This document shows, piece after piece, positions 1-64,000 of a stretch of DNA of 64,000 bases (position 1 is the first letter of the stretch; each line of letters begins with the position of its first letter). Source of the DNA: Spirochaetaceae bacterium bin103 (GTDB lineage: Bacteria > Spirochaetota > Spirochaetia > SZUA-6 > Bin103). The DNA lies in contig MPNH01000015.1 in the NCBI GenBank assembly GCA_002238925.1, positions 1-64,000 of the forward strand, in the 5' to 3' direction. Made by a program: the position numbers and the translations under genes. Under the pieces are notes generated by a model. The model was not told the DNA's origin. It saw only the letters and a list, made by a program, of their open reading frames with translations, and did not search any database.

Positions 1-8190: not shown

Positions 8191-9345
8191 ATGAATTCCA
8201 CAACTGAGCGGGGCGGGCAACCCGCGGGCGCCGGACACCTCTCGGAAACCGACCGCCTGCGGGAAGCCGGCTGGTTCTCCCGCCTTGTCCATCGTCCCGA
8301 AATCGGCGCGTTCTCGGGCATGAGCGTGATCCTGATCCTGCTCGCCATCGCGGCCGGGGACGTGGTCTACAACCCGCTCGGGATCAAGAACAACCTCGCC
8401 ATCGTCGCCCAGCTCGGCATCATCGCGACCGGCGCGTGCATGCTCATGATCGCGGGCGAGTTCGATCTGTCAATCGGATCGATGATCGGATTTGCCGGCA
8501 TGTCGATGGCGATCATGCTCAAGTGGGGCCTGCCGTTCGGCATCGGCCCCGCCACGCCGCTGTCTGCATTCCTCATCACCCTGTGCCTCACCCTGGCCAT
8601 CGGGTGGCTGATCGGCACCATCGTGGTGCGCACCCGGCTGTCGTCGTTCATCGTGTCGCTGTCGTTCCTGTTTATCCTGCGCGGCGCCACCGAGGTCAGC
8701 TTCCGCACCTTCAATCAGGGTTCCACCCAGGTGTCCGGCCTGCCCGACTTCAAGGAGACCGACTTTTTCGCATCCCTGTTGGGGGGCGAGACCTTCCAGT
8801 GGTTCTACGACCTGCTGTTCTGGCTCGGCCTCAACTTCAACCGGGCCGGCGATCAGTGGGTAACCGGCTTCGACGCCAAGGTGGCCTGGTGGCTGGTAAT
8901 CTCCATCGCCGCGTGGTTCGTGCTGTCGCGCACCCAGGTCGGCAACTGGATCTACGCGACCGGCGGCAACGAAGAGGCGGCGCGCGCCAACGGCGTACCC
9001 ACCGACAAGGTGAAGGTGTCGCTGTTCATGTTCACCGCCTTCTGCGCCACCATCTTCGCCGCCACCCAGGTGTTCGACACCAACACGGCGGACGCCGCCA
9101 AGGGCAACCTCAAGGAACTGGAGGCGATCGCCGCGGCAGTGGTGGGCGGGGTAATCCTGTCCGGCGGCTTCGGTTCGATCGTCGGCGTGGTGTTCGGGGC
9201 CGTCATCTTCGGACTGGTGCAGAACTCGGTGTTCTACATATCGTGGATCGACGGGTCATACTACCGGATGTTCCTCGGCACCGTGCTGCTGGTCGCGGCG
9301 TTCAGCAACGAGACCATCCGCAAGCGAATCACCGGGGGTATATGA
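8191..9345 (+). CDS. Sugar ABC transporter permease
   Basis: A 384-residue inner-membrane permease of the BPD_transp_2 (RbsC/FrcC) family. Hydrophobic segments run from about residue 50 to the end, including the family motif GEFDLSIGSMIGFAGM and the late segment IAAAVVGGVILSGGFGSIVG. A longer periplasmic stretch around residues 165-215 is typical of the FrcC type. It ends TGA at 9345, one base before the GTG of the ATPase gene, so the two are translationally linked. Confidence 0.92.
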   Translation: MNSTTERGGQPAGAGHLSETDRLREAGWFSRLVHRPEIGAFSGMSVILILLAIAAGDVVYNPLGIKNNLAIVAQLGIIATGACMLMIAGEFDLSIGSMIGFAGMSMAIMLKWGLPFGIGPATPLSAFLITLCLTLAIGWLIGTIVVRTRLSSFIVSLSFLFILRGATEVSFRTFNQGSTQVSGLPDFKETDFFASLLGGETFQWFYDLLFWLGLNFNRAGDQWVTGFDAKVAWWLVISIAAWFVLSRTQVGNWIYATGGNEEAARANGVPTDKVKVSLFMFTAFCATIFAATQVFDTNTADAAKGNLKELEAIAAAVVGGVILSGGFGSIVGVVFGAVIFGLVQNSVFYISWIDGSYYRMFLGTVLLVAAFSNETIRKRITGGI

Positions 9346-9346
9346 C

Positions 9347-10129
9347 GTGGCCGACCCGCTCATCAGGCTCGAGAACATCGTCAAGCGGTTCGGCAACTTC
9401 ACGGCGCTGAACGGGGTTTCCATGGATGTCCACGCCGGCGAAGTACACGCGCTGCTCGGCGACAACGGCGCCGGCAAGTCCACCCTGATCAAGATTCTCG
9501 CCGGCGTACACCAGCCGACCGAGGGCACCATCTACCTCGACGGCCAGCCGGTCTCGTTCCGCAACCCGCTGGTGGCATCCGATGCCGGAATCGGCACCGT
9601 ATACCAGGACCTGGCCCTCAACTCGCTCACCTCGGTGACCCGCAATTTCTTCGTGGGCAGGGAAATTACCCGCGGTCCGCGGCCCTTCGGAATCCTGCAA
9701 ACCGCGAAGATGAACAGCGTCACCAAGCAGGAGATGGCCAAGATCGGCATCAACATCGCCGACCCCGAACAGGCGGTGGGCACGATGTCCGGCGGCCAGC
9801 GGCAGGCCTTGGCCATCGCGCGCGCCATCCACTTCGGGGCGCGGGTGCTGATTCTCGACGAACCCACCTCCGCCCTCGGGCAGAAGCAGCAGCTCGAGGT
9901 GCTCAAGACCATCAAGCGCGTGCAGAAGCGCGGCGATATCGCGGTCATCCTCATCACCCACAACGAAATCCACGCGCAGTTGGTGGCCGACCGCTACACC
10001 TTCCTCAGCCTCGGCCAGGTGATCGGCGAAGGCGTCGCCGACAACCTCGCCGGCGGCGACATCCGCCAGCTCATGGCTGGCGGCGCCCAGATGGCCGACC
10101 TCGAGGAAGAACTCACCGCCATCAACTGA
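9347..10129 (+). CDS. Sugar ABC transporter ATP-binding protein, single domain
   Basis: A 260-residue ATPase starting with GTG at 9347. Walker A is GDNGAGKST, the signature is MSGGQRQALAIARAI, Walker B is VLILDEPTSAL and the switch histidine is in ITHNE. It has one nucleotide-binding domain, unlike the double-domain RbsA/XylG proteins, and therefore resembles FrcA. It powers the importer made with the two preceding genes and should act as a homodimer. Confidence 0.93.
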   Translation: MADPLIRLENIVKRFGNFTALNGVSMDVHAGEVHALLGDNGAGKSTLIKILAGVHQPTEGTIYLDGQPVSFRNPLVASDAGIGTVYQDLALNSLTSVTRNFFVGREITRGPRPFGILQTAKMNSVTKQEMAKIGINIADPEQAVGTMSGGQRQALAIARAIHFGARVLILDEPTSALGQKQQLEVLKTIKRVQKRGDIAVILITHNEIHAQLVADRYTFLSLGQVIGEGVADNLAGGDIRQLMAGGAQMADLEEELTAIN

Positions 10130-10135
10130 ATCAGC

Positions 10136-10735
10136 ATGGCAGCGGCATCTCAACATAAGCCCCTACATCCGCCCGAATGGCTGAGAGGCGTGTGGGACGG
10201 CTCACCCGGCGGGGCAATGATGCGTGTGGACGAAAGCGGCATAGCGGTGCGGCAGGCGCACGAATGGGGGATCGTCCACGGACCGGCGGGCACACGCACG
10301 CTGATTGCGGAGCCGCGTATCCATGTCAACTACACTCAAGTCCAAGAGGAACATCGGGATGATGACCAGACCTATCGGGTCGTAGCTCTCGACGGCAGGA
10401 AGTTCGAGGCGTTTCTCCAGGACGACGGGTCGGTGCAAGTGGTCGTCGGCGACTTTCGAGGCACGTTTGCCGACATCCATGATGCGTTCGGAGGGCGCGA
10501 GGAGATCCGCAGAGACGTCCGATCGAGACAGTTGTCACATATGGAGATTTCAAAGAGGTACGACGAATTGGTCCGCGCTCATCCCCGAGAATGGGTGGCC
10601 TTCCACGACGGACACCTGACGGCTCTGGGAAGCAGCCGGGATGATGTGCTTGCAAACATCGAGAAGCAGCGCATCCGACGAAGCCGCGTCGTCATACAGT
10701 TCCTCGACCCTGAACCCAAAACATGGATCCTGTAG
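10136..10735 (+). CDS. DUF5678-like protein with N-terminal extension
   Basis: A 199-residue protein of unknown function. Its last 60 or so residues (from about YDELVRAHPREWVAFHDGHL) resemble the short DUF5678 family, which is often encoded next to retropepsin-like proteases, as here. The N-terminal 130 residues form an acidic, beta-rich region that I do not recognise. The start is 6 bp after the ABC ATPase, but lower GC and different codon use suggest it is not functionally tied to the transporter. It is followed 4 bp later by the protease gene. Confidence 0.6.
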   Translation: MAAASQHKPLHPPEWLRGVWDGSPGGAMMRVDESGIAVRQAHEWGIVHGPAGTRTLIAEPRIHVNYTQVQEEHRDDDQTYRVVALDGRKFEAFLQDDGSVQVVVGDFRGTFADIHDAFGGREEIRRDVRSRQLSHMEISKRYDELVRAHPREWVAFHDGHLTALGSSRDDVLANIEKQRIRRSRVVIQFLDPEPKTWIL

Positions 10736-10739
10736 GGCC

Positions 10740-11186
10740 GTGACCGTACAGGGCTTTTTCGATGGCACCGGGCGCCCAAGGGTGGAGGCGGTAGTTGTCT
10801 TACCGCATCTCAGAACCAGGGGCCTCGTAGAGTTCATGGTCGATACCGGCGCCGATACAACCGTCTTGTCGCGTTCGGACGCGGAATCGATAGGGGCCAA
10901 AATTGACGGTCTTGACGATCCGCACGACGTCGGCGGGATCGGCGGCACCATGCGGATGTACTCCGTCCCAGCGGCGGTCTGTCTTTCCGACGGTAGCAAC
11001 GAGCGATCCTTCGATATCCCAATTGGCATACCTGACAAGATTAAGGACTCCGCGGGCTACGCGGAGATGCCATCCCTGCTGGGACGTGACGTCATAAACC
11101 GGTCGGTGATGATCTACGACTCCCTGCGAAGGAAGCTGGAGTTCGTCTTTCCGCTCCAGTTCAGTGAAACACCCTTCCCGACCTAA
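10740..11186 (+). CDS. Retropepsin-like aspartic protease
   Basis: A 148-residue protein starting with GTG at 10740, 4 bp after the preceding stop. It has the single-domain aspartic protease motif FMVDTGADTTVLS near residue 40 and the hydrophobic SLLGRDVINR motif near residue 120, the two landmarks of retropepsin folds, which act as dimers. No signal peptide or membrane segment. Together with the DUF5678 gene it forms a two-gene unit seen in many bacteria, of unknown role. A toxin-antitoxin-like or regulated proteolysis role is only a guess. Confidence 0.75.
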   Translation: MTVQGFFDGTGRPRVEAVVVLPHLRTRGLVEFMVDTGADTTVLSRSDAESIGAKIDGLDDPHDVGGIGGTMRMYSVPAAVCLSDGSNERSFDIPIGIPDKIKDSAGYAEMPSLLGRDVINRSVMIYDSLRRKLEFVFPLQFSETPFPT

Positions 11187-11277
11187 CCCGATCAGTGTCG
11201 CGTACCCGCAGAGCCGCGTCGATGACGGGGCAGAAGCCCATACCTCCTGGGCACGCGGGCAGCGTCGCGGGTCGTCG

Positions 11278-12447
11278 TCAGGCGCCGGTGGTCTGGCGCA
11301 GCAGGTTGAAGAAGGCGCGTTTGCGCGGGGTGTTGATAGCCCAGTTTACCGGCACGTTCTGGTAGCCGTCGGCGTAGTTGCCGGCTGACAGGCCGCCGCC
11401 AGCGCCGGGACCGGGATCGAAATAGCCCCACCCCGCGTGCCGAGACAGCGCCGCCGTGAAGTTGTTGTGCGGGCGGTCGAAGGCGAAGTGATCGTCCTCG
11501 GTAAAGGCTATCGGCTCGCCGCCGTAAGAGGGCTGCGCGCGCGTCCGGTCCACCATGGCGGCGATCCGATCCGGCTCGGTGACGCCGTTGCCGTGCAGCA
11601 GGAGGAAGTCGGAGGCGCCGCACACCGCGTCGCCGGGAATGCTGCGGCCGCGGTAGCTGGTGCCCGCCAGCAGGCGGTCGCCGCCGTGCCTGACCCGCCG
11701 CGCCAGGGCAATCAGCTCGTGCACGCGGTGCGGCTGCAGGATTTCGTGCTCGTAGCGCGGCACGTCGCACTCGTTGTTGACCTCGATTACCACGTTGCGC
11801 CAGCCCTCCTGCAGCACCCAGCCGCAGGTCTCCTCCACCGCCCGGCGCACCGCGGCCTCGTCGCGCAGCCGCTCGTCCTGGCCGAAATAGAAGATGCCGA
11901 GCACCACCACCATGCCCAGTTCGTCGGCGCGCTGCAGGATCCGGCTCAGGCGTGCCAAGTGGCTGCCGGCCTCGCGCGCCAGGGCGCCGTCCGCCGCGAA
12001 CGGCGAGTTATGCCACGGCTGCGATGCGGGACCGGGCAGCCCGCGCCACATCTCGGCATCGGTATAGGCAACCCGTCGGTCGGCGAGTAGCTGCCGGAAG
12101 GGGTCCTCGCGGTAGTAGCCGAACGGCGCCCCGCCCTGCAGGTTCACGGTGACCGCCACCAGGCCGTGCTCGCGGTAGAGCGGCAGAGCCCGCACGAACT
12201 CGTCGGTGTTGCGGTCCGCGTCCCAGCGCTCCGTGTCCGGGTAGCGCCACAGGAAGCGGGTCGCCGGGTTGGCGTCATCGAAGACCGCGTTGGCCATCCG
12301 GCTGTTCAGCAGCAAGCCCTCGATCGGCCAGCCGCGGTACTCCCGCCCCCGGTACGTGGGCACACCGTTGATCAGCCACGCCTCTCCGTCGATCCCGACA
12401 TGGGTCTGCCCGCGCGCCGCCCGCGGACGCGATGCGTTGGCCGCCAT
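11278..12447 (-). CDS. Putative TIM-barrel glycoside hydrolase
   Basis: A 389-residue protein with no signal peptide. The sequence alternates strand and helix in the style of a (beta/alpha)8 barrel. The segment VVIEVNNECDV near residue 220 looks like the beta-4 Asn-Glu acid/base of clan GH-A, and a later GEPIAFTEDDH contains a possible beta-7 nucleophile glutamate. The N-terminal sequence HVGIDGEAWLINGVPTYRGR is typical of bacterial glycosidases of uncertain family. Substrate unknown. It is encoded directly after, and one base apart from, the SRPBCC gene. Confidence 0.65.
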   Translation of the reverse strand: MAANASRPRAARGQTHVGIDGEAWLINGVPTYRGREYRGWPIEGLLLNSRMANAVFDDANPATRFLWRYPDTERWDADRNTDEFVRALPLYREHGLVAVTVNLQGGAPFGYYREDPFRQLLADRRVAYTDAEMWRGLPGPASQPWHNSPFAADGALAREAGSHLARLSRILQRADELGMVVVLGIFYFGQDERLRDEAAVRRAVEETCGWVLQEGWRNVVIEVNNECDVPRYEHEILQPHRVHELIALARRVRHGGDRLLAGTSYRGRSIPGDAVCGASDFLLLHGNGVTEPDRIAAMVDRTRAQPSYGGEPIAFTEDDHFAFDRPHNNFTAALSRHAGWGYFDPGPGAGGGLSAGNYADGYQNVPVNWAINTPRKRAFFNLLRQTTGA

Positions 12448-12448
12448 A

Positions 12449-12943
12449 CTACGCCTGCAGTTCCGTCAGCAGCTCTTTGAGCAGCTCCATGCCGGCGCCC
12501 CAGCCCTGGTCCAGGCCGCTCAGGGCAGACTCGAACGCCGCCTCCTCCGCCTCGCTCGCCTTGTGCGGCACCCAGGTCAGGCACATCTTCGTCCCGCCGT
12601 CCGCCGCCTCGAACGAAACCGTGGTCAGCAGCGTCAGCGGCCAGTTCGGCATCATCGGAGAGGGCGTCACGGTCCAGTCCGCATCGGTGTTCGAGTGCAG
12701 CCACACCAGCCGCTCCGGCGCCGCCACCTCGATATAGTCGCCGCGCTGATAGTGCGAAGCGCCGCCAAACCGCATCTCGCACAGCCACGTCCCGCCCGGC
12801 TTCACCTCCACGCGCGGGATGACCGTTTCCACGTTCGGCCCGTACCAGCGCGCCAGCAGCTCCGGCTCCGTCCAGGCCCTCCACACCAGTTCGCGCGGCG
12901 CGTCGAACGTCCTTTCCAGTTCATAGGTCGGCACATCACCCAT
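12449..12943 (-). CDS. SRPBCC (AHSA1-like) domain protein
   Basis: A 164-residue START/Bet v1-like protein of the AHSA1 group. It begins YELERTFDAPRELVWRAWTE and contains LARWYGP and the late GGTKMCLTW strand, all characteristic. These proteins have a hydrophobic ligand pocket; the ligand is unknown. It ends one base before the start of the glycoside hydrolase gene, so the two are probably co-transcribed. Confidence 0.85.
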   Translation of the reverse strand: MGDVPTYELERTFDAPRELVWRAWTEPELLARWYGPNVETVIPRVEVKPGGTWLCEMRFGGASHYQRGDYIEVAAPERLVWLHSNTDADWTVTPSPMMPNWPLTLLTTVSFEAADGGTKMCLTWVPHKASEAEEAAFESALSGLDQGWGAGMELLKELLTELQA

Positions 12944-13295
12944 TCTTCAAACCTCTTGGTATCGCTTGTTGTTCAGCGCGTATACAGTTCTTGCCAGCGG
13001 ACCGGGGAGAACCAGGAGGTGGAACGCAACGGGCCCCGGAACTGCCTGCCTGCTACTATACCAGCTTGCCGCGGTCACCGTTCCGAGCGCGCGTGTTTGG
13101 GCGGTGCCGCTGCGTCCCTGCGTATTCGTGGTATCGTGGCCGGTGTCGCCGGGTACGGGTACGCGCCCGCTCCCGAGCGTCGCTGGACCGGCGGTGTGCT
13201 CCGCCGCCGGCGCGCAAAGCAACGCCTGCACGTGCATGCGTATACGCGGCCGGGGGCCAGCGAAGCGCTGCGCCGACAATGGTAAGTGAAGATCC
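12944..13295. other. Intergenic region, no gene seen
   Basis: This 352-bp stretch separates the divergent SRPBCC and DUF8091-like genes and presumably carries both promoters. I see no convincing open frame, RNA gene or repeat in it. Confidence 0.5.
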
Positions 13296-14030
13296 ATGGC
13301 TACAAGCCCCGTTACTCTTGTCCCAGCCGCTCCAGCCGCTCCAGGGGCGCACTCCATCGGCGAGTTGCGCGAACGTTCGCTTCACGCCGAGCTCAAGCGC
13401 TGGTATGCGCAGCCCGGAGACCGCGCCGAGGTGCGGCTGGAGGGCTTCGTCATTGACCTGGTACGGGGCGATACCCTGATCGAGATTCAGACCCGCGGCT
13501 TCGCCAAGCTGGCGCGCAAGCTTACCCGGCTGGTGCGAGACCACCAGGTGCGGCTCGTGTTCCCAATCGCGCGCCGCAAGTGGATCGTGACCAGCGACGC
13601 CGACGGCACCGTGCTGCGCCGCCGCGCCTCGCCAAAGCGGGGCGCCTACCACGACCTGTACGCCGAGCTGATTCGCATCCCGCACCTGGTCGGCCACGCC
13701 AACTTCACCCTGGAGGTGCTGCTGGTCGAAGTGGAGGAACTGCGCTGCGCCGACGGCCTGGGCAGTTGGCGCCGCCGCGGCATCAGCATCCGCGACACGC
13801 GCTTGCTGGAAGTGTGCGACCGGCGCCGCTTCGACACCGCCGCCGACTTCGCCCGCCTGCTGCCGCCGCACCTGGAGCAGCCGTTCACCAACCGTACCCT
13901 GGCCGCCGCCGGCGCCATGCCCGCCACGCTGGCAGGCATGATGACCTACACGCTGCGCCGCATCGGCGCCATCGAACTGGTAGGCCGCCGCAACCGCGCC
14001 CACCTGTTTGCCCGCACCCCCCGCACCTGA
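13296..14030 (+). CDS. Uncharacterised protein, DUF8091-like
   Basis: A 244-residue soluble protein. The region LHAELKRWYAQPGDRAEVRL through DLVRGDTLIEIQTRGFAKL resembles a family of uncharacterised archaeal and bacterial proteins (DUF8091, from memory). The D...EIQTR pattern recalls the catalytic core of PD-(D/E)xK nucleases, but the fold is not proven. The C-terminal 70 residues (FARLLPPHLEQPFTNRTLAA) look like a winged helix. I would not assign an enzyme function. Confidence 0.6.
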   Translation: MATSPVTLVPAAPAAPGAHSIGELRERSLHAELKRWYAQPGDRAEVRLEGFVIDLVRGDTLIEIQTRGFAKLARKLTRLVRDHQVRLVFPIARRKWIVTSDADGTVLRRRASPKRGAYHDLYAELIRIPHLVGHANFTLEVLLVEVEELRCADGLGSWRRRGISIRDTRLLEVCDRRRFDTAADFARLLPPHLEQPFTNRTLAAAGAMPATLAGMMTYTLRRIGAIELVGRRNRAHLFARTPRT

Positions 14031-14071
14031 TATCGCTTTGCAGCGCCTGCTGCCCGTGGTAGCGTTGCCTC

Positions 14072-14503
14072 GTGCGAGCGGTTGACTTGGTGGGCACCTG
14101 GCGCCTGGTGTCGTGGGAGACGGTCTCCCCCGGCGGCGTCAGCCATCCCATGGGCCCCGGCGCCGTCGGCTACCTGTCGTACAACCGCGGCGGGCGGATG
14201 TCGGTGCAGGTAATGCGGCGGGAGCGCGGCGAACTGGCCGATGACGGTGTCATGAAGGCTTCCGCGGACCGGTTGCGCGTAGTGCTCGGCGGCTACCTCG
14301 CCTACGCCGGCAGCTACGAGGTGGACACCGCCGCGGGCACGGTAACCCATCGCATCGAGTGCGCGCTCCTGCCCGCCCAGGTGGACAGCGAACTGACACG
14401 CTGGTTCCAGGTCGACGGCGCCCGGCTCACCCTGCACCTGACCCCACCCGCGGCACCCGAATCCGGCACCGGCAGCCGCGTGACCTGGGAACGCATCGCA
14501 TAG
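14072..14503 (+). CDS. Lipocalin-like domain protein
   Basis: A 143-residue protein starting with GTG. DLVGTWRLVSWE at the N-terminus, GYLSYNRGGRMSVQVM in the middle and the closing RVTWERIA are typical of the lipocalin-like family (PF13924), small beta-barrels of unknown ligand. There is no signal peptide. The last base of its TAG stop is the first base of the sulfatase GTG start, so the two genes are coupled. Confidence 0.8.
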   Translation: MRAVDLVGTWRLVSWETVSPGGVSHPMGPGAVGYLSYNRGGRMSVQVMRRERGELADDGVMKASADRLRVVLGGYLAYAGSYEVDTAAGTVTHRIECALLPAQVDSELTRWFQVDGARLTLHLTPPAAPESGTGSRVTWERIA

Positions 14504-15918
14504 TGCGGCGCCCACACACTGCTTCGACCGGCAGCGAATCGCCACCGGCGCGGCCCAACATCCTGCTGATCACCACCGACCAGCAGCATCACCGGCTTGC
14601 CGGATACGCCGGCGACCGCTACGTCTGCACCCCGGCGCTGGACCGGCTGGCGCGCGAGGGCACCCGCTTCGAGTTGACCTACGCGGCCAACCCGGTGTGC
14701 GTGCCGTCCCGCTACAGCCTGCTCACCGGCCACCTGCCGCACCGTTTCGGCGGCCTGGAGACCAACCAGCAGAGCAACGGCCCACCGCTGCCCGCCATCG
14801 CCGACTGGGTGTCGACACCGACCACCGGCCACTGTCTGCGCGCAGCCGGCTACGACACCGTGTACGGAGGCAAGCTGCATGTCGAGGGGATTCCGGCGTT
14901 CACGCCCGAGGCGGAGCGGCGGTTCGGCTTCCGCTGCCTGACCGGCGACTCGCGCGAGGAGCTGGCGCTGCGCAGCCGCGACTTCCTCCTGCAGCGCGGA
15001 CGCGAGCCCGCAAGCGCACCGGGCCCGTTCTTCCTGTGGGCCTCGTTCATCAATCCGCACGACATCTGCCACGTGCTGCCGCGCGGCGCCGACCGCCCCT
15101 CCTTCGAGCCGGCAACGCTGGACGAGTCGCCGCCGCTGCCGGACAACTTCGCGCCCACCCGCGGCGAGCCGCGCTGGATCAGCGGCTTCCGCGACGGCAC
15201 CCTCGGCAACGAGTCGACCCTGGAGCTGGGCCTGACCCGCCGCTTCGGGCGCAGCGCGCGCTCCTGGAGCGAGCGGCAGTGGCGCCTGTACCGCGGCCTC
15301 TACCGTCACCACATGGCCGCCGTCGACCGTCAGATCGGCATCGTGCTCGACGCGCTGCGCGAGTCCGGCCTGCAGCGCGACACGGTGGTGATCTTCACCA
15401 GTGACCACGGCGACCACGACGGCGAGCACCGCCTCACCATGAAGCGCTCCTTCTACGAGGCCGCGGCGCACGTGCCGCTGCTGGTACGCTGGCCCGGCCA
15501 CGTGCCCGCGGGCCGGGTCGACGACCGCCACCTGGTCAACAACGGCATCGACCTGCTGCCTACGCTGTGCGATCTGGCCGGCGCCGCTCCTCCCGCCGGC
15601 CTGCCGGGCCGCAGCTTCGCAGGACTCGCGCAGGCCGACCCGGCGTCGGCATGGCCGGAGTTCACCGTCAGCGAGACGGTCGGCGGCCGCATGCTGCGCA
15701 GCGCCCGCTACAAGTACTGCGTTTACCATCACGCCGGCGTCTCCGAAGAACTCCTGTGCGACCTGCACGACGACCCGCTGGAGAACGACAACCTGGCCGC
15801 ATCGCCACCGCACCGCGCCACCCTGCACGAGCACCGCCACCTGCTCGCCGACTGGACCCGCCGCCACCACGACCCCGGCGGCACCGCCTACCTCGCCGCC
15901 CTCCCCGGCGACCAGTGA
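14503..15918 (+). CDS. Sulfatase, formylglycine-dependent
   Basis: A 471-residue type I sulfatase that hydrolyses sulfate esters. It starts with GTG overlapping the lipocalin stop. The N-terminal NILLITTDQQHH supplies metal ligands. NPVCVPSRYSLLTGH near residue 64 contains the C-x-P-S-R motif whose cysteine is converted to formylglycine, and TSDHGDHDGEH near residue 303 supplies further metal ligands. No signal peptide is visible, so it may be cytoplasmic or rely on a start further upstream. A maturation enzyme is not in the window. Host-derived sulfated glycans are a plausible substrate. Confidence 0.92.
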   Translation: MRRPHTASTGSESPPARPNILLITTDQQHHRLAGYAGDRYVCTPALDRLAREGTRFELTYAANPVCVPSRYSLLTGHLPHRFGGLETNQQSNGPPLPAIADWVSTPTTGHCLRAAGYDTVYGGKLHVEGIPAFTPEAERRFGFRCLTGDSREELALRSRDFLLQRGREPASAPGPFFLWASFINPHDICHVLPRGADRPSFEPATLDESPPLPDNFAPTRGEPRWISGFRDGTLGNESTLELGLTRRFGRSARSWSERQWRLYRGLYRHHMAAVDRQIGIVLDALRESGLQRDTVVIFTSDHGDHDGEHRLTMKRSFYEAAAHVPLLVRWPGHVPAGRVDDRHLVNNGIDLLPTLCDLAGAAPPAGLPGRSFAGLAQADPASAWPEFTVSETVGGRMLRSARYKYCVYHHAGVSEELLCDLHDDPLENDNLAASPPHRATLHEHRHLLADWTRRHHDPGGTAYLAALPGDQ

Positions 15919-15938
15919 GAGCCGCACAGGTACGCTAC

Positions 15939-15954
15939 TGAGTAGTTTTACTCA
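15939..15954. terminator. Small hairpin between convergent genes
   Basis: TGAGTA and TACTCA pair around a GTTT loop, in an AT-rich patch between the sulfatase end and the convergent nucleotidyltransferase end. Possibly a weak bidirectional terminator; there is no long T tract. Confidence 0.3.
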
Positions 15955-16022
15955 ATAGACGCATTGGCCCTTGCTGGGAGCGTTGGGATGGCGGCTTGTG
16001 AGCGCGGTTGCCGGCCTTGGCA

Positions 16023-16361
16023 CTACCGTGCGGGAAGCAGGTCGATGCCGGTGCGCAGGGCGGTGGCGGCCAGGGGGATGGTCCCGGCGGCCACCTCCTG
16101 CTCGGTGTAGACGAACAGGTCGGCCCCTACCCCGATGTCGGCGAAGTAATCGCGGAACCGGCCGGCGCGGTCGATGAACGCCAGGTCGGTGTCTCGTACC
16201 ACGATCAGGATGTCCGCGTCGCTGGAGGGGAGCGCGCGGCCGGAAGCCACGGAACCGAACAGCACGACCCGGACTACCGCCTCATGGTCGCGGCTCAGGT
16301 TCCCCGCCGCCTGCCTGATCCGGCTCTTCAGCAGGTTCCGGTCCAGCCAGAACACCTTCAC
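16023..16361 (-). CDS. MNT-type nucleotidyltransferase (HEPN partner)
   Basis: A small nucleotidyltransferase of about 112 residues if it starts at the GTG at 16361; an in-frame ATG at 16412 would add 17 residues. The active-site motif is VVLFGSVASGRALPSSDADI, matching GSxxxG...SDxD of the MNT/MntA family, which in characterised pairs AMPylates the HEPN RNase partner and so silences it. The gene overlaps the 3' end of the HEPN gene by about 80 bp, supporting a linked pair. Confidence 0.8.
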   Translation of the reverse strand: MKVFWLDRNLLKSRIRQAAGNLSRDHEAVVRVVLFGSVASGRALPSSDADILIVVRDTDLAFIDRAGRFRDYFADIGVGADLFVYTEQEVAAGTIPLAATALRTGIDLLPAR

Positions 16362-16731
16362 AGAACCGTAGGATTGCTTCCGAATGGCCGATCGCGGCAC
16401 TTGCGTCCTCATCGGTGAAGTAGTCGCCAGGGCTGCCCGCCGCCCAACCGTTGGGATAGCGGGACGGAATGTAGTAGCGGTCCAAATTGACCGCCGACGT
16501 GTGGAGGTCGGTGGGTATTTCCAAGCGTTCCTTCAAAGTGCCGAGCAGGTCGGCGATCGAGTGGCCCCATGCTTCGCCGCCAAGCTTCTGCAATGCCGCC
16601 TTCAGTGCCTTCTCGCTTGCCTGTTGGGAGATGAAACATGCCCACTCGAAAAACTCCGCTGCCCGTTGTGCCCGCGCACTGTCGAGATCCCGCCGCGCCT
16701 GCCGGAGCCAGTCGCCGCTTCTCTCTGCCAT
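16282..16731 (-). CDS. HEPN domain protein
   Basis: A 149-residue helical protein. WLRQARRDLDSARAQR followed by WACFISQQASEKALKAALQK and GHSIADLL is the pattern of the HEPN family (PF05168). HEPN proteins paired with MNT proteins act as toxin-like RNases or nucleotide-binding partners. The usual RxxxxH catalytic motif is not clear here, so RNase activity is uncertain. The C-terminus is rich in Gly, Glu and Pro and overlaps the start of the MNT gene in another frame. Confidence 0.75.
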   Translation of the reverse strand: MAERSGDWLRQARRDLDSARAQRAAEFFEWACFISQQASEKALKAALQKLGGEAWGHSIADLLGTLKERLEIPTDLHTSAVNLDRYYIPSRYPNGWAAGSPGDYFTDEDASAAIGHSEAILRFCEGVLAGPEPAEEPDQAGGGEPEPRP

Positions 16732-16818
16732 AACGCATCATACGCGCTTCGCGCGGCGCCGCCAAACGTCAGCGGCCTGATTCAGCGAAACTGACCGCGC
16801 ATTTCGAGCGGCAATATG

Positions 16819-18573
16819 TCAGGCATCTTGCAGGGTGGTGCGGAGGGTGTCGAGGTCGATCTCGACGGTGGCGCAGGGCATGCCGATGGACCAGTGCTCG
16901 AGCACGGCGGGGTGCAGTTCGCCGAGCACGCCGATGGCGGTCCAGGAGCGCTCGCCGCCTTCCGCGGTGGACGCGGCGGGGGCGGAGGCATCGACGCGGG
17001 CGGCGCGACCGGGGATGAAGCGCGGGTCGTCCAGTTCGACCAGGCGGTGCTCGGCGCCGAGGTAGTACAGCAGCGCGGCCAGGTGGGCGCTGGCATCATT
17101 GAAGCCGGCGGCACGGTCCGCCACCAGCAGCGTGCAGGTGTCGGCGGTGCGTGATCCGGTGGCATCGGCGTCGTCGCGCACGGCGACCTTGCCCACTTCG
17201 AACATGTGGTGCGGGTAGGCGGCGTTCTGGGAGCTCATCTCGGCGGCCAGCAGGCAGGGGATGATCGAGTCGCGCACCACGGCGTAGTTCTCGGTCATCG
17301 GATTGGCCACCTCCACCAGCACCCGGGCCGGCGCGTTCATGCGCTCGGTGTAGTCGCGCAGCGCGCCCAGGTAGTTGAAGATCATCTCCTGGTAGCCGAG
17401 CCCCACCAGCACGTCGCGGGCGGCGCGCCCGAAGCGCGTCTGTCCCGTCAGATTGCCGGGCGTGAATTCGTCGGGCAGCTCCGGCTCGAAGGTGCCGAGC
17501 CCGCGCCCGATGGCGATCTCCTCCACCACGTCGACCGCGTGCAGGAAGTCGTTGCGGTAAGGCGGCGGGGTAACCACCAGGGAGGACCCCTCGACGCGCG
17601 CGCGGCTGCCCATGCGCTGCACCAGGCGGCGCCCCTCCTCGGGGCCTATCGTCTCGCCGAGCAGGCGTTCGGCGCTGGCCAGCTCGACGCTGGTGTCGGC
17701 CTGGAAGTAGCGCGGCGTTACCACCTCGCGCCCACGGGCGGTGTCGTAGGGGTAGCGGATCAGCACCGGCTCGATGGTATAGCCGGCGTCGGCCAGGTCG
17801 CACGCCGCGATCGATGCCACCAGGAGCAACGTGTCCAGGTGCGGCCCGGTCAACTCGACGAAGAAGTGGTCGTCGCCCACCACCACGTTGCCGAGGCCGG
17901 CGCTGTTGATCACCGGCGGGAACGACAGCGTGGCGCCGGCGGCATCCTCCAGGTACGGGTACGCCGGCTGCCCGCGCACGATGTGGCCGTACTCCTTGCC
18001 CTTGGGGTGCTGGTCGAGAATCTCGGTCAGCGACAACTCGTGCTCGAAGCCGAGCGGCACGAAGCGCGTGGTGTCCGGCGGCGCGGCGCGGTAGCGTACC
18101 GGCCACTCGATGGCGCCGGCGCGGTACAGGCCCATGGCGATGGCGCGGCGCCGCTGGCCGTAGCTGTCGGACAGCTTCTCCTGCGCCTGGATCAACTCCA
18201 GCAGCAGTGCCTCGCCGACCGGCGGCCCGGCGGCCGTGAACGCGGCGATGCAGGGCCGGATGTTCTCCAGCGCCGGGTCCACCTCCACCACCCGCTCACC
18301 GGTATCGGGAGCCGCCGTACCGGTGGAAACGAACGGGTATTCGGGCAGCGCGTCGCCGCGGTAGCAGCGCAGGTGGCGGGCCAGCCCGGGGGTGGTCCAC
18401 AGGTCGGGGCGGCTGGTGTCCTTCAGCTCCACGCGGCGCACGCCGGTGGCCGCATCGTAGCCCTCCACCTCCGCCTTGGCGGTGGACAGCAGCCGCTCCA
18501 GCTCCTCGCCGGCCGGCACCGCGGCTCCCAGAAGCCCGGCGAGCAGTTCGTCGCGTACGTCAATGGTCGGCAT
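16819..18573 (-). CDS. pheT: Phenylalanyl-tRNA synthetase beta subunit, archaeal type
   Basis: A 584-residue beta subunit, much shorter than the 790-800 residues of the usual bacterial form and matching the archaeal/eukaryotic type that spirochaetes carry. The family block HPKGKEYGHIV lies near residue 190, and the B3/B4 and B5 regions follow (ADAGYTIEPVLIRYPY). The catalytic-like C-terminal domain includes RFGRAARDVLVGLGYQEMI. It forms an alpha2-beta2 enzyme with PheS, encoded 12 bp upstream in the same operon. The bacterial N-terminal tRNA-binding domain and C-terminal anticodon-binding domain are absent, as normal for this type. Confidence 0.95.
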   Translation of the reverse strand: MPTIDVRDELLAGLLGAAVPAGEELERLLSTAKAEVEGYDAATGVRRVELKDTSRPDLWTTPGLARHLRCYRGDALPEYPFVSTGTAAPDTGERVVEVDPALENIRPCIAAFTAAGPPVGEALLLELIQAQEKLSDSYGQRRRAIAMGLYRAGAIEWPVRYRAAPPDTTRFVPLGFEHELSLTEILDQHPKGKEYGHIVRGQPAYPYLEDAAGATLSFPPVINSAGLGNVVVGDDHFFVELTGPHLDTLLLVASIAACDLADAGYTIEPVLIRYPYDTARGREVVTPRYFQADTSVELASAERLLGETIGPEEGRRLVQRMGSRARVEGSSLVVTPPPYRNDFLHAVDVVEEIAIGRGLGTFEPELPDEFTPGNLTGQTRFGRAARDVLVGLGYQEMIFNYLGALRDYTERMNAPARVLVEVANPMTENYAVVRDSIIPCLLAAEMSSQNAAYPHHMFEVGKVAVRDDADATGSRTADTCTLLVADRAAGFNDASAHLAALLYYLGAEHRLVELDDPRFIPGRAARVDASAPAASTAEGGERSWTAIGVLGELHPAVLEHWSIGMPCATVEIDLDTLRTTLQDA

Positions 18574-18585
18574 GGATTCCCTCGC

Positions 18586-20127
18586 TCAATGCGCCACCCG
18601 GCGCCGCACCTGGTCCAGGTCGGGCGAGAACAGGTCGCGGATGTCGTCGATGCCCAGCGACATCATCGCCATGCGGTCAATGCCCAGCCCCCAGGCCAGC
18701 ACCGGCACGTCGACGCCGAGCGGGCGGGTCACCTCGGGCCGGAATATCCCCGACCCGCCGAGCTCGATCCAGCCCACGGTGGGATGGCGGATGAACACCT
18801 CCACCGACGGCTCGGTAAACGGAAAGTAGGCCGGTTCGTAGCGCACGTCGGCGCTGTCCGCCCCAGCCACTTCCTCGGCGAACAGCTTGAGCAGCCCGAG
18901 CAGGGTCTTCAGGTTGACGTGCTCGCCGAGCACGATGCCCTCGGTCTGGTAGAAGTCGGCCAAGTGCGACGCGTCCACGTCGTCGGGCCGGAAGCAGCGC
19001 ATGATGCCGAAGTACTTACCCGGCACCTTGGCGCGGGTGAGGGTCTTGGCGGACACCACGGTGCCGTGGCTGCGCAGGATGGTGCGGCGGGCGAAGTCGG
19101 GGTCGAACCGGTACCCCCAGCCGCGGCTGCCGGTCTGCCAGCCGTCGGCGTGGGTGGCCGCCACCCGCTCCAGGTAGGGCTCCGGCAGTTGGCGAGCGTG
19201 GCGCGGCTCCTTGATGAAGTACACGTCGTGCTCGTCGCGGGCGGCGTGGAACTGCGGCATGAACAGCGCGTCGCAGCACCAGAAGTTGGTCTCCACCAGC
19301 GGCCCGTCGAACTCCTCGAAGCCAAGTGCGGTCAGCTGGTCGCGCACCCGGTCCAGGTAGGCGGTGTACGGGTTGCGCCGCCCGAGCAGCACCCGCCCCG
19401 GCGGCGAGTTGACGTTGTAGCGGCGGAACTGCACCGCGCGCCAAGAGCCGTCCGACAGCATGCCCTGCGTCAGCGAGCCCACTTCCACGCCGCTCATGCC
19501 GGCGGCCGCCGCCGCGCGCCGCATCTCCTGGCCGGCCGCGGTCAATGCGTAGCTCACCGTCTCGGACTCGGTGGCGCGGAATACGCCGCGCGCCGCCCCC
19601 CGCTTGCGGCTCAACGCAGCCGCCTGCTCGCGCTCCGCGCCGGTGAGCGCCTCCGCCGCCTCCGAACCGGCGCCGGCCAGCCGCTCCAGCAGCCCGCGCA
19701 CCGTGGCCACGCGCGCACTCTCGCCGCCCACGGCGCGCACCTGCCGGCCGCCGTCCATCGCCAGCACGCGTTCCCGCGCCAGGGCGCCGTACGCCGACCC
19801 GACGTCGCGCTGTTCCAGCCCTAGCCGGGTGGCGATCTCCGGCATCGGCAAGGGCCCGGCGTCGCGCAGCAAAGCAACGATGCGTTCCTCCGGCAGGCCG
19901 TCGCGCCGGTACTGCTCGCCAAGCTCGGTGAGCTCGTAGCGCACCACCCGGACCCGCTCCCGCTCCGCGATCAACCCCTTGCTCTCCAGCCAACTGAACG
20001 CCTGGTTGCACTGCCCCAGGTTCAGGCCGGCGGCTGCCATCAGGTCGGCGGCGGTAAACGGCAACTCGCCGGCGGCGGCGCGCAATGTACGGACTTCAAG
20101 CGGATGCAACTGTTCGACGGAATTCAT
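18586..20127 (-). CDS. pheS: Phenylalanyl-tRNA synthetase alpha subunit, archaeal type
   Basis: A 513-residue alpha subunit of the archaeal/eukaryotic type. N-terminal winged-helix DNA-binding-like repeats occupy roughly residues 1-160, and the class II catalytic domain the rest. HLADFYQTEG is part of the active-site region, and GLGIDRMAMM is motif 3. I start it at the ATG at 20127 (MNSVEQLHPLE), which aligns with the family; a longer frame to 20154 adds nine unlikely residues. It is the first gene of the pheST operon. No T-box or Phe leader peptide is evident upstream. Confidence 0.95.
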   Translation of the reverse strand: MNSVEQLHPLEVRTLRAAAGELPFTAADLMAAAGLNLGQCNQAFSWLESKGLIAERERVRVVRYELTELGEQYRRDGLPEERIVALLRDAGPLPMPEIATRLGLEQRDVGSAYGALARERVLAMDGGRQVRAVGGESARVATVRGLLERLAGAGSEAAEALTGAEREQAAALSRKRGAARGVFRATESETVSYALTAAGQEMRRAAAAAGMSGVEVGSLTQGMLSDGSWRAVQFRRYNVNSPPGRVLLGRRNPYTAYLDRVRDQLTALGFEEFDGPLVETNFWCCDALFMPQFHAARDEHDVYFIKEPRHARQLPEPYLERVAATHADGWQTGSRGWGYRFDPDFARRTILRSHGTVVSAKTLTRAKVPGKYFGIMRCFRPDDVDASHLADFYQTEGIVLGEHVNLKTLLGLLKLFAEEVAGADSADVRYEPAYFPFTEPSVEVFIRHPTVGWIELGGSGIFRPEVTRPLGVDVPVLAWGLGIDRMAMMSLGIDDIRDLFSPDLDQVRRRVAH

Positions 20128-20379
20128 GGCAAGGTTGGCAAGAACCGACAGCACGCTGCCAGCGGGTAGCTTCCGCGAAATCTAATACAAGAACCGCTCG
20201 CCCTGCAAATCCCTGCAAAAGAGCGAAATGAGCGAAATGAGCACCGCGCCGTTTCGCGCTATACTTGTTGTTGCGGCCAACCGAGCAACGTTCTCCACGC
20301 GGAGCCGCCCGCGCTCTGCGGCCGGGCAGGCGCCGGGCGACGATGCCGGGCACGACCAGTCGGCCACGGAGGACTACGG

Positions 20380-21006
20380 GTGTCAGACAAGATCGACTTG
20401 AAGAAACAGCACCGCGAGCTGTTCGCGGCCAGACGCAGCGCACACGTGGTCACGTTGCCGGAGCGAACCTGTTTGGCAGTCGAGGGCGCCGGGGCGCCAG
20501 CGGACGAACAATACCAAAGCGCGGTCGGAGCGCTCTATGCGGTAGCCTACAAGATCAAGTTCGGACGCAGGAAGGCGGGGATCGGTCCCGACTTCGTGGT
20601 GGCGCCGCTGGAAACCGAGTGGTGGGACGAAACCGGCGCCCGGTGCGACCCGTTGGCGCGGCCGGACACCACGCGCTGGCGGGCGATGATCATGCTGCCC
20701 GAGTTCGTGTCCGCCTCCGACGCGGCGGCCGGCGCCGCGGCGGCAACCGCGCTGGCCAGGGCCGGTACCCCCGCCAACCCGATGCTGCCGCGGCTGCGCC
20801 GGCTCACCGTGGCGGGCGGGCGTGCGGCGCAACTCCTGTACGTCGGGCCCTACACCGACCTGGGAGACGCCATCCGCCGCCTGCACCAGTTTATAGCCAG
20901 CGTGGGACTGACCGCGGCGGGGCGCCACCACGACACCTACCTGAACGACCCCAACCACTCCGAGCCGAACAAGCTCAAGACCATCCTGCGCCAGCCGGTG
21001 GCCTAG
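20380..21006 (+). CDS. GyrI-like small-molecule-binding protein
   Basis: A 208-residue stand-alone GyrI-like protein starting with GTG at 20380. KIDLKKQHRELFAAR at the N-terminus, YQSAVGALYAVAYKIKF and the late VGPYTDLGDAI / YLNDPNHSEPNKLKTILRQP are characteristic of the SBD-like family of effector-binding proteins without a DNA-binding domain. Ligand unknown. It is divergent from pheS; the 250-bp gap holds two direct copies of GAGCGAAAT at 20221-20238. Confidence 0.85.
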   Translation: MSDKIDLKKQHRELFAARRSAHVVTLPERTCLAVEGAGAPADEQYQSAVGALYAVAYKIKFGRRKAGIGPDFVVAPLETEWWDETGARCDPLARPDTTRWRAMIMLPEFVSASDAAAGAAAATALARAGTPANPMLPRLRRLTVAGGRAAQLLYVGPYTDLGDAIRRLHQFIASVGLTAAGRHHDTYLNDPNHSEPNKLKTILRQPVA

Positions 21007-21093
21007 TAGGCATAGGCATAGGAGCCTGCCGGATGCGACCGACACCGGACGGCGAAGCGGGAGGTACGGGGCAGCGCCGACCGGCGGCGGCGA

Positions 21094-22149
21094 TCAGCCA
21101 TGCGCGCCGCCGGGGGAGCCCGGCACCACGTAGCCGAGCACCACGGTGATCAGGTAAGCGGCCAACAGCACGAAGCCGAACCCCTTGCTGAACTCGCCGT
21201 CGGCGCGGCTCACCCCGACGCGCAGCACCAGCACCACGAACAGCATCGACGGGAAGAACAGGAAGAAGAACTGCGGCGGCACCTCAAGTCCGCCGCGGGT
21301 GGCGGCCGCGGCCGCGCCGCTTACGAACAGCACGTTCAGCACGTCGGCACCGAGCACGTTGCCGATCGCCAGCGCGCCGTGCCCCTTGCGCACCGCCGTC
21401 ACCGAGGTAACCAGTTCCGGCAGCGAGGTGCCGAATGCGACCAGGGTGGCGGCGATGATGGCATCCGGAATGTGCAGCCGCAGCGCGGTCTCCTCGACCG
21501 CCGGTATCAGCAGCCGCGACCCGATCACTACCATCGCCAGGCCCGCCACCAGCTTCAGCAGTGCCGGCAGGGTGCCCTGTTCGGCGGCGGCGGCGTGCGC
21601 CGCGGTCTCCTCCTCGTCGGGGGCGGGCGCATCCTTGGACCAGGCGATGGAGCGCCACAGGTACAGCGCGAGCAGCACCAGGAAAGCCACGCCGACCAGT
21701 TGCGGCAGCCGCCCGCCGGCGCTGAAGGTGCCGCGCAGCGCCAGGTACGGAACGCTCGCCGCCACCAGCAGTAGCGCGCTCGCCACCTGTATCCAGCTCT
21801 GCCGGCTCACCAGCCGCTTGTCGACCGGCACCCGCCCGATAAGGATGGCCAGCCCGAGGATCAGCCCGGTGTCCGCGATGATCGAACCGACCGCGTTGCC
21901 GAGCGCCAGGCCGGGGGCGCCCTGCAGCGCCGCGAACACGCTCACCGAGGCTTCCGGCAACGTGGTGCCGATGCTGACGATGGTGGCGCCGATCAGCATG
22001 GTCGGAACCCCCCAGCGCAGCGACAGCGCCACCGCCTGTTCCACCAGCAGGTCGGCGCCCTTCACCAGCACCAGAATCGCCCCCGCGACTACCGCGAACA
22101 GGGCCAGAAGGGGTAGTTGCTGAGCCAGTCCGTTCAGCCAGGCTTCCAT
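21094..22149 (-). CDS. Calcium/sodium antiporter (CaCA family)
   Basis: A membrane protein of about 351 residues with two homologous halves. The first alpha repeat has GTTLPEASVSVFA and GNAVGSIIADTGLILG, and the second has GTSLPELVTSVTA and GNVLGADVLNVLF. Glutamates in these repeats bind the cations. About ten membrane segments are visible, with a cytoplasmic loop rich in Glu and Ala in the middle. I start at the ATG at 22149 (MEAWLNGL); a longer frame to 22218 adds unlikely residues. It resembles YrbG-type exchangers. The inserted IS1-type element begins about 130 bp upstream of its start. Confidence 0.9.
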   Translation of the reverse strand: MEAWLNGLAQQLPLLALFAVVAGAILVLVKGADLLVEQAVALSLRWGVPTMLIGATIVSIGTTLPEASVSVFAALQGAPGLALGNAVGSIIADTGLILGLAILIGRVPVDKRLVSRQSWIQVASALLLVAASVPYLALRGTFSAGGRLPQLVGVAFLVLLALYLWRSIAWSKDAPAPDEEETAAHAAAAEQGTLPALLKLVAGLAMVVIGSRLLIPAVEETALRLHIPDAIIAATLVAFGTSLPELVTSVTAVRKGHGALAIGNVLGADVLNVLFVSGAAAAATRGGLEVPPQFFFLFFPSMLFVVLVLRVGVSRADGEFSKGFGFVLLAAYLITVVLGYVVPGSPGGAHG

Positions 22150-22273
22150 TACTGCGCTCCGTCTCCCTTGCCGGCTGGCAGGCAACCAAAATAGTGGCGG
22201 CGTCGCCGCCCGGTGCACTCAGTCGGGGTGGCCCGATAGTGGCAAGAGAGGGCCGGTCGATGTCAAGCGCCGA

Positions 22274-22281
22274 GAAGCGCC
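22274..22281. repeat. Target site duplication, left copy
   Basis: GAAGCGCC directly before the left inverted repeat is repeated exactly at 25617-25624 directly after the right one. An 8-bp duplication is within the range made by IS1-family transposases. Confidence 0.85.
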
Positions 22282-22306
22282 GGTAGTGTCTCAGCTTGAC
22301 TCGGGC
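22282..22306 (+). repeat. Left terminal inverted repeat
   Basis: Read inward it begins GGTAGTGTCTCAGCTTGACT and matches the right end (read inward on the minus strand) at 22 of 25 positions. The zinc-ribbon gene ends inside it. Confidence 0.9.
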
Positions 22307-22452
22307 GGCGGTTGGGAGTGGCGGCACTGGCAGTGGACGATGTACCGGGCTCCGCACTCGGGGCACTCCGGCTTGCGCTTGGCGTGCGCCTTGCGGACCC
22401 CAAGGCCAAGCACCACGGACCGGGCGTCTCCCCGGCGGTCTGCTTTAGACAT
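22291..22452 (-). CDS. Small zinc-ribbon protein in the IS1-type element
   Basis: A 53-residue protein, ATG at 22452 preceded by a GGGAGA ribosome-binding site. It is basic and carries CPECGARYIVHCQC, a four-cysteine zinc-ribbon pattern. Its TGA stop (complement of 22291-22293) lies inside the left terminal inverted repeat, a layout typical of IS-encoded genes. IS1 transposases carry an N-terminal zinc finger; here a separate protein may supply it, or it may regulate transposition. That role is inference. Confidence 0.7.
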   Translation of the reverse strand: MSKADRRGDARSVVLGLGVRKAHAKRKPECPECGARYIVHCQCRHSQPPPESS

Positions 22453-22550
22453 ATCTGTCTCCCGCCACTTGACGGGTAGATTAGCGCGGGGGTAGGATCA
22501 AGATAAGCGTTTTTCCTGATCCTGCCCCCGGCTTACCGCCAGTGGCTAAA

Positions 22551-22579
22551 GGCGATTCCCGCGAGGGGTCGCCTTTTTT
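22551..22579 (+). terminator. Intrinsic terminator inside the IS1-type element
   Basis: The stem GGCGA...TCGCC with inner CCC/GGG pairing is followed by TTTTTT on the plus strand and preceded by a short run of A, giving some function on the minus strand too. It lies between the transposase and zinc-ribbon genes. Confidence 0.7.
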
Positions 22580-22643
22580 GCGCCCGTCGCGAATCGCCCA
22601 ATCGCAGATTATCGAGATTTTAGCTTGACAGCAACCCGCCACC

Positions 22644-23549
22644 CTACTCGGGGCGAGCCTTGGGCTTAGGTCCGGGCTTGGCGGGCGGGGGCGTCCGCTC
22701 ATCGATGATGGCGATCAGGTCTTCCAGCTTCCACACACGGTCGGTGAGCTTCGCCGCCATCGCCGGGGTGGTGTGAATCCTACCGAGCGTCTTATGCGGG
22801 CGGCAGTAGTTGTAGTACATCGTGAACAGGGCCACCATGAGCGCATGATTGTTGAGCTTCTTTGAGAAAGCATTCGTCAACCGAGTAAACCGGCGCATGC
22901 TCATGCGCAGCGTCAGGTTGCTCCGCTCGGCGTAGCTGGTGCTAATCAGGTCCAGGTTAGGCGAGCCGACCACCACGGTCTTTTCAACGCCATTCACGGT
23001 GCCGGGGCTGTAGCGGCGGTGCGCTTGCTTGCTACCGTCGTCGTCCGCCGGATTGCCGTACTCCTTAACGATCATCGCGTAATCCACGTCGCCGCCGAAT
23101 GCTTCCTCTACCGCGATCAGGTAGGGCCGGTGGCCGTCGCTGGAAAGCTGTACGCGGTTGCGGAGGCGCTTGCGCAGGTCGTCCATGAAATCGACGGCCG
23201 TAGCCGCGGAACGGTCGCCTACGCGCCATGACGGGATCAGCTTGGTATCGGCGCATATAGCGGTCCAGGTCCATACGTCGCCAGCTTCCGCCGGTGCGCT
23301 CTTGGCGCGCGCAACATTCTTCTGCTTCGCGTATACGAACGACCACGCTTCGTCTACTTCCAAGCGGGTGCAAGGCAGGTTGCGGATAGCCTCGTCCTGA
23401 AACTCGCCGAGGTAGGTGCCGGCAGCTTCGAGCAACTTCGTAACGGTGTTGATAGAGCAGCCCAAGGTGCGGGTGATGGAGCGCATGCTCATCCCCTCTA
23501 CCAGCAGCCGAAGTATCATGGCGCGCTTCTCAGTGCTCAGCTTGTTCAT
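22644..23549 (-). CDS. IS1-family transposase
   Basis: A 301-residue DDE transposase of the IS1 type. A helix-turn-helix at about residues 15-45 (ILRLLVEGMSMRSITRTLGC) is followed by the catalytic core: LEVDEAWSFVYAKQKN holds the first Asp as in IS1 InsB, then TAICADTKLIPSWRVGDRS, the LSSDGHRPYL segment with the second Asp, and a C-terminal YNYCRPHKTLG motif with the closing conserved region. It is a single unbroken frame, without the frameshift used by IS1 itself. It mobilises the element delimited by the repeats at 22282 and 25616. Confidence 0.92.
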   Translation of the reverse strand: MNKLSTEKRAMILRLLVEGMSMRSITRTLGCSINTVTKLLEAAGTYLGEFQDEAIRNLPCTRLEVDEAWSFVYAKQKNVARAKSAPAEAGDVWTWTAICADTKLIPSWRVGDRSAATAVDFMDDLRKRLRNRVQLSSDGHRPYLIAVEEAFGGDVDYAMIVKEYGNPADDDGSKQAHRRYSPGTVNGVEKTVVVGSPNLDLISTSYAERSNLTLRMSMRRFTRLTNAFSKKLNNHALMVALFTMYYNYCRPHKTLGRIHTTPAMAAKLTDRVWKLEDLIAIIDERTPPPAKPGPKPKARPE

Positions 23550-23564
23550 GACTATAATATAGTC
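23550..23564. promoter_or_regulatory. Perfect dyad at the transposase start
   Basis: GACTAT and ATAGTC form a perfect 6-bp inverted repeat around AAT, immediately upstream of the transposase ATG. On the minus strand it also reads TATATTATAG, resembling a -10 region. It is a candidate operator or promoter core for the transposase. Confidence 0.4.
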
Positions 23565-23575
23565 AAACTGAACAT
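23561..23575 (-). repeat. Degenerate internal copy of the right end
   Basis: AGTCAAACTGAACAT resembles the right terminal repeat (AGTCAAAGTGAGACA) with one substitution and one missing base. Its position just upstream of the transposase is where the right end of a simple IS would be, so it may be a fossil end from before the passenger genes were captured. Confidence 0.4.
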
Positions 23576-23611
23576 TTTATGCAAGCGGATGCGGGAAAGT
23601 ATTTTAGATTT

Positions 23612-23794
23612 TTACGCTGACTTCTCGTGCGGCAATGGGGCGTTGAGATCGCGCCGTATCTGCGCCGCTGTCTCCGATTGGTGCGCCGATAGAAAGCGGT
23701 CGAAGCAATCATTGAGCCGGTCCAACTTTTCGTGAATCGGCTTTAGCTTGTCGTCAAAAATAGCCGCGATGCTCTGTAAATCCTGATCCGTCAT
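23612..23794 (-). CDS. Small passenger protein, coiled-coil-like
   Basis: A 60-residue protein, MTDQDLQSIAAIFDDKLKPI at its start, with heptad-like spacing of I and L (KLDRLNDCFDRFL) suggesting a short coiled coil. I do not recognise its function. Its ATG overlaps the stop of the preceding small gene by 4 bp, indicating translational coupling. Confidence 0.5.
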   Translation of the reverse strand: MTDQDLQSIAAIFDDKLKPIHEKLDRLNDCFDRFLSAHQSETAAQIRRDLNAPLPHEKSA

Positions 23795-24018
23795 GCTTGC
23801 GCCTTGCCCCAGCGGGCCGCGGCGGCCTTACGGGCCACTTCGCTACGTCGCGCCGTCGTCTGGCTAGCAGCGCGCGCCTTGGCCGCCTTGGCGGGGCCGG
23901 TAGGCTCCTGCGCGGAGGCGAGCACTTGATCCTTGTCGTTCGGAATCTCGCCAGTTAGCATGTCCATGACGAGTTTGGCGCGGGCTACGGGGTCACGCGG
24001 GCGCTTCGGGAGGGGCAT
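23791..24018 (-). CDS. Small basic passenger protein (RPRDP...ARW type)
   Basis: A 75-residue basic protein. It begins MPLPKRPRDPVARAKLVMDM and ends EVARKAAAARWGKAQA, a pattern I know from a widespread family of small uncharacterised proteins, sometimes called histone-H1-like, often found near insertion sequences. Nucleic-acid binding is plausible given its charge but unproven. It is followed by the 60-residue gene with a 4-bp overlap. Confidence 0.55.
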   Translation of the reverse strand: MPLPKRPRDPVARAKLVMDMLTGEIPNDKDQVLASAQEPTGPAKAAKARAASQTTARRSEVARKAAAARWGKAQA

Positions 24019-24143
24019 AGTAGTACCTCCGTTGGTGTTATGCCGTTACTGTACCGAGTGCGGCATAGTTGTGTCAAGCGATATTCTATCTGCTGACCAC
24101 CTAACAGATTGCCACAAAACGACTTGCTTAGTCAACCCCGCGA

Positions 24144-25550
24144 TCAAGCCGTCTGGCGGAACTCGGCGAGCCGAGCTATCAGGTACTCCATGGTTCGGTT
24201 GCCCTTGATGCGGTTGCAGGACGAACATAGCAGTTGCAGGTTGTCTATATGGTCGGTCCCGCCGCGGCTCTGCGGGATCACGTGGTCTACCTCGAACGCG
24301 CGGTAAGGGAACTCTGACCGGCACCCGGCGCATAGCCCCTCCTGCTGGCCGAACAGTACGTGCTTGTTCAGCCGGTAGGGGATCGGAGCCTCGATGTCGG
24401 TCCGCTGGGGTATGTCGGTGCGGGCGGTCACCATCCCGGCATGGTAAAGCTCACCCAAGGTATCCCGGAGCCGCATATGCACCAATTCGACGGCCTTGGG
24501 CGATATATCTATGCCTACCCACTCTCGTTGCAGGTTGTCGGCCGCCACGCACGCCGTAGCGCACCCGCAGAACGGGTCGAGCACTAGGTCGCCGGGGTTG
24601 CTGTTAGCCTTGATGATCCGCGACAGAAGCGCAAGGGGCTTCTGCGTCGGGTAGCCTACTCGCTCTTTCGCCTGCGAGTTGAGTGGCTGAATGTCAGCCC
24701 ATACGTCAGCCACTGGAACCCCTGGCATCTCGTCAAGATAGCGCTTGTACCGCACGGGTCTTCCTGGATCAGTTTGGACCACCCGCCCGGCCTCATAGGC
24801 GGCTTGCATTCGCTCCTTGGTCCAGCGCCACACCCTGGTTACTCCAAGGAACTCGTATTCCAGATTCGGCCTGTCCTTGTTAGGGTTCATCATGTTGTCG
24901 AGTTGATACCGCCGTCCGCTACCTGGTTCCTGCCGACCGTAGTGGCTCTTGATGTAATCGTCGTCATACGGAACATATTGAGTATTCCAGGTAGCCGAGT
25001 CGGTCGCTCCGTAGGTCAAAATGATGTCGTGATTAGACGCAAAGCGTGCAGACGATAGACCCTTGGCGGGAGTCCGCTGCCATGCGATCTCATTTCTGAA
25101 CTTGTCTGCCCCAAACACGGCATCCATAAGCAGCTTGAGGTAGTGGCTGGCCGTCGGGTCGCAGTGCAGGTATATAGAACCCGTCTGGGCGAGTACGCGC
25201 CGCATTTCCAGTAGGCGCACTCCCATCATGCAGAGGTACGCTTTCATGCCGTCGCCATGTGACACGCCGGCTGCCTCGATGACCCGGTACATGGCCGGGT
25301 GCCGATCCGCGATCAGTCCAAGCCATGCCGTGTCCAGGTCGTCCAGCGTCCATGCATCCTTGAACGCGGCTCCGGCGGCCCTGCTGCCGATGGGCGCGGA
25401 GTAGGTTCGATTGGAGTTGAACGGCGGGTCCAGGTAGATCAGGTCCACCGTCTCGGAGTTGATACCGCGCAGGATGTCCAGGTTGTCGCCGGTCCAGATC
25501 GTGCGCGGCGCGAAGTTCCGCTCAGGCTTCCCGGACGGTGCGCCTTTCAT
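24144..25550 (-). CDS. DNA methyltransferase fused to HNH endonuclease
   Basis: A 468-residue two-domain protein carried as a passenger in the IS1-type element. The N-terminal 380 or so residues form a beta-class type II DNA methyltransferase: the catalytic motif DLIYLDPPFNSNR is near residue 36, and the AdoMet-binding block DLVLDPFCGCATACVAA follows much later, with GYPTQKPLALLSRI between. The last 70 residues form an HNH nuclease with CAGC, FEVDHVIPQSRGGTDHIDNL and LCSSCNR, i.e. paired zinc cysteines plus the catalytic His. DPPF suggests N6-adenine or N4-cytosine methylation. It may act as a one-gene modification-restriction unit or as a homing-like nuclease; neither is shown. Confidence 0.88.
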   Translation of the reverse strand: MKGAPSGKPERNFAPRTIWTGDNLDILRGINSETVDLIYLDPPFNSNRTYSAPIGSRAAGAAFKDAWTLDDLDTAWLGLIADRHPAMYRVIEAAGVSHGDGMKAYLCMMGVRLLEMRRVLAQTGSIYLHCDPTASHYLKLLMDAVFGADKFRNEIAWQRTPAKGLSSARFASNHDIILTYGATDSATWNTQYVPYDDDYIKSHYGRQEPGSGRRYQLDNMMNPNKDRPNLEYEFLGVTRVWRWTKERMQAAYEAGRVVQTDPGRPVRYKRYLDEMPGVPVADVWADIQPLNSQAKERVGYPTQKPLALLSRIIKANSNPGDLVLDPFCGCATACVAADNLQREWVGIDISPKAVELVHMRLRDTLGELYHAGMVTARTDIPQRTDIEAPIPYRLNKHVLFGQQEGLCAGCRSEFPYRAFEVDHVIPQSRGGTDHIDNLQLLCSSCNRIKGNRTMEYLIARLAEFRQTA

Positions 25551-25591
25551 GCATCGGACGCTACCACGGCCTATGACGGCCCGTCCAGATT

Positions 25592-25616
25592 GCCGGAGTC
25601 AAAGTGAGACACTACC
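25592..25616 (-). repeat. Right terminal inverted repeat
   Basis: On the minus strand, inward, it begins GGTAGTGTCTCACTTTGACT and matches the left repeat at 22 of 25 positions. Confidence 0.9.
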
Positions 25617-25624
25617 GAAGCGCC
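25617..25624. repeat. Target site duplication, right copy
   Basis: GAAGCGCC, identical to 22274-22281. Confidence 0.85.
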
Positions 25625-25651
25625 AGCCCTCCGCGGCCCGTTGCCGGTTAC

Positions 25652-26560
25652 ATGGATACCCTTTCTTCCCATGACGTGCCGCGCAGTCGTGCGCGGCGGT
25701 ATGAGACAGACCGAGCGGCGATGCGCCCCGCGCAGGTCGCCGCGCCGGCAACCACGCTGCCGGTCGCAGTCCCCGAGGCGCCACGTCCGGTGCCGGGCGC
25801 CGCTCCGGCGCCCCGCGAGCATGCGCGCGGCGAGTCGCTTCGTTACCCGGCCACCGACTACCACGCCGCCGTGCGCGATCTGCCGCCCGCCGAACGCCCG
25901 CGCGAGCGGCTGCTGGCGGCGGGCGCCCGCGTTCTCTCCAACGCCGAGCTGATCGCGATCCTGCTGCGCACCGGGACGGCGGGCACGAGCGTGCTGCAAG
26001 TGTCGGCACGGCTGCTCGCCGAGTTCGACGGCCTGCGCGGGCTGGCGAACGCTTCGGTGGCTGAACTGTGCGCGCTGCGCGGGATCAGCGAGACCAAGGC
26101 GTGCCAGCTCCTGGCCACGCTGGAGCTGGGCCGGCGCTCGGCTTCGCTCGGTCCAGCGGACCAGCCGCTGATCAGCACGCCCGAGGATGTCGACCTGTTG
26201 CTGCGCGCCGAACTCGCACCGCTGGCCCAGGAGAAGCTGTACGTGCTGCTGCTCAACACCAAGCAGGAACTGCTGCGCGTGCACGAGGTGTACCAGGGCA
26301 CGGTCAATTCGGCGACAGTACGGATCGCCGAGGTGCTGCGGCCCGCGATCAAGGACAACTGTCCCAACATCATCGTGGTGCACAACCATCCGTCCGGCGA
26401 TCCCGGTCCGAGCGCCGACGACATCCGCGTTACCCGCCGCCTCGCGCGCAGCGCCGAAGCGATGGACATCTGCCTGCACGACCACGTGGTGATCGCCGCC
26501 GCCGGCTTCGTGAGCATGAAGCGGCGCGGCCTTGGCTTCGACCCGGTCCTGCCCGATTAG
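25652..26560 (+). CDS. radC: RadC-family JAB-domain protein
   Basis: About 302 residues from the ATG at 25652; a longer frame to 25604 would start inside the IS1-type inverted repeat and is unlikely to be native. A variable N-terminus of about 70 residues is followed by the helix-hairpin-helix region (LSNAELIAILLRTGT, LRGISETKACQLLA) and the MPN/JAB metal site HNHPSGDPGPSADD. RadC proteins resemble metalloproteases or nucleases, and their role in DNA repair is disputed. The element inserted 27 bp upstream has separated the gene from whatever promoter lay beyond. Confidence 0.9.
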   Translation: MDTLSSHDVPRSRARRYETDRAAMRPAQVAAPATTLPVAVPEAPRPVPGAAPAPREHARGESLRYPATDYHAAVRDLPPAERPRERLLAAGARVLSNAELIAILLRTGTAGTSVLQVSARLLAEFDGLRGLANASVAELCALRGISETKACQLLATLELGRRSASLGPADQPLISTPEDVDLLLRAELAPLAQEKLYVLLLNTKQELLRVHEVYQGTVNSATVRIAEVLRPAIKDNCPNIIVVHNHPSGDPGPSADDIRVTRRLARSAEAMDICLHDHVVIAAAGFVSMKRRGLGFDPVLPD

Positions 26561-26623
26561 TCGACACCCGGCGGCAGCCCGGCGTTGCGCCGAGCGGCGC
26601 CGCGGCCGCCGCCGGGCTCGCGC

Positions 26624-27172
26624 CTACAGGTCCATCTCTGTTTCCAGTTGGGCGATCGCTTCGCGCATGAACGCGATCTTGGGGGCCGCCATCCGGCGCG
26701 CCCGCTCGAAGTGGAAACTGTCGGCGTGGCTGAGCCGCTCGCGCAGCAGGTCCAGCACCTCCTGCATGGTCTTGTAGTGGTGCCAGAAGAAGGCGCCGAT
26801 GGCGAGCCGCGCGAACCCGATGGCGCCGGTGGTGTCGAGCAGGTTGGCGTCGTACAGCAGCTTGCCCTCCACGGTGGTGGGCCGGCTGCCCGGGCGGTGC
26901 TGGCGAATCGCCTGGATCACCAACTGGGTGCGGTCCGGCGGGAAACCGGTCTCGGACAGAATCAGCTCCGCCTTCTCGGCCGCCTCGGCCAGGCGGCGGG
27001 CCGGGATCTCGATGTTGTGCAGGAAACAGGCGGCGTGCAGCACGTCGTCGTCATACTGCTCTCCCTCGCCGATCTCGCGCGCCAGGTGATACACCCGGTA
27101 GGAGTGCTCGAACCCGGACGCCAACCGGCCCGCGGTCAGATCCTTGACATATTGAACAATCAGCTTGCGCAC
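26624..27172 (-). CDS. HD-superfamily protein with altered HD motif
   Basis: A 182-residue helical protein if started at the GTG at 27172; an in-frame ATG at 27208 gives 194 residues. FEHSYRVYHLAREI provides the first metal histidine and LLYDANLLDTTG the late aspartate of the HD fold, but the central HD pair reads HN (CFLHNIEIP). This may weaken metal binding and phosphohydrolase activity. Members of this family are predicted hydrolases with unknown substrates. It is divergent from the aromatic biosynthesis gene. Confidence 0.7.
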   Translation of the reverse strand: MRKLIVQYVKDLTAGRLASGFEHSYRVYHLAREIGEGEQYDDDVLHAACFLHNIEIPARRLAEAAEKAELILSETGFPPDRTQLVIQAIRQHRPGSRPTTVEGKLLYDANLLDTTGAIGFARLAIGAFFWHHYKTMQEVLDLLRERLSHADSFHFERARRMAAPKIAFMREAIAQLETEMDL

Positions 27173-27283
27173 ACTGCCAAGTGTACCGCGATCCGCGCCT
27201 GAACGCACCGGCTTCCGCCCGACCCCGTCCCGACCCCGCCTGACCCGCCTGCACCCGGCGCCGGACGCAATCGGACAGGCGTC

Positions 27284-27311
27284 TTGACACGGGAAAACCG
27301 GTCTCCATAGT
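27284..27311 (+). promoter_or_regulatory. Sigma70-like promoter, leaderless start
   Basis: TTGACA at 27284-27289 and CATAGT at 27306-27311 are 16 bp apart. The predicted start of transcription, about 27318, falls on the ATG at 27319, so the message may be leaderless. That favours 27319 over the GTG at 27310 as start codon. Confidence 0.5.
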
Positions 27312-27318
27312 GTCTGCC

Positions 27319-29220
27319 ATGGTCGTAATTCTCGATCGCGGCATCAGTGCGCATCACAAGCGGGCGGTGCGTGCATTCCTGTCCGAGCACCGGTACCAGA
27401 TCCGCGAATTGCTCCAGGACGGAGAGCCGATCATCGGCGCCGTCGGCGGCGACCCCCTCGATCAGCGCCAAGTCGAGGAATTGCCAGGCGTGACGCAGGT
27501 GATTCCCCTCAATCAGCCCTACAAGCTGGCGTCGCGCGAGTTCAAGGGCACCGAAACCGAAATCGCCATCGGGCCGATCAAGATTGGCGGCGGGCGGCTG
27601 GCCGTGGTGGCCGGGCCGTGCGCGGTGGAGTCGCGCGAGCAGATCTTCGAGGTTGCGGCGCAACTCAGGGAGTCGGGTGCCGTCGCACTGCGCGGCGGCG
27701 CCTTCAAGCCGCGCACCTCGCCGTACTCGTTTCAGGGCCTCGGCAAGCCCGGCGTGGAGTTGCTCAAGGAAGCGGGCGAACATTTTGGCATGCCGATCTT
27801 TTCCGAGGTGGTGGCGGCGGAGTACCTGCCGATGCTCGCCGACTGCGTGGACGTGCTGCAGGTCGGTGCGCGCAACATGCAGAACTTCGAACTGCTCAAG
27901 CGCGTCGGCGCGCTCGGCAAACCGGTGCTGCTCAAGCGCGGTCTCGCCGCCACCATCGAGGACCTGCTGATGTCGGCGGAGTACCTGATGGCGCACGGCA
28001 CCGACGCGGTGATCCTGTGCGAACGCGGCATCCGCACCTTCGAGACCTACACTCGCAACACGCTCGACCTGTCCGCCATTCCGGTGGTCAAGAAGCTCAG
28101 CCACCTGCCGATCCTGGTCGACCCCAGCCACGGCACCGGGCGGCGCGACCAGGTGCAGCCGATGGCGCTCGCCGGCGTCGCCGCGGGCGCCGACGGCATC
28201 CTGGTGGAGGTGCACCCCGACCCCGACACGGCGCGATCCGACGGCCCGCAGTCACTCTACCCCGGCCAGTTCGAAAAGCTGATGCGCGACATCGAGCGGC
28301 TCGCCCCGGTGCTCGGCAAGGAAGTGCTGCGGCTGCCGCGCATCGACGGTCCCGGGCACCCGGCGGGGTCCATGCCGGACGCCGCTGGGGAGGCGGTCAG
28401 CGTGGCGTTCCAGGGCGAGCGCGGCGCCCACAGCGAGAACGCGATCTACCAATACTTCGCCAAGCCGCGCCCGGTACCGGGCCGCGAGTTCCAGGACGTG
28501 TTCCGCATGGTGCTCGACGGCACAGTGGACTACGGGGTGCTGCCGGTGGAGAACTCCCTGACCGGGTCGATCCACCAGAACTACGACCTGCTGATGCAGT
28601 ACCCCGACGTGCACATTGTCGGCGAAATCACCATCCGCATCCGTTGGTGCCTGATCGCACCGCTCGGTTCCTCCATCGCGCAGATCCGGCGCGTGCTGTC
28701 GCATCCGCAGGGGTTGGCACAGTGTGCCCGGTTCCTGGCCGGGTTCCCGGACTGGGAAGAAGTGCCGTTCTACGACACCGCGGGAGCGGTGGCGGAGGTG
28801 GCGCGCAACGGCGACGTTACCCAGGCCGCACTCGCCGGCGCCGCCGCGGCGCGCGAGCACGGCATGGAAATCCTGGCCGAAGGGGTGGAAACCGACATCC
28901 AGAACTACACCCGGTTCGTGGCGCTGGCGCGCGACGGCCAGGCGCAGGTTGCCGACCCGACGCGCGCCTCGATCGTGTTCTCGGCGCGCGACGAGCCCGG
29001 CAGCCTGTTCCACGTTCTGCAGGTGCTGGCCGACAACAATCTGAACATGAAGAAGCTGGAGTCGCGGCCCATTCCCGGCAGCCCCTGGGAGTACATGTTC
29101 TACGTCGACCTGGACGTGCCCGCCGAACGCGCGCTGTTCGACCACGCCATGGAGCAGGTGCAGGCGGCCGCGGCCAGCTACCGCCTGCTCGGCATGTACC
29201 GCTCCAACCAGGGCCGCTAA
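27319..29220 (+). CDS. Fused DAHP synthase-prephenate dehydratase
   Basis: A bifunctional protein of about 633 residues. Residues 1-340: a ferredoxin-like N-terminal domain followed by a type I-beta DAHP synthase, with VAGPCAVES, the [16 protein letters not shown] loop, [11 protein letters not shown] and the final metal site near VHPDPDTA. It joins PEP and erythrose-4-phosphate. Residues from about 355 onward: prephenate dehydratase ([23 protein letters not shown], the TRF motif in NYTRFVAL) and a C-terminal ACT domain ([17 protein letters not shown]) that usually senses phenylalanine. The fusion places the first shikimate step and the phenylalanine branch in one chain, suggesting shared feedback control. 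Chorismate mutase is not part of it. Confidence 0.93.
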
Positions 29221-29333
29221 CAGCTACCGGCACCCATCCCGCCGGCGCCGCGCGAAGCCCGCCGCGTTGTCGGCTCGAGCGGGGATTTGCGGCCCGGTAG
29301 AAGCGCCACGGAGCAAACGCCCTTTTATGTTGC

Positions 29334-30278
29334 GTGGCACTTTGGCAGACACCCGGATGGCGGGCCAGGCGGCGCGCGGCGGCCGCCACCGCGGGCGCGG
29401 CGACGACCCTGGCCCTGATGGCACTTTGCGGCTGCAACCTGTTGCCGGGACCACGGGCGGTGCAACTGCCCGCGGCCCCGGCGGCGTGGCAGCACTTCGC
29501 GATCATCCTGCGGCTCACGGCCGTGGACGCCCGCGACGGCACCGAGCAGCGGCTGCCCGATGCGGTTCCTGGGTCTGTCGCCGTGCTGCCGATCGGCCGC
29601 CACACGGCCACGGTTATTGTCGCCGAGCCGGTGGTGGTCGGGCCGGCGGGCGCCGGCAGCCGCGGTGCTCTTTTACCTCCCGAGGGGGCACTGCGGCTGC
29701 GGCCCGCCGGCGCCGTGGTACCGCTCGACGTCAGCAGCGACGGGGTGCTGCAGGTCACCTGGGAGCGCGGCGTGCTGGCCACGCTGATCCTGGATCTGTG
29801 GCGCGGCGGCGCCAACCCGTGGCTGCTCAACATCGAGCGCCTGGACCGGGAACTGCGGCAACGCACTGGCGCCGACCCATGGGCGCTCGATCGCGGCGCC
29901 ATCCTGGCCGCGGTGCAGGCGGGCGAGATGAGCGTATCGGCAATCCGCCCACGCCCGAAACACACGGTCAGCGTGTCCTTTCCGGCCGGGCGCTGGGTGT
30001 GGTGGGATCCGTGGGCGACCCCGCTGCACAGCGACGGGCGCACCGCCTTCACGATCCAGTTGCCGGCCGGCTATCACCTGCTCGTGCACGACAGCGGCGC
30101 CGCGCGCGCCGTGCACGTGAACGAGGACGGAACGGTGCTGACCACTCCGGTCGCCGACGGCTTCCCGCGCCGACCCGGCGGCTTGCGGCCGCACGAGGCT
30201 CTGGCGCAGGCGCCGCCCCGGCGCGTAAGATGCGCGGCGTCTTGCATCGCACTTCCGTTGCCCGCTTCGGCGCCGTGA
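29334..30278 (+). CDS. Putative lipoprotein, unknown function
   Basis: A 314-residue frame starting with GTG. A hydrophobic segment ends in the lipobox-like LCGC with Cys34. The mature part contains a block about 100 residues long of beta-rich sequence, then SVSFPAGRWVWWDPWATPLH and a closing VHVNEDGTVLT. I recognise no family. The last 49 bp overlap the start of gph in another frame; the final 30 residues are low in information, so the true end may be less conserved. Coding is supported by the continuous frame and the signal peptide. Confidence 0.55.
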   Translation: MALWQTPGWRARRRAAAATAGAATTLALMALCGCNLLPGPRAVQLPAAPAAWQHFAIILRLTAVDARDGTEQRLPDAVPGSVAVLPIGRHTATVIVAEPVVVGPAGAGSRGALLPPEGALRLRPAGAVVPLDVSSDGVLQVTWERGVLATLILDLWRGGANPWLLNIERLDRELRQRTGADPWALDRGAILAAVQAGEMSVSAIRPRPKHTVSVSFPAGRWVWWDPWATPLHSDGRTAFTIQLPAGYHLLVHDSGAARAVHVNEDGTVLTTPVADGFPRRPGGLRPHEALAQAPPRRVRCAASCIALPLPASAP

Positions 30279-30916
30279 TCTTCGACCTGGACGGCACGCT
30301 GGTCGACTCCCTGCCCGACTTGGCGGACGCATTGAACGCCACCCTGCGGGCGCTCGGCGAGCCCGTTCACCCACTGCCGTTCTATCTGCCGTTGATCGGC
30401 GGCGGTGTGGAGGTAATGGTAGCCGGCGCCATCCACCCCGACCGCCGCAACGAGCACCTGGTGGCGACCGCCGGCGCCATGATGCGCGACCGTTACCGCC
30501 GCAATGCGCTGCGCACCACCCGCCCCTATCCCGGCGTGTGCGCGCTGCTCACCGACCTCGCCCGCCGCCGCGTCCCGATGGCGGTGCTGTCCAACAAGCT
30601 GCACCCGGAGACGGTGCAGGTGGTACGGGGCGCGTTTCCCGGTGTTCCGTTCGAGGCGATCCTCGGCCTGCAGCGGCAGCGGCCGCCCAAGCCGCATCCG
30701 GCCGGCATCGTGGCGCTGTCGCGCACGCTTGGGGTCGAACCAAGCCGCGTACTCGTGGTGGGCGACGGCGACACCGACATGCTTGCCGCGCGCCGCGCCG
30801 GCGCCTGGCCGCTGGGAGCGACCTGGGGCTATCGCAGTCCGCGCGCGCTGCTGGCGGCCGGTGCGGCTCGCCTGGCCGCCCATCCGCGCGCGGTGCGCAC
30901 CTACCTCGCCCGTTGA
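30230..30916 (+). CDS. gph: HAD-family phosphatase, phosphoglycolate phosphatase-like
   Basis: A 228-residue HAD hydrolase. Motif I is FDLDGTLVDS near residue 20, motif II VLSNKL near residue 117 and motif III/IV KPHPAGI ... VVGDGDTDMLAARRAG. A helical cap lies between motifs I and II. The pattern matches Gph, which removes phosphate from 2-phosphoglycolate, though substrate specificity of HAD enzymes cannot be read with certainty. The ATG at 30230 overlaps the end of the preceding lipoprotein frame. It is convergent with aspS, only 10 bp apart. Confidence 0.85.
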   Translation: MRGVLHRTSVARFGAVIFDLDGTLVDSLPDLADALNATLRALGEPVHPLPFYLPLIGGGVEVMVAGAIHPDRRNEHLVATAGAMMRDRYRRNALRTTRPYPGVCALLTDLARRRVPMAVLSNKLHPETVQVVRGAFPGVPFEAILGLQRQRPPKPHPAGIVALSRTLGVEPSRVLVVGDGDTDMLAARRAGAWPLGATWGYRSPRALLAAGAARLAAHPRAVRTYLAR

Positions 30917-30926
30917 GACTCGGCCG

Positions 30927-32261
30927 TTACGGGCGCACCCGCTTGCGGTCGCGGGGAAACAGGGAGGCTTGCTTGACGCTGGCCAGCCCCAGGATGGTCT
31001 GCGTGAGCCGCTCGAGGCCGATCGCGAAGCCGCCGTGCGGCGGGCAGCCATAGCGGAACACCGACAGGTAGTCGCTCATCGCATCCGGGTCGAGCCCGAA
31101 GCGCCGCATGCTGTCCACCAGCGTGGCGTAGTCGTTGATGCGCCGGCCGCCGGAGGTAATCTCCTGGCCGCGGAACAGGAGGTCGAACGACATCGTCCGG
31201 TTGCCGTCGGACGGATAGGTGTAGAACGGGCGCTTGCGGCGCGGGTAGCCGTACACGAACACGGCGCCGATGCCGTGCTCGGCGGCAGCCCGGTCGCACA
31301 GCACGCGCTCGCCCTCGGGGTTGATGTCGTACACCCGCCGCCCGGTCGCCTCGGCCACCGCGGCGCGCGCCTCGTCGTGGGTAATGCGCGGAATCGCGGC
31401 CACCTCGGCGGCGGTCGGCAGCGTCGCCTGCCACGCCTCCAGCACCTCCGCACAGTCCTCGGCCAGGCCGGCGAACATGCCTGCAAGCAGGCGCTGCTCC
31501 AGGTCCATCAGGTCGTGCTCGGAGTCGATGAACGCCATCTCCACGTCGAGCGACACGTACTCGTTGATGTGGCGCGGCGTGTCGTGCTTCTCGGCCCGGT
31601 AGGCCATGCCAATCTCGAACACCTGCTCCAGCCCGGCCGCCACCATCGCCTGCTTGTATAACTGCGGCGACTGCGCCAGGTACACCGTGCGGTCGAAGTA
31701 ATCCACCGCAAACAGCCCGGTGCCGCCCTCGGTACCGCTGCCGATCAGCTTGGACGACTTGATCTCCGTGAACCCCTCGCCGCGCAGGACCTCGGCAAAA
31801 TGATGCACGATTGCGGCCTGCAGGCGGAAAATCGACAGCGTCTTGGGGTTGCGCAGGCTCACCATGCGGTGCTCGAGCATGGCGTCGAGGCTGAGCTGCG
31901 ACGGATCCTGGTTCACCGCCAGGGGCAACTCCGGGGCCGCCGCCGAGATAATCTCCAGCCGCCGCGCCTGCACCTCGAACCCGCCCGGCGCCTTGCGGTT
32001 GGCGGCCACCACGCCGCCGATCGCCACCACCGACTCCAGGGTGACCGGGTTGCCGGCGCCGTCGGTGGGGGCGCTGTCGAACACCACCTGGCAGATGCCG
32101 GAACGGTCGCGCAACAGCACGAAGCACACACCGCCCAGGTCGCGGTGGCGATGTACCCAACCGCGCACCAGCACTGCCGCACCCGTGTGCCGCCCGAGAT
32201 CGCGCGCCAGGATTCGGTCGCCGCCCGCCGCCGCGTCAGTCACGATCGTTGGACTCTCCAT
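30927..32261 (-). CDS. aspS: Aspartyl-tRNA synthetase, archaeal (non-discriminating) type
   Basis: A 444-residue AspRS lacking the GAD insertion of the 590-residue bacterial type. An N-terminal OB fold (GWVHRHRDLGGVCFVLLRDR) is followed by the class II core: SGTEGGTGLF, YLAQSPQLYKQ, FRAE-like AYRAEKHDTPRHINEY (motif 2) and GFAIGLERLT (motif 3). This type often charges both tRNA-Asp and tRNA-Asn with aspartate. Being in one operon with gatCAB, whose product converts Asp-tRNA-Asn to Asn-tRNA-Asn, strongly suggests the indirect route to Asn-tRNA here. The start overlaps the gatB end by 26 bp. Confidence 0.93.
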   Translation of the reverse strand: MESPTIVTDAAAGGDRILARDLGRHTGAAVLVRGWVHRHRDLGGVCFVLLRDRSGICQVVFDSAPTDGAGNPVTLESVVAIGGVVAANRKAPGGFEVQARRLEIISAAAPELPLAVNQDPSQLSLDAMLEHRMVSLRNPKTLSIFRLQAAIVHHFAEVLRGEGFTEIKSSKLIGSGTEGGTGLFAVDYFDRTVYLAQSPQLYKQAMVAAGLEQVFEIGMAYRAEKHDTPRHINEYVSLDVEMAFIDSEHDLMDLEQRLLAGMFAGLAEDCAEVLEAWQATLPTAAEVAAIPRITHDEARAAVAEATGRRVYDINPEGERVLCDRAAAEHGIGAVFVYGYPRRKRPFYTYPSDGNRTMSFDLLFRGQEITSGGRRINDYATLVDSMRRFGLDPDAMSDYLSVFRYGCPPHGGFAIGLERLTQTILGLASVKQASLFPRDRKRVRP

Positions 32262-33720
32262 TCTGCGCCGGTTCGTAGAGCGCGTCGATCAGCGCGTGCA
32301 CCTGGTCCGGGTGAGCGCGCCCGGCGGTGTGGCGCATTACCTGCCCCATCAGAAAGCCCGCCGGCTTGCGTTCGCCGGCCGCGATCTGCGCCGCCACGCG
32401 CGGGTTGTCGGCCACGATGCGCTCCAGAATCGGGCGCAGCACGCCGGCATCGGTGACCTGGCGCAGACCGTCCTCCTCCACCACGGCATCCGGGTCGCGG
32501 TCCTCGGCGATCACCTTGGCCAGCACCTGCTTGGCGATCTTGCCGCTCACTGCGCCACTGTTCAGCATCGCCAGCAGCGCCGCCAGGCGCTCCGGCGTCA
32601 GGTGGCTGCCGGCCAGCGTCTCGCGGCGCTGGTTGAGGTAGCCGCGAATGTCCGCGCCCAGCCAGCGCGCGGCCAGCGAAGCGTCGCCTCCCGCCGCCAC
32701 GGTGCGCTCGAAGAACTCGGCGGTGTCCGGCTCCGCGGTCAGGAACGCGGCCTGCTGCGCGGTCACCGCGTATTGCTCCCGCAGCCGGTCGCGGCGCGCC
32801 AGCGGCAGCTCCACCAGGCGCTCTTCCACGGCGGCGAAGAACGGTTCGTCGGGACAGAACGGCGGCAGGTCCGGCTCCGGGAAGTAGCGGTAATCGTCTT
32901 CGCTCTCCTTGACCCGCATCGGCTCGGTGCAGTCGCGGTTCTCGTTCCACAGCCGCGTCTCCACGCGCACCGCACCGCCCTCCTCCAGTATCGCCGTCTG
33001 GCGCCCTATCTCGAACGCCAGCGCGTTGCGCACGAACTTGAACGAGTTGAGGTTCTTGATCTCCACCTTGTTGCCGAGGCCGGCGCCGGCGCGGTTCACC
33101 GACACGTTGGCGTCGCAGCGCAGCGACCCCTGCTCCATGTTGCCGTCACACACGCCCAGGAACCGCACCGTGCGGCGGAACTCCTCCAGGAACTGTTCGG
33201 CCGCGGTGGCGCTGGTCAGTTCCGGCTGCGTGACCACTTCTACCAGGGGCGTACCGGTGCGGTTGTAATCGAGCAGCGAGATGTCGCCAGCGTGAATCAT
33301 CTTGCCGGCGTCCTCTTCCAGGTGCACCTCGCGAATGCCGACCGGCGCGCGCAGGCCGTCGATCTCGGCAGTGAACGCGCCGTCGCGTCCGACCGGTGCC
33401 CCGAACTGGGAAATCTGATAGTTCTTGGGCAGGTCGGGGTAGAAATAGTTCTTGCGCTCGAACACCGTGCGCGTGCTCAGCGTGCAGCCGAGCGCGCGCG
33501 CGAGTACGTACGCCCCGAGCACCGCCTCGCTGTTCAGCGCCGGCAGGATGCCGGGGTAACCGAGGCAGACCGGACAAACGTTCTCGTTCGGGCGGTCGCC
33601 GAACGCGTTGCGGCACTGGCAGAACACCTTGGAGGCGGTGATCAACTGTACATGGATCTCCAGCCCGATGTGGGGCTGGTAGGCGGCGGCGAAGCTGGCA
33701 GCGGGCGCCACGTCAGCCAT
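32236..33720 (-). CDS. gatB: Asp/Glu-tRNA amidotransferase subunit B
   Basis: A 494-residue GatB, the subunit that binds and activates the mischarged t[13 protein letters not shown] at the N-terminus, the zinc site [21 protein letters not shown] and [15 protein letters not shown] are diagnostic. The last 150 residues form the helical and YqeY-like tail that contacts the tRNA elbow ([19 protein letters not shown]). The start overlaps the gatA end by 8 bp, so translation is coupled. Confidence 0.96.
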
Positions 33721-35261
33721 CCTCCGCGAGCAGGGAGTGCGGGCCGAGGTAGCCGGGCGGGCGCGGCGCCTCTGTCTGCGCCGCCAGCAGGGCGGCAGCC
33801 TGGAACAACAGGTCCTCGCGGAAATAGGGCGCCATGAACTGCACGCCGATCGGCAGCCCGCCGTCGACGATGCCCGGCACCGACAGGGCGGGATGGCCGG
33901 TCAGGTTGGCGGTGCAGGTGAACAGGTCGCCCTGCTTCTGCTGGAAGGCATCCAGGCCGGCGTCGCCGCGCGCGAACGGCGGCACCGGGAAGGTGGGCAT
34001 GAGCAGCAGGTCCACCTCGCCGAAGGCGTGCTCGAACGACCGCCGGATGAGCGTGCGGATGCGCTGCGCGCGCTGGTAGTACTGCTCCTGGAAGCCGGAG
34101 CGCAGCACGTAGGTGCCGACCAGGATGCGCAGCTTCACTTCGGCGCCGAAGCCGGCGCTGCGCGCCGCGATGGTCATCTCCTCGGCATCCGCGGAAGCGT
34201 ACCCGTCACGCACCCCGTAGCGCACGCCGTCGTAGCGCGCCAGGTTGGCGCTCGCCTCGGCGGTGGCGATGACATAGTACGCGGGGACGACGTATTCCAG
34301 CGAGCCGAGCTGCACCGGCACGCAACGGATGCCCGCCTCCTCAAGCCGCCCGCGGACCGCTTGCAGCGCGCGCCGCACCGCCGGGTCCACTCCGTCCAGC
34401 ACATCCTCCGGGATGCCCACCACGAGGCGGTCGGACGCCGCCGCCGCCGCCGGCGCCGGGTAGTCCACCGACGACTGGTCAAATTGATCGACGCCGCGCA
34501 TGGTCTCGAACGCCGCCCGTGCGGTGGCGGCGTCGGCCGCGGTTACGCCAATCACGTCCAGGGAGGAGGCGTATGCCACCAGTCCGAACCGGGACACCGC
34601 GCCGTACGTGGGCTTGAGGCCGTACACGCCGCAGAACGACGCCGGCTGCCGTACCGAGCCGCCGGTGTCGGAACCGAGTGCAAACGGCACCAGGCCGGCG
34701 GCCACCACCGCCGCGCCGGCGCGGCCCGGGCCCGCGGGCGCCGAACCGAGGTGCAAGCGCCCCCGGGCCGGCGCCCCCCACCGCCGCGGACCCGCCGCTC
34801 GAGCCGCCGGCCACCACCGTGGCATCCCAGGGATTGCGTACCGCGCCGAAACAGGAGTGTTCGCTCGACGAACCCATCCCGAATTCGTCGAGATTGGTCT
34901 TGCCCACCACATGCGCCCCCGCTCGCTGCAGCCTCGCCACCGCGGTGGCGGTATAGGGCGCCGCCAGGCCGCGCAGCAGCGCCGATCCGCACGACAGCGA
35001 GAACCCCTCCACCGCGATGTTGTCCTTGACCGCGAACGGCACCCCGGCCAGCATCTGCCCGCCGCCGGTATCGCTGCCGCGCTCGGCGGCGCCCGGGCCG
35101 GGCGCCGCGCGCGCCGCGTCCACCTCGACGAATCCGTTGATCGCCTCGTCGGCGGCCAGCACCGCCTCCTGCCAGCGGCGCGCGCCGCCATCGCGGCCCA
35201 TCACGGCCGACCATGCCGCGACGGCCGCCGGCCGCCCTTTATCGATCACGCCAGTCACCAT
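33713..35261 (-). CDS. gatA: Asp/Glu-tRNA amidotransferase subunit A, frameshifted by a duplication
   Basis: GatA hydrolyses glutamine and supplies ammonia to GatB. The amidase signature triad is present in two different frames: Lys in [13 protein letters not shown] and Ser in GGSSGGSAA read from the start at 35261, and the second Ser in [15 protein letters not shown] with the rest of the protein, which reads in another frame. The break lies at about 34715-34787, where about 73 bp of duplicated, G/C-altered sequence is inserted. Removing it restores an ordinary GatA of about 490 residues. An essential gene is unlikely to be truly broken, so this is probably a sequence error. Confidence 0.88.
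34642..34787. repeat. 73-bp duplication in gatA, one copy G/C-altered
   Basis: CACCGCCGC occurs at 34706-34714 and again at 34779-34787, offset 73 bp. On the minus strand the altered copy (34715-34787) reads like the intact copy (34642-34714), but T and C positions are replaced by G or C, for example TTTGCACTCGG versus CTTGCACCTCGG. The 73-bp insertion shifts the gatA frame by one. Confidence 0.7.
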
Positions 35262-35290
35262 GTACGTCTGAATTTCGGACTCTCGGGCAC

Positions 35291-35605
35291 CTACAGCACG
35301 TTGGGAACCGTGAAGTGATCGTCCTCATTCTCCGCCGCGGTCTCCAGGAGACGCTCCGGCGAAGCCCCGGCCCAGCGCTGCTCGGACGCCACCACCCGAT
35401 CGGGGCGCAACCGATTGCTCGGTTGCAGCGCATGCGTGGTCGGTTCCACGTCGCCGACGTCGGCCGCCGACATGACATCGAAGTAGGACAGGATCTGTTC
35501 CACCCCGGCACGAAGCAGTTCACGCTCCGACTCGCTCAGGCGCAACCGCGCCATCTGCGCAGTCACCTCAAGTTCCGCTTCGCTGAGGGTCTGCTGGTTC
35601 TCCAT
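35291..35605 (-). CDS. gatC: Asp/Glu-tRNA amidotransferase subunit C
   Basis: A 104-residue GatC, which wraps around GatA and stabilises the complex. [33 protein letters not shown] and the closing [11 protein letters not shown] are typical. I start at the ATG at 35605 ([11 protein letters not shown]); a longer frame to 35647 adds 14 unlikely residues. It is the first gene of the gatC-gatA-gatB-aspS operon and lies 29 bp upstream of gatA. Confidence 0.93.
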
Positions 35606-35642
35606 CGGACCTCGGGTAAGATGATTGCATGCTCGCCGCCCT

Positions 35643-35662
35643 GTCAAGCTGAGTCAAGCTGA
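35643..35662. repeat. Tandem 10-bp repeat at gatC/glucosidase divergence
   Basis: GTCAAGCTGA occurs twice head to tail, just upstream of a -35 box. GAGTCAAGCTGA also matches 12 bases of the left end of the IS1-type element (complement at 22290-22302). It may be an operator or a trace of an element end. Confidence 0.45.
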
Positions 35663-35669
35663 CCGTTAT

Positions 35670-35698
35670 TTGACCGGGGGGTGCCGCGACCGTATAGT
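35670..35698 (+). promoter_or_regulatory. Sigma70-like promoter for the glucosidase-like gene
   Basis: TTGACC at 35670-35675 and TATAGT at 35693-35698 are separated by 17 bp, about 45 bp before the gene at 35743. Confidence 0.6.
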
Positions 35699-35742
35699 CT
35701 GTAAGGATTGCACCGGCCAACGGCTCTGCCCAGCCACTCACG

Positions 35743-37203
35743 GTGCCCGCAGCCATGAGTGATGCGACACGGCAACTTGCCGTCCAAACCGACTTTCCCG
35801 AAATCAACTTCTACGACCAGGATCTCGTCAACCTCTACCAGCGTTCGTGGCACTGGATCAGCGATCAGTGGCATCACGGCACCGAGGCCAACGGGTTCGC
35901 GCCGTACTACTTCCGCTATCCGGACGCGGACCGCATCAACCAGTTCGAGACCTGCTTCTCCACCTTCTTTCTGGTCTACAGCAACCGCGCCTTTCCGGTA
36001 ACCGAACAACTCGACACCTTCTACGGCAAGCAGGAGGAGGATGGCGCCATCCGCGGCGAGTACCTGGTCGAAGACGGCACTCCGGTGTTCAGCGCAGAAA
36101 ACCCGACCGGCGTGGCGCCGCCGTTGTTCGCCTGGGCCGAGTACAACCTGTACCACAAGCTCGGCACCAAGAAGCGGCTGCGCGAGATCCTGCCCGTGCT
36201 GGAGCGCCACTTCGCGTGGCTGGAGGCCACCCACCGGCAGGAAAACGGTCTCTATTCGGTTCCCGCGGCCGCTACCATGATGGGCCACTGTCCGCGCGAC
36301 GGCTGTCACTACGCGATCGATTTCAACGCCCAGCAGGCGCTCAACGCGCTGTTCCTGTCGGCGATCGGCGATGTGCTCAACGACAAGGACACCAGCTTCA
36401 AGTACAAGCGCGCCTACTTCTCGCTGAAGACCCGTATCAGCCAGATGATGTGGGACGACGACACCGGCTTCTACTACGACCTCGACCGCGACGGGCAGCG
36501 CCTGCCGCTGCGTACCGTTGGCGCTTTCTGGACCCTGCTCGCCGCAATTCCCAACGAAGATAAGAGTGAGCGGCTCATCTCCTATCTGAACCGCCCGGAC
36601 GAGTTCGGCGTCGAGCACCCGTTCCCGACCCTGTCCGCCGCCCACGAAGGCTATTCGCGCGATGGTTCCGGTTACCGCAGCGCGGTCGTACCGCCGTTGA
36701 ACTACATGGTGATCAAGGGACTCGAGCGCTACGGCAAACACGAAGAAGCGCGCGAGTTCGCCCTGCGCCACCTGTACTACGTGCTCGACGGATTACATCC
36801 CGAGGAGAACGTGACCGGTTCGCTGTACGAGGCTTACGCGCCGCAACAGGAAGGGCCGGCGAGGGGGCCCGACGACAACGGCTTCCCGCGCCGGCTTCTG
36901 ATGGCCTACTGCGCGGTCAGCACGGTGGCACTGATGATCGAAAACGTGGTCGGGCTGTATATCTCGCTGCCGCGCAAGACGGTCGACTGGCGCATTCCGA
37001 TCATGGAGATCATGGGCATCGAAAACCTGCAGTTGAAGCGCAACCTGATCTCCATTGTCAGCGCCAAGAGTTCGCGCGGCTGGGAGATCCGGCTGGAGTC
37101 GGAGAAGCTGTATTACCTGACCATCAACGTGTTGCGCGAAGGCCGCCGCAAGACGCTGCCGATCCCGTCCGGGAAGTGCTCCATTCTGATCGACAAGATC
37201 TAA
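35743..37203 (+). CDS. GH63/GH37-like alpha-glycosidase
   Basis: A 486-residue cytoplasmic protein with the alternating-helix pattern of an (alpha/alpha)6 barrel. YRSAVVPPLNYMVIKGLERY, the W/F-rich MMWDDDTGFYYDLDRDGQ segment and NGFPRRLLMAYCAVSTVALMIENVVG recall trehalase and mannosylglycerate/glucosidase enzymes of families GH37 and GH63. Catalytic acids are probably among the D and E of MMWDDDTGFYYD and a later EGYSRDGSGY, but I cannot assign them. ATG at 35743 or at 35755 (MSDATRQL) may be the start. An own promoter lies upstream. Confidence 0.72.
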   Translation: MPAAMSDATRQLAVQTDFPEINFYDQDLVNLYQRSWHWISDQWHHGTEANGFAPYYFRYPDADRINQFETCFSTFFLVYSNRAFPVTEQLDTFYGKQEEDGAIRGEYLVEDGTPVFSAENPTGVAPPLFAWAEYNLYHKLGTKKRLREILPVLERHFAWLEATHRQENGLYSVPAAATMMGHCPRDGCHYAIDFNAQQALNALFLSAIGDVLNDKDTSFKYKRAYFSLKTRISQMMWDDDTGFYYDLDRDGQRLPLRTVGAFWTLLAAIPNEDKSERLISYLNRPDEFGVEHPFPTLSAAHEGYSRDGSGYRSAVVPPLNYMVIKGLERYGKHEEAREFALRHLYYVLDGLHPEENVTGSLYEAYAPQQEGPARGPDDNGFPRRLLMAYCAVSTVALMIENVVGLYISLPRKTVDWRIPIMEIMGIENLQLKRNLISIVSAKSSRGWEIRLESEKLYYLTINVLREGRRKTLPIPSGKCSILIDKI

Positions 37204-37691
37204 CGCGAGTCGCCCGTCAACGATGCCGGCCGGCAGTTCTGCGGCCGGCGCCATGCACCCCTCCCGAGCACTGTCCGCCGCCCGGCGCAGCCCCCGAACC
37301 GCACCCGAGCCCGCACGCTGCCCTGCATTAACTACCGCTCCGGGCCGGGTTCGCTCGTGTGCAACCGGCAACGCGGCGCCTCGTTTGGTGCAGCACCGCT
37401 TCAGCTGTCCACCGGTTGTCCGATTGCCTGTTCTGTGCACCAAATCACGCCTCGCGGCGACCCGGTCGAAACTGACGATCTGTCCGCCACGGAGGCGCCC
37501 GCCACCGTTTCAGGTATTCCCGCGAGGGGCCGCGGCCGCGGTGCAGCCGGCTGCCGATCAGGGTGTCCGACCCCGTAGCGGACGGGCCGCGGGATCACCG
37601 TCCCTCCACACGGGCGGCCGCCCGGGCGTAGCAAACCGCGCCGCGTGCATACGTTACGGGCACTGGGCCCGTTCACGCCGTGGGCCGGGCC
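37204..37691. other. Intergenic region; hairpin after the glucosidase gene
   Basis: GCCGGCCG at 37225-37232 and CGGCCGGC at 37242-37249 form a strong hairpin just after the stop, without a T tract. The remainder to the LytTR promoter has short overlapping frames only, and I see no gene. Confidence 0.5.
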
Positions 37692-37729
37692 GTTCCGGTT
37701 GAAGGGAATGTAGCGGAATGCTATGCTAT
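37692..37729 (+). promoter_or_regulatory. Promoter region shared with the paralogous LytTR gene
   Basis: A 38-bp block starting GTTCC and ending GAATGCTATGCTAT has a counterpart of exactly the same length upstream of the second LytTR gene (43714-43751, minus strand). GTTG and TATGCT stand in -35 and -10 like positions. The block lies 158 bp upstream of the ATG; the long leader could hold regulatory sites. Confidence 0.55.
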
Positions 37730-37887
37730 AGCAGTACTTAGAAGCGATTAAGCGGTCCAGCGACGGGTGCCTTGAGGCTGTTTCGGAGGTCCTCTCCGGC
37801 AGCGCCGGGGTTGCCGGCGCACAACTGGCGCATGCGCACGAACGGTGGGCATCTTGCGTACACGACCGACAGGGGGCTGACCAGGGC

Positions 37888-38907
37888 ATGAACGCCATTT
37901 CGAAGGACACGCCGCGTTCCATGCAGTTCGCGTATCGCGAATTGCTCACACCAGGAATGGCCGTGGCGTCGGGGGCCGTCGCGGCGTTCCTCCTGGCGCA
38001 CTACACTATCTTGGGCCCTTTGGGCACCAGCGGAACCATGAACTGGGTCGAGCGGCTGGGCTTTTGGGCGGCGGTCGGCGTGCTGCAGTATCCGGTGTGC
38101 TACGCGTCCGGCGCGTTGACGCTCTATATCGTGCGCAACCGTCCCAAGGTGCAGATCTGGATGGCGCTGATCGTCATGGTCTTGCTGCTGTCCGCATCAT
38201 GTTCCGCCATTGTGATCACCATTCACGGGCTGTTCAGCGCAGGACGCTGGCCGGAGATCCCGCTTCCGAAGCTGTATGGCCTGTGCGCACTCAATCTGTT
38301 CTCCGCGGTGGCTCTTCTGTATTACGTGTTCTGCGTTCGCCTCTCCGTCAGGCCGGGCACGGCGGCAGCCGCTGCTGACTCCTTGCCGACGGATTCCGAC
38401 GCTCGCAGCGTGGCCGCTCTGCCGGTTGTGGAGCCGGCGGCCGAGGAATCCCCGGCGGCGCGCGCCGCCCCCTTGCCCACCGCTCCACCTCAGGAAGCCG
38501 GCGCGGCGGCCGATGGGCGCGCCGGCGCGCAGGCGGCGAGCAGGTTCTTCGACCGCTTGCCCGACGAGATCGGACGCGACATCATCTACCTGTCGGCGGC
38601 CGCTCACTACGTGGACGTGATTACCGCAGACGGCAGCGCCTCGATCCTGTTGCGCTTCTCGGACGCGGTCTCGGAACTTGGCGAGCTGGGCATCAGGGTG
38701 CACCGCTCCTATTGGGTAGCGTACGGTCACGTCAAGCAGGCATTCCGGCGCGACGGGCGGACGATGCTGCGCCTTACCGGCGAGCACGAAGTGCGGGTTG
38801 GCCGCAACTTTCTTCCCGAGGTACGGGCCGCGGTGCCAAAGGCCTGGATCCGCGCGCGGCGGCGCGTCGTGCACGGCGCCGCGCCTACATCGAACACAAC
38901 GTCCTGA
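37888..38907 (+). CDS. Membrane LytTR-domain regulator, copy 1
   Basis: A 339-residue protein: four or so membrane segments in residues 25-160 (AVAAFLLAHYTILGP, AAVGVLQYPVCYASGALTLY, IWMALIVMVLLLSAS, LYYVFCVRLSV), an Ala/Pro/Glu-rich linker, and a C-terminal LytTR DNA-binding domain from about residue 235 (IIYLSAAAHYVDVITADGSA through LTGEHEVRVGRNFLPEVR). It is probably a membrane-embedded transcription regulator that binds direct repeats upstream of its targets. It is closely related to the protein at 42530-43564 (shared MQFAYRELL, TMNWxERLG, PVCYA). Confidence 0.88.
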   Translation: MNAISKDTPRSMQFAYRELLTPGMAVASGAVAAFLLAHYTILGPLGTSGTMNWVERLGFWAAVGVLQYPVCYASGALTLYIVRNRPKVQIWMALIVMVLLLSASCSAIVITIHGLFSAGRWPEIPLPKLYGLCALNLFSAVALLYYVFCVRLSVRPGTAAAAADSLPTDSDARSVAALPVVEPAAEESPAARAAPLPTAPPQEAGAAADGRAGAQAASRFFDRLPDEIGRDIIYLSAAAHYVDVITADGSASILLRFSDAVSELGELGIRVHRSYWVAYGHVKQAFRRDGRTMLRLTGEHEVRVGRNFLPEVRAAVPKAWIRARRRVVHGAAPTSNTTS

Positions 38908-38946
38908 GTCGGCCCCGGGCGCGGTGCTCTTCACCACGGGCTGCTA

Positions 38947-39537
38947 CTAGTCGAGGCGCACGCGCCCGCGCAATGCCCGGCTCACGGTAAGCCGGTCGGA
39001 GTACTCCAGATCGCTGCCGACCGGCAACCCGTGGGCAAGTTGCGAAACTGCCACTTCCAGGTCCTTGAGCTGCTTGGCCAGCAGCAACGCCGTTGCCTCG
39101 CCCTCCACCGTCGCGTTGGTGGCCACGATCACCTCTCGTATTCCTTCCTCGCGCACGCGCCGCAGTAGCCGGTCAATGCGCAGATCCTCTGGGCCGATGC
39201 CCTCCAGGGGAGAGAGCACTCCCATCAGCACATGGTAGCGGCCGCGAAACTCGCCGGTCGCCTCGATCGTGGCAATATCCTGCGGCTGCTCGACGACGCA
39301 CACGCGGTCCGGGTCGCGCGACGGATCGACGCAGATATCACAGCGCTCCGCCTCGGTATAAGCACCGCAGATGGCGCATGGCCGAATGCACTCGCGCAGG
39401 GCGGCGAGGTCCGCGGCCAGCGCACGCACATAGGAGAGGTCGGCGCGCAGCAGGTAGTAGGCCAGCCGGGCCGCGCTCTTGCGTCCCAGGCCCGGCAACT
39501 TGGCCAGCGCCGTGATCACCCGGTCGAGACTGGTCAC
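38947..39537 (-). CDS. recR: Recombination mediator protein RecR
   Basis: A 196-residue RecR, part of RecFOR-type recombination repair. It starts with GTG at 39537. The helix-hairpin-helix ALAKLPGLGRKSAARLAYYLL, the Cys4 zinc finger CIRPCAICGAYTEAERCDIC and the Toprim domain (VCVVEQPQDIATIEATGEFRG, VIVATNATVEGEATALLL) are all present. It is the last gene of a dnaX-ybaB-recR run, a very widely conserved order. Confidence 0.95.
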   Translation of the reverse strand: MTSLDRVITALAKLPGLGRKSAARLAYYLLRADLSYVRALAADLAALRECIRPCAICGAYTEAERCDICVDPSRDPDRVCVVEQPQDIATIEATGEFRGRYHVLMGVLSPLEGIGPEDLRIDRLLRRVREEGIREVIVATNATVEGEATALLLAKQLKDLEVAVSQLAHGLPVGSDLEYSDRLTVSRALRGRVRLD

Positions 39538-39550
39538 GGGCGACGCGGGC

Positions 39551-39874
39551 TCATGCTCCGAACAGGCCCGGAGGCAATGGCATGCCGCCGAGCACTGAAC
39601 TGAATTCGCCCCGCAGGTGCTCTTTGACCTTGGCAACCGCGTCCGTGAACGCCGCGCGGACCAGATCCTCCAGCATCTCCCGTTCCTGGCGATCGATCAC
39701 GTCGGGAGATATGCGCAGGTCGACCACCTCCAGGTGCCCGTTGAGCACCACCTCGACCATGTCGCCGCCGGCGTTTCCGGTGACCCGGACCTCGCGCAGC
39801 TTCTCCTCCATGTCGCCCATGTTGCGCTGCAGTCCCTGAATCGCTTTCAGGAAATCGAGAGGGTTAGATGCCAT
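39551..39874 (-). CDS. ybaB: YbaB/EbfC-family nucleoid-associated protein
   Basis: A 107-residue DNA-binding protein. NPLDFLKAIQGLQRNMGDME, VEVVLNGHLEVVDLRISPDV and the C-terminal LPPGLFGA match the family, which forms dimers that bind and bridge DNA. Its start overlaps the dnaX stop by 11 bp, and recR follows 13 bp later. Confidence 0.92.
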   Translation of the reverse strand: MASNPLDFLKAIQGLQRNMGDMEEKLREVRVTGNAGGDMVEVVLNGHLEVVDLRISPDVIDRQEREMLEDLVRAAFTDAVAKVKEHLRGEFSSVLGGMPLPPGLFGA

Positions 39875-41684
39875 GCGCTATCTCCTTGACCACCTCGCCG
39901 CGAAATATCTTGCAAAAGCGCTCGACGTCGGCGTGTTCCGGTGCCGCCGCGGGCGCGCCTGCGGCCACGGCAACCGGGTCGCGACGGTAGTCTACCCCAA
40001 CGCTCACCGCCCGGCCCAGGATGTCGCTCGCGACCGCCGCCACCGCCTGCTGTGCGTTCACCACCTGGCCGCCGGCGTACCGGTCGGCGGCGGCGAATGT
40101 CATCGTGACGCGGTCGGCCGCCACCACCGCAGCCACCGCCCGTTCGACCGCCGCCGCCAGCGACATCTGGTTCTGCGCCCGCACCCGGGCGCCGATCTGG
40201 TGCAGCACGTCCGGCGGCCCACCGTCCGGCAACGCCTGCGCGGCACCGTCGGGGCTCTCGCGCCGCGGCGGTGCATCGGCGGCCGCGGCGGTGGGCGGTC
40301 CGTGCCGCGGCGTTGACTCGGGTGCGGGACCGTTCCGCGCCTGGGCAGCGCCGGTCCCGGCAGCTCCGGCGGCGGGGGCCTGCCGGTGGCCGCCCGCCGG
40401 CGTGCCACCCGGCGCACCCGACTCCGGCGGTGCGGCACCGTTCCCCCGCGCGGTGCCGGCCGGCCGCGGTCCGTCCCGGGGTGGCCCGGCGGGTGACGCC
40501 GGGGGCTGCTCCGCCGGCCCGCCGCCGGTGTCGGCGTCACCGGCGAACGCGCCCTTGATGGCGTGCACCTCGGCGAGCAGTTCGTCCGGGGTAACCAGGC
40601 CCATCACACGTGCCAGCCGGCTCAGCAACAGCTCAAGCTCGAAGCGCGGACTAACCGACTGCTTCAGGTTGCGATACACTTCGAGCAGCATCTCGCCGGC
40701 GAGTTCGAGCTTGCCGACCGACAGCCGTGCACGCGCCTCGGCGCTGAAGCTGGCCTCCGGGTACCCCAGGATACCCGGCCGCGTTACACGGTGGCGCAAC
40801 AGCAGTAGAGAACGGAGGTAGTCGGCGAGCGCGACAACGAAACGTTCTACCGACACGCCCCGCTCCAGGATCTCGTCGGCCAGCGCAAGCATCGCGTTGG
40901 CGTCATCACTGCCGATCAGGGCACCCACCCGGTTGAGCTCGTCCATGCTGAGCGCGCCGATGGTGTCGCGAATCGCATCGATCCCGATCCGCCGGGCGCC
41001 GGCGAACGAGACAATCTGGTCGAACGTGGTGTAGGCGTCACGCAGTGAGCCGTCCGACTCCTTGGCGATCCAGATCAACGCCTCGTCGTCCGCTTCCAGG
41101 CCCGTTTCCGCGGCCACCTCGGCGAGCCGGTCGCGGATCTCGTCGGTGGAGAACAGGCGAAAGGTGAACTGCTGACAGCGCGAGCGGATGGTGGCCGGCA
41201 CCTTGTGGATCTCGGTGGTCGCGAAGATGAACACCACGTAGGGCGGCGGCTCCTCAATGGTCTTCAGCAGCGCGTTGAAAGCGCTGGTGGACAGCATGTG
41301 CACCTCGTCAATGATGTACACCTTGTAGCGGGCCGCGGCCGGGGGAAACAGCACCTCGTCCTTGATCGCCCGCACGTCGTCGACCCCGGTGTTGGAGGCA
41401 CCGTCGATTTCGATTACGTCAAGCGATGAGCCTGCGCTTATCTCCTTGCATTCGTTGCAGTCGTCGCACGGAGAGACGGTCGGCCCGGTGGCGCAGTTCA
41501 GGGCCCGGGCCAAGACCCGGGCGGCGGAAGTCTTGCCCACGCCGCGCGGGCCGGAGAACAGGAAGGCGTGCGCGATCTGCTGCCGCTCGATGGCGCCGCG
41601 CAGGGTAGCCACGACGAACTCCTGGCCCACGATCTGCTCGAATGAGCGCGGACGCTTGCGCGTCGCGGTTACTTCGTAGGCCAT
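39864..41684 (-). CDS. dnaX: DNA polymerase III gamma/tau subunit
   Basis: A 606-residue clamp-loader ATPase. Walker A is GPRGVGKTSAARVL near residue 46, the zinc module is CATGPTVSPCDDCNEC, Walker B is VYIIDEVHMLS and the sensor region follows (FIFATTEIHKVPATIRSRCQQF). After the collar domain, residues 375-490 form a long Pro/Gly/Ala-rich linker. The C-terminal part (QMSLAAAVERAVAAVV) is probably the tau-specific domain. The N-terminus YEVTATRKRPRSFEQIVGQ fits the family start. It is encoded just after ffs. Confidence 0.95.
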   Translation of the reverse strand: MAYEVTATRKRPRSFEQIVGQEFVVATLRGAIERQQIAHAFLFSGPRGVGKTSAARVLARALNCATGPTVSPCDDCNECKEISAGSSLDVIEIDGASNTGVDDVRAIKDEVLFPPAAARYKVYIIDEVHMLSTSAFNALLKTIEEPPPYVVFIFATTEIHKVPATIRSRCQQFTFRLFSTDEIRDRLAEVAAETGLEADDEALIWIAKESDGSLRDAYTTFDQIVSFAGARRIGIDAIRDTIGALSMDELNRVGALIGSDDANAMLALADEILERGVSVERFVVALADYLRSLLLLRHRVTRPGILGYPEASFSAEARARLSVGKLELAGEMLLEVYRNLKQSVSPRFELELLLSRLARVMGLVTPDELLAEVHAIKGAFAGDADTGGGPAEQPPASPAGPPRDGPRPAGTARGNGAAPPESGAPGGTPAGGHRQAPAAGAAGTGAAQARNGPAPESTPRHGPPTAAAADAPPRRESPDGAAQALPDGGPPDVLHQIGARVRAQNQMSLAAAVERAVAAVVAADRVTMTFAAADRYAGGQVVNAQQAVAAVASDILGRAVSVGVDYRRDPVAVAAGAPAAAPEHADVERFCKIFRGEVVKEIAHGI

Positions 41685-41698
41685 CGCCCCTCACACAA

Positions 41699-41720
41699 GA
41701 AAAAAAGGCCCTCTGGCCGC
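41699..41720 (-). terminator. Terminator of the SRP RNA gene
   Basis: On the minus strand GGCC, a short AGAG loop and GGCC are followed by TTTTTTT. It lies between ffs and the dnaX start, so dnaX must be expressed by readthrough or its own start site. Confidence 0.75.
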
Positions 41721-41721
41721 C

Positions 41722-41812
41722 GCCGATTGATTACGGCTCCTGCCCGCGTCGCTTACCGCTGCTACCTTCCGGTCCTGACGGGGTTGGGCGGACGAGCATA
41801 GCGTAGATCGGA
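41722..41812 (-). ncRNA. ffs: Signal recognition particle RNA, small bacterial type
   Basis: The minus strand contains the diagnostic SRP core: GTCAGGACCGGAAGG (GGAA tetraloop) followed by AGCAGCGGTAA, with flanking complementary GC-rich arms. This RNA binds Ffh and targets membrane and secreted proteins. The outer ends are approximate. The order ffs-dnaX-ybaB-recR is conserved in many bacteria. Confidence 0.9.
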
Positions 41813-41832
41813 GACGAACCAGATGGGCTTTC

Positions 41833-41920
41833 CGGAGAGAGTGGGATTCGAACCCACGGTACCCGTTATGAGTACACACGCTTTCCAAGCGTGCACCTTC
41901 GGCCCCTCGGTCATCTCTCC
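41833..41920 (-). tRNA. tRNA-Ser(GGA)
   Basis: Acceptor GGAGAGA/TCTCTCC, anticodon loop TTGGAAA in a CACGC/GCGTG stem, a long variable arm and T-arm GTGGGTTCGAATCCCAC. Discriminator G. It is the last tRNA of the cluster before ffs. Confidence 0.93.
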
Positions 41921-41978
41921 TGGGACCGGCTCCAGCGCCCCCCGTTTGCGGTGCAGGTGCCGCGCTGCCGCCCCGAAG

Positions 41979-42068
41979 CGGAGAGAGTGGGATTCGAACC
42001 CACGGAGCCAGCATACGCGGCTCAACGGATTTCGAGTCCGCCCGATTCAACCGCTCTCGCATCTCTCC
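41979..42068 (-). tRNA. tRNA-Ser(CGA)
   Basis: Acceptor GGAGAGA/TCTCTCC, anticodon loop CTCGAAA in a CGGA/TCCG stem, long variable arm, T-arm GTGGGTTCGAATCCCAC, discriminator G. Confidence 0.93.
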
Positions 42069-42107
42069 GTACACGGTGCAATCCGCTGACGGATTGCGCT
42101 GCGTCTG

Positions 42108-42182
42108 CGTGCCCAAGAGGACTCGAACCTCTGACCTCTAGATCCGCAATCTAACGCTCTATCCAGACTGAGCTATGGGCAC
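42108..42182 (-). tRNA. tRNA-Arg(GCG)
   Basis: Acceptor GTGCCCA/TGGGCAC, D-arm GCTC...GAGC with the Arg-type GGATA loop, anticodon loop TTGCGGA (anticodon GCG, G37), T-arm AGAGGTTCGAGTCCTCT. Most bacteria use ACG here, deaminated to ICG by TadA; a G at position 34 is unusual. Confidence 0.88.
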
Positions 42183-42216
42183 GGGCAATGGCACGACGGC
42201 CTGCCGCCGCACCGTT

Positions 42217-42303
<87 letters not shown>

Positions 42304-42332
42304 CGGGTCGTGCACGCCCTGAGCGGCTGTTG

Positions 42333-42417
42333 CGGAGAGGGAGGGATTCGAACCCCCGGAACACAATGGCTCAACGGTTTTCAAGACCGCCTCCTTCGAC
42401 CACTCGGACACCTCTCC
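42333..42417 (-). tRNA. tRNA-Ser(TGA)
   Basis: Acceptor GGAGAGG/CCTCTCC, anticodon loop CTTGAAA in a CGGT/ACCG stem, long variable arm, T-loop TTCGAAT, discriminator G. First gene of the tRNA run. Confidence 0.93.
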
Positions 42418-42446
42418 GAGACTCAAGCACACTACCGGAGTTGCAG

Positions 42447-42475
42447 AATATAGTTTCCGCATACCTGCTTGTCAA
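42447..42475 (-). promoter_or_regulatory. Consensus sigma70 promoter of the tRNA operon
   Basis: On the minus strand a perfect -35 TTGACA (42470-42475) and TATATT -10 (42447-42452) are separated by 17 bp. It points into the tRNA-Ser(TGA) gene 30 bp downstream and probably drives the whole tRNA-ffs run. Confidence 0.8.
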
Positions 42476-42529
42476 TCCGCCCGCGACCGCAACGGACCGC
42501 ATCGCTGCCCACCACGGCTGCTACTCCGG

Positions 42530-43564
42530 TCAGCGGCCGCCCGCGGGCGCTTCCTTCGCCACCAGCCGCCTCGCGCGCACCCAGGCCTTCGGAACGGCGG
42601 CTCGTACCTCCGGGAGGTAGTTCCGTCCCACCCGCACCTCGTGATCACCGGTGAGCAAGAGCACAGGGCGCCCTTCGCGGCGCACCGCTCGTCGGACGTG
42701 GCGATATGCCACCCAGTACGAACGGTGCACGCGGATTCCGAGATCGCCGAGTTCGGCAACCGCATCGGAGAAGCGCAGGAGAATGGACGCACTGCCGGCC
42801 ATAGTGATCACATCCACATAGTGAGCAGACGCCGCAAGGTAGATGATGTCGCCACCCAATTCCTCCGGAAGGCGGTCGAAGAATCTCGCCGCCGCCGCCG
42901 GAGGCCCTTGTTGCGGACCGGCCGTTGCTGGCTGCTCCTCGATGTCGGCGGGCAACTTTGCCGCGCGCTCCCGCCCCGCTGCTCGTGCTTCTCCCGTCGC
43001 AATCCCCGTGTCCCCCGCGGCCGCCGCTTCGGCGCCGCCCGGCCGTTCCTCGCCGACCGCATCCACGGGAACTGCACGCTCCGCCGACCGCTTCCCGGAT
43101 ACACGCAGAAACATCACGTAGTAAACCAGGGCCGTTCCGCCCACGACATTCACGGCCGACAGGGCGTAGACCTTCGGCAACGACGCCTGTGGTAGCCCAC
43201 CCCCCGCGAACAGACCGTAGACTGTCAACGTGATCGCTGTGCACGACGCCGCCAGCAGCAACGCCATCACCGCCAGAGCCAGCGCGATTTCGTACTGACG
43301 CCGGTACCGGACGACGTACATCGCCAACACCCCGGTCGCATAACACACCGGGAAATTCAGCATGCCCACCAGGCCCCAGTACCCCAGCCGTTCGATCCAG
43401 TTCATTGTCCCACCGGTGCCCAGCGGGCCAAGGACCGTATACTGCAGAGTTATAAACAGGAGTATCCCGGCTCCCACCGCCCCCATACTCGGCGCCAGCA
43501 GTTCGCGATACGCGAATTGCATCGCCCCAGCGGCACCCATCGAGCCCGATTGCGTCATTTGCAC
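42530..43564 (-). CDS. Membrane LytTR-domain regulator, copy 2
   Basis: A 344-residue paralog of the protein at 37888-38907, with the same plan: membrane segments (ILLFITLQYTVLGP, LVGMLNFPVCYATGVLAMY, ALAVMALLLAASCTAITLTV, GTALVYYVMFL), a charged linker of about 70 residues and a C-terminal LytTR domain (IIYLAASAHYVDVITMAGSA through LTGDHEVRVGRNYLPEVR). The DNA-binding domains are nearly identical, so both probably recognise the same sites; the linkers have diverged. Its promoter block also matches that of copy 1. Confidence 0.88.
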   Translation of the reverse strand: MQMTQSGSMGAAGAMQFAYRELLAPSMGAVGAGILLFITLQYTVLGPLGTGGTMNWIERLGYWGLVGMLNFPVCYATGVLAMYVVRYRRQYEIALALAVMALLLAASCTAITLTVYGLFAGGGLPQASLPKVYALSAVNVVGGTALVYYVMFLRVSGKRSAERAVPVDAVGEERPGGAEAAAAGDTGIATGEARAAGRERAAKLPADIEEQPATAGPQQGPPAAAARFFDRLPEELGGDIIYLAASAHYVDVITMAGSASILLRFSDAVAELGDLGIRVHRSYWVAYRHVRRAVRREGRPVLLLTGDHEVRVGRNYLPEVRAAVPKAWVRARRLVAKEAPAGGR

Positions 43565-43713
43565 CGAAAGTCACCTCCACCGTTCGCGCATCAACCGGCT
43601 GTTGCGCGCAGGCAAACCAAGCTTCCCAGGCCGCGCGGGCTGCGGCACCGGGAAGCGCGGCTGCGTAGTCCCGCACCAGTCCGATAGTTTCTGGCCATCG
43701 CCCAAGTGTAGCA

Positions 43714-43751
43714 ATAGCATAGCATTCTGGACCGTCACCTACAACAGGAAC
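43714..43751 (-). promoter_or_regulatory. Promoter region shared with LytTR copy 1
   Basis: On the minus strand this 38-bp block begins GTTCC and ends GAATGCTATGCTAT, aligned without gaps to 37692-37729. It lies about 150 bp upstream of the copy 2 start. Confidence 0.55.
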
Positions 43752-44169
43752 GCGCGTTCCGCTTGGTTGCGCTAGCGCTGTGCGCGGTAACGGTTGCACC
43801 CATCTCGATTTGTGTCGGTCCGGGATGCGCGGAAGGAACGGTTGCGGATGCAGGATGGACCGCTGCTCAGCGCCGCATCCGGAGGTGCGGCTCGGAAATC
43901 CGGACGCTGGCATTCTTACCGCTCGGTCCGGAGCCGGACCTGGCGGACGACGGTTTAGAGGTGCGCCGCGGTTGTTCGCAATGCGGACCAGGAATGGAAT
44001 CGGGCGCTCGACAATGCAAATTTGTGCTGCACGAACGCGAATACTCGTGCTGATCGAGAGTGCACGGATCGCACTGGCTGGTACGCGTTCCGCCGCAGGT
44101 CGACCGGTTCGGAGGTTGGCAGGTTCACGGATAACCTGACATTGGGAACGTCCTCGGGCGCGTCGGGCA
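43752..44169. other. Intergenic region, no gene seen
   Basis: This lies between the LytTR promoter and the parB stop. Several short plus-strand frames exist, but none has recognisable protein character. I see no DnaA-box cluster that would mark a replication origin. Confidence 0.4.
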
Positions 44170-45054
44170 CTAGCCGGTGAGAAGGCTGCGGATTCGCTCC
44201 AGATCGTCAGCGTTGAAAAAGGCGATCTCGATCTTGCCGCGGCGTACGCTACCGGTGACCTTTACCTTGGTGCCGAGGACGTCGATGAGACGCTGCTGCA
44301 CCTCGCGCAGGTGCGGGTCGGTTTGCCGTTGCGGGCGAGTCTCGGGGCGGGCGCCCGCGCTCCCCGAATCGAGTTGCTTGCGAACCCGCACCGCGTATGC
44401 CTCCGCCTCGCGGACCGAATACTGCGCGATGTGCGCAAACAACCGCTGCCGCTCGGCTGGATCCGGGATCATGAGTATGGCGCGGGCGTGGCCCGCGGTG
44501 ATGGTGCCGTCCGACAGCGCGTTGCGCATTTCCTCCGGGAGCCCGAGCAGGCGCAGGCTGTTGGCAACGGTCGAGCGGTGCTTGCCGATCCGCTCGGCGA
44601 GGTCCGCCTGGCTGACGCCGGTCGCCTCAATGATCCGGCGGTAGGCATTCGCCTCTTCGAGGGGAGTGAGGTCTTCGCGCTGAATGTTCTCGACCAACGC
44701 CAGGGTAGTCCGGTCGTCGTCGTCCGGGTTCCGGATCGCCGCCGGTATGCGTTGCAGGCCAGCGCGCTGCGCGGCACGGAAGCGGCGCTCTCCGGCGATG
44801 ATCCGGTAGCGGTCGCCGATGCGCTCCACCAGGATCGGCTGCAACACGCCGTGGGCGGCGATCGACTGAGTCAGTTCGGCGAGTGGTTCCTCGTCGAAGC
44901 GGAGCCGCGGCTGTTCACCGTGGGTGTCGATTTCGGCGAGGGCGATCTCGGCGACGCCGCCGGTCAACGGAAAGTCGGGTTGATCGCCCATCAGGGCGCC
45001 AAGGCCGCGTCCCAACCCGCGTTTCGCAGGTGAGCGGGATGCTCGCTTAGCCAT
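44170..45054 (-). CDS. parB: Chromosome partitioning protein ParB
   Basis: A 294-residue ParB, the CTP-dependent clamp that loads at parS sites. I start at the ATG at 45054 (MAKRASRSPAKRGLGRGLGALMG). The CTP-binding region has LRFDEEPLAELTQSIAAHGV, then the GERRFRAA motif and ENIQREDLTPLEEA. The central helix-turn-helix is VSQADLAERIGKHRSTVANSL. The C-terminal dimerisation domain ends GKIEIAFFNADDLERI. Its start overlaps the parA stop by 8 bp. Confidence 0.95.
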   Translation of the reverse strand: MAKRASRSPAKRGLGRGLGALMGDQPDFPLTGGVAEIALAEIDTHGEQPRLRFDEEPLAELTQSIAAHGVLQPILVERIGDRYRIIAGERRFRAAQRAGLQRIPAAIRNPDDDDRTTLALVENIQREDLTPLEEANAYRRIIEATGVSQADLAERIGKHRSTVANSLRLLGLPEEMRNALSDGTITAGHARAILMIPDPAERQRLFAHIAQYSVREAEAYAVRVRKQLDSGSAGARPETRPQRQTDPHLREVQQRLIDVLGTKVKVTGSVRRGKIEIAFFNADDLERIRSLLTG

Positions 45055-45808
45055 GCTGCGCAACCTCCCGGGCGAGCGCGTTGTAGCTGCGCGCCCCGAT
45101 ACACTTGGGATCGTAGAGTTGAATCGGCTGCGAATAGGAGGGCGCCTCGCCAAGGCGGACGTTTCGCGGAATGATCGTGCGGAACACTTGGTGACGGAAG
45201 AACTCGGTAACTTCGCGCACCACTTCCTGGGACAGCCGAGTACGCACATCGAACATGGTGAACAAAATCCCGCCGACCGTTAGCGCCGGATTCAACGTTC
45301 CCTGTACGCGCCTGATCGTCTTCAACAGTTCACTCAACCCCTCGAGCGCGAAATATTCGCACTGCAAAGGAATTATCACCTGCGAAGCAGCCGTCAGGCC
45401 ATTGATCGTGAGGAGGCCCAGGGATGGCGGGCAGTCGATAAACAAATAATCGTACGCGGTGTCCAAATCGTTGAGGGCGTCGCTGAGGTAGAACTCCCGG
45501 CGCGACTGGTTGACCAGTTCGACGGCAGCGCCCGCCAAGTTGATGCTCGAGGGTACGACCTCGTAGCCGGGAACAGCCGTATGCTGAATAAGCTCCTCGG
45601 GAGGCAAGACGCCGGTAATCAATTCGTAGCTGCCGCCTTGCTCACCATCACATCCGAGGCTCGTCGACGAATTGGCCTGCGGGTCGAAGTCCACCAGCAG
45701 CACACGCTTCCCGGCCACGGCCAGCGCCGCGCCGAGATTGACGGCTGTTGTGGTCTTCCCTACACCGCCTTTCTGATTCGCAAAAACGATTCGCCGTGCC
45801 CGTGCCAT
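45047..45808 (-). CDS. parA: Chromosome partitioning ATPase ParA
   Basis: A ParA/Soj ATPase of about 253 residues. I start at the ATG at 45808 (MARARRIVFANQKGGVGKTT); in-frame starts at 45826 and 45832 are possible, and a longer frame to 46048 would read through the parS site. The deviant Walker A is KGGVGKTT, Walker A' is VLLVDFDPQANSS and Walker B is FIDCPPSLGLLTIN. It drives segregation of ParB-bound origins. Confidence 0.95.
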   Translation of the reverse strand: MARARRIVFANQKGGVGKTTTAVNLGAALAVAGKRVLLVDFDPQANSSTSLGCDGEQGGSYELITGVLPPEELIQHTAVPGYEVVPSSINLAGAAVELVNQSRREFYLSDALNDLDTAYDYLFIDCPPSLGLLTINGLTAASQVIIPLQCEYFALEGLSELLKTIRRVQGTLNPALTVGGILFTMFDVRTRLSQEVVREVTEFFRHQVFRTIIPRNVRLGEAPSYSQPIQLYDPKCIGARSYNALAREVAQHG

Positions 45809-45898
45809 TGAAACCGCTGCAACCATAGCCATGTTGGCCGCGACTGGCAAACGGATTGCTTCCGCCTGCCCACGCTTTTCCGGTTGCGGGCGCGTTTG

Positions 45899-45914
45899 CG
45901 TTTCACGTGAAACA
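45899..45914. promoter_or_regulatory. parS site adjacent to parA
   Basis: GTTTCACGTGAAAC at 45900-45913 is a perfect palindrome matching the parS consensus TGTTTCACGTGAAACA. It lies about 90 bp upstream of parA. Confidence 0.9.
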
Positions 45915-46048
45915 AGGACTGCACGGTTTCGGTTTCGCTCGGCGCCCGGTCCGGGAACGCTCATCCCTACGGCAGCGGTAGCTTCGCCGTCCGCGATGCA
46001 GTTGGCAGGGGCCGGGTCAGAGACCGCTGCCTCCGCTGCCCGCAGCAC

Positions 46049-46639
46049 CGCGATTCCTGGCGTACACCCGTCCCGACGTCCAGATGGCCGCCCACCGGAT
46101 CATGGCCGGAGGTGGCTATGCGCACCGCTCACCCCGTCCCATTGCGGCCGATTGCGGGAGTCGTGCGATACTCACCGCTACGCGACGCCCGCCTTGACTC
46201 GGCCGGCGGCGTCGCAACCAGTCGACCGTAGGCGCTGCGCTGGAACTGGGGTTCACGTCCGAGGCGTGCTGGTCGACAGTCGCCACCAGAAGGTTCAAAG
46301 CGAAACTCGGCGGCTGGGTAAAGAACTCGTTCTTCAAGCATTGCGCCGGTTCCATGAACGCGACGGATCTGCGGGCGCAGGGCCCGCCGTGCCAATTGCA
46401 TAATCCCGGGGGGCCGGGTCCGGTCCTCCACTACACTTCTCCTGTGCGGTGGAGACCCAGACCCACTGCCGACGAACCGCTGCCCCGCTTCGTAGATGCC
46501 GAGTGGGATCACCGCCGCGAGCGGTGACTGAAGCGACCGCTGCAGGCGGCCGGCTTTCGCTTCTCGGACGCCATTAGGCAGGTGGATTCTCGCTGCGGCT
46601 GGCCGGCTGGCGCTAGGTCGACCAGCACCACGACTGGCC
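46049..46639. other. Non-coding or decayed sequence
   Basis: No continuous gene is visible. The stretch lies upstream of parAB and beside decayed istB genes, and is probably part of the same graveyard. I cannot identify its origin. Confidence 0.4.
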
Positions 46640-47045
46640 ACCACTGGCAAACGTGGATACGGGAAGAGCTCTCCGGCCTCCGCGATCGGCCACCAGGCGT
46701 GGCTGCGCGGCTTCCGGGTCGCCTACCATGCGTCCTCGCGGCTGCTCGGCGAATTGCGCCTGGCGAAGGCTGACGGCGGCTACGTCCGGGAACTGGGGAA
46801 GATTCGGCCTGGGGCTGCTGGAAGCACGGCGCGGCTGGCACTGCTCGAGATGCTCGAAGATCGCCACGGGCGTTCCTCGACACTCATGGTGTCGCAACTG
46901 CCGGCGTCGTCCTGGCATGGGATGATCGGCGAGCGGTCGGTGACCGCATCGTGCACGGCGCCAGTCGCATCGACCTGGACGGAGACTCGGTGCGCAAGCT
47001 AGATGCCGAACGCGCCAACCCGAATCGTACCGAGCAATTGGCATA
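46640..47045 (+). pseudogene. Decayed IS21-type istB, first copy
   Basis: The frame reads GYGKSSPASAIGHQAWLRGF, then YHASSRLLGELRLAKADGGY and LALLEMLEDRHGRSSTLMVS, then after a frameshift VHGASRIDLDGDSVRKLDAE to a stop at 47043-47045. These match the IstB ATPase: Walker A region, RLLxELxxAxADG and the closing RIxLxGxSxRK. The Walker B segment (normally LVIDDFG) is deleted and the N-terminal domain is not recognisable. Confidence 0.75.
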
Positions 47046-47789
47046 GCGCCCCGCCGGCGCCACCACCGCGGCCGGGTGGGCGTTGCCCCGCCACGGGCGG
47101 CGGCCGCCACGAGCTTGGCCGCGATCACGGGCATTCGGAGCCCGCCACGACCGTCAGTGGCCGCCATTTTGCGGTCAGCATGCCGGCCGCCGTCGGAGTC
47201 GGCCTCTCGGCGGCTCTCTCGGTGTTCGAATTCCGTCGTGGGGGTCCACCGTCGCAGATTCCTCAACCAGTGTTTTCTCTTCCGCGCCGGCAGCACGCCC
47301 GTTAGAAGCCATCTGTCCAACAAGCCATGACTGCGCTGCCGCCCTTCTAACTGGCCGTCAGAATACCCAATCACGCCCGGCATCCGCGTTACATCACCAA
47401 CGCGGCGGTCTCGCCGGCGCCAGCATCGTGGCGCGCAGTTCCGGACGCGGCCGTCCTCAAGGTGGCCGCCGCTATCAACAACGTGAGCGTCTGCTGAAGA
47501 ACGGCGAGACGGCTGTGCGGTCTCTCACCACGCGTAATCCGCGCAATTGGCACCGCGACGCAGAAGTACGGCAGCCCGGCAGCGCCTGCTCCAGCAGATA
47601 GGTCCCAAGGCGATCGACCGCGCCTTTCGTGCCGCGGCCCGGCTACCGTGCAGTATGAACCGCTTGCTACGCCGGCTGAATCTCGCCACGACCCGTAGCC
47701 GCCGGCGGAAACTCCGGGCGCGTAGCGCCGCACGACAAGTCGTGCCCTGGGGTCTCTCGACGCACGGCTCACCGACCAGGTCTCCCGTC
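47046..47789. other. Non-coding sequence between two istB remnants
   Basis: Short broken frames only. It may hold unrecognisable remains of an istA gene, but no conserved motif is readable. Confidence 0.35.
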
Positions 47790-48150
47790 GTCCGCAGCGC
47801 GCCTCCAGCACTCGGTCAGGAAGGCTCGGTTCTCGTCCCGAAGACCGTCGCCGAGTTCGACTTCTCCCTCCAGTCCTCGGTGCGCTTACCATCCCTGCGT
47901 TCAGCGCTCGTTTCGACACCGCCGCAGTGCTGATGGAGCACCTCTCCGCTGCCAGCCAGGATGGCAGTATTCAGGAGCAACTCGGTCGCTACCCCGGACG
48001 TCCTGATCATCGATGAGGTCGGCTAGCTGTCCTCCCAACCCGACACCGCCAACGTCGTGTTCGCCATCGTCAACCACTCACTGGAGGACGGTCACCTGCT
48101 ACTCGACGGCCGATCATGTCGCGCCTGTCTCTTGATCGTCCCAATATACG
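47790..48150 (+). pseudogene. Decayed IS21-type istB, second copy
   Basis: KTVAEFDFSLQSSV corresponds to the IstB segment LxxFDFSxQPS. It is followed, after an internal deletion that removes Walker A, by RFDTAAVLMEHLSAASQDGS, and after a frameshift by DVLIIDEVG, an in-frame TAG, and LSSQPDTANVVFAIVNHSLE. This belongs to a different IstB subtype from the first copy. The order of motifs shows it was once a plus-strand gene. Confidence 0.75.
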
Positions 48151-48819
48151 TCCAGCATCACACGCTCCGCCGGTCGGTACCGGCCAACGACACCTCGTGT
48201 CGCCATATCCAAGCCGGAACATTCCGTCGCGCGCGGGCGGCAGCTCGAGCACGGTCTGCCGGGGCCTGCAAGCCGACCCGCTGCAACGATCAAGCGGCAC
48301 CGAGTCCATCGCACGGGAGGCGGATGCCGATCCCTGTGACCAAGCGGTCCGGCGATTGCTTTCCCTCACCTTCCGAAAGACCTGAGGCCAATGAGTCGGC
48401 GCCTTAGCCGTCTGGTCGACTTCGCATCCGCTCAAAGTGCCGGCTTCACTTAGTCTCGCGTTTCACGTGAAACACCCCGAGCACCTGGTCCGCGCCAGTC
48501 CCTAGTACGTTGCGAACCTCCTCCCTCAAGCGCTCCGGCCTGGACACCTGCGCCAGCGAGGCCGCTCCCTGACCGCGAACACTGAGCCCGTTTATATGGA
48601 CCAAGGGCAAAGAGCGCAGCACCAAGTTCGAAAGTATCCGGATCATATGTATATTTTTCCATTGCGCTGCATATTGTTGCAAAACACGGGGCTGTCTGGA
48701 CACCGCCTTGATCCGTGCACGGCCCCTCACGGGGCTCTGAGAGCGGCTTCGGCCTCCCGCAAGCGCCAATATGCAGTGCTCTGTGGCCAACGGTGCCGTG
48801 GAGGGCACGGCGTGTATCG
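48151..48819. other. Mostly non-coding region with a second parS
   Basis: A minus-strand frame of up to 120 residues ends at 48446 with GVFHVKRETK, the last part of which is simply the translation of the parS palindrome. Its upstream part has no recognisable domain and I do not call it a gene. An AT-rich patch lies at 48630-48690. Confidence 0.4.
48459..48474. promoter_or_regulatory. Second parS site
   Basis: GTTTCACGTGAAAC at 48460-48473, identical to the palindrome at 45900-45913, 2.56 kb away across the decayed IS21 region. Confidence 0.88.
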
Positions 48820-51798
48820 TCAGGGCAGATTTAGCGGGATGGCGATGTCGGACTCAGGCTCCCGGTACACGCGGTAGGTCCACACCAGCGTATTGCCCTT
48901 CGACATGGGCATCTCCAGCAGAGAGGTACCGTTCGAAGGGTCGATTTCGCTGACCGCCGAGACCAATTCCGGGCTCGTGGTGACACCGCCTGGTCTGCCC
49001 CACGCGATCAACCAGCGGTCATCGCTGAGCACGGTGACCGCCCCGGCCGCGTCGGCAAAGCCCTGGCCGGCAGGCTGGTCATATTCGCGCACCCAGACAG
49101 CATGCGTTCCGGATGATATGTCGTACTCCACGACTCGCGTGGATTGCGCGTCCGCCTTCCTCGGTCCGAGACAGAACTCGCCGTTATCGAACAGCACGAC
49201 CTTCTCCTTGTTGCTGCTGTCTCGCCTCAGGGTCGCATGGTGCTGGCCACAGAACTCGCCCTCCCCATCGCCCTCGATCTCCAGATACTCGGTATTGGTG
49301 TTCGACTCTGCCAGTTGCTCGGAGCCACCGAGCTTCCACTTCACCACGCCAGTGGCTCCATCAATGCGCAACACCTGCGCACAGCCCCGAAACGAAGCCA
49401 CGATGTCCCCGTCGAACACCTGCAGAGAGTTCAGGTGTGCGTATTGGCCCGGGAACTCGCGCACCCGGCAATCCGGGTCGATTCGCAGGTGGTCCCAGGA
49501 GTTCCAGAGCAGCTCCTCCGCGCCGCTCGGGGTGACCTCGCGAATCAGCGAATCAGTGAATTCCTCGATCGTGTATGGATTCAACGGGTTGTCCCCTGCG
49601 CTGAGGTCACGGGTCGTATCCTTGCGCAGCGAAAACAGGAAGTTGCCGTCACCGGTGATCAAGAAATCATGATGGTCAACCGCCGCTCCCGCGAGTCCAC
49701 TCCGGACCGAGCGTATGACCGCGAAATCGCGGTCGAGCAATTCGACTGCGCCGCGCACATGTATTGAGTAGCGAACCTGCCGCCCATCGATGGTCGGCCC
49801 GTCGCGATGCAGCCGGAAGTTCCAGCCCAACCGGCGGCGATGAAATCTCGGCACCCCATTGTTGTCGACCACCACCATGTACACGTACTGTGGCCTCACC
49901 TCCACCCGCAGGTCCATCAGCAGGAGCCCCTCCGACACGCCCGCGCTCTTCGTGAGGATCTTGATATCGGGAAACTCGGGCGGCACGCAGTGAACCACGT
50001 AGCGCACCTCACTGCCGCCGCCGTCGCGCAGCTCGATCGCGATATCGTCGTTCTTGTCCACGTCGACCTGCACGTCGAGTGCGCCGACGGCGACCTCGTT
50101 GGCACTTGGGTTCGCGCGCAGCAGGTTCAGTTGCGCCGTGCTCCGCGTGGCCTCCGCCACCACCTGCAGCGCCGTCGCATCGGCGCAGGTCAGCGCGTAG
50201 TGGTAGGTGTCCGGCTCGAACGACGGATACATCGTGCCTCCTCCAGTCACCCGCAGCGTGCTCAGTTGCAGTGGCGTGTCGGCGTCATCGTCCGTAACCG
50301 TGCCGATTGCCGTGGCGCGGGTCACGCTCGCACCGGTTGCATTGCTCAACGTCACCGTGAAGGTCTCGGGCTGTTCCGCAGTCTCGTCGTCAACAATCGG
50401 CACCTCCACCGTCTGCTCCGTGCTGCCGGCAGCAAATGCCAAGCTGCCGCTCACCGCGGTGTAGTCCGCGACCGCCGTCGCGGTATCGTCGGCAGTCGCG
50501 TACATTACGGACACGTGCTGCCCGCTCGCCGGCTGCAGACTCACCGCGAACCTCATGCTGCCGTCTCCTTCCCTCAGGCTATCGTCTTCGATGCTCAGTT
50601 GCGGTTCCTCGTCGTCGTCCTCGATGATCCCCAGCACCGTCGCCGTTGCGCCGCCACCCGCCAGCGGCGCGTTCGCGTTCCGCACCGTCACTGTGAACTG
50701 CTCTTCCACCTCGTCCAGCTCGTCGTCCAGCACCTCAACAGAAATCGTCCGCGCCACCGTCGTGCCCGCAGGGAACCTCAGCGTCCCGCTCGTACTCCGG
50801 TAGTCTTCTCCCTCGCTAGCGCTGTCTTCCGCGCCGCCGCCGGTCTCGTACTCTGCCGTCACTTCCCGGTCCGCCGCCGCGCTTAGCGTCACCGCGAACG
50901 CCAGCCTCCCCGCCTGCTCCGTGCCGCGCGCACCGGCCACCGCCAGCGTCGCCACGTCCGCCTCAACGATCGTTACCTGCACCGCAGGCACCCGCGTACC
51001 GCCGTAGCCGCCGCCCGTGACCTCGTGGGTCACCTCTACCGGCTCCTCCGCCAGCGCATCCTCGTCACGCCCCGCGGTCACCGTGACCGTCTGCGCCTCC
51101 GCCCAACCGGCCGGCCTGAACTCAAGCCGCGCCGGCTCCACCGTCACTTCCGCGGAGCCCGCTGCCGCCGTCACCGTAACCGTTCCCCTCGGCCGCGACC
51201 GCAGCGCCACCAGGTATCCGGCGCTGTCCCCTTCCAACACGTTTAGCACCCTCGGCTCCACCCTCACCCCACGCCCGTCGTTGTCCGCCACCGTTACCGT
51301 CCCCTCTCCATCCGCAATCTGCGCGCCGTCTGCCGAGAGCAGCCGTACCGTGAAGCTCTCCTCGCCCTCAGCCTCCGCGTCGTCACGCACCTGCACCTCG
51401 ATCTGCCGCGCCCCCACGGCTCCGGCGGCGAACGTCAGCACGCCGCGCGCCGCCTGGTAGTCGGCTCCGGCCGTGGCGCTGCCATCCTCGGTGGCATACG
51501 ACACCGTTACCGGACCCGCCGCCGCCGGGTGCAGGCTCACCGTGACCCGTACCACGCCGTCCCCCTCCGCTCCCCTCGCGTCTGCTACCGACAGCCGCGG
51601 CACACCGGTGGCACCGCCGCCCGGTTCGCCATCCGGTCGCGTGGAGTGCCCGGGAGCCTCCTGTTCCTGGGCCTCGGACTGCGCGGGTACCCGAGATTGT
51701 GACAACTGGCAGGCCCCGAGCAGCACCGTCAGTACCAGCGCCGCCAGCGACAGCAGCACGCGGCCCGATGAGGCAATACAGCAACCCGTTCGTTCCAT
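48820..51798 (-). CDS. Calx-beta / arylsulfotransferase-type lipoprotein A
   Basis: A 992-residue lipoprotein starting at the ATG at 51798; the signal peptide ends in LLGAC with Cys30. Order of domains: Calx-beta repeat (about 62-165, ending GTVTVADNDG), a related beta-sandwich starting VEPRVLNVLEGDS (about 167-272), two more Calx-beta repeats (about 274-500, ending IIEDDDEE and TVTDDDAD), a cadherin-like beta-sandwich (LSTLRVTGGGTMYPSFEPDT, about 505-600), and a propeller related to arylsulfotransferase AssT (from VVDNNGVPRFH). Conserved histidines are in HHDFLITGDGN, YAHLNSL and FCGQHHATL. It ends IAIPLNLP. It should face the periplasm or cell surface. Sulfate transfer is possible but unproven. 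Confidence 0.85.
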   Translation of the reverse strand: MERTGCCIASSGRVLLSLAALVLTVLLGACQLSQSRVPAQSEAQEQEAPGHSTRPDGEPGGGATGVPRLSVADARGAEGDGVVRVTVSLHPAAAGPVTVSYATEDGSATAGADYQAARGVLTFAAGAVGARQIEVQVRDDAEAEGEESFTVRLLSADGAQIADGEGTVTVADNDGRGVRVEPRVLNVLEGDSAGYLVALRSRPRGTVTVTAAAGSAEVTVEPARLEFRPAGWAEAQTVTVTAGRDEDALAEEPVEVTHEVTGGGYGGTRVPAVQVTIVEADVATLAVAGARGTEQAGRLAFAVTLSAAADREVTAEYETGGGAEDSASEGEDYRSTSGTLRFPAGTTVARTISVEVLDDELDEVEEQFTVTVRNANAPLAGGGATATVLGIIEDDDEEPQLSIEDDSLREGDGSMRFAVSLQPASGQHVSVMYATADDTATAVADYTAVSGSLAFAAGSTEQTVEVPIVDDETAEQPETFTVTLSNATGASVTRATAIGTVTDDDADTPLQLSTLRVTGGGTMYPSFEPDTYHYALTCADATALQVVAEATRSTAQLNLLRANPSANEVAVGALDVQVDVDKNDDIAIELRDGGGSEVRYVVHCVPPEFPDIKILTKSAGVSEGLLLMDLRVEVRPQYVYMVVVDNNGVPRFHRRRLGWNFRLHRDGPTIDGRQVRYSIHVRGAVELLDRDFAVIRSVRSGLAGAAVDHHDFLITGDGNFLFSLRKDTTRDLSAGDNPLNPYTIEEFTDSLIREVTPSGAEELLWNSWDHLRIDPDCRVREFPGQYAHLNSLQVFDGDIVASFRGCAQVLRIDGATGVVKWKLGGSEQLAESNTNTEYLEIEGDGEGEFCGQHHATLRRDSSNKEKVVLFDNGEFCLGPRKADAQSTRVVEYDISSGTHAVWVREYDQPAGQGFADAAGAVTVLSDDRWLIAWGRPGGVTTSPELVSAVSEIDPSNGTSLLEMPMSKGNTLVWTYRVYREPESDIAIPLNLP

Positions 51799-52079
51799 CT
51801 CGTTCGACCTGACCTCGGTATCGCGGCGAGCGGTTGCGCCAGGCATGGGTCGTTGGAAACACGCCTGCCGCACACGCATGCACCGTGACCGATACTCTGC
51901 GTCGGAACGACCGGTCGGTTCAACTACCGTGCGCTCCGTACTCGCTCGGCCCCGGCCGCGTGCCGGAGACGGCGTGTCTTTGGGCGACACGGCTTGACTA
52001 CTTCCGGCATCCTGCGCAGTATCTGCGTCGATTGGGTTCGATCGAACCCGACGACCAGTTACAAGGCGGCAGGCTCGGT

Positions 52080-52685
52080 ATGGAACGGTACAGGCAGCTT
52101 GGAGGCCGCGCGCCCGCGGCATTGATCTACCTCACGGCGGCGGCATTGGTAACGATCCCGTTGCTGGTGAACGGCTGCGCCGCGGCTTCTTCGGTGTCGG
52201 AACCATTCAACCCCACAGTGCTGGTGATCTCGCCCGATGCCGCAACCGGGCCCGACTTCATCGCCCGCGACAGCATCGACGGCCCGGACGATGTCGACTA
52301 TTACCAGTTGGTGCTCGAACAGGCCTTCAATTCGGTGGTGATAATGACCGGCGGCGATACCGACACCGCCGGGCAGGTCGAGACGGAGGACCGTACGCCG
52401 ATTACCACGGAATGCATGGGCGAACGGCACGAGGCCACGCCACCGTGCGTCTGGGGGACTGATCCGGACATCGACACGCCCCACCCGCAGCGGTCCGCGA
52501 AATTCAACTCCATGGAGGCGTCGAAGAACTTCATCTGGGAGGGCAGCCTCGACGCGGGCACCTACTACATCAGGATAACGGGTCAGGACAATGCCACCGG
52601 ACCCTACGATCTCACGGTCGAATTGCACGACGCGGAGTGTCCGGGTACGGAGACCGATCCGTTCGGCTATTACTGCGCTAGTTGA
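52080..52685 (+). CDS. Small lipoprotein with PPC-like domain
   Basis: A 201-residue lipoprotein; the signal peptide ends in LLVNGC with Cys33. The rest is one acidic beta-sandwich: DSIDGPDDVDYYQLVLEQAF and GSLDAGTYYIRITGQDNATGPYDLTVEL are the pattern of bacterial pre-peptidase C-terminal (PPC) domains, which bind or present other surface molecules. It is divergent from lipoprotein A (281 bp apart) and its TGA ends one base before the ATG of lipoprotein B, so the two are co-transcribed and perhaps partners. Confidence 0.8.
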   Translation: MERYRQLGGRAPAALIYLTAAALVTIPLLVNGCAAASSVSEPFNPTVLVISPDAATGPDFIARDSIDGPDDVDYYQLVLEQAFNSVVIMTGGDTDTAGQVETEDRTPITTECMGERHEATPPCVWGTDPDIDTPHPQRSAKFNSMEASKNFIWEGSLDAGTYYIRITGQDNATGPYDLTVELHDAECPGTETDPFGYYCAS

Positions 52686-54269
52686 ATGCCCGGTCGATCG
52701 TCTGCGCCTGCAACCCGGTGTCGTCTTGTCACGGTCCTGTGTGCCGTTGGCGCCATGCTTGTCCTCGGCGGATGCCGGGGCCCGGGCGCCGTCCCGGAGA
52801 CTCGGGCGCGGCTGAGCGAGTTGCAGGCGACGGGCGCCGGACCGATGTACCCGGCCTTCGATCCCGGGGTGCTGCACTACGCGGTTCGCTGCGCGGACGG
52901 AACCACCGTGCAGTTGGCGGCGCGGGCGGCGGATGCGGATGCGACCCTCCGGTTGCTGCACGACGGCAGTACCGGCACCGGCTCGCTGGCCGCGTCGATA
53001 ACCCTGAACAGAGACCTCGACATCGACATCGCGATCCAGGTCGGCGATAGCCCGGCCGCCGCCACCTACGTCGTACACTGCATCCCGCCCGACTTCCCGG
53101 ACATCGTCATCGAGACATCCACCGCCGGGGTGTCCGACGGCCTGTTGCTGATGACGCCGGGCGTGCGCGGCTCCGACAAGTCGTTCCTGGCCATCGTCGA
53201 CAACAATGGCGTGCCGCGCTGGGTGATGCGGCCGAATCAACGCGCGCGCAACTTCCGGCGCCATCCCGACGGCCGCTACTCGTTCTCCGAGCAGCGGCAA
53301 GCCGACGGGGAAGCGTCCGTGGAACCGACAGTGATCCTGGACGCCAGGTTCAGGAGGATCGACACGGCCACCCTGGCCGGCGACCGGTTGCCGGAACACA
53401 CCGGCGGGCATGACTTCCTCATCCTGGACAACGGCAATTACCTGGTGATGTCCTACTACCCGGTGCAACGCGATTTCAGCGCGTTCGAGTGCGACGGCGA
53501 GCCATGTTCGGTGCCGCCAGGCACGGCGACCGACTCCGTGATCCAGGAGGTTACCCCGGACGGGAATCTGGTGCTGGAGTGGAACTCCTGGGAGCACGTC
53601 AAGATCGAGGACTGCACCATCCATCGTTTTCCGGAGGACTACGCGCACCTCAACTCGCTGCACGAACTGGAGGGGGACATCGTGGCCGGGTTGCGCGGCT
53701 GCGCGCAGGTGCTGCTCCTGGAACGTGCCACCGGCGCCGTGGTGTGGCAGATGGGCGGCGATCCGGCCATCCGCACCGACCGGCCGGCGCCGTCCACCGG
53801 GGCCGCCCGCTACCTGCCGGTAGTGGGCGACCCGGAGGGCGAATTCTGCGGCCAGCACCACGTCACCGCGACCGCGGCCGGGTCGGTGCTGATGTTCGAC
53901 AATGGCACCCACTGCCTGGGGCCGCGCAAGGACAGGCCGGCGGTCACCCGCATCGTCGAATACGACATTTCATCCGGCACCGAGGCGCGCTTCGCGAGGG
54001 AATACCGGCTCGCGGAATCGATCGGCCATGCCTTTTCGGGCGGCGGGGTGACGGCCCTGGAGACCGGCAACTGGCTGATCACCTGGGGCAACAACTTCCG
54101 GGGCCCAAACGGTGCCATGGTGCCGACCCCGTTCGCGGTGAGCGAGGTGGACACCCGCGGCAACGAGATCTTTCGCCTGCGCATGACGCTCAATGGCGAA
54201 CAGTACGGGACCGGGCGCGTATACCGGGAGCGGGAGAGCGACCTCCAAATTCCCCTGAACCTGCCGTAG
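52686..54269 (+). CDS. Arylsulfotransferase-type lipoprotein B (no Calx-beta)
   Basis: A 527-residue lipoprotein with lipobox LVLGGC (Cys30). It goes straight into the cadherin-like beta-sandwich (LSELQATGAGPMYPAFDPGV) and the AssT-like propeller (FLAIVDNNGVPRWV, GGHDFLILDNGNYL, WNSWEHVKIEDC, YAHLNSLHELEGDIVAGLRG, FCGQHHVTA), and ends LQIPLNLP. It lacks the Calx-beta stalk of its three paralogs, so it is the minimal version of the family. It starts one base after the PPC-like lipoprotein and its stop abuts that of paralog C. Confidence 0.87.
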   Translation: MPGRSSAPATRCRLVTVLCAVGAMLVLGGCRGPGAVPETRARLSELQATGAGPMYPAFDPGVLHYAVRCADGTTVQLAARAADADATLRLLHDGSTGTGSLAASITLNRDLDIDIAIQVGDSPAAATYVVHCIPPDFPDIVIETSTAGVSDGLLLMTPGVRGSDKSFLAIVDNNGVPRWVMRPNQRARNFRRHPDGRYSFSEQRQADGEASVEPTVILDARFRRIDTATLAGDRLPEHTGGHDFLILDNGNYLVMSYYPVQRDFSAFECDGEPCSVPPGTATDSVIQEVTPDGNLVLEWNSWEHVKIEDCTIHRFPEDYAHLNSLHELEGDIVAGLRGCAQVLLLERATGAVVWQMGGDPAIRTDRPAPSTGAARYLPVVGDPEGEFCGQHHVTATAAGSVLMFDNGTHCLGPRKDRPAVTRIVEYDISSGTEARFAREYRLAESIGHAFSGGGVTALETGNWLITWGNNFRGPNGAMVPTPFAVSEVDTRGNEIFRLRMTLNGEQYGTGRVYRERESDLQIPLNLP

Positions 54270-57200
54270 CTAAGGAAGATTCAACGGTATTTCGATGCCG
54301 GACACCCGGTACGCGCGATACGTAAAGGCGCGCCGCGATTCCGGGATCGATACCGAGGCGAGTTCCAGGACCGGCGTACCGCTATTCGGGTCGACCTCGC
54401 TGATGGCGAGGAGCTTGCCGAGCGGTTTCGTTTCATTCACGAGCGTGCCCCAGGCGATCAACCAGTGGCCATTGGCCAACGACACCACACCACCCCGCGT
54501 ATTCGAAGAACCGTTGCCAGGCGGCAGCAGGTACTGGCGCCGGAAGCGGGCTTCCTTCGGTGTCCCGGACGTCAGCAGGCGGTACTCCACGACGCGCGTA
54601 AACTTTGCCAGATCCTTTCTCGGGCCCTTGCATTTGTGGCCGTTGTCAAACACCAGCAACGATCCCGATGAGGTCAACGTTGCGCTGTGCTGGCCGCAGA
54701 ATTCGTTTCTGCCGTCGGTGTCGCCGGTGATCGCAAGGTTCTGGGTCGCGGTGTCGCGGGGTGGCGCCGTGCCACCCACCTGCCAGACCAACCGGCCGGT
54801 TCCTCCCGACCGGTCAATCCTCACTACCATGTTGCAGTGCCTGAACGAAGCGACGATGTCGCCGTCTGCCAGGTGCAGGGAGTTGAGGTGAGCGTAGTCG
54901 TTGCCGAACACGAACCGGCAGTCGGAGAGTTTCAAGTGGTCCCAGGAATTCCACTCGAACACCTTCTCGCCGGCCGGCGTCGTTTCCTGGATCCACGAGT
55001 CGGTAACCGTCCCGATGTCCTCGGTGCCCGGTTCGCAACCGGACACCTCGCATCTGTCGCGGGTCGCATCGACGTAGCCGATGAAGAGATAGTTGCCGGT
55101 CTCGGTAATGAGAAAATCGTGAGGATCGGAACTCGACAAGGGAGGCACGGGCCGCACGACTTTGGTGTACTCAAGCTGCCGGTCGTGCAGGTGCACGTCG
55201 TTGCCGGCGTGCACGGAGTATCGGCCGTCGCCGAATCTTCTGAAGTTCCTTGCCCCGTCGGCCTTCCTCAAGTGGAACCGCGGTACGCCGTTGTTGTCGA
55301 CGATCGCCATGTATGACTTTTTCGGGTCCGCCGCGTCCCATTTCGGCGTCACGAGAAGCAGGCCGTCACTGACTTCCGGACGCTTGCTGAGTACCCCGAA
55401 CCATGGGAGCGCCAGGGGCGCGCAGTGAACGACATAGGTCACGGTGTCGTCCGCATCGCCGAGTTCGAGGACGATATCGTGATCGTCGGCCACCGTTAGT
55501 TGTGTGGCCGGCAGGCTCCCGGTGGCTACCAGGTCGTCGTCGGAGTTGGCGCGCCGCAGGGTAACGGATGTGTTGGCGCCCGCGGCCGTGGCGCTCACGC
55601 TGACCGTCGACCTCTGGGTGCACCTCACGGCGTAATGATGGATATCGCCGTCGAAGGCGGGGTACATGCTGCGCGAGCCGGACGTGACCGAGAGCGCACT
55701 CAGCTCGAGCGGCGCCTCGTCACTCACGATCGTGCCGGTTGCCGTGGCCACGGACACGCCCGCACCACTTGCGTTGCTCAGCGTCACGGTGAAATACTCC
55801 GGCAATTCCGCCTCCTGGTCGTCCACGACGGCGACGGCGATCGTCTGTACCGTAGTGCCGGCGGGGAAGGTCAGCGCACCGTTCGCGGCGGTATAATCTG
55901 CGCCGGCGGTCGCCGTGTCGTCGGCTGTCGCGTAGTCCACCGTGACCGCGCCGCTGCTCGCCGGTTGCAGGGTCACCGTGAACCGCATGCTGCCATCCAC
56001 CATCTCGCCGGCGGTCGCGTCCGCGATGTCCAGCCGCGGCGCCTCGTCGTCATCCTCAATCGTGCCGGTTGCGGTGCGGCGGGCGGACGCCAGGGTCGCG
56101 TTCACGGCGCCGCTCAAGGTCACCGTGAACTCCTCCGGCGCCTCGTCGATCCGGTCGTCGGTCACCGGCACCGCAATCGTCCGCTCACTGCTGCCGGCGG
56201 GGAAGGTCAGCATGCCGCTCACTGCCTCATAGTCCGCGCCGGCCGTGGCGGTGTCGTCGGCCGTCGCATAGGCCACGGCCACCGTGCGTCCGCTTACCGG
56301 CTGCAGGGCCACCGCGAACCGCACGCTTGCGGCCGTCGCGGCCTCGCTCGCGGTCGCATCCGCGATGCTCAGTTGCGGTGGCGCATCGTCATCCTCAATG
56401 GTGCCGTACACTGCCATCGTCTGCTCGCCGCCGGCCAGCGGCGCGCCGGCGTTGCGCAGCGTCACCGTGAACCGTTCCTCCGGCTCGTCCAGCTCGTCGT
56501 CGAGCACCACCACGTCGATCGTGCGCGCCCTCGTCGTGCCGGCCGTGAAGCTCAGCGTGCCGCTCGCGCCCCGGTAATCCTCTCCCGCGCTGGCACCGTC
56601 ATCGCCGGTCGCGTACTCCACCGTCACGTCCCGGGCCGCCGCGGCGCTCAACGTCACCGCGAACCGCAGGCTGCCCGCCTGCTCGCTGCCGCGCACCCCG
56701 GCCACCGCCAGCGTGGCCACGTCGGCCTCCACGATCGTCACCCGTATCGCCGGCGCCGCCGCACCGTCGTAGCCGCCGCCGGCGACCGCGTGCGTCACCT
56801 GCGCCGGTTCGTCGGCCACCGCATCCTCATCCGCCGCCGCCGTGACGGTGACCGTCTGGGCCGCAGCCCAATCGCCCGGCGGGAACTCCAGCACCCGCGG
56901 CGCCACCGTGACTTCCGCCAGCCCCGCCGTGGCCGTCACCGTGACCGTCCCGGTCGGGCGTGAGCCAAGCGCCACCCGGTAGCTGGCGCTGCCCCCTTCC
57001 GGCAAGGTTATCGCACGTGGCTCGACCGTGACCCGGGGTACGTCGTTGTCGGCCACGGTCACTGTCGCCTGTGCCGCGGCCACCGCGGCACCTGCCACCT
57101 CGCCGAGCCGCACCAGGAAGCTTTCCTCCCCTTCTGCTATCGCGTCGTCGTGCACCACCACCTCGATGTGTTGCACCCCGGCCGCTCCGGCGGCGAAGGT

Positions 57201-57635
57201 CAGCACGCCGCTCGCCGCTTGGTAATCGGCGCCGGCCGTGGCGCTGCCGTTTGCCGTCGCATAGGCCGCGGTCACCGGTCTATCCGCGGCCGGACTCAGG
57301 CGCACCGGTACGCGCAGCACCCCGTCGCCCTCCGCACCTCTCGCCACCGCCACCGCCACCATGGGCGCGCCGTTCGCCGGCCCTGCCATCCCGCGGCCCG
57401 GCGCCGCGGCCTGCTCGTGAGCGTTCGGGTCAGAGGCGGACTCGGACTGCGGGGGCGGCTGGCTACCGGGCATCCGGCACGCCGCCGCCGCCAACACCAA
57501 GCAGAGCGCCAACAGCTCGCGCGCGCGCAACGAACGGCGGCAGACTGCCGAGCGCCGCCGCGATGTTTGCCGGTGGCAATTGTGCAGAGGCTGCGCACCG
57601 ACAAGCCTCCTTGTGAACCGACGAGAAACCGACAC
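54270..57635 (-). CDS. Calx-beta / arylsulfotransferase-type lipoprotein C
   Basis: About 1120 residues, with lipobox LAAAAC. Domains in order: Calx-beta, a related beta-sandwich (VEPRAITLPEGGSASYRVAL), three further Calx-beta repeats each ending near DDD or SDE, cadherin-like sandwich (LSALSVTSGSRSMYPAFDGD), AssT-like propeller (MAIVDNNGVPRFHLR, PHDFLITETGN, YAHLNSLHLADGDIVASFRH, FCGQHSATL) and IEIPLNLP at the end. The start is uncertain: GTG at 57635, TTG at 57530, and a good AAGGAGG (complement of 57604-57610) that precedes a GTG in a different frame, hinting at a sequence error. A TATATT box lies near 57645. Its stop abuts that of lipoprotein B. Confidence 0.82.
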   Translation of the reverse strand: MSVSRRFTRRLVGAQPLHNCHRQTSRRRSAVCRRSLRARELLALCLVLAAAACRMPGSQPPPQSESASDPNAHEQAAAPGRGMAGPANGAPMVAVAVARGAEGDGVLRVPVRLSPAADRPVTAAYATANGSATAGADYQAASGVLTFAAGAAGVQHIEVVVHDDAIAEGEESFLVRLGEVAGAAVAAAQATVTVADNDVPRVTVEPRAITLPEGGSASYRVALGSRPTGTVTVTATAGLAEVTVAPRVLEFPPGDWAAAQTVTVTAAADEDAVADEPAQVTHAVAGGGYDGAAAPAIRVTIVEADVATLAVAGVRGSEQAGSLRFAVTLSAAAARDVTVEYATGDDGASAGEDYRGASGTLSFTAGTTRARTIDVVVLDDELDEPEERFTVTLRNAGAPLAGGEQTMAVYGTIEDDDAPPQLSIADATASEAATAASVRFAVALQPVSGRTVAVAYATADDTATAGADYEAVSGMLTFPAGSSERTIAVPVTDDRIDEAPEEFTVTLSGAVNATLASARRTATGTIEDDDEAPRLDIADATAGEMVDGSMRFTVTLQPASSGAVTVDYATADDTATAGADYTAANGALTFPAGTTVQTIAVAVVDDQEAELPEYFTVTLSNASGAGVSVATATGTIVSDEAPLELSALSVTSGSRSMYPAFDGDIHHYAVRCTQRSTVSVSATAAGANTSVTLRRANSDDDLVATGSLPATQLTVADDHDIVLELGDADDTVTYVVHCAPLALPWFGVLSKRPEVSDGLLLVTPKWDAADPKKSYMAIVDNNGVPRFHLRKADGARNFRRFGDGRYSVHAGNDVHLHDRQLEYTKVVRPVPPLSSSDPHDFLITETGNYLFIGYVDATRDRCEVSGCEPGTEDIGTVTDSWIQETTPAGEKVFEWNSWDHLKLSDCRFVFGNDYAHLNSLHLADGDIVASFRHCNMVVRIDRSGGTGRLVWQVGGTAPPRDTATQNLAITGDTDGRNEFCGQHSATLTSSGSLLVFDNGHKCKGPRKDLAKFTRVVEYRLLTSGTPKEARFRRQYLLPPGNGSSNTRGGVVSLANGHWLIAWGTLVNETKPLGKLLAISEVDPNSGTPVLELASVSIPESRRAFTYRAYRVSGIEIPLNLP

Positions 57636-57782
57636 CAGAACCCAATATACGACGCGGTATGCGGTTTTTGAATAATCATACGGGATAGTCGGGCGCGGGG
57701 TGCAGTACCGCTTGCCGCGCGTGAGCAAGCCCCGAGGCGAGCCGCCTGCGCCACCGGTGCCGCACCAAGAGCTTGTCGGAAG

Positions 57783-60700
57783 TCAGGGAAGATTCGGCGG
57801 GATCTCGATGCCGGACTCTCGATACGCGCGGTAGGTGTAGGCGGAGAGTCTGCCGTCGCTCGAACGCATGGCGATTTCCTGCACCGGGGTTCCCGTGGCC
57901 GGATCAATTTCGCTGATGGCGAGCAGGTCGCTCGGCGAGTGCGTGGCGCTGGTGAGGGTGCCCCAGGCGACCAACCAGTGGCCGTTGGGCAACGTAACCA
58001 CGCTGCCGCGCGTGCTCGCGTAACCGTTGCCGTCCGGCAGCAAATACTGGCGCCGGAACCGTGCTTCCAGCGGCGAGCCGGACGTCATCAGCTGGTACTC
58101 GACGACGCGTGAGAACGCCTTCTCGTTGTTTCGCTCACCCCTGCACAGATTGCCGTTATCGAAAATCAACAGCGCGCCGGAGTCGCTCAAGGTAGCGCTG
58201 TGTTGGCCGCAGAATTCGTTGTGGCCGGCGGTATCGCCGGAAATCGGCAGGTACAGAGTGTCGGAATCGCGGGGTGGAGCGGTGCCGCCGACCTGCCACA
58301 CGACGCGGCCGGTGCCGCCGGAGCGGTCGATCCTGACCACGGTGTTGCAATGCCTGAACGATGCGATGATGTCGCCCGTCTCTGTCAGGTGCAGGGAATT
58401 GAGGTGAGCGTAGTCGGCCGGGAACACGAACTCGCAATCGGAGAGTTTCAGGTGGTCCCAGGAATTCCACTCGAACACCTTGTCACCGGCAGGCGTCACT
58501 TCCTGGATCCAGGCGTCGGTGACTTTGCCGATCTCCTCGGTGCCCGGATCGCAACCGGTAACCTCACACCGGTCGCGGGTTGCACCGAGGTAGCTGGTGA
58601 AGAGATGGTTGCCGTTCCCGGTGATGAGAAAGTCGTGGGGGTTCGCACTCTTCAGGGGCGGCACCGGTTTCACCGCCTCGATGAACTGAAGTGAGCTGTC
58701 GAGCAGATGCACTTCGCCGCCGACGTAATAGGAGTAGCGGCCGTCAGCGTGTCGTCGGAAGTTCCTCGTCGCGTCCCTGGTCAGGTGGAACCGAGGTACG
58801 CCGTTGTTGTCGACAATTGCCACATATGAGTTGGCGGGACGCGACACGCGCCATCTCGGTGTCACGAGCAGCAGACCGTCGCTGGCTTCGGGGCGCTCGG
58901 TGAGAATCTCGAAGTTCGGAAACGAGACGGGCACGCAGTGGACGCTATAGGTCACGGCGCTGTCGGCGTCGCTGACCTCGACAACGAGGTGGGCGTCGGA
59001 GTCCACGCGGAGTTTGGTGGACAGGGAACCGGTGGTCACGAGGTTGTCGGCTGGGTCGGCGCGGCGCAGCGTCAGGGTGGCGGTGGGGCGCATGGCGGTG
59101 GCGGTAACGGTAACCGGATAGGTGCGGGTGCAAGCGCGCACGGCGTAGTGATGGATATCGGGGTCGAAGGCGGGGAAGATCTGGCGCGAGCCGGGCCCCG
59201 CCGAGAACGCGCTCAGCTTGAGAGGGAACAGGTCGTCGCTCACGATGAGGCCGGATGCGGTGCCGCCGGCGAGGCGGGCGCCGGTAGGATTGCTGAGCGC
59301 TACGGTGAAGGATTCGGTGTCTTCGACCGTATCGTCGTCGGCAATCGGGACGGCAACCGTCCGTGCCGTCGTGCCGGGGGCAAAGGTCAGGCTGCCGGTC
59401 ACCGCGGTGTAGTCTTCTCCGGCGGTGGCGGTGGCGTCGGAGGTCGCGTACGCGACGGCCACCGGGCGCTCGCTGACCGGGTGCAGGGACACCGTGAACC
59501 GCATGTTGCCGTCTGCGTCGCCCTCGGTGAGGCGGGCGCCGGCTATGCTCAACTGCGGGGGCTCGTCGTTGTCGACGATGGTGCCGGTCGCGGCACGGCC
59601 GGTCGCCGCGAGCGTCGCGTTCACGGCGGCGCTGAGCGTCAGGGTGAATTGTTCCTGGTCTTCGTGGACATCGTCGTCGGCCACCGGCACCGCGACGGTG
59701 TGCCCGGTGCTGCCGGCGGCGAACGTCAGGGTTCCGCTGGCCGACTCGTAGTCTGCTGATTCGGTCGCGCTGCCGGCGGTCGTCGCATAGGCAACGGTCA
59801 CCTGGCGACCGCTCGCCGGCAGCAGGGACACCGCAAACCGGATGCGGCCGTCCGCCGCGCCCTCCTGAAGGCTGGCGGCGGCGACGCTCAGCAGTGGGGG
59901 CTCGTCGTCGTCGACAATGGTGCCGGGGACGGTGGCCCGGGCGGCGGCCCCCCCCAGCGGGGGCCGGGGGCCCGTGCGGGCCCGGCCCGCGAGCGGGGCG
60001 TTGGCGCCGTGCAGGCGCAGCGCGAACTGTTCGTCCGCCTCGTCCGTCCCGTCGTCCACCAGCACCACCTCTATGGTGTGCGCCGCCGTGGCGCCGGCCG
60101 GAAAGCGCAGCGTGCCGCGTACGCCCCGGTAATCTTCGCCCTCCGCAGCGCTGTCTTCGGCTCCGCCACCGGTCTCGTATTCCGCCGTGACGACGCGGTC
60201 CGCGGCCGCGCTCAGGGTCACCGCGAAGCCGAGCCGGTCGACATGCTCGGCGCCGCGTGCGCCGGCTACGGCCAGCGTCGCCACGTCCGCTTCCACGATG
60301 GTCAACCGCACCGCGGGCACCGCTGTGCCGCCGTAGCCCCCGCCGCTGGCCGTGTGCGTCAGTTGCACCGGCGCGTCGGCCACGGCATCCTCGTCCGCCG
60401 CCGCGGTAACGGTCACGGAGCGCGCAGTGTCCCACTCGGTCGCTGAGAACGTCAGCCGCGCCGGCGCCACCGTCACCTCCGCCGACCCCGAGGCGGGCGT
60501 CACCGTCACGGTCCCGGTCGGTTGCGAGCCGAGCGCGACCAGGTAGGCGGCCCTGCCGCCTTCCGGCACGTTCAGTGCCAGTGGCTGCACGCTCACCCGG
60601 CGGCCGTCGTTGTCAACCACGGTGACGGTCGCCACGGCGACCGCCACCGCGGCGCCGGCCGCCTCGCTCAGGTGCACGCTGAATGTCTCATCGCCCTCGG

Positions 60701-61145
60701 CCACCGCGTCGTCCAATACCGGTACCTCGATGCGCGCGGCGCCGATCGCACCAGCGGCGAAAGTCAACACGCCGGTCGCCGGCTGGTAGTCAGCGCCGGC
60801 GGTGGCGGTGACGTCTTCGGTGGCATACGAAACGGTCACCGGCACGGCGGCCGCGGGACTCAGGCGCACGGGAATGTGCAGCATGCCGTCGCCCTCGGTG
60901 CCTGTCGCGTCCCCCACCGCCAGCGCCGGTACCGCCGGTGCGCCGGCCGAGGGCACCGCGGAGTCGGTGGCGGCCGGAGAAACCGGGTCGGCGGTCGGCG
61001 GAGCCGGCGACGGTACAATCGCCATGCGGCAGGCGGCCGGGGCCAGCACGACAAGTGCCGCCAGCAGCCGGATGGTGCGCGCCGGCGGACGCCCGTGGAC
61101 GCGGCGCACATTCGGAGCGTTGGCGAACATCCCCGCGAACTGCAC
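57783..61145 (-). CDS. Calx-beta / arylsulfotransferase-type lipoprotein D
   Basis: A 1120-residue lipoprotein with lipobox LAPAAC (Cys39). Domains in order: Calx-beta (GDATGTEGDGMLHIPVRLSP), a related beta-sandwich (VQPLALNVPEGGRAAYLVAL), three Calx-beta repeats, cadherin-like sandwich (LSAFSAGPGSRQIFPAFDPD), AssT-like propeller (VAIVDNNGVPRFHLT, PHDFLITGNGNHLF, YAHLNSLHLTETGDIIASFR, FCGQHSATL), ending IEIPPNLP. The third beta domain has 12 extra residues at about 59949-60000 from an in-frame duplication that looks artefactual. It is the closest relative of lipoprotein C and lies tandem upstream of it. Confidence 0.85.
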   Translation of the reverse strand: MQFAGMFANAPNVRRVHGRPPARTIRLLAALVVLAPAACRMAIVPSPAPPTADPVSPAATDSAVPSAGAPAVPALAVGDATGTEGDGMLHIPVRLSPAAAVPVTVSYATEDVTATAGADYQPATGVLTFAAGAIGAARIEVPVLDDAVAEGDETFSVHLSEAAGAAVAVAVATVTVVDNDGRRVSVQPLALNVPEGGRAAYLVALGSQPTGTVTVTPASGSAEVTVAPARLTFSATEWDTARSVTVTAAADEDAVADAPVQLTHTASGGGYGGTAVPAVRLTIVEADVATLAVAGARGAEHVDRLGFAVTLSAAADRVVTAEYETGGGAEDSAAEGEDYRGVRGTLRFPAGATAAHTIEVVLVDDGTDEADEQFALRLHGANAPLAGRARTGPRPPLGGAAARATVPGTIVDDDEPPLLSVAAASLQEGAADGRIRFAVSLLPASGRQVTVAYATTAGSATESADYESASGTLTFAAGSTGHTVAVPVADDDVHEDQEQFTLTLSAAVNATLAATGRAATGTIVDNDEPPQLSIAGARLTEGDADGNMRFTVSLHPVSERPVAVAYATSDATATAGEDYTAVTGSLTFAPGTTARTVAVPIADDDTVEDTESFTVALSNPTGARLAGGTASGLIVSDDLFPLKLSAFSAGPGSRQIFPAFDPDIHHYAVRACTRTYPVTVTATAMRPTATLTLRRADPADNLVTTGSLSTKLRVDSDAHLVVEVSDADSAVTYSVHCVPVSFPNFEILTERPEASDGLLLVTPRWRVSRPANSYVAIVDNNGVPRFHLTRDATRNFRRHADGRYSYYVGGEVHLLDSSLQFIEAVKPVPPLKSANPHDFLITGNGNHLFTSYLGATRDRCEVTGCDPGTEEIGKVTDAWIQEVTPAGDKVFEWNSWDHLKLSDCEFVFPADYAHLNSLHLTETGDIIASFRHCNTVVRIDRSGGTGRVVWQVGGTAPPRDSDTLYLPISGDTAGHNEFCGQHSATLSDSGALLIFDNGNLCRGERNNEKAFSRVVEYQLMTSGSPLEARFRRQYLLPDGNGYASTRGSVVTLPNGHWLVAWGTLTSATHSPSDLLAISEIDPATGTPVQEIAMRSSDGRLSAYTYRAYRESGIEIPPNLP
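59949..60000. repeat. 36-bp duplication, one copy G/C-altered
   Basis: AGCGGGG occurs at 59956-59962 and 59992-59998. The lower copy is flanked by long C and G runs where the paralogs have mixed sequence. The 36-bp offset keeps the frame of lipoprotein D. Confidence 0.6.
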
Positions 61146-61274
61146 TCATGCAGCATAGAAGGTTGTGCCATGCACTGTCTGCCTTTGGACCGGTAACTCT
61201 ACCGAGCGTGTTATTCCACGCCGGTAGGTGTTCCGCTACGGTCGTTCGTGCATTCGCAAGTGGTAGGCGGGCCG

Positions 61275-63725
<2,451 letters not shown>

Positions 63726-63758
63726 GCGGTCCCCTTCCCGTCGAGCCGGCGCGCATCA

Positions 63759-64000
63759 TCACACGTCCAGTGTGGCCAGCAGCGCGTTCTCCTCGATGAA
63801 CCTGCGCCGCGGCTCCACCGCCTCTCCCATCAGCGTCGTGAACGCGTCCTCCACCTCAATGTCGTGCTCCTCGGGAACCAGCACCTGCTGGATGTTGCGC
63901 GTCCCCGGGTCCATGGTGGTCTCCCAGAGCTGCTCCGGGTTCATCTCGCCGAGGCCCTTGTAGCGCTGCACGCCCACCTGGCTGCGGCCCTCCTTGAGGC
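63759..64000 (-). CDS. gyrB: DNA gyrase subunit B (C-terminal end only)
   Basis: The last 80 or so codons of GyrB; the gene continues past the right edge. [21 protein letters not shown] and [10 protein letters not shown] are strictly conserved in the family. The reading frame is open to the window end. Confidence 0.96.

Follow-up and report, generated by a model that had tools for sequence, protein, structure and literature searches.

An arylsulfotransferase-type family of predicted lipoproteins with Calx-beta stalks of graded length in the spirochaete bin103

Layout of the four-gene cluster

We analysed a window of 64,000 nucleotides from the genome of Spirochaetaceae bacterium bin103 (4.78 Mb in 96 contigs, G+C 67%). 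This genome (MPNH00000000, taxid 1919263, Spirochaetae) comes from the sponge Aplysina aerophoba (PMC5649159), and the organism is probably a sponge-dwelling spirochaete. No SSU rRNA gene was found in the assembly, though most bins of that study carry one, so there was no 16S typing. An earlier note, made from the window's letters, had described a run of paralogous lipoproteins with an arylsulfotransferase (AssT) module and conserved HDFLI, YAHLNSL and FCGQH motifs. We recovered all four genes, here W1 to W4, with the three motifs in every protein and with matches to PF05935 and PF14269 above the cut-off in each. Their coordinates are given below, where X is a beta-sandwich that is not Calx-beta.

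14359-15918, plus strand: type I sulfatase with the C-x-P-x-R motif CVPSR; the open reading frame starts upstream of the likely true start
48820-52122 (probable gene 48820-51798), minus strand: W1, AssT paralog, from the open reading frame list and profile search; signal peptide with Cys138 (LLGAC), Calx-beta, X, two Calx-beta, cadherin-like domain, AssT propeller
50272-51600, minus strand: W1 stalk; Calx-beta 51277-51600, X 50956-51276, Calx-beta 50608-50955, Calx-beta 50272-50607
48820-50271, minus strand: W1 head (cadherin-like domain and AssT), ending in IPLNLP; in open reading frame numbering, His818 (HDF), His896 (YAHLNSL) and His961 (FCGQH)
52080-52685, plus strand: small lipoprotein, 201 amino acids, no Pfam family, immediately upstream of W2
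52686-54269, plus strand: W2, AssT paralog, 527 amino acids, stalkless; signal with Cys30 (VLGGC), cadherin-like domain 52812-53093, AssT propeller 53094-54266; catalytic positions His242, His321, Asn323, Arg337 and His391
54270-57728, minus strand: W3, AssT paralog, open reading frame of 1152 amino acids, Cys84 (AAAAC); Calx-beta, X, three Calx-beta, cadherin-like domain, AssT, IPLNLP; the frame opens at TTG, and the real start may lie downstream of it
55710-57365, minus strand: W3 stalk; Calx-beta 57042-57365, X 56721-57041, Calx-beta 56382-56720, 56043-56381 and 55710-56042
54270-55709, minus strand: W3 head (cadherin-like domain and AssT)
57783-61145, minus strand: W4, AssT paralog, 1120 amino acids, Cys39 (LAPAAC); Calx-beta, X, three Calx-beta, cadherin-like domain, AssT, IPPNLP
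59223-60929, minus strand: W4 stalk; Calx-beta 60606-60929, X 60285-60605, Calx-beta 59901-60284, 59562-59900 and 59223-59561
57783-59222, minus strand: W4 head (cadherin-like domain, PF12733 at 27.3 bits, and AssT)

The signal peptide of W1 begins at codon 109 of its open reading frame (51798), which is probably the true start, so W1 and the divergent gene beginning at 52080 are probably free of overlap. Genes for ParB, ParA and gyrase/topoisomerase A flank the cluster (44170-45249, 45047-46048, 61275-63725 (-)), and a replication origin may therefore be near. Elsewhere in the window, the proteins encoded at 37888-38907 (+) and 42530-43564 (-) have similar N-terminal sequences, and the former contains a LytTR domain.

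The ATG of W2 directly follows the stop codon of the small lipoprotein gene. In the sister species of the same genus (G002), one homolog of the small lipoprotein (L035 6085-6681; 57% in the part that matched, 52% by BLASTP) lies directly upstream of the W2 ortholog, and a second (C90:39232-39777, 66%) precedes a truncated AssT remnant just as directly; the remaining 19 genomes searched gave no homolog. The conservation of this two-gene unit in the sister species suggests that the small lipoprotein is a partner of W2. A PPC-like identity, suggested by its sequence, was dropped, as there was no Pfam match.

Catalytic residues, fold and C-terminus of the head

The four proteins scored 49-82 bits with PF05935 (cut-off 24.2) and 37-57 with PF14269 (cut-off 27). 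The cadherin-like domain passed its Pfam cut-off only in W4, and the region could be aligned in all four. When the PDB was searched with a profile of nine heads, the closest match was Streptomyces Cpz4 (9kf4/9kf6; E 6e-19), a PAPS-independent enzyme of the caprazamycin pathway, and the AssT of E. coli CFT073 (3elq) was matched at E 2e-5. On the alignment, where the E. coli numbering was counted and compared with the active-site list of PMC13426309, His356 and Asn358 fall in YAHLNSL, Arg374 in FRxC (ASFR) and His436, the residue sulfated during catalysis (PMC13426309), in FCGQH. The direct alignment with the E. coli enzyme does not begin until residue 352, and the His252 position was assigned to the His of HDF through Cpz4 and other AssTs. 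Thr501, another active-site residue of E. coli AssT, is not invariant in the family; the alignment shifts between runs at this position, and the nearest residue is Gly in both the window proteins and Cpz4.

All five aligned catalytic positions (His252, His356, Asn358, Arg374 and His436) are kept in W1 to W4 and in 13 of 16 family members, and those of His252, Asn358 and His436 in 19 of 19 aligned sequences. The departures are His356 to Asp in paralog C37, Arg374 to Lys in paralog C23 and His356 to Phe in the sister-species copy C90, so some heads may not be enzymes; sister-species C50 is changed solely at the Gln that precedes the nucleophile. Head identity within the genus is 41-69%, with paralog pairs mostly at 41-56%. 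The ratio dN/dS was 0.33-0.38 for six head pairs (NG86, a rough estimate in view of G+C bias), and by this sequence comparison the heads are under purifying selection.

The residue pattern bears on whether the heads turn over substrate at all. They could instead be lectins or adhesins that bind sulfate esters, presented by the Calx-beta stalk to sulfated host glycans or phenols. Stalked lipoproteins do look like adhesins, sponge-symbiont metagenomes show an enrichment of Calx-beta domains (PMC9531527), and the three variant heads have each lost or changed a catalytic residue. A pure binder would have no need of a nucleophilic His, yet most members retain the complete set, including the His that is sulfated in the E. 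coli enzyme, and selection has kept the heads conserved. We therefore regard binding without turnover as unlikely, and favour with moderate confidence, on predicted activity, that the family consists of active, lipid-anchored, PAPS-independent sulfotransferases.

Structure prediction, which the earlier note had proposed as a check, bore out the assignment of the head. A model of W2 lacking the signal peptide, built from five sequences, reached pTM 0.80 and pLDDT 75, and its best Foldseek match was Cpz4 (E 6e-17, TM 0.57/0.60). The model of mature W4, also from five sequences, was poorer (pTM 0.46, pLDDT 63); it matched E. coli AssT (~6e-14, TM 0.54 by target length, ~575 columns) and the Calx-beta pair CBD12 of NCX1 (2e-13). 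Two very long ciliary proteins ranked above these for W4 and were disregarded (TM ~0.1). Against Cpz4 and 3elq the models gave TM 0.53-0.61 by target length, which points to a predicted head made of a beta-sandwich followed by a six-bladed propeller. As for the AssT active-site geometry, whose absence the note took as fatal to its reading, the catalytic residues and the modelled fold agree with the solved enzymes, and the answer is given by these and not by distances.

Cpz4 is the closest solved structure by both sequence and fold and has the HD, YxHxN, R and QH motifs in common with the window heads. Unlike the window proteins, it is the product of a single gene in an antibiotic pathway, has no Calx-beta stalk and lacks the Cys of FRxC, FCGQH and DNGxxC. 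The E. coli enzyme (PF05935) resembles the heads in its N-terminal beta-sandwich, six-bladed propeller and four aligned residues, but it is a stalkless periplasmic homodimer with ~16% identity in the structural match to a window protein. It has one disulfide, located elsewhere, depends on DsbL/DsbI and is encoded with dsbL/dsbI; neither a Dsb gene nor a donor-producing gene was seen beside W1 to W4. Conserved Cys typical of the window subfamily occur in DC, FRxC, FCGQH and DNGxxC and as a pair in the cadherin-like domain, which suggests disulfides; the propeller Cys of this set are absent from Cpz4 and from plasmid AssTs. One of these, the plasmid arylsulfotransferase of Rubrobacter tropicus (WP_166180601.1), belongs to the family of the window heads at 24-27% identity and keeps the catalytic positions, but has no Calx-beta, IPLNLP or extra Cys.

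The nearly identical last residues are also as first described, with IPLNLP in three window proteins and IPPNLP in one. The note had suggested that this strict C-terminus could serve in sorting or partner binding. As such a signal it could define the family, and the tail does stand at the very end of 9 of the 10 full copies in the genome, once as IPPNLP. That role was not borne out. In paralog C37 nine residues (TVAEIVAMN) follow IPLNLP, the sister-species tails include LPLNLP, LPLRLP and LQPNFPAAP, and in a Binatota-labelled relative (L014) the motif is internal and is followed directly by a Calx-beta domain. Moreover, the tail falls where the propeller ends, and the Rubrobacter relative has FPWKGLPKDRP at this position. 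A sorting or docking signal is thus very improbable; the motif marks the end of the AssT module, and the near-identity of the tails reflects common descent of one module (paralogs about 42-69% identical) and not convergence.

Stalk, membrane anchor and distribution of the family

A Pfam profile search found three Calx-beta (PF03160) matches in W1, none in W2 and four each in W3 and W4. With the single X sandwich, which is second in order in each stalked protein, the totals are 4, 0, 5 and 5, in agreement with the counts of the earlier note (four or five sandwiches, three or four of them Calx-beta, in three proteins and none in the other). The stalked proteins follow the order Calx-X-Calx-Calx-(Calx)-cadherin-like-AssT. 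Over the whole genome the copies form a length series, with 4 sandwiches in W1, 0 in W2, 5 in W3, 5 in W4, 5 in C59, 4 in C23, 5 in C85, 3 in C41, 1 in C37 and 5 in C53; the sister species has 0, 1, 0, 0 and 4, so that three of its five copies are without a stalk. The proposed relation to the Ca-binding domains of Na/Ca exchangers (NCX1 CBD12, 3us9; CALX, 3rb7) was upheld by the PF03160 profile, by matches to Calx-beta chains in the PDB and by the W4 model, and the acidic positions of Calx-beta are kept in an alignment of the stalk repeats. In contrast to the exchanger domains, these repeats would form an extracytoplasmic tandem stalk on a bacterial lipoprotein, with Ca2+ binding predicted. 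The genome contains 62 Calx-beta matches, many of them in long open reading frames (up to 2587 aa) outside the AssT family, and contigs with further matches include C31, C11, C71, C73 and C4.

The N-terminal signals are of lipoprotein type, as noted at first sight. Read by eye, complete members in the genus have a hydrophobic stretch and a Cys; the lipobox is typical in W1 (LLGAC) and W2 (LGGC) and atypical in W3 (AAAAC) and W4 (PAAC). The genome has no LpxC and one Omp85, and is thus probably that of a diderm without standard lipid A. From the lipobox pattern and the Omp85, the heads are probably placed at the outer membrane or surface. Alternatively, these could be ordinary inward-facing periplasmic AssTs that serve phenol detoxification or sulfate recycling and use water or small phenols as acceptors; the stalk would then be a mere spacer and host molecules would not be involved. 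The studied enzymes, such as that of E. coli, are indeed periplasmic and act on small phenols (PMC13426309), and W2 and most of the sister-species copies have no stalk. Periplasmic AssTs leave unexplained both the Calx-beta series and the ten lipid-anchored copies, and the co-expanded sulfatases described below suggest large sulfated substrates; we consider an inward-facing role quite unlikely. Surface exposure and host targets are themselves held with less confidence than active, lipid-anchored sulfotransferases.

The cluster is part of a larger set: the four genes lie together, as the note had it, but account for only 4 of 10 full AssT copies in the genome, which also has one remnant. The sister species has 5 copies and 1 remnant. 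No family copy was found in a third species of the genus (81% complete), the sister genus has distant AssTs only, and samples of 395 class genomes and 393 phylum genomes gave weak matches only. A scan of named genomes with two peptide patterns, by which distant relatives can be missed, returned one relative, on a contig of 4,981 bases that carries the label Candidatus Binatota, possibly through transfer between bacteria or mis-binning. In its protein (L014 2-3643), Calx-beta domains flank the AssT module on both sides, and more domains follow towards the C-terminus. The search of other genomes that had been proposed thus yielded relatives combining AssT and Calx-beta in the sister species and in the Binatota-labelled contig; that IPLNLP is strictly terminal did not stand. 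The sister species has partners of W2 and C59 with heads 65-69% identical to theirs, and W3 and W4, with heads 66% identical, look like a local duplicate pair. Truncated AssT remnants (C26:137853-138044 in the window's genome, C90:38742-39110 in the sister species) indicate that copies have also been lost. A mobile or viral origin was considered and rejected, with no relative confirmed in viral contigs and plasmid AssTs only 25-30% identical.

Sulfatases and the proposed function

The earlier note had linked the cluster to the sulfatase at 14.5 kb. The local link is ruled out, since the gene is 33 kb away and unlinked, and only the genome-wide count is informative: there are 75 PF00884 matches, or ~70 genes allowing for split ones. 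Among 31 relatives, the window's genome and that of the sister species clearly lead in sulfatase number, the rest having 0-22. At this level the link to sulfate chemistry stands, and bin103 has been placed in a guild rich in arylsulfatase A, for which use of sulfated polysaccharides was proposed (PMC5649159). The main text of that study mentions neither sulfotransferases nor Calx-beta.

The mechanism that we propose follows from the domain order and from the solved enzymes. After export, the lipobox Cys would fix the N-terminus to a membrane, most likely the outer one, and a stalk of 0-4 Calx-beta domains and 0-2 related sandwiches would project the head from it to a variable distance, with the cadherin-like domain joining the stalk to the six-bladed propeller. 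An aromatic sulfate ester would donate its sulfuryl group to the His of FCGQH; the His of HDF, the His and Asn of YAHLNSL and the Arg of FRxC would bind the group, which would then be handed to a hydroxyl acceptor in a ping-pong reaction. Cpz4 prefers a sugar hydroxyl (PMC13426309), making glycan acceptors plausible for the window heads. The ten diverged copies may differ in substrate and reach, and the spirochaete probably lives within a sponge matrix in which sulfate esters abound; there the enzymes would work alongside the sulfatases. More tentatively, and as a proposal we ourselves find doubtful, a sponge symbiont may use tethered sulfotransferases on graded stalks stiffened by Ca2+, together with its ~70 sulfatases, to rewrite, outside the cell, how glycans of the sponge matrix or phenolic metabolites are sulfated.

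What PAPS-independent aryl sulfotransferases do in nature has yet to be settled (PMC13426309). Ten lineage-restricted, predicted lipid-anchored copies, carried by a genome whose sulfatase set ranks with one other as the largest of the relatives examined, would tie such an enzyme to extracellular sulfate-ester chemistry. The family also offers defined proteins for experiment: the stalkless W2, the stalked W3 and W4, and the natural active-site variants C37, C23 and sister-species C90. Taken singly, the catalytic family, the Calx-beta repeats and an expansion of AssT genes are already known. The review PMC13426309 reports 17 putative AST genes in Sutterella wadsworthensis, a large one-genome expansion like that of bin103, so expansion alone is not new; there the genes are grouped with E. 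coli AssT and Calx-beta is not mentioned. What appears undescribed is the pairing of AssT heads with Calx-beta stalks of graded length, within a family almost confined to one genus. The architecture was unfamiliar to the earlier note, and in the literature searched, which left out most subscription journals, we likewise found no paper that names arylsulfotransferase together with Calx-beta, nor one on arylsulfotransferase with sponge and symbiont. An independent link between sulfatase and AssT occurs in Rubrobacter tropicus (L049 1-2907), where a sulfatase gene overlaps the arylsulfotransferase gene by 4 bases.
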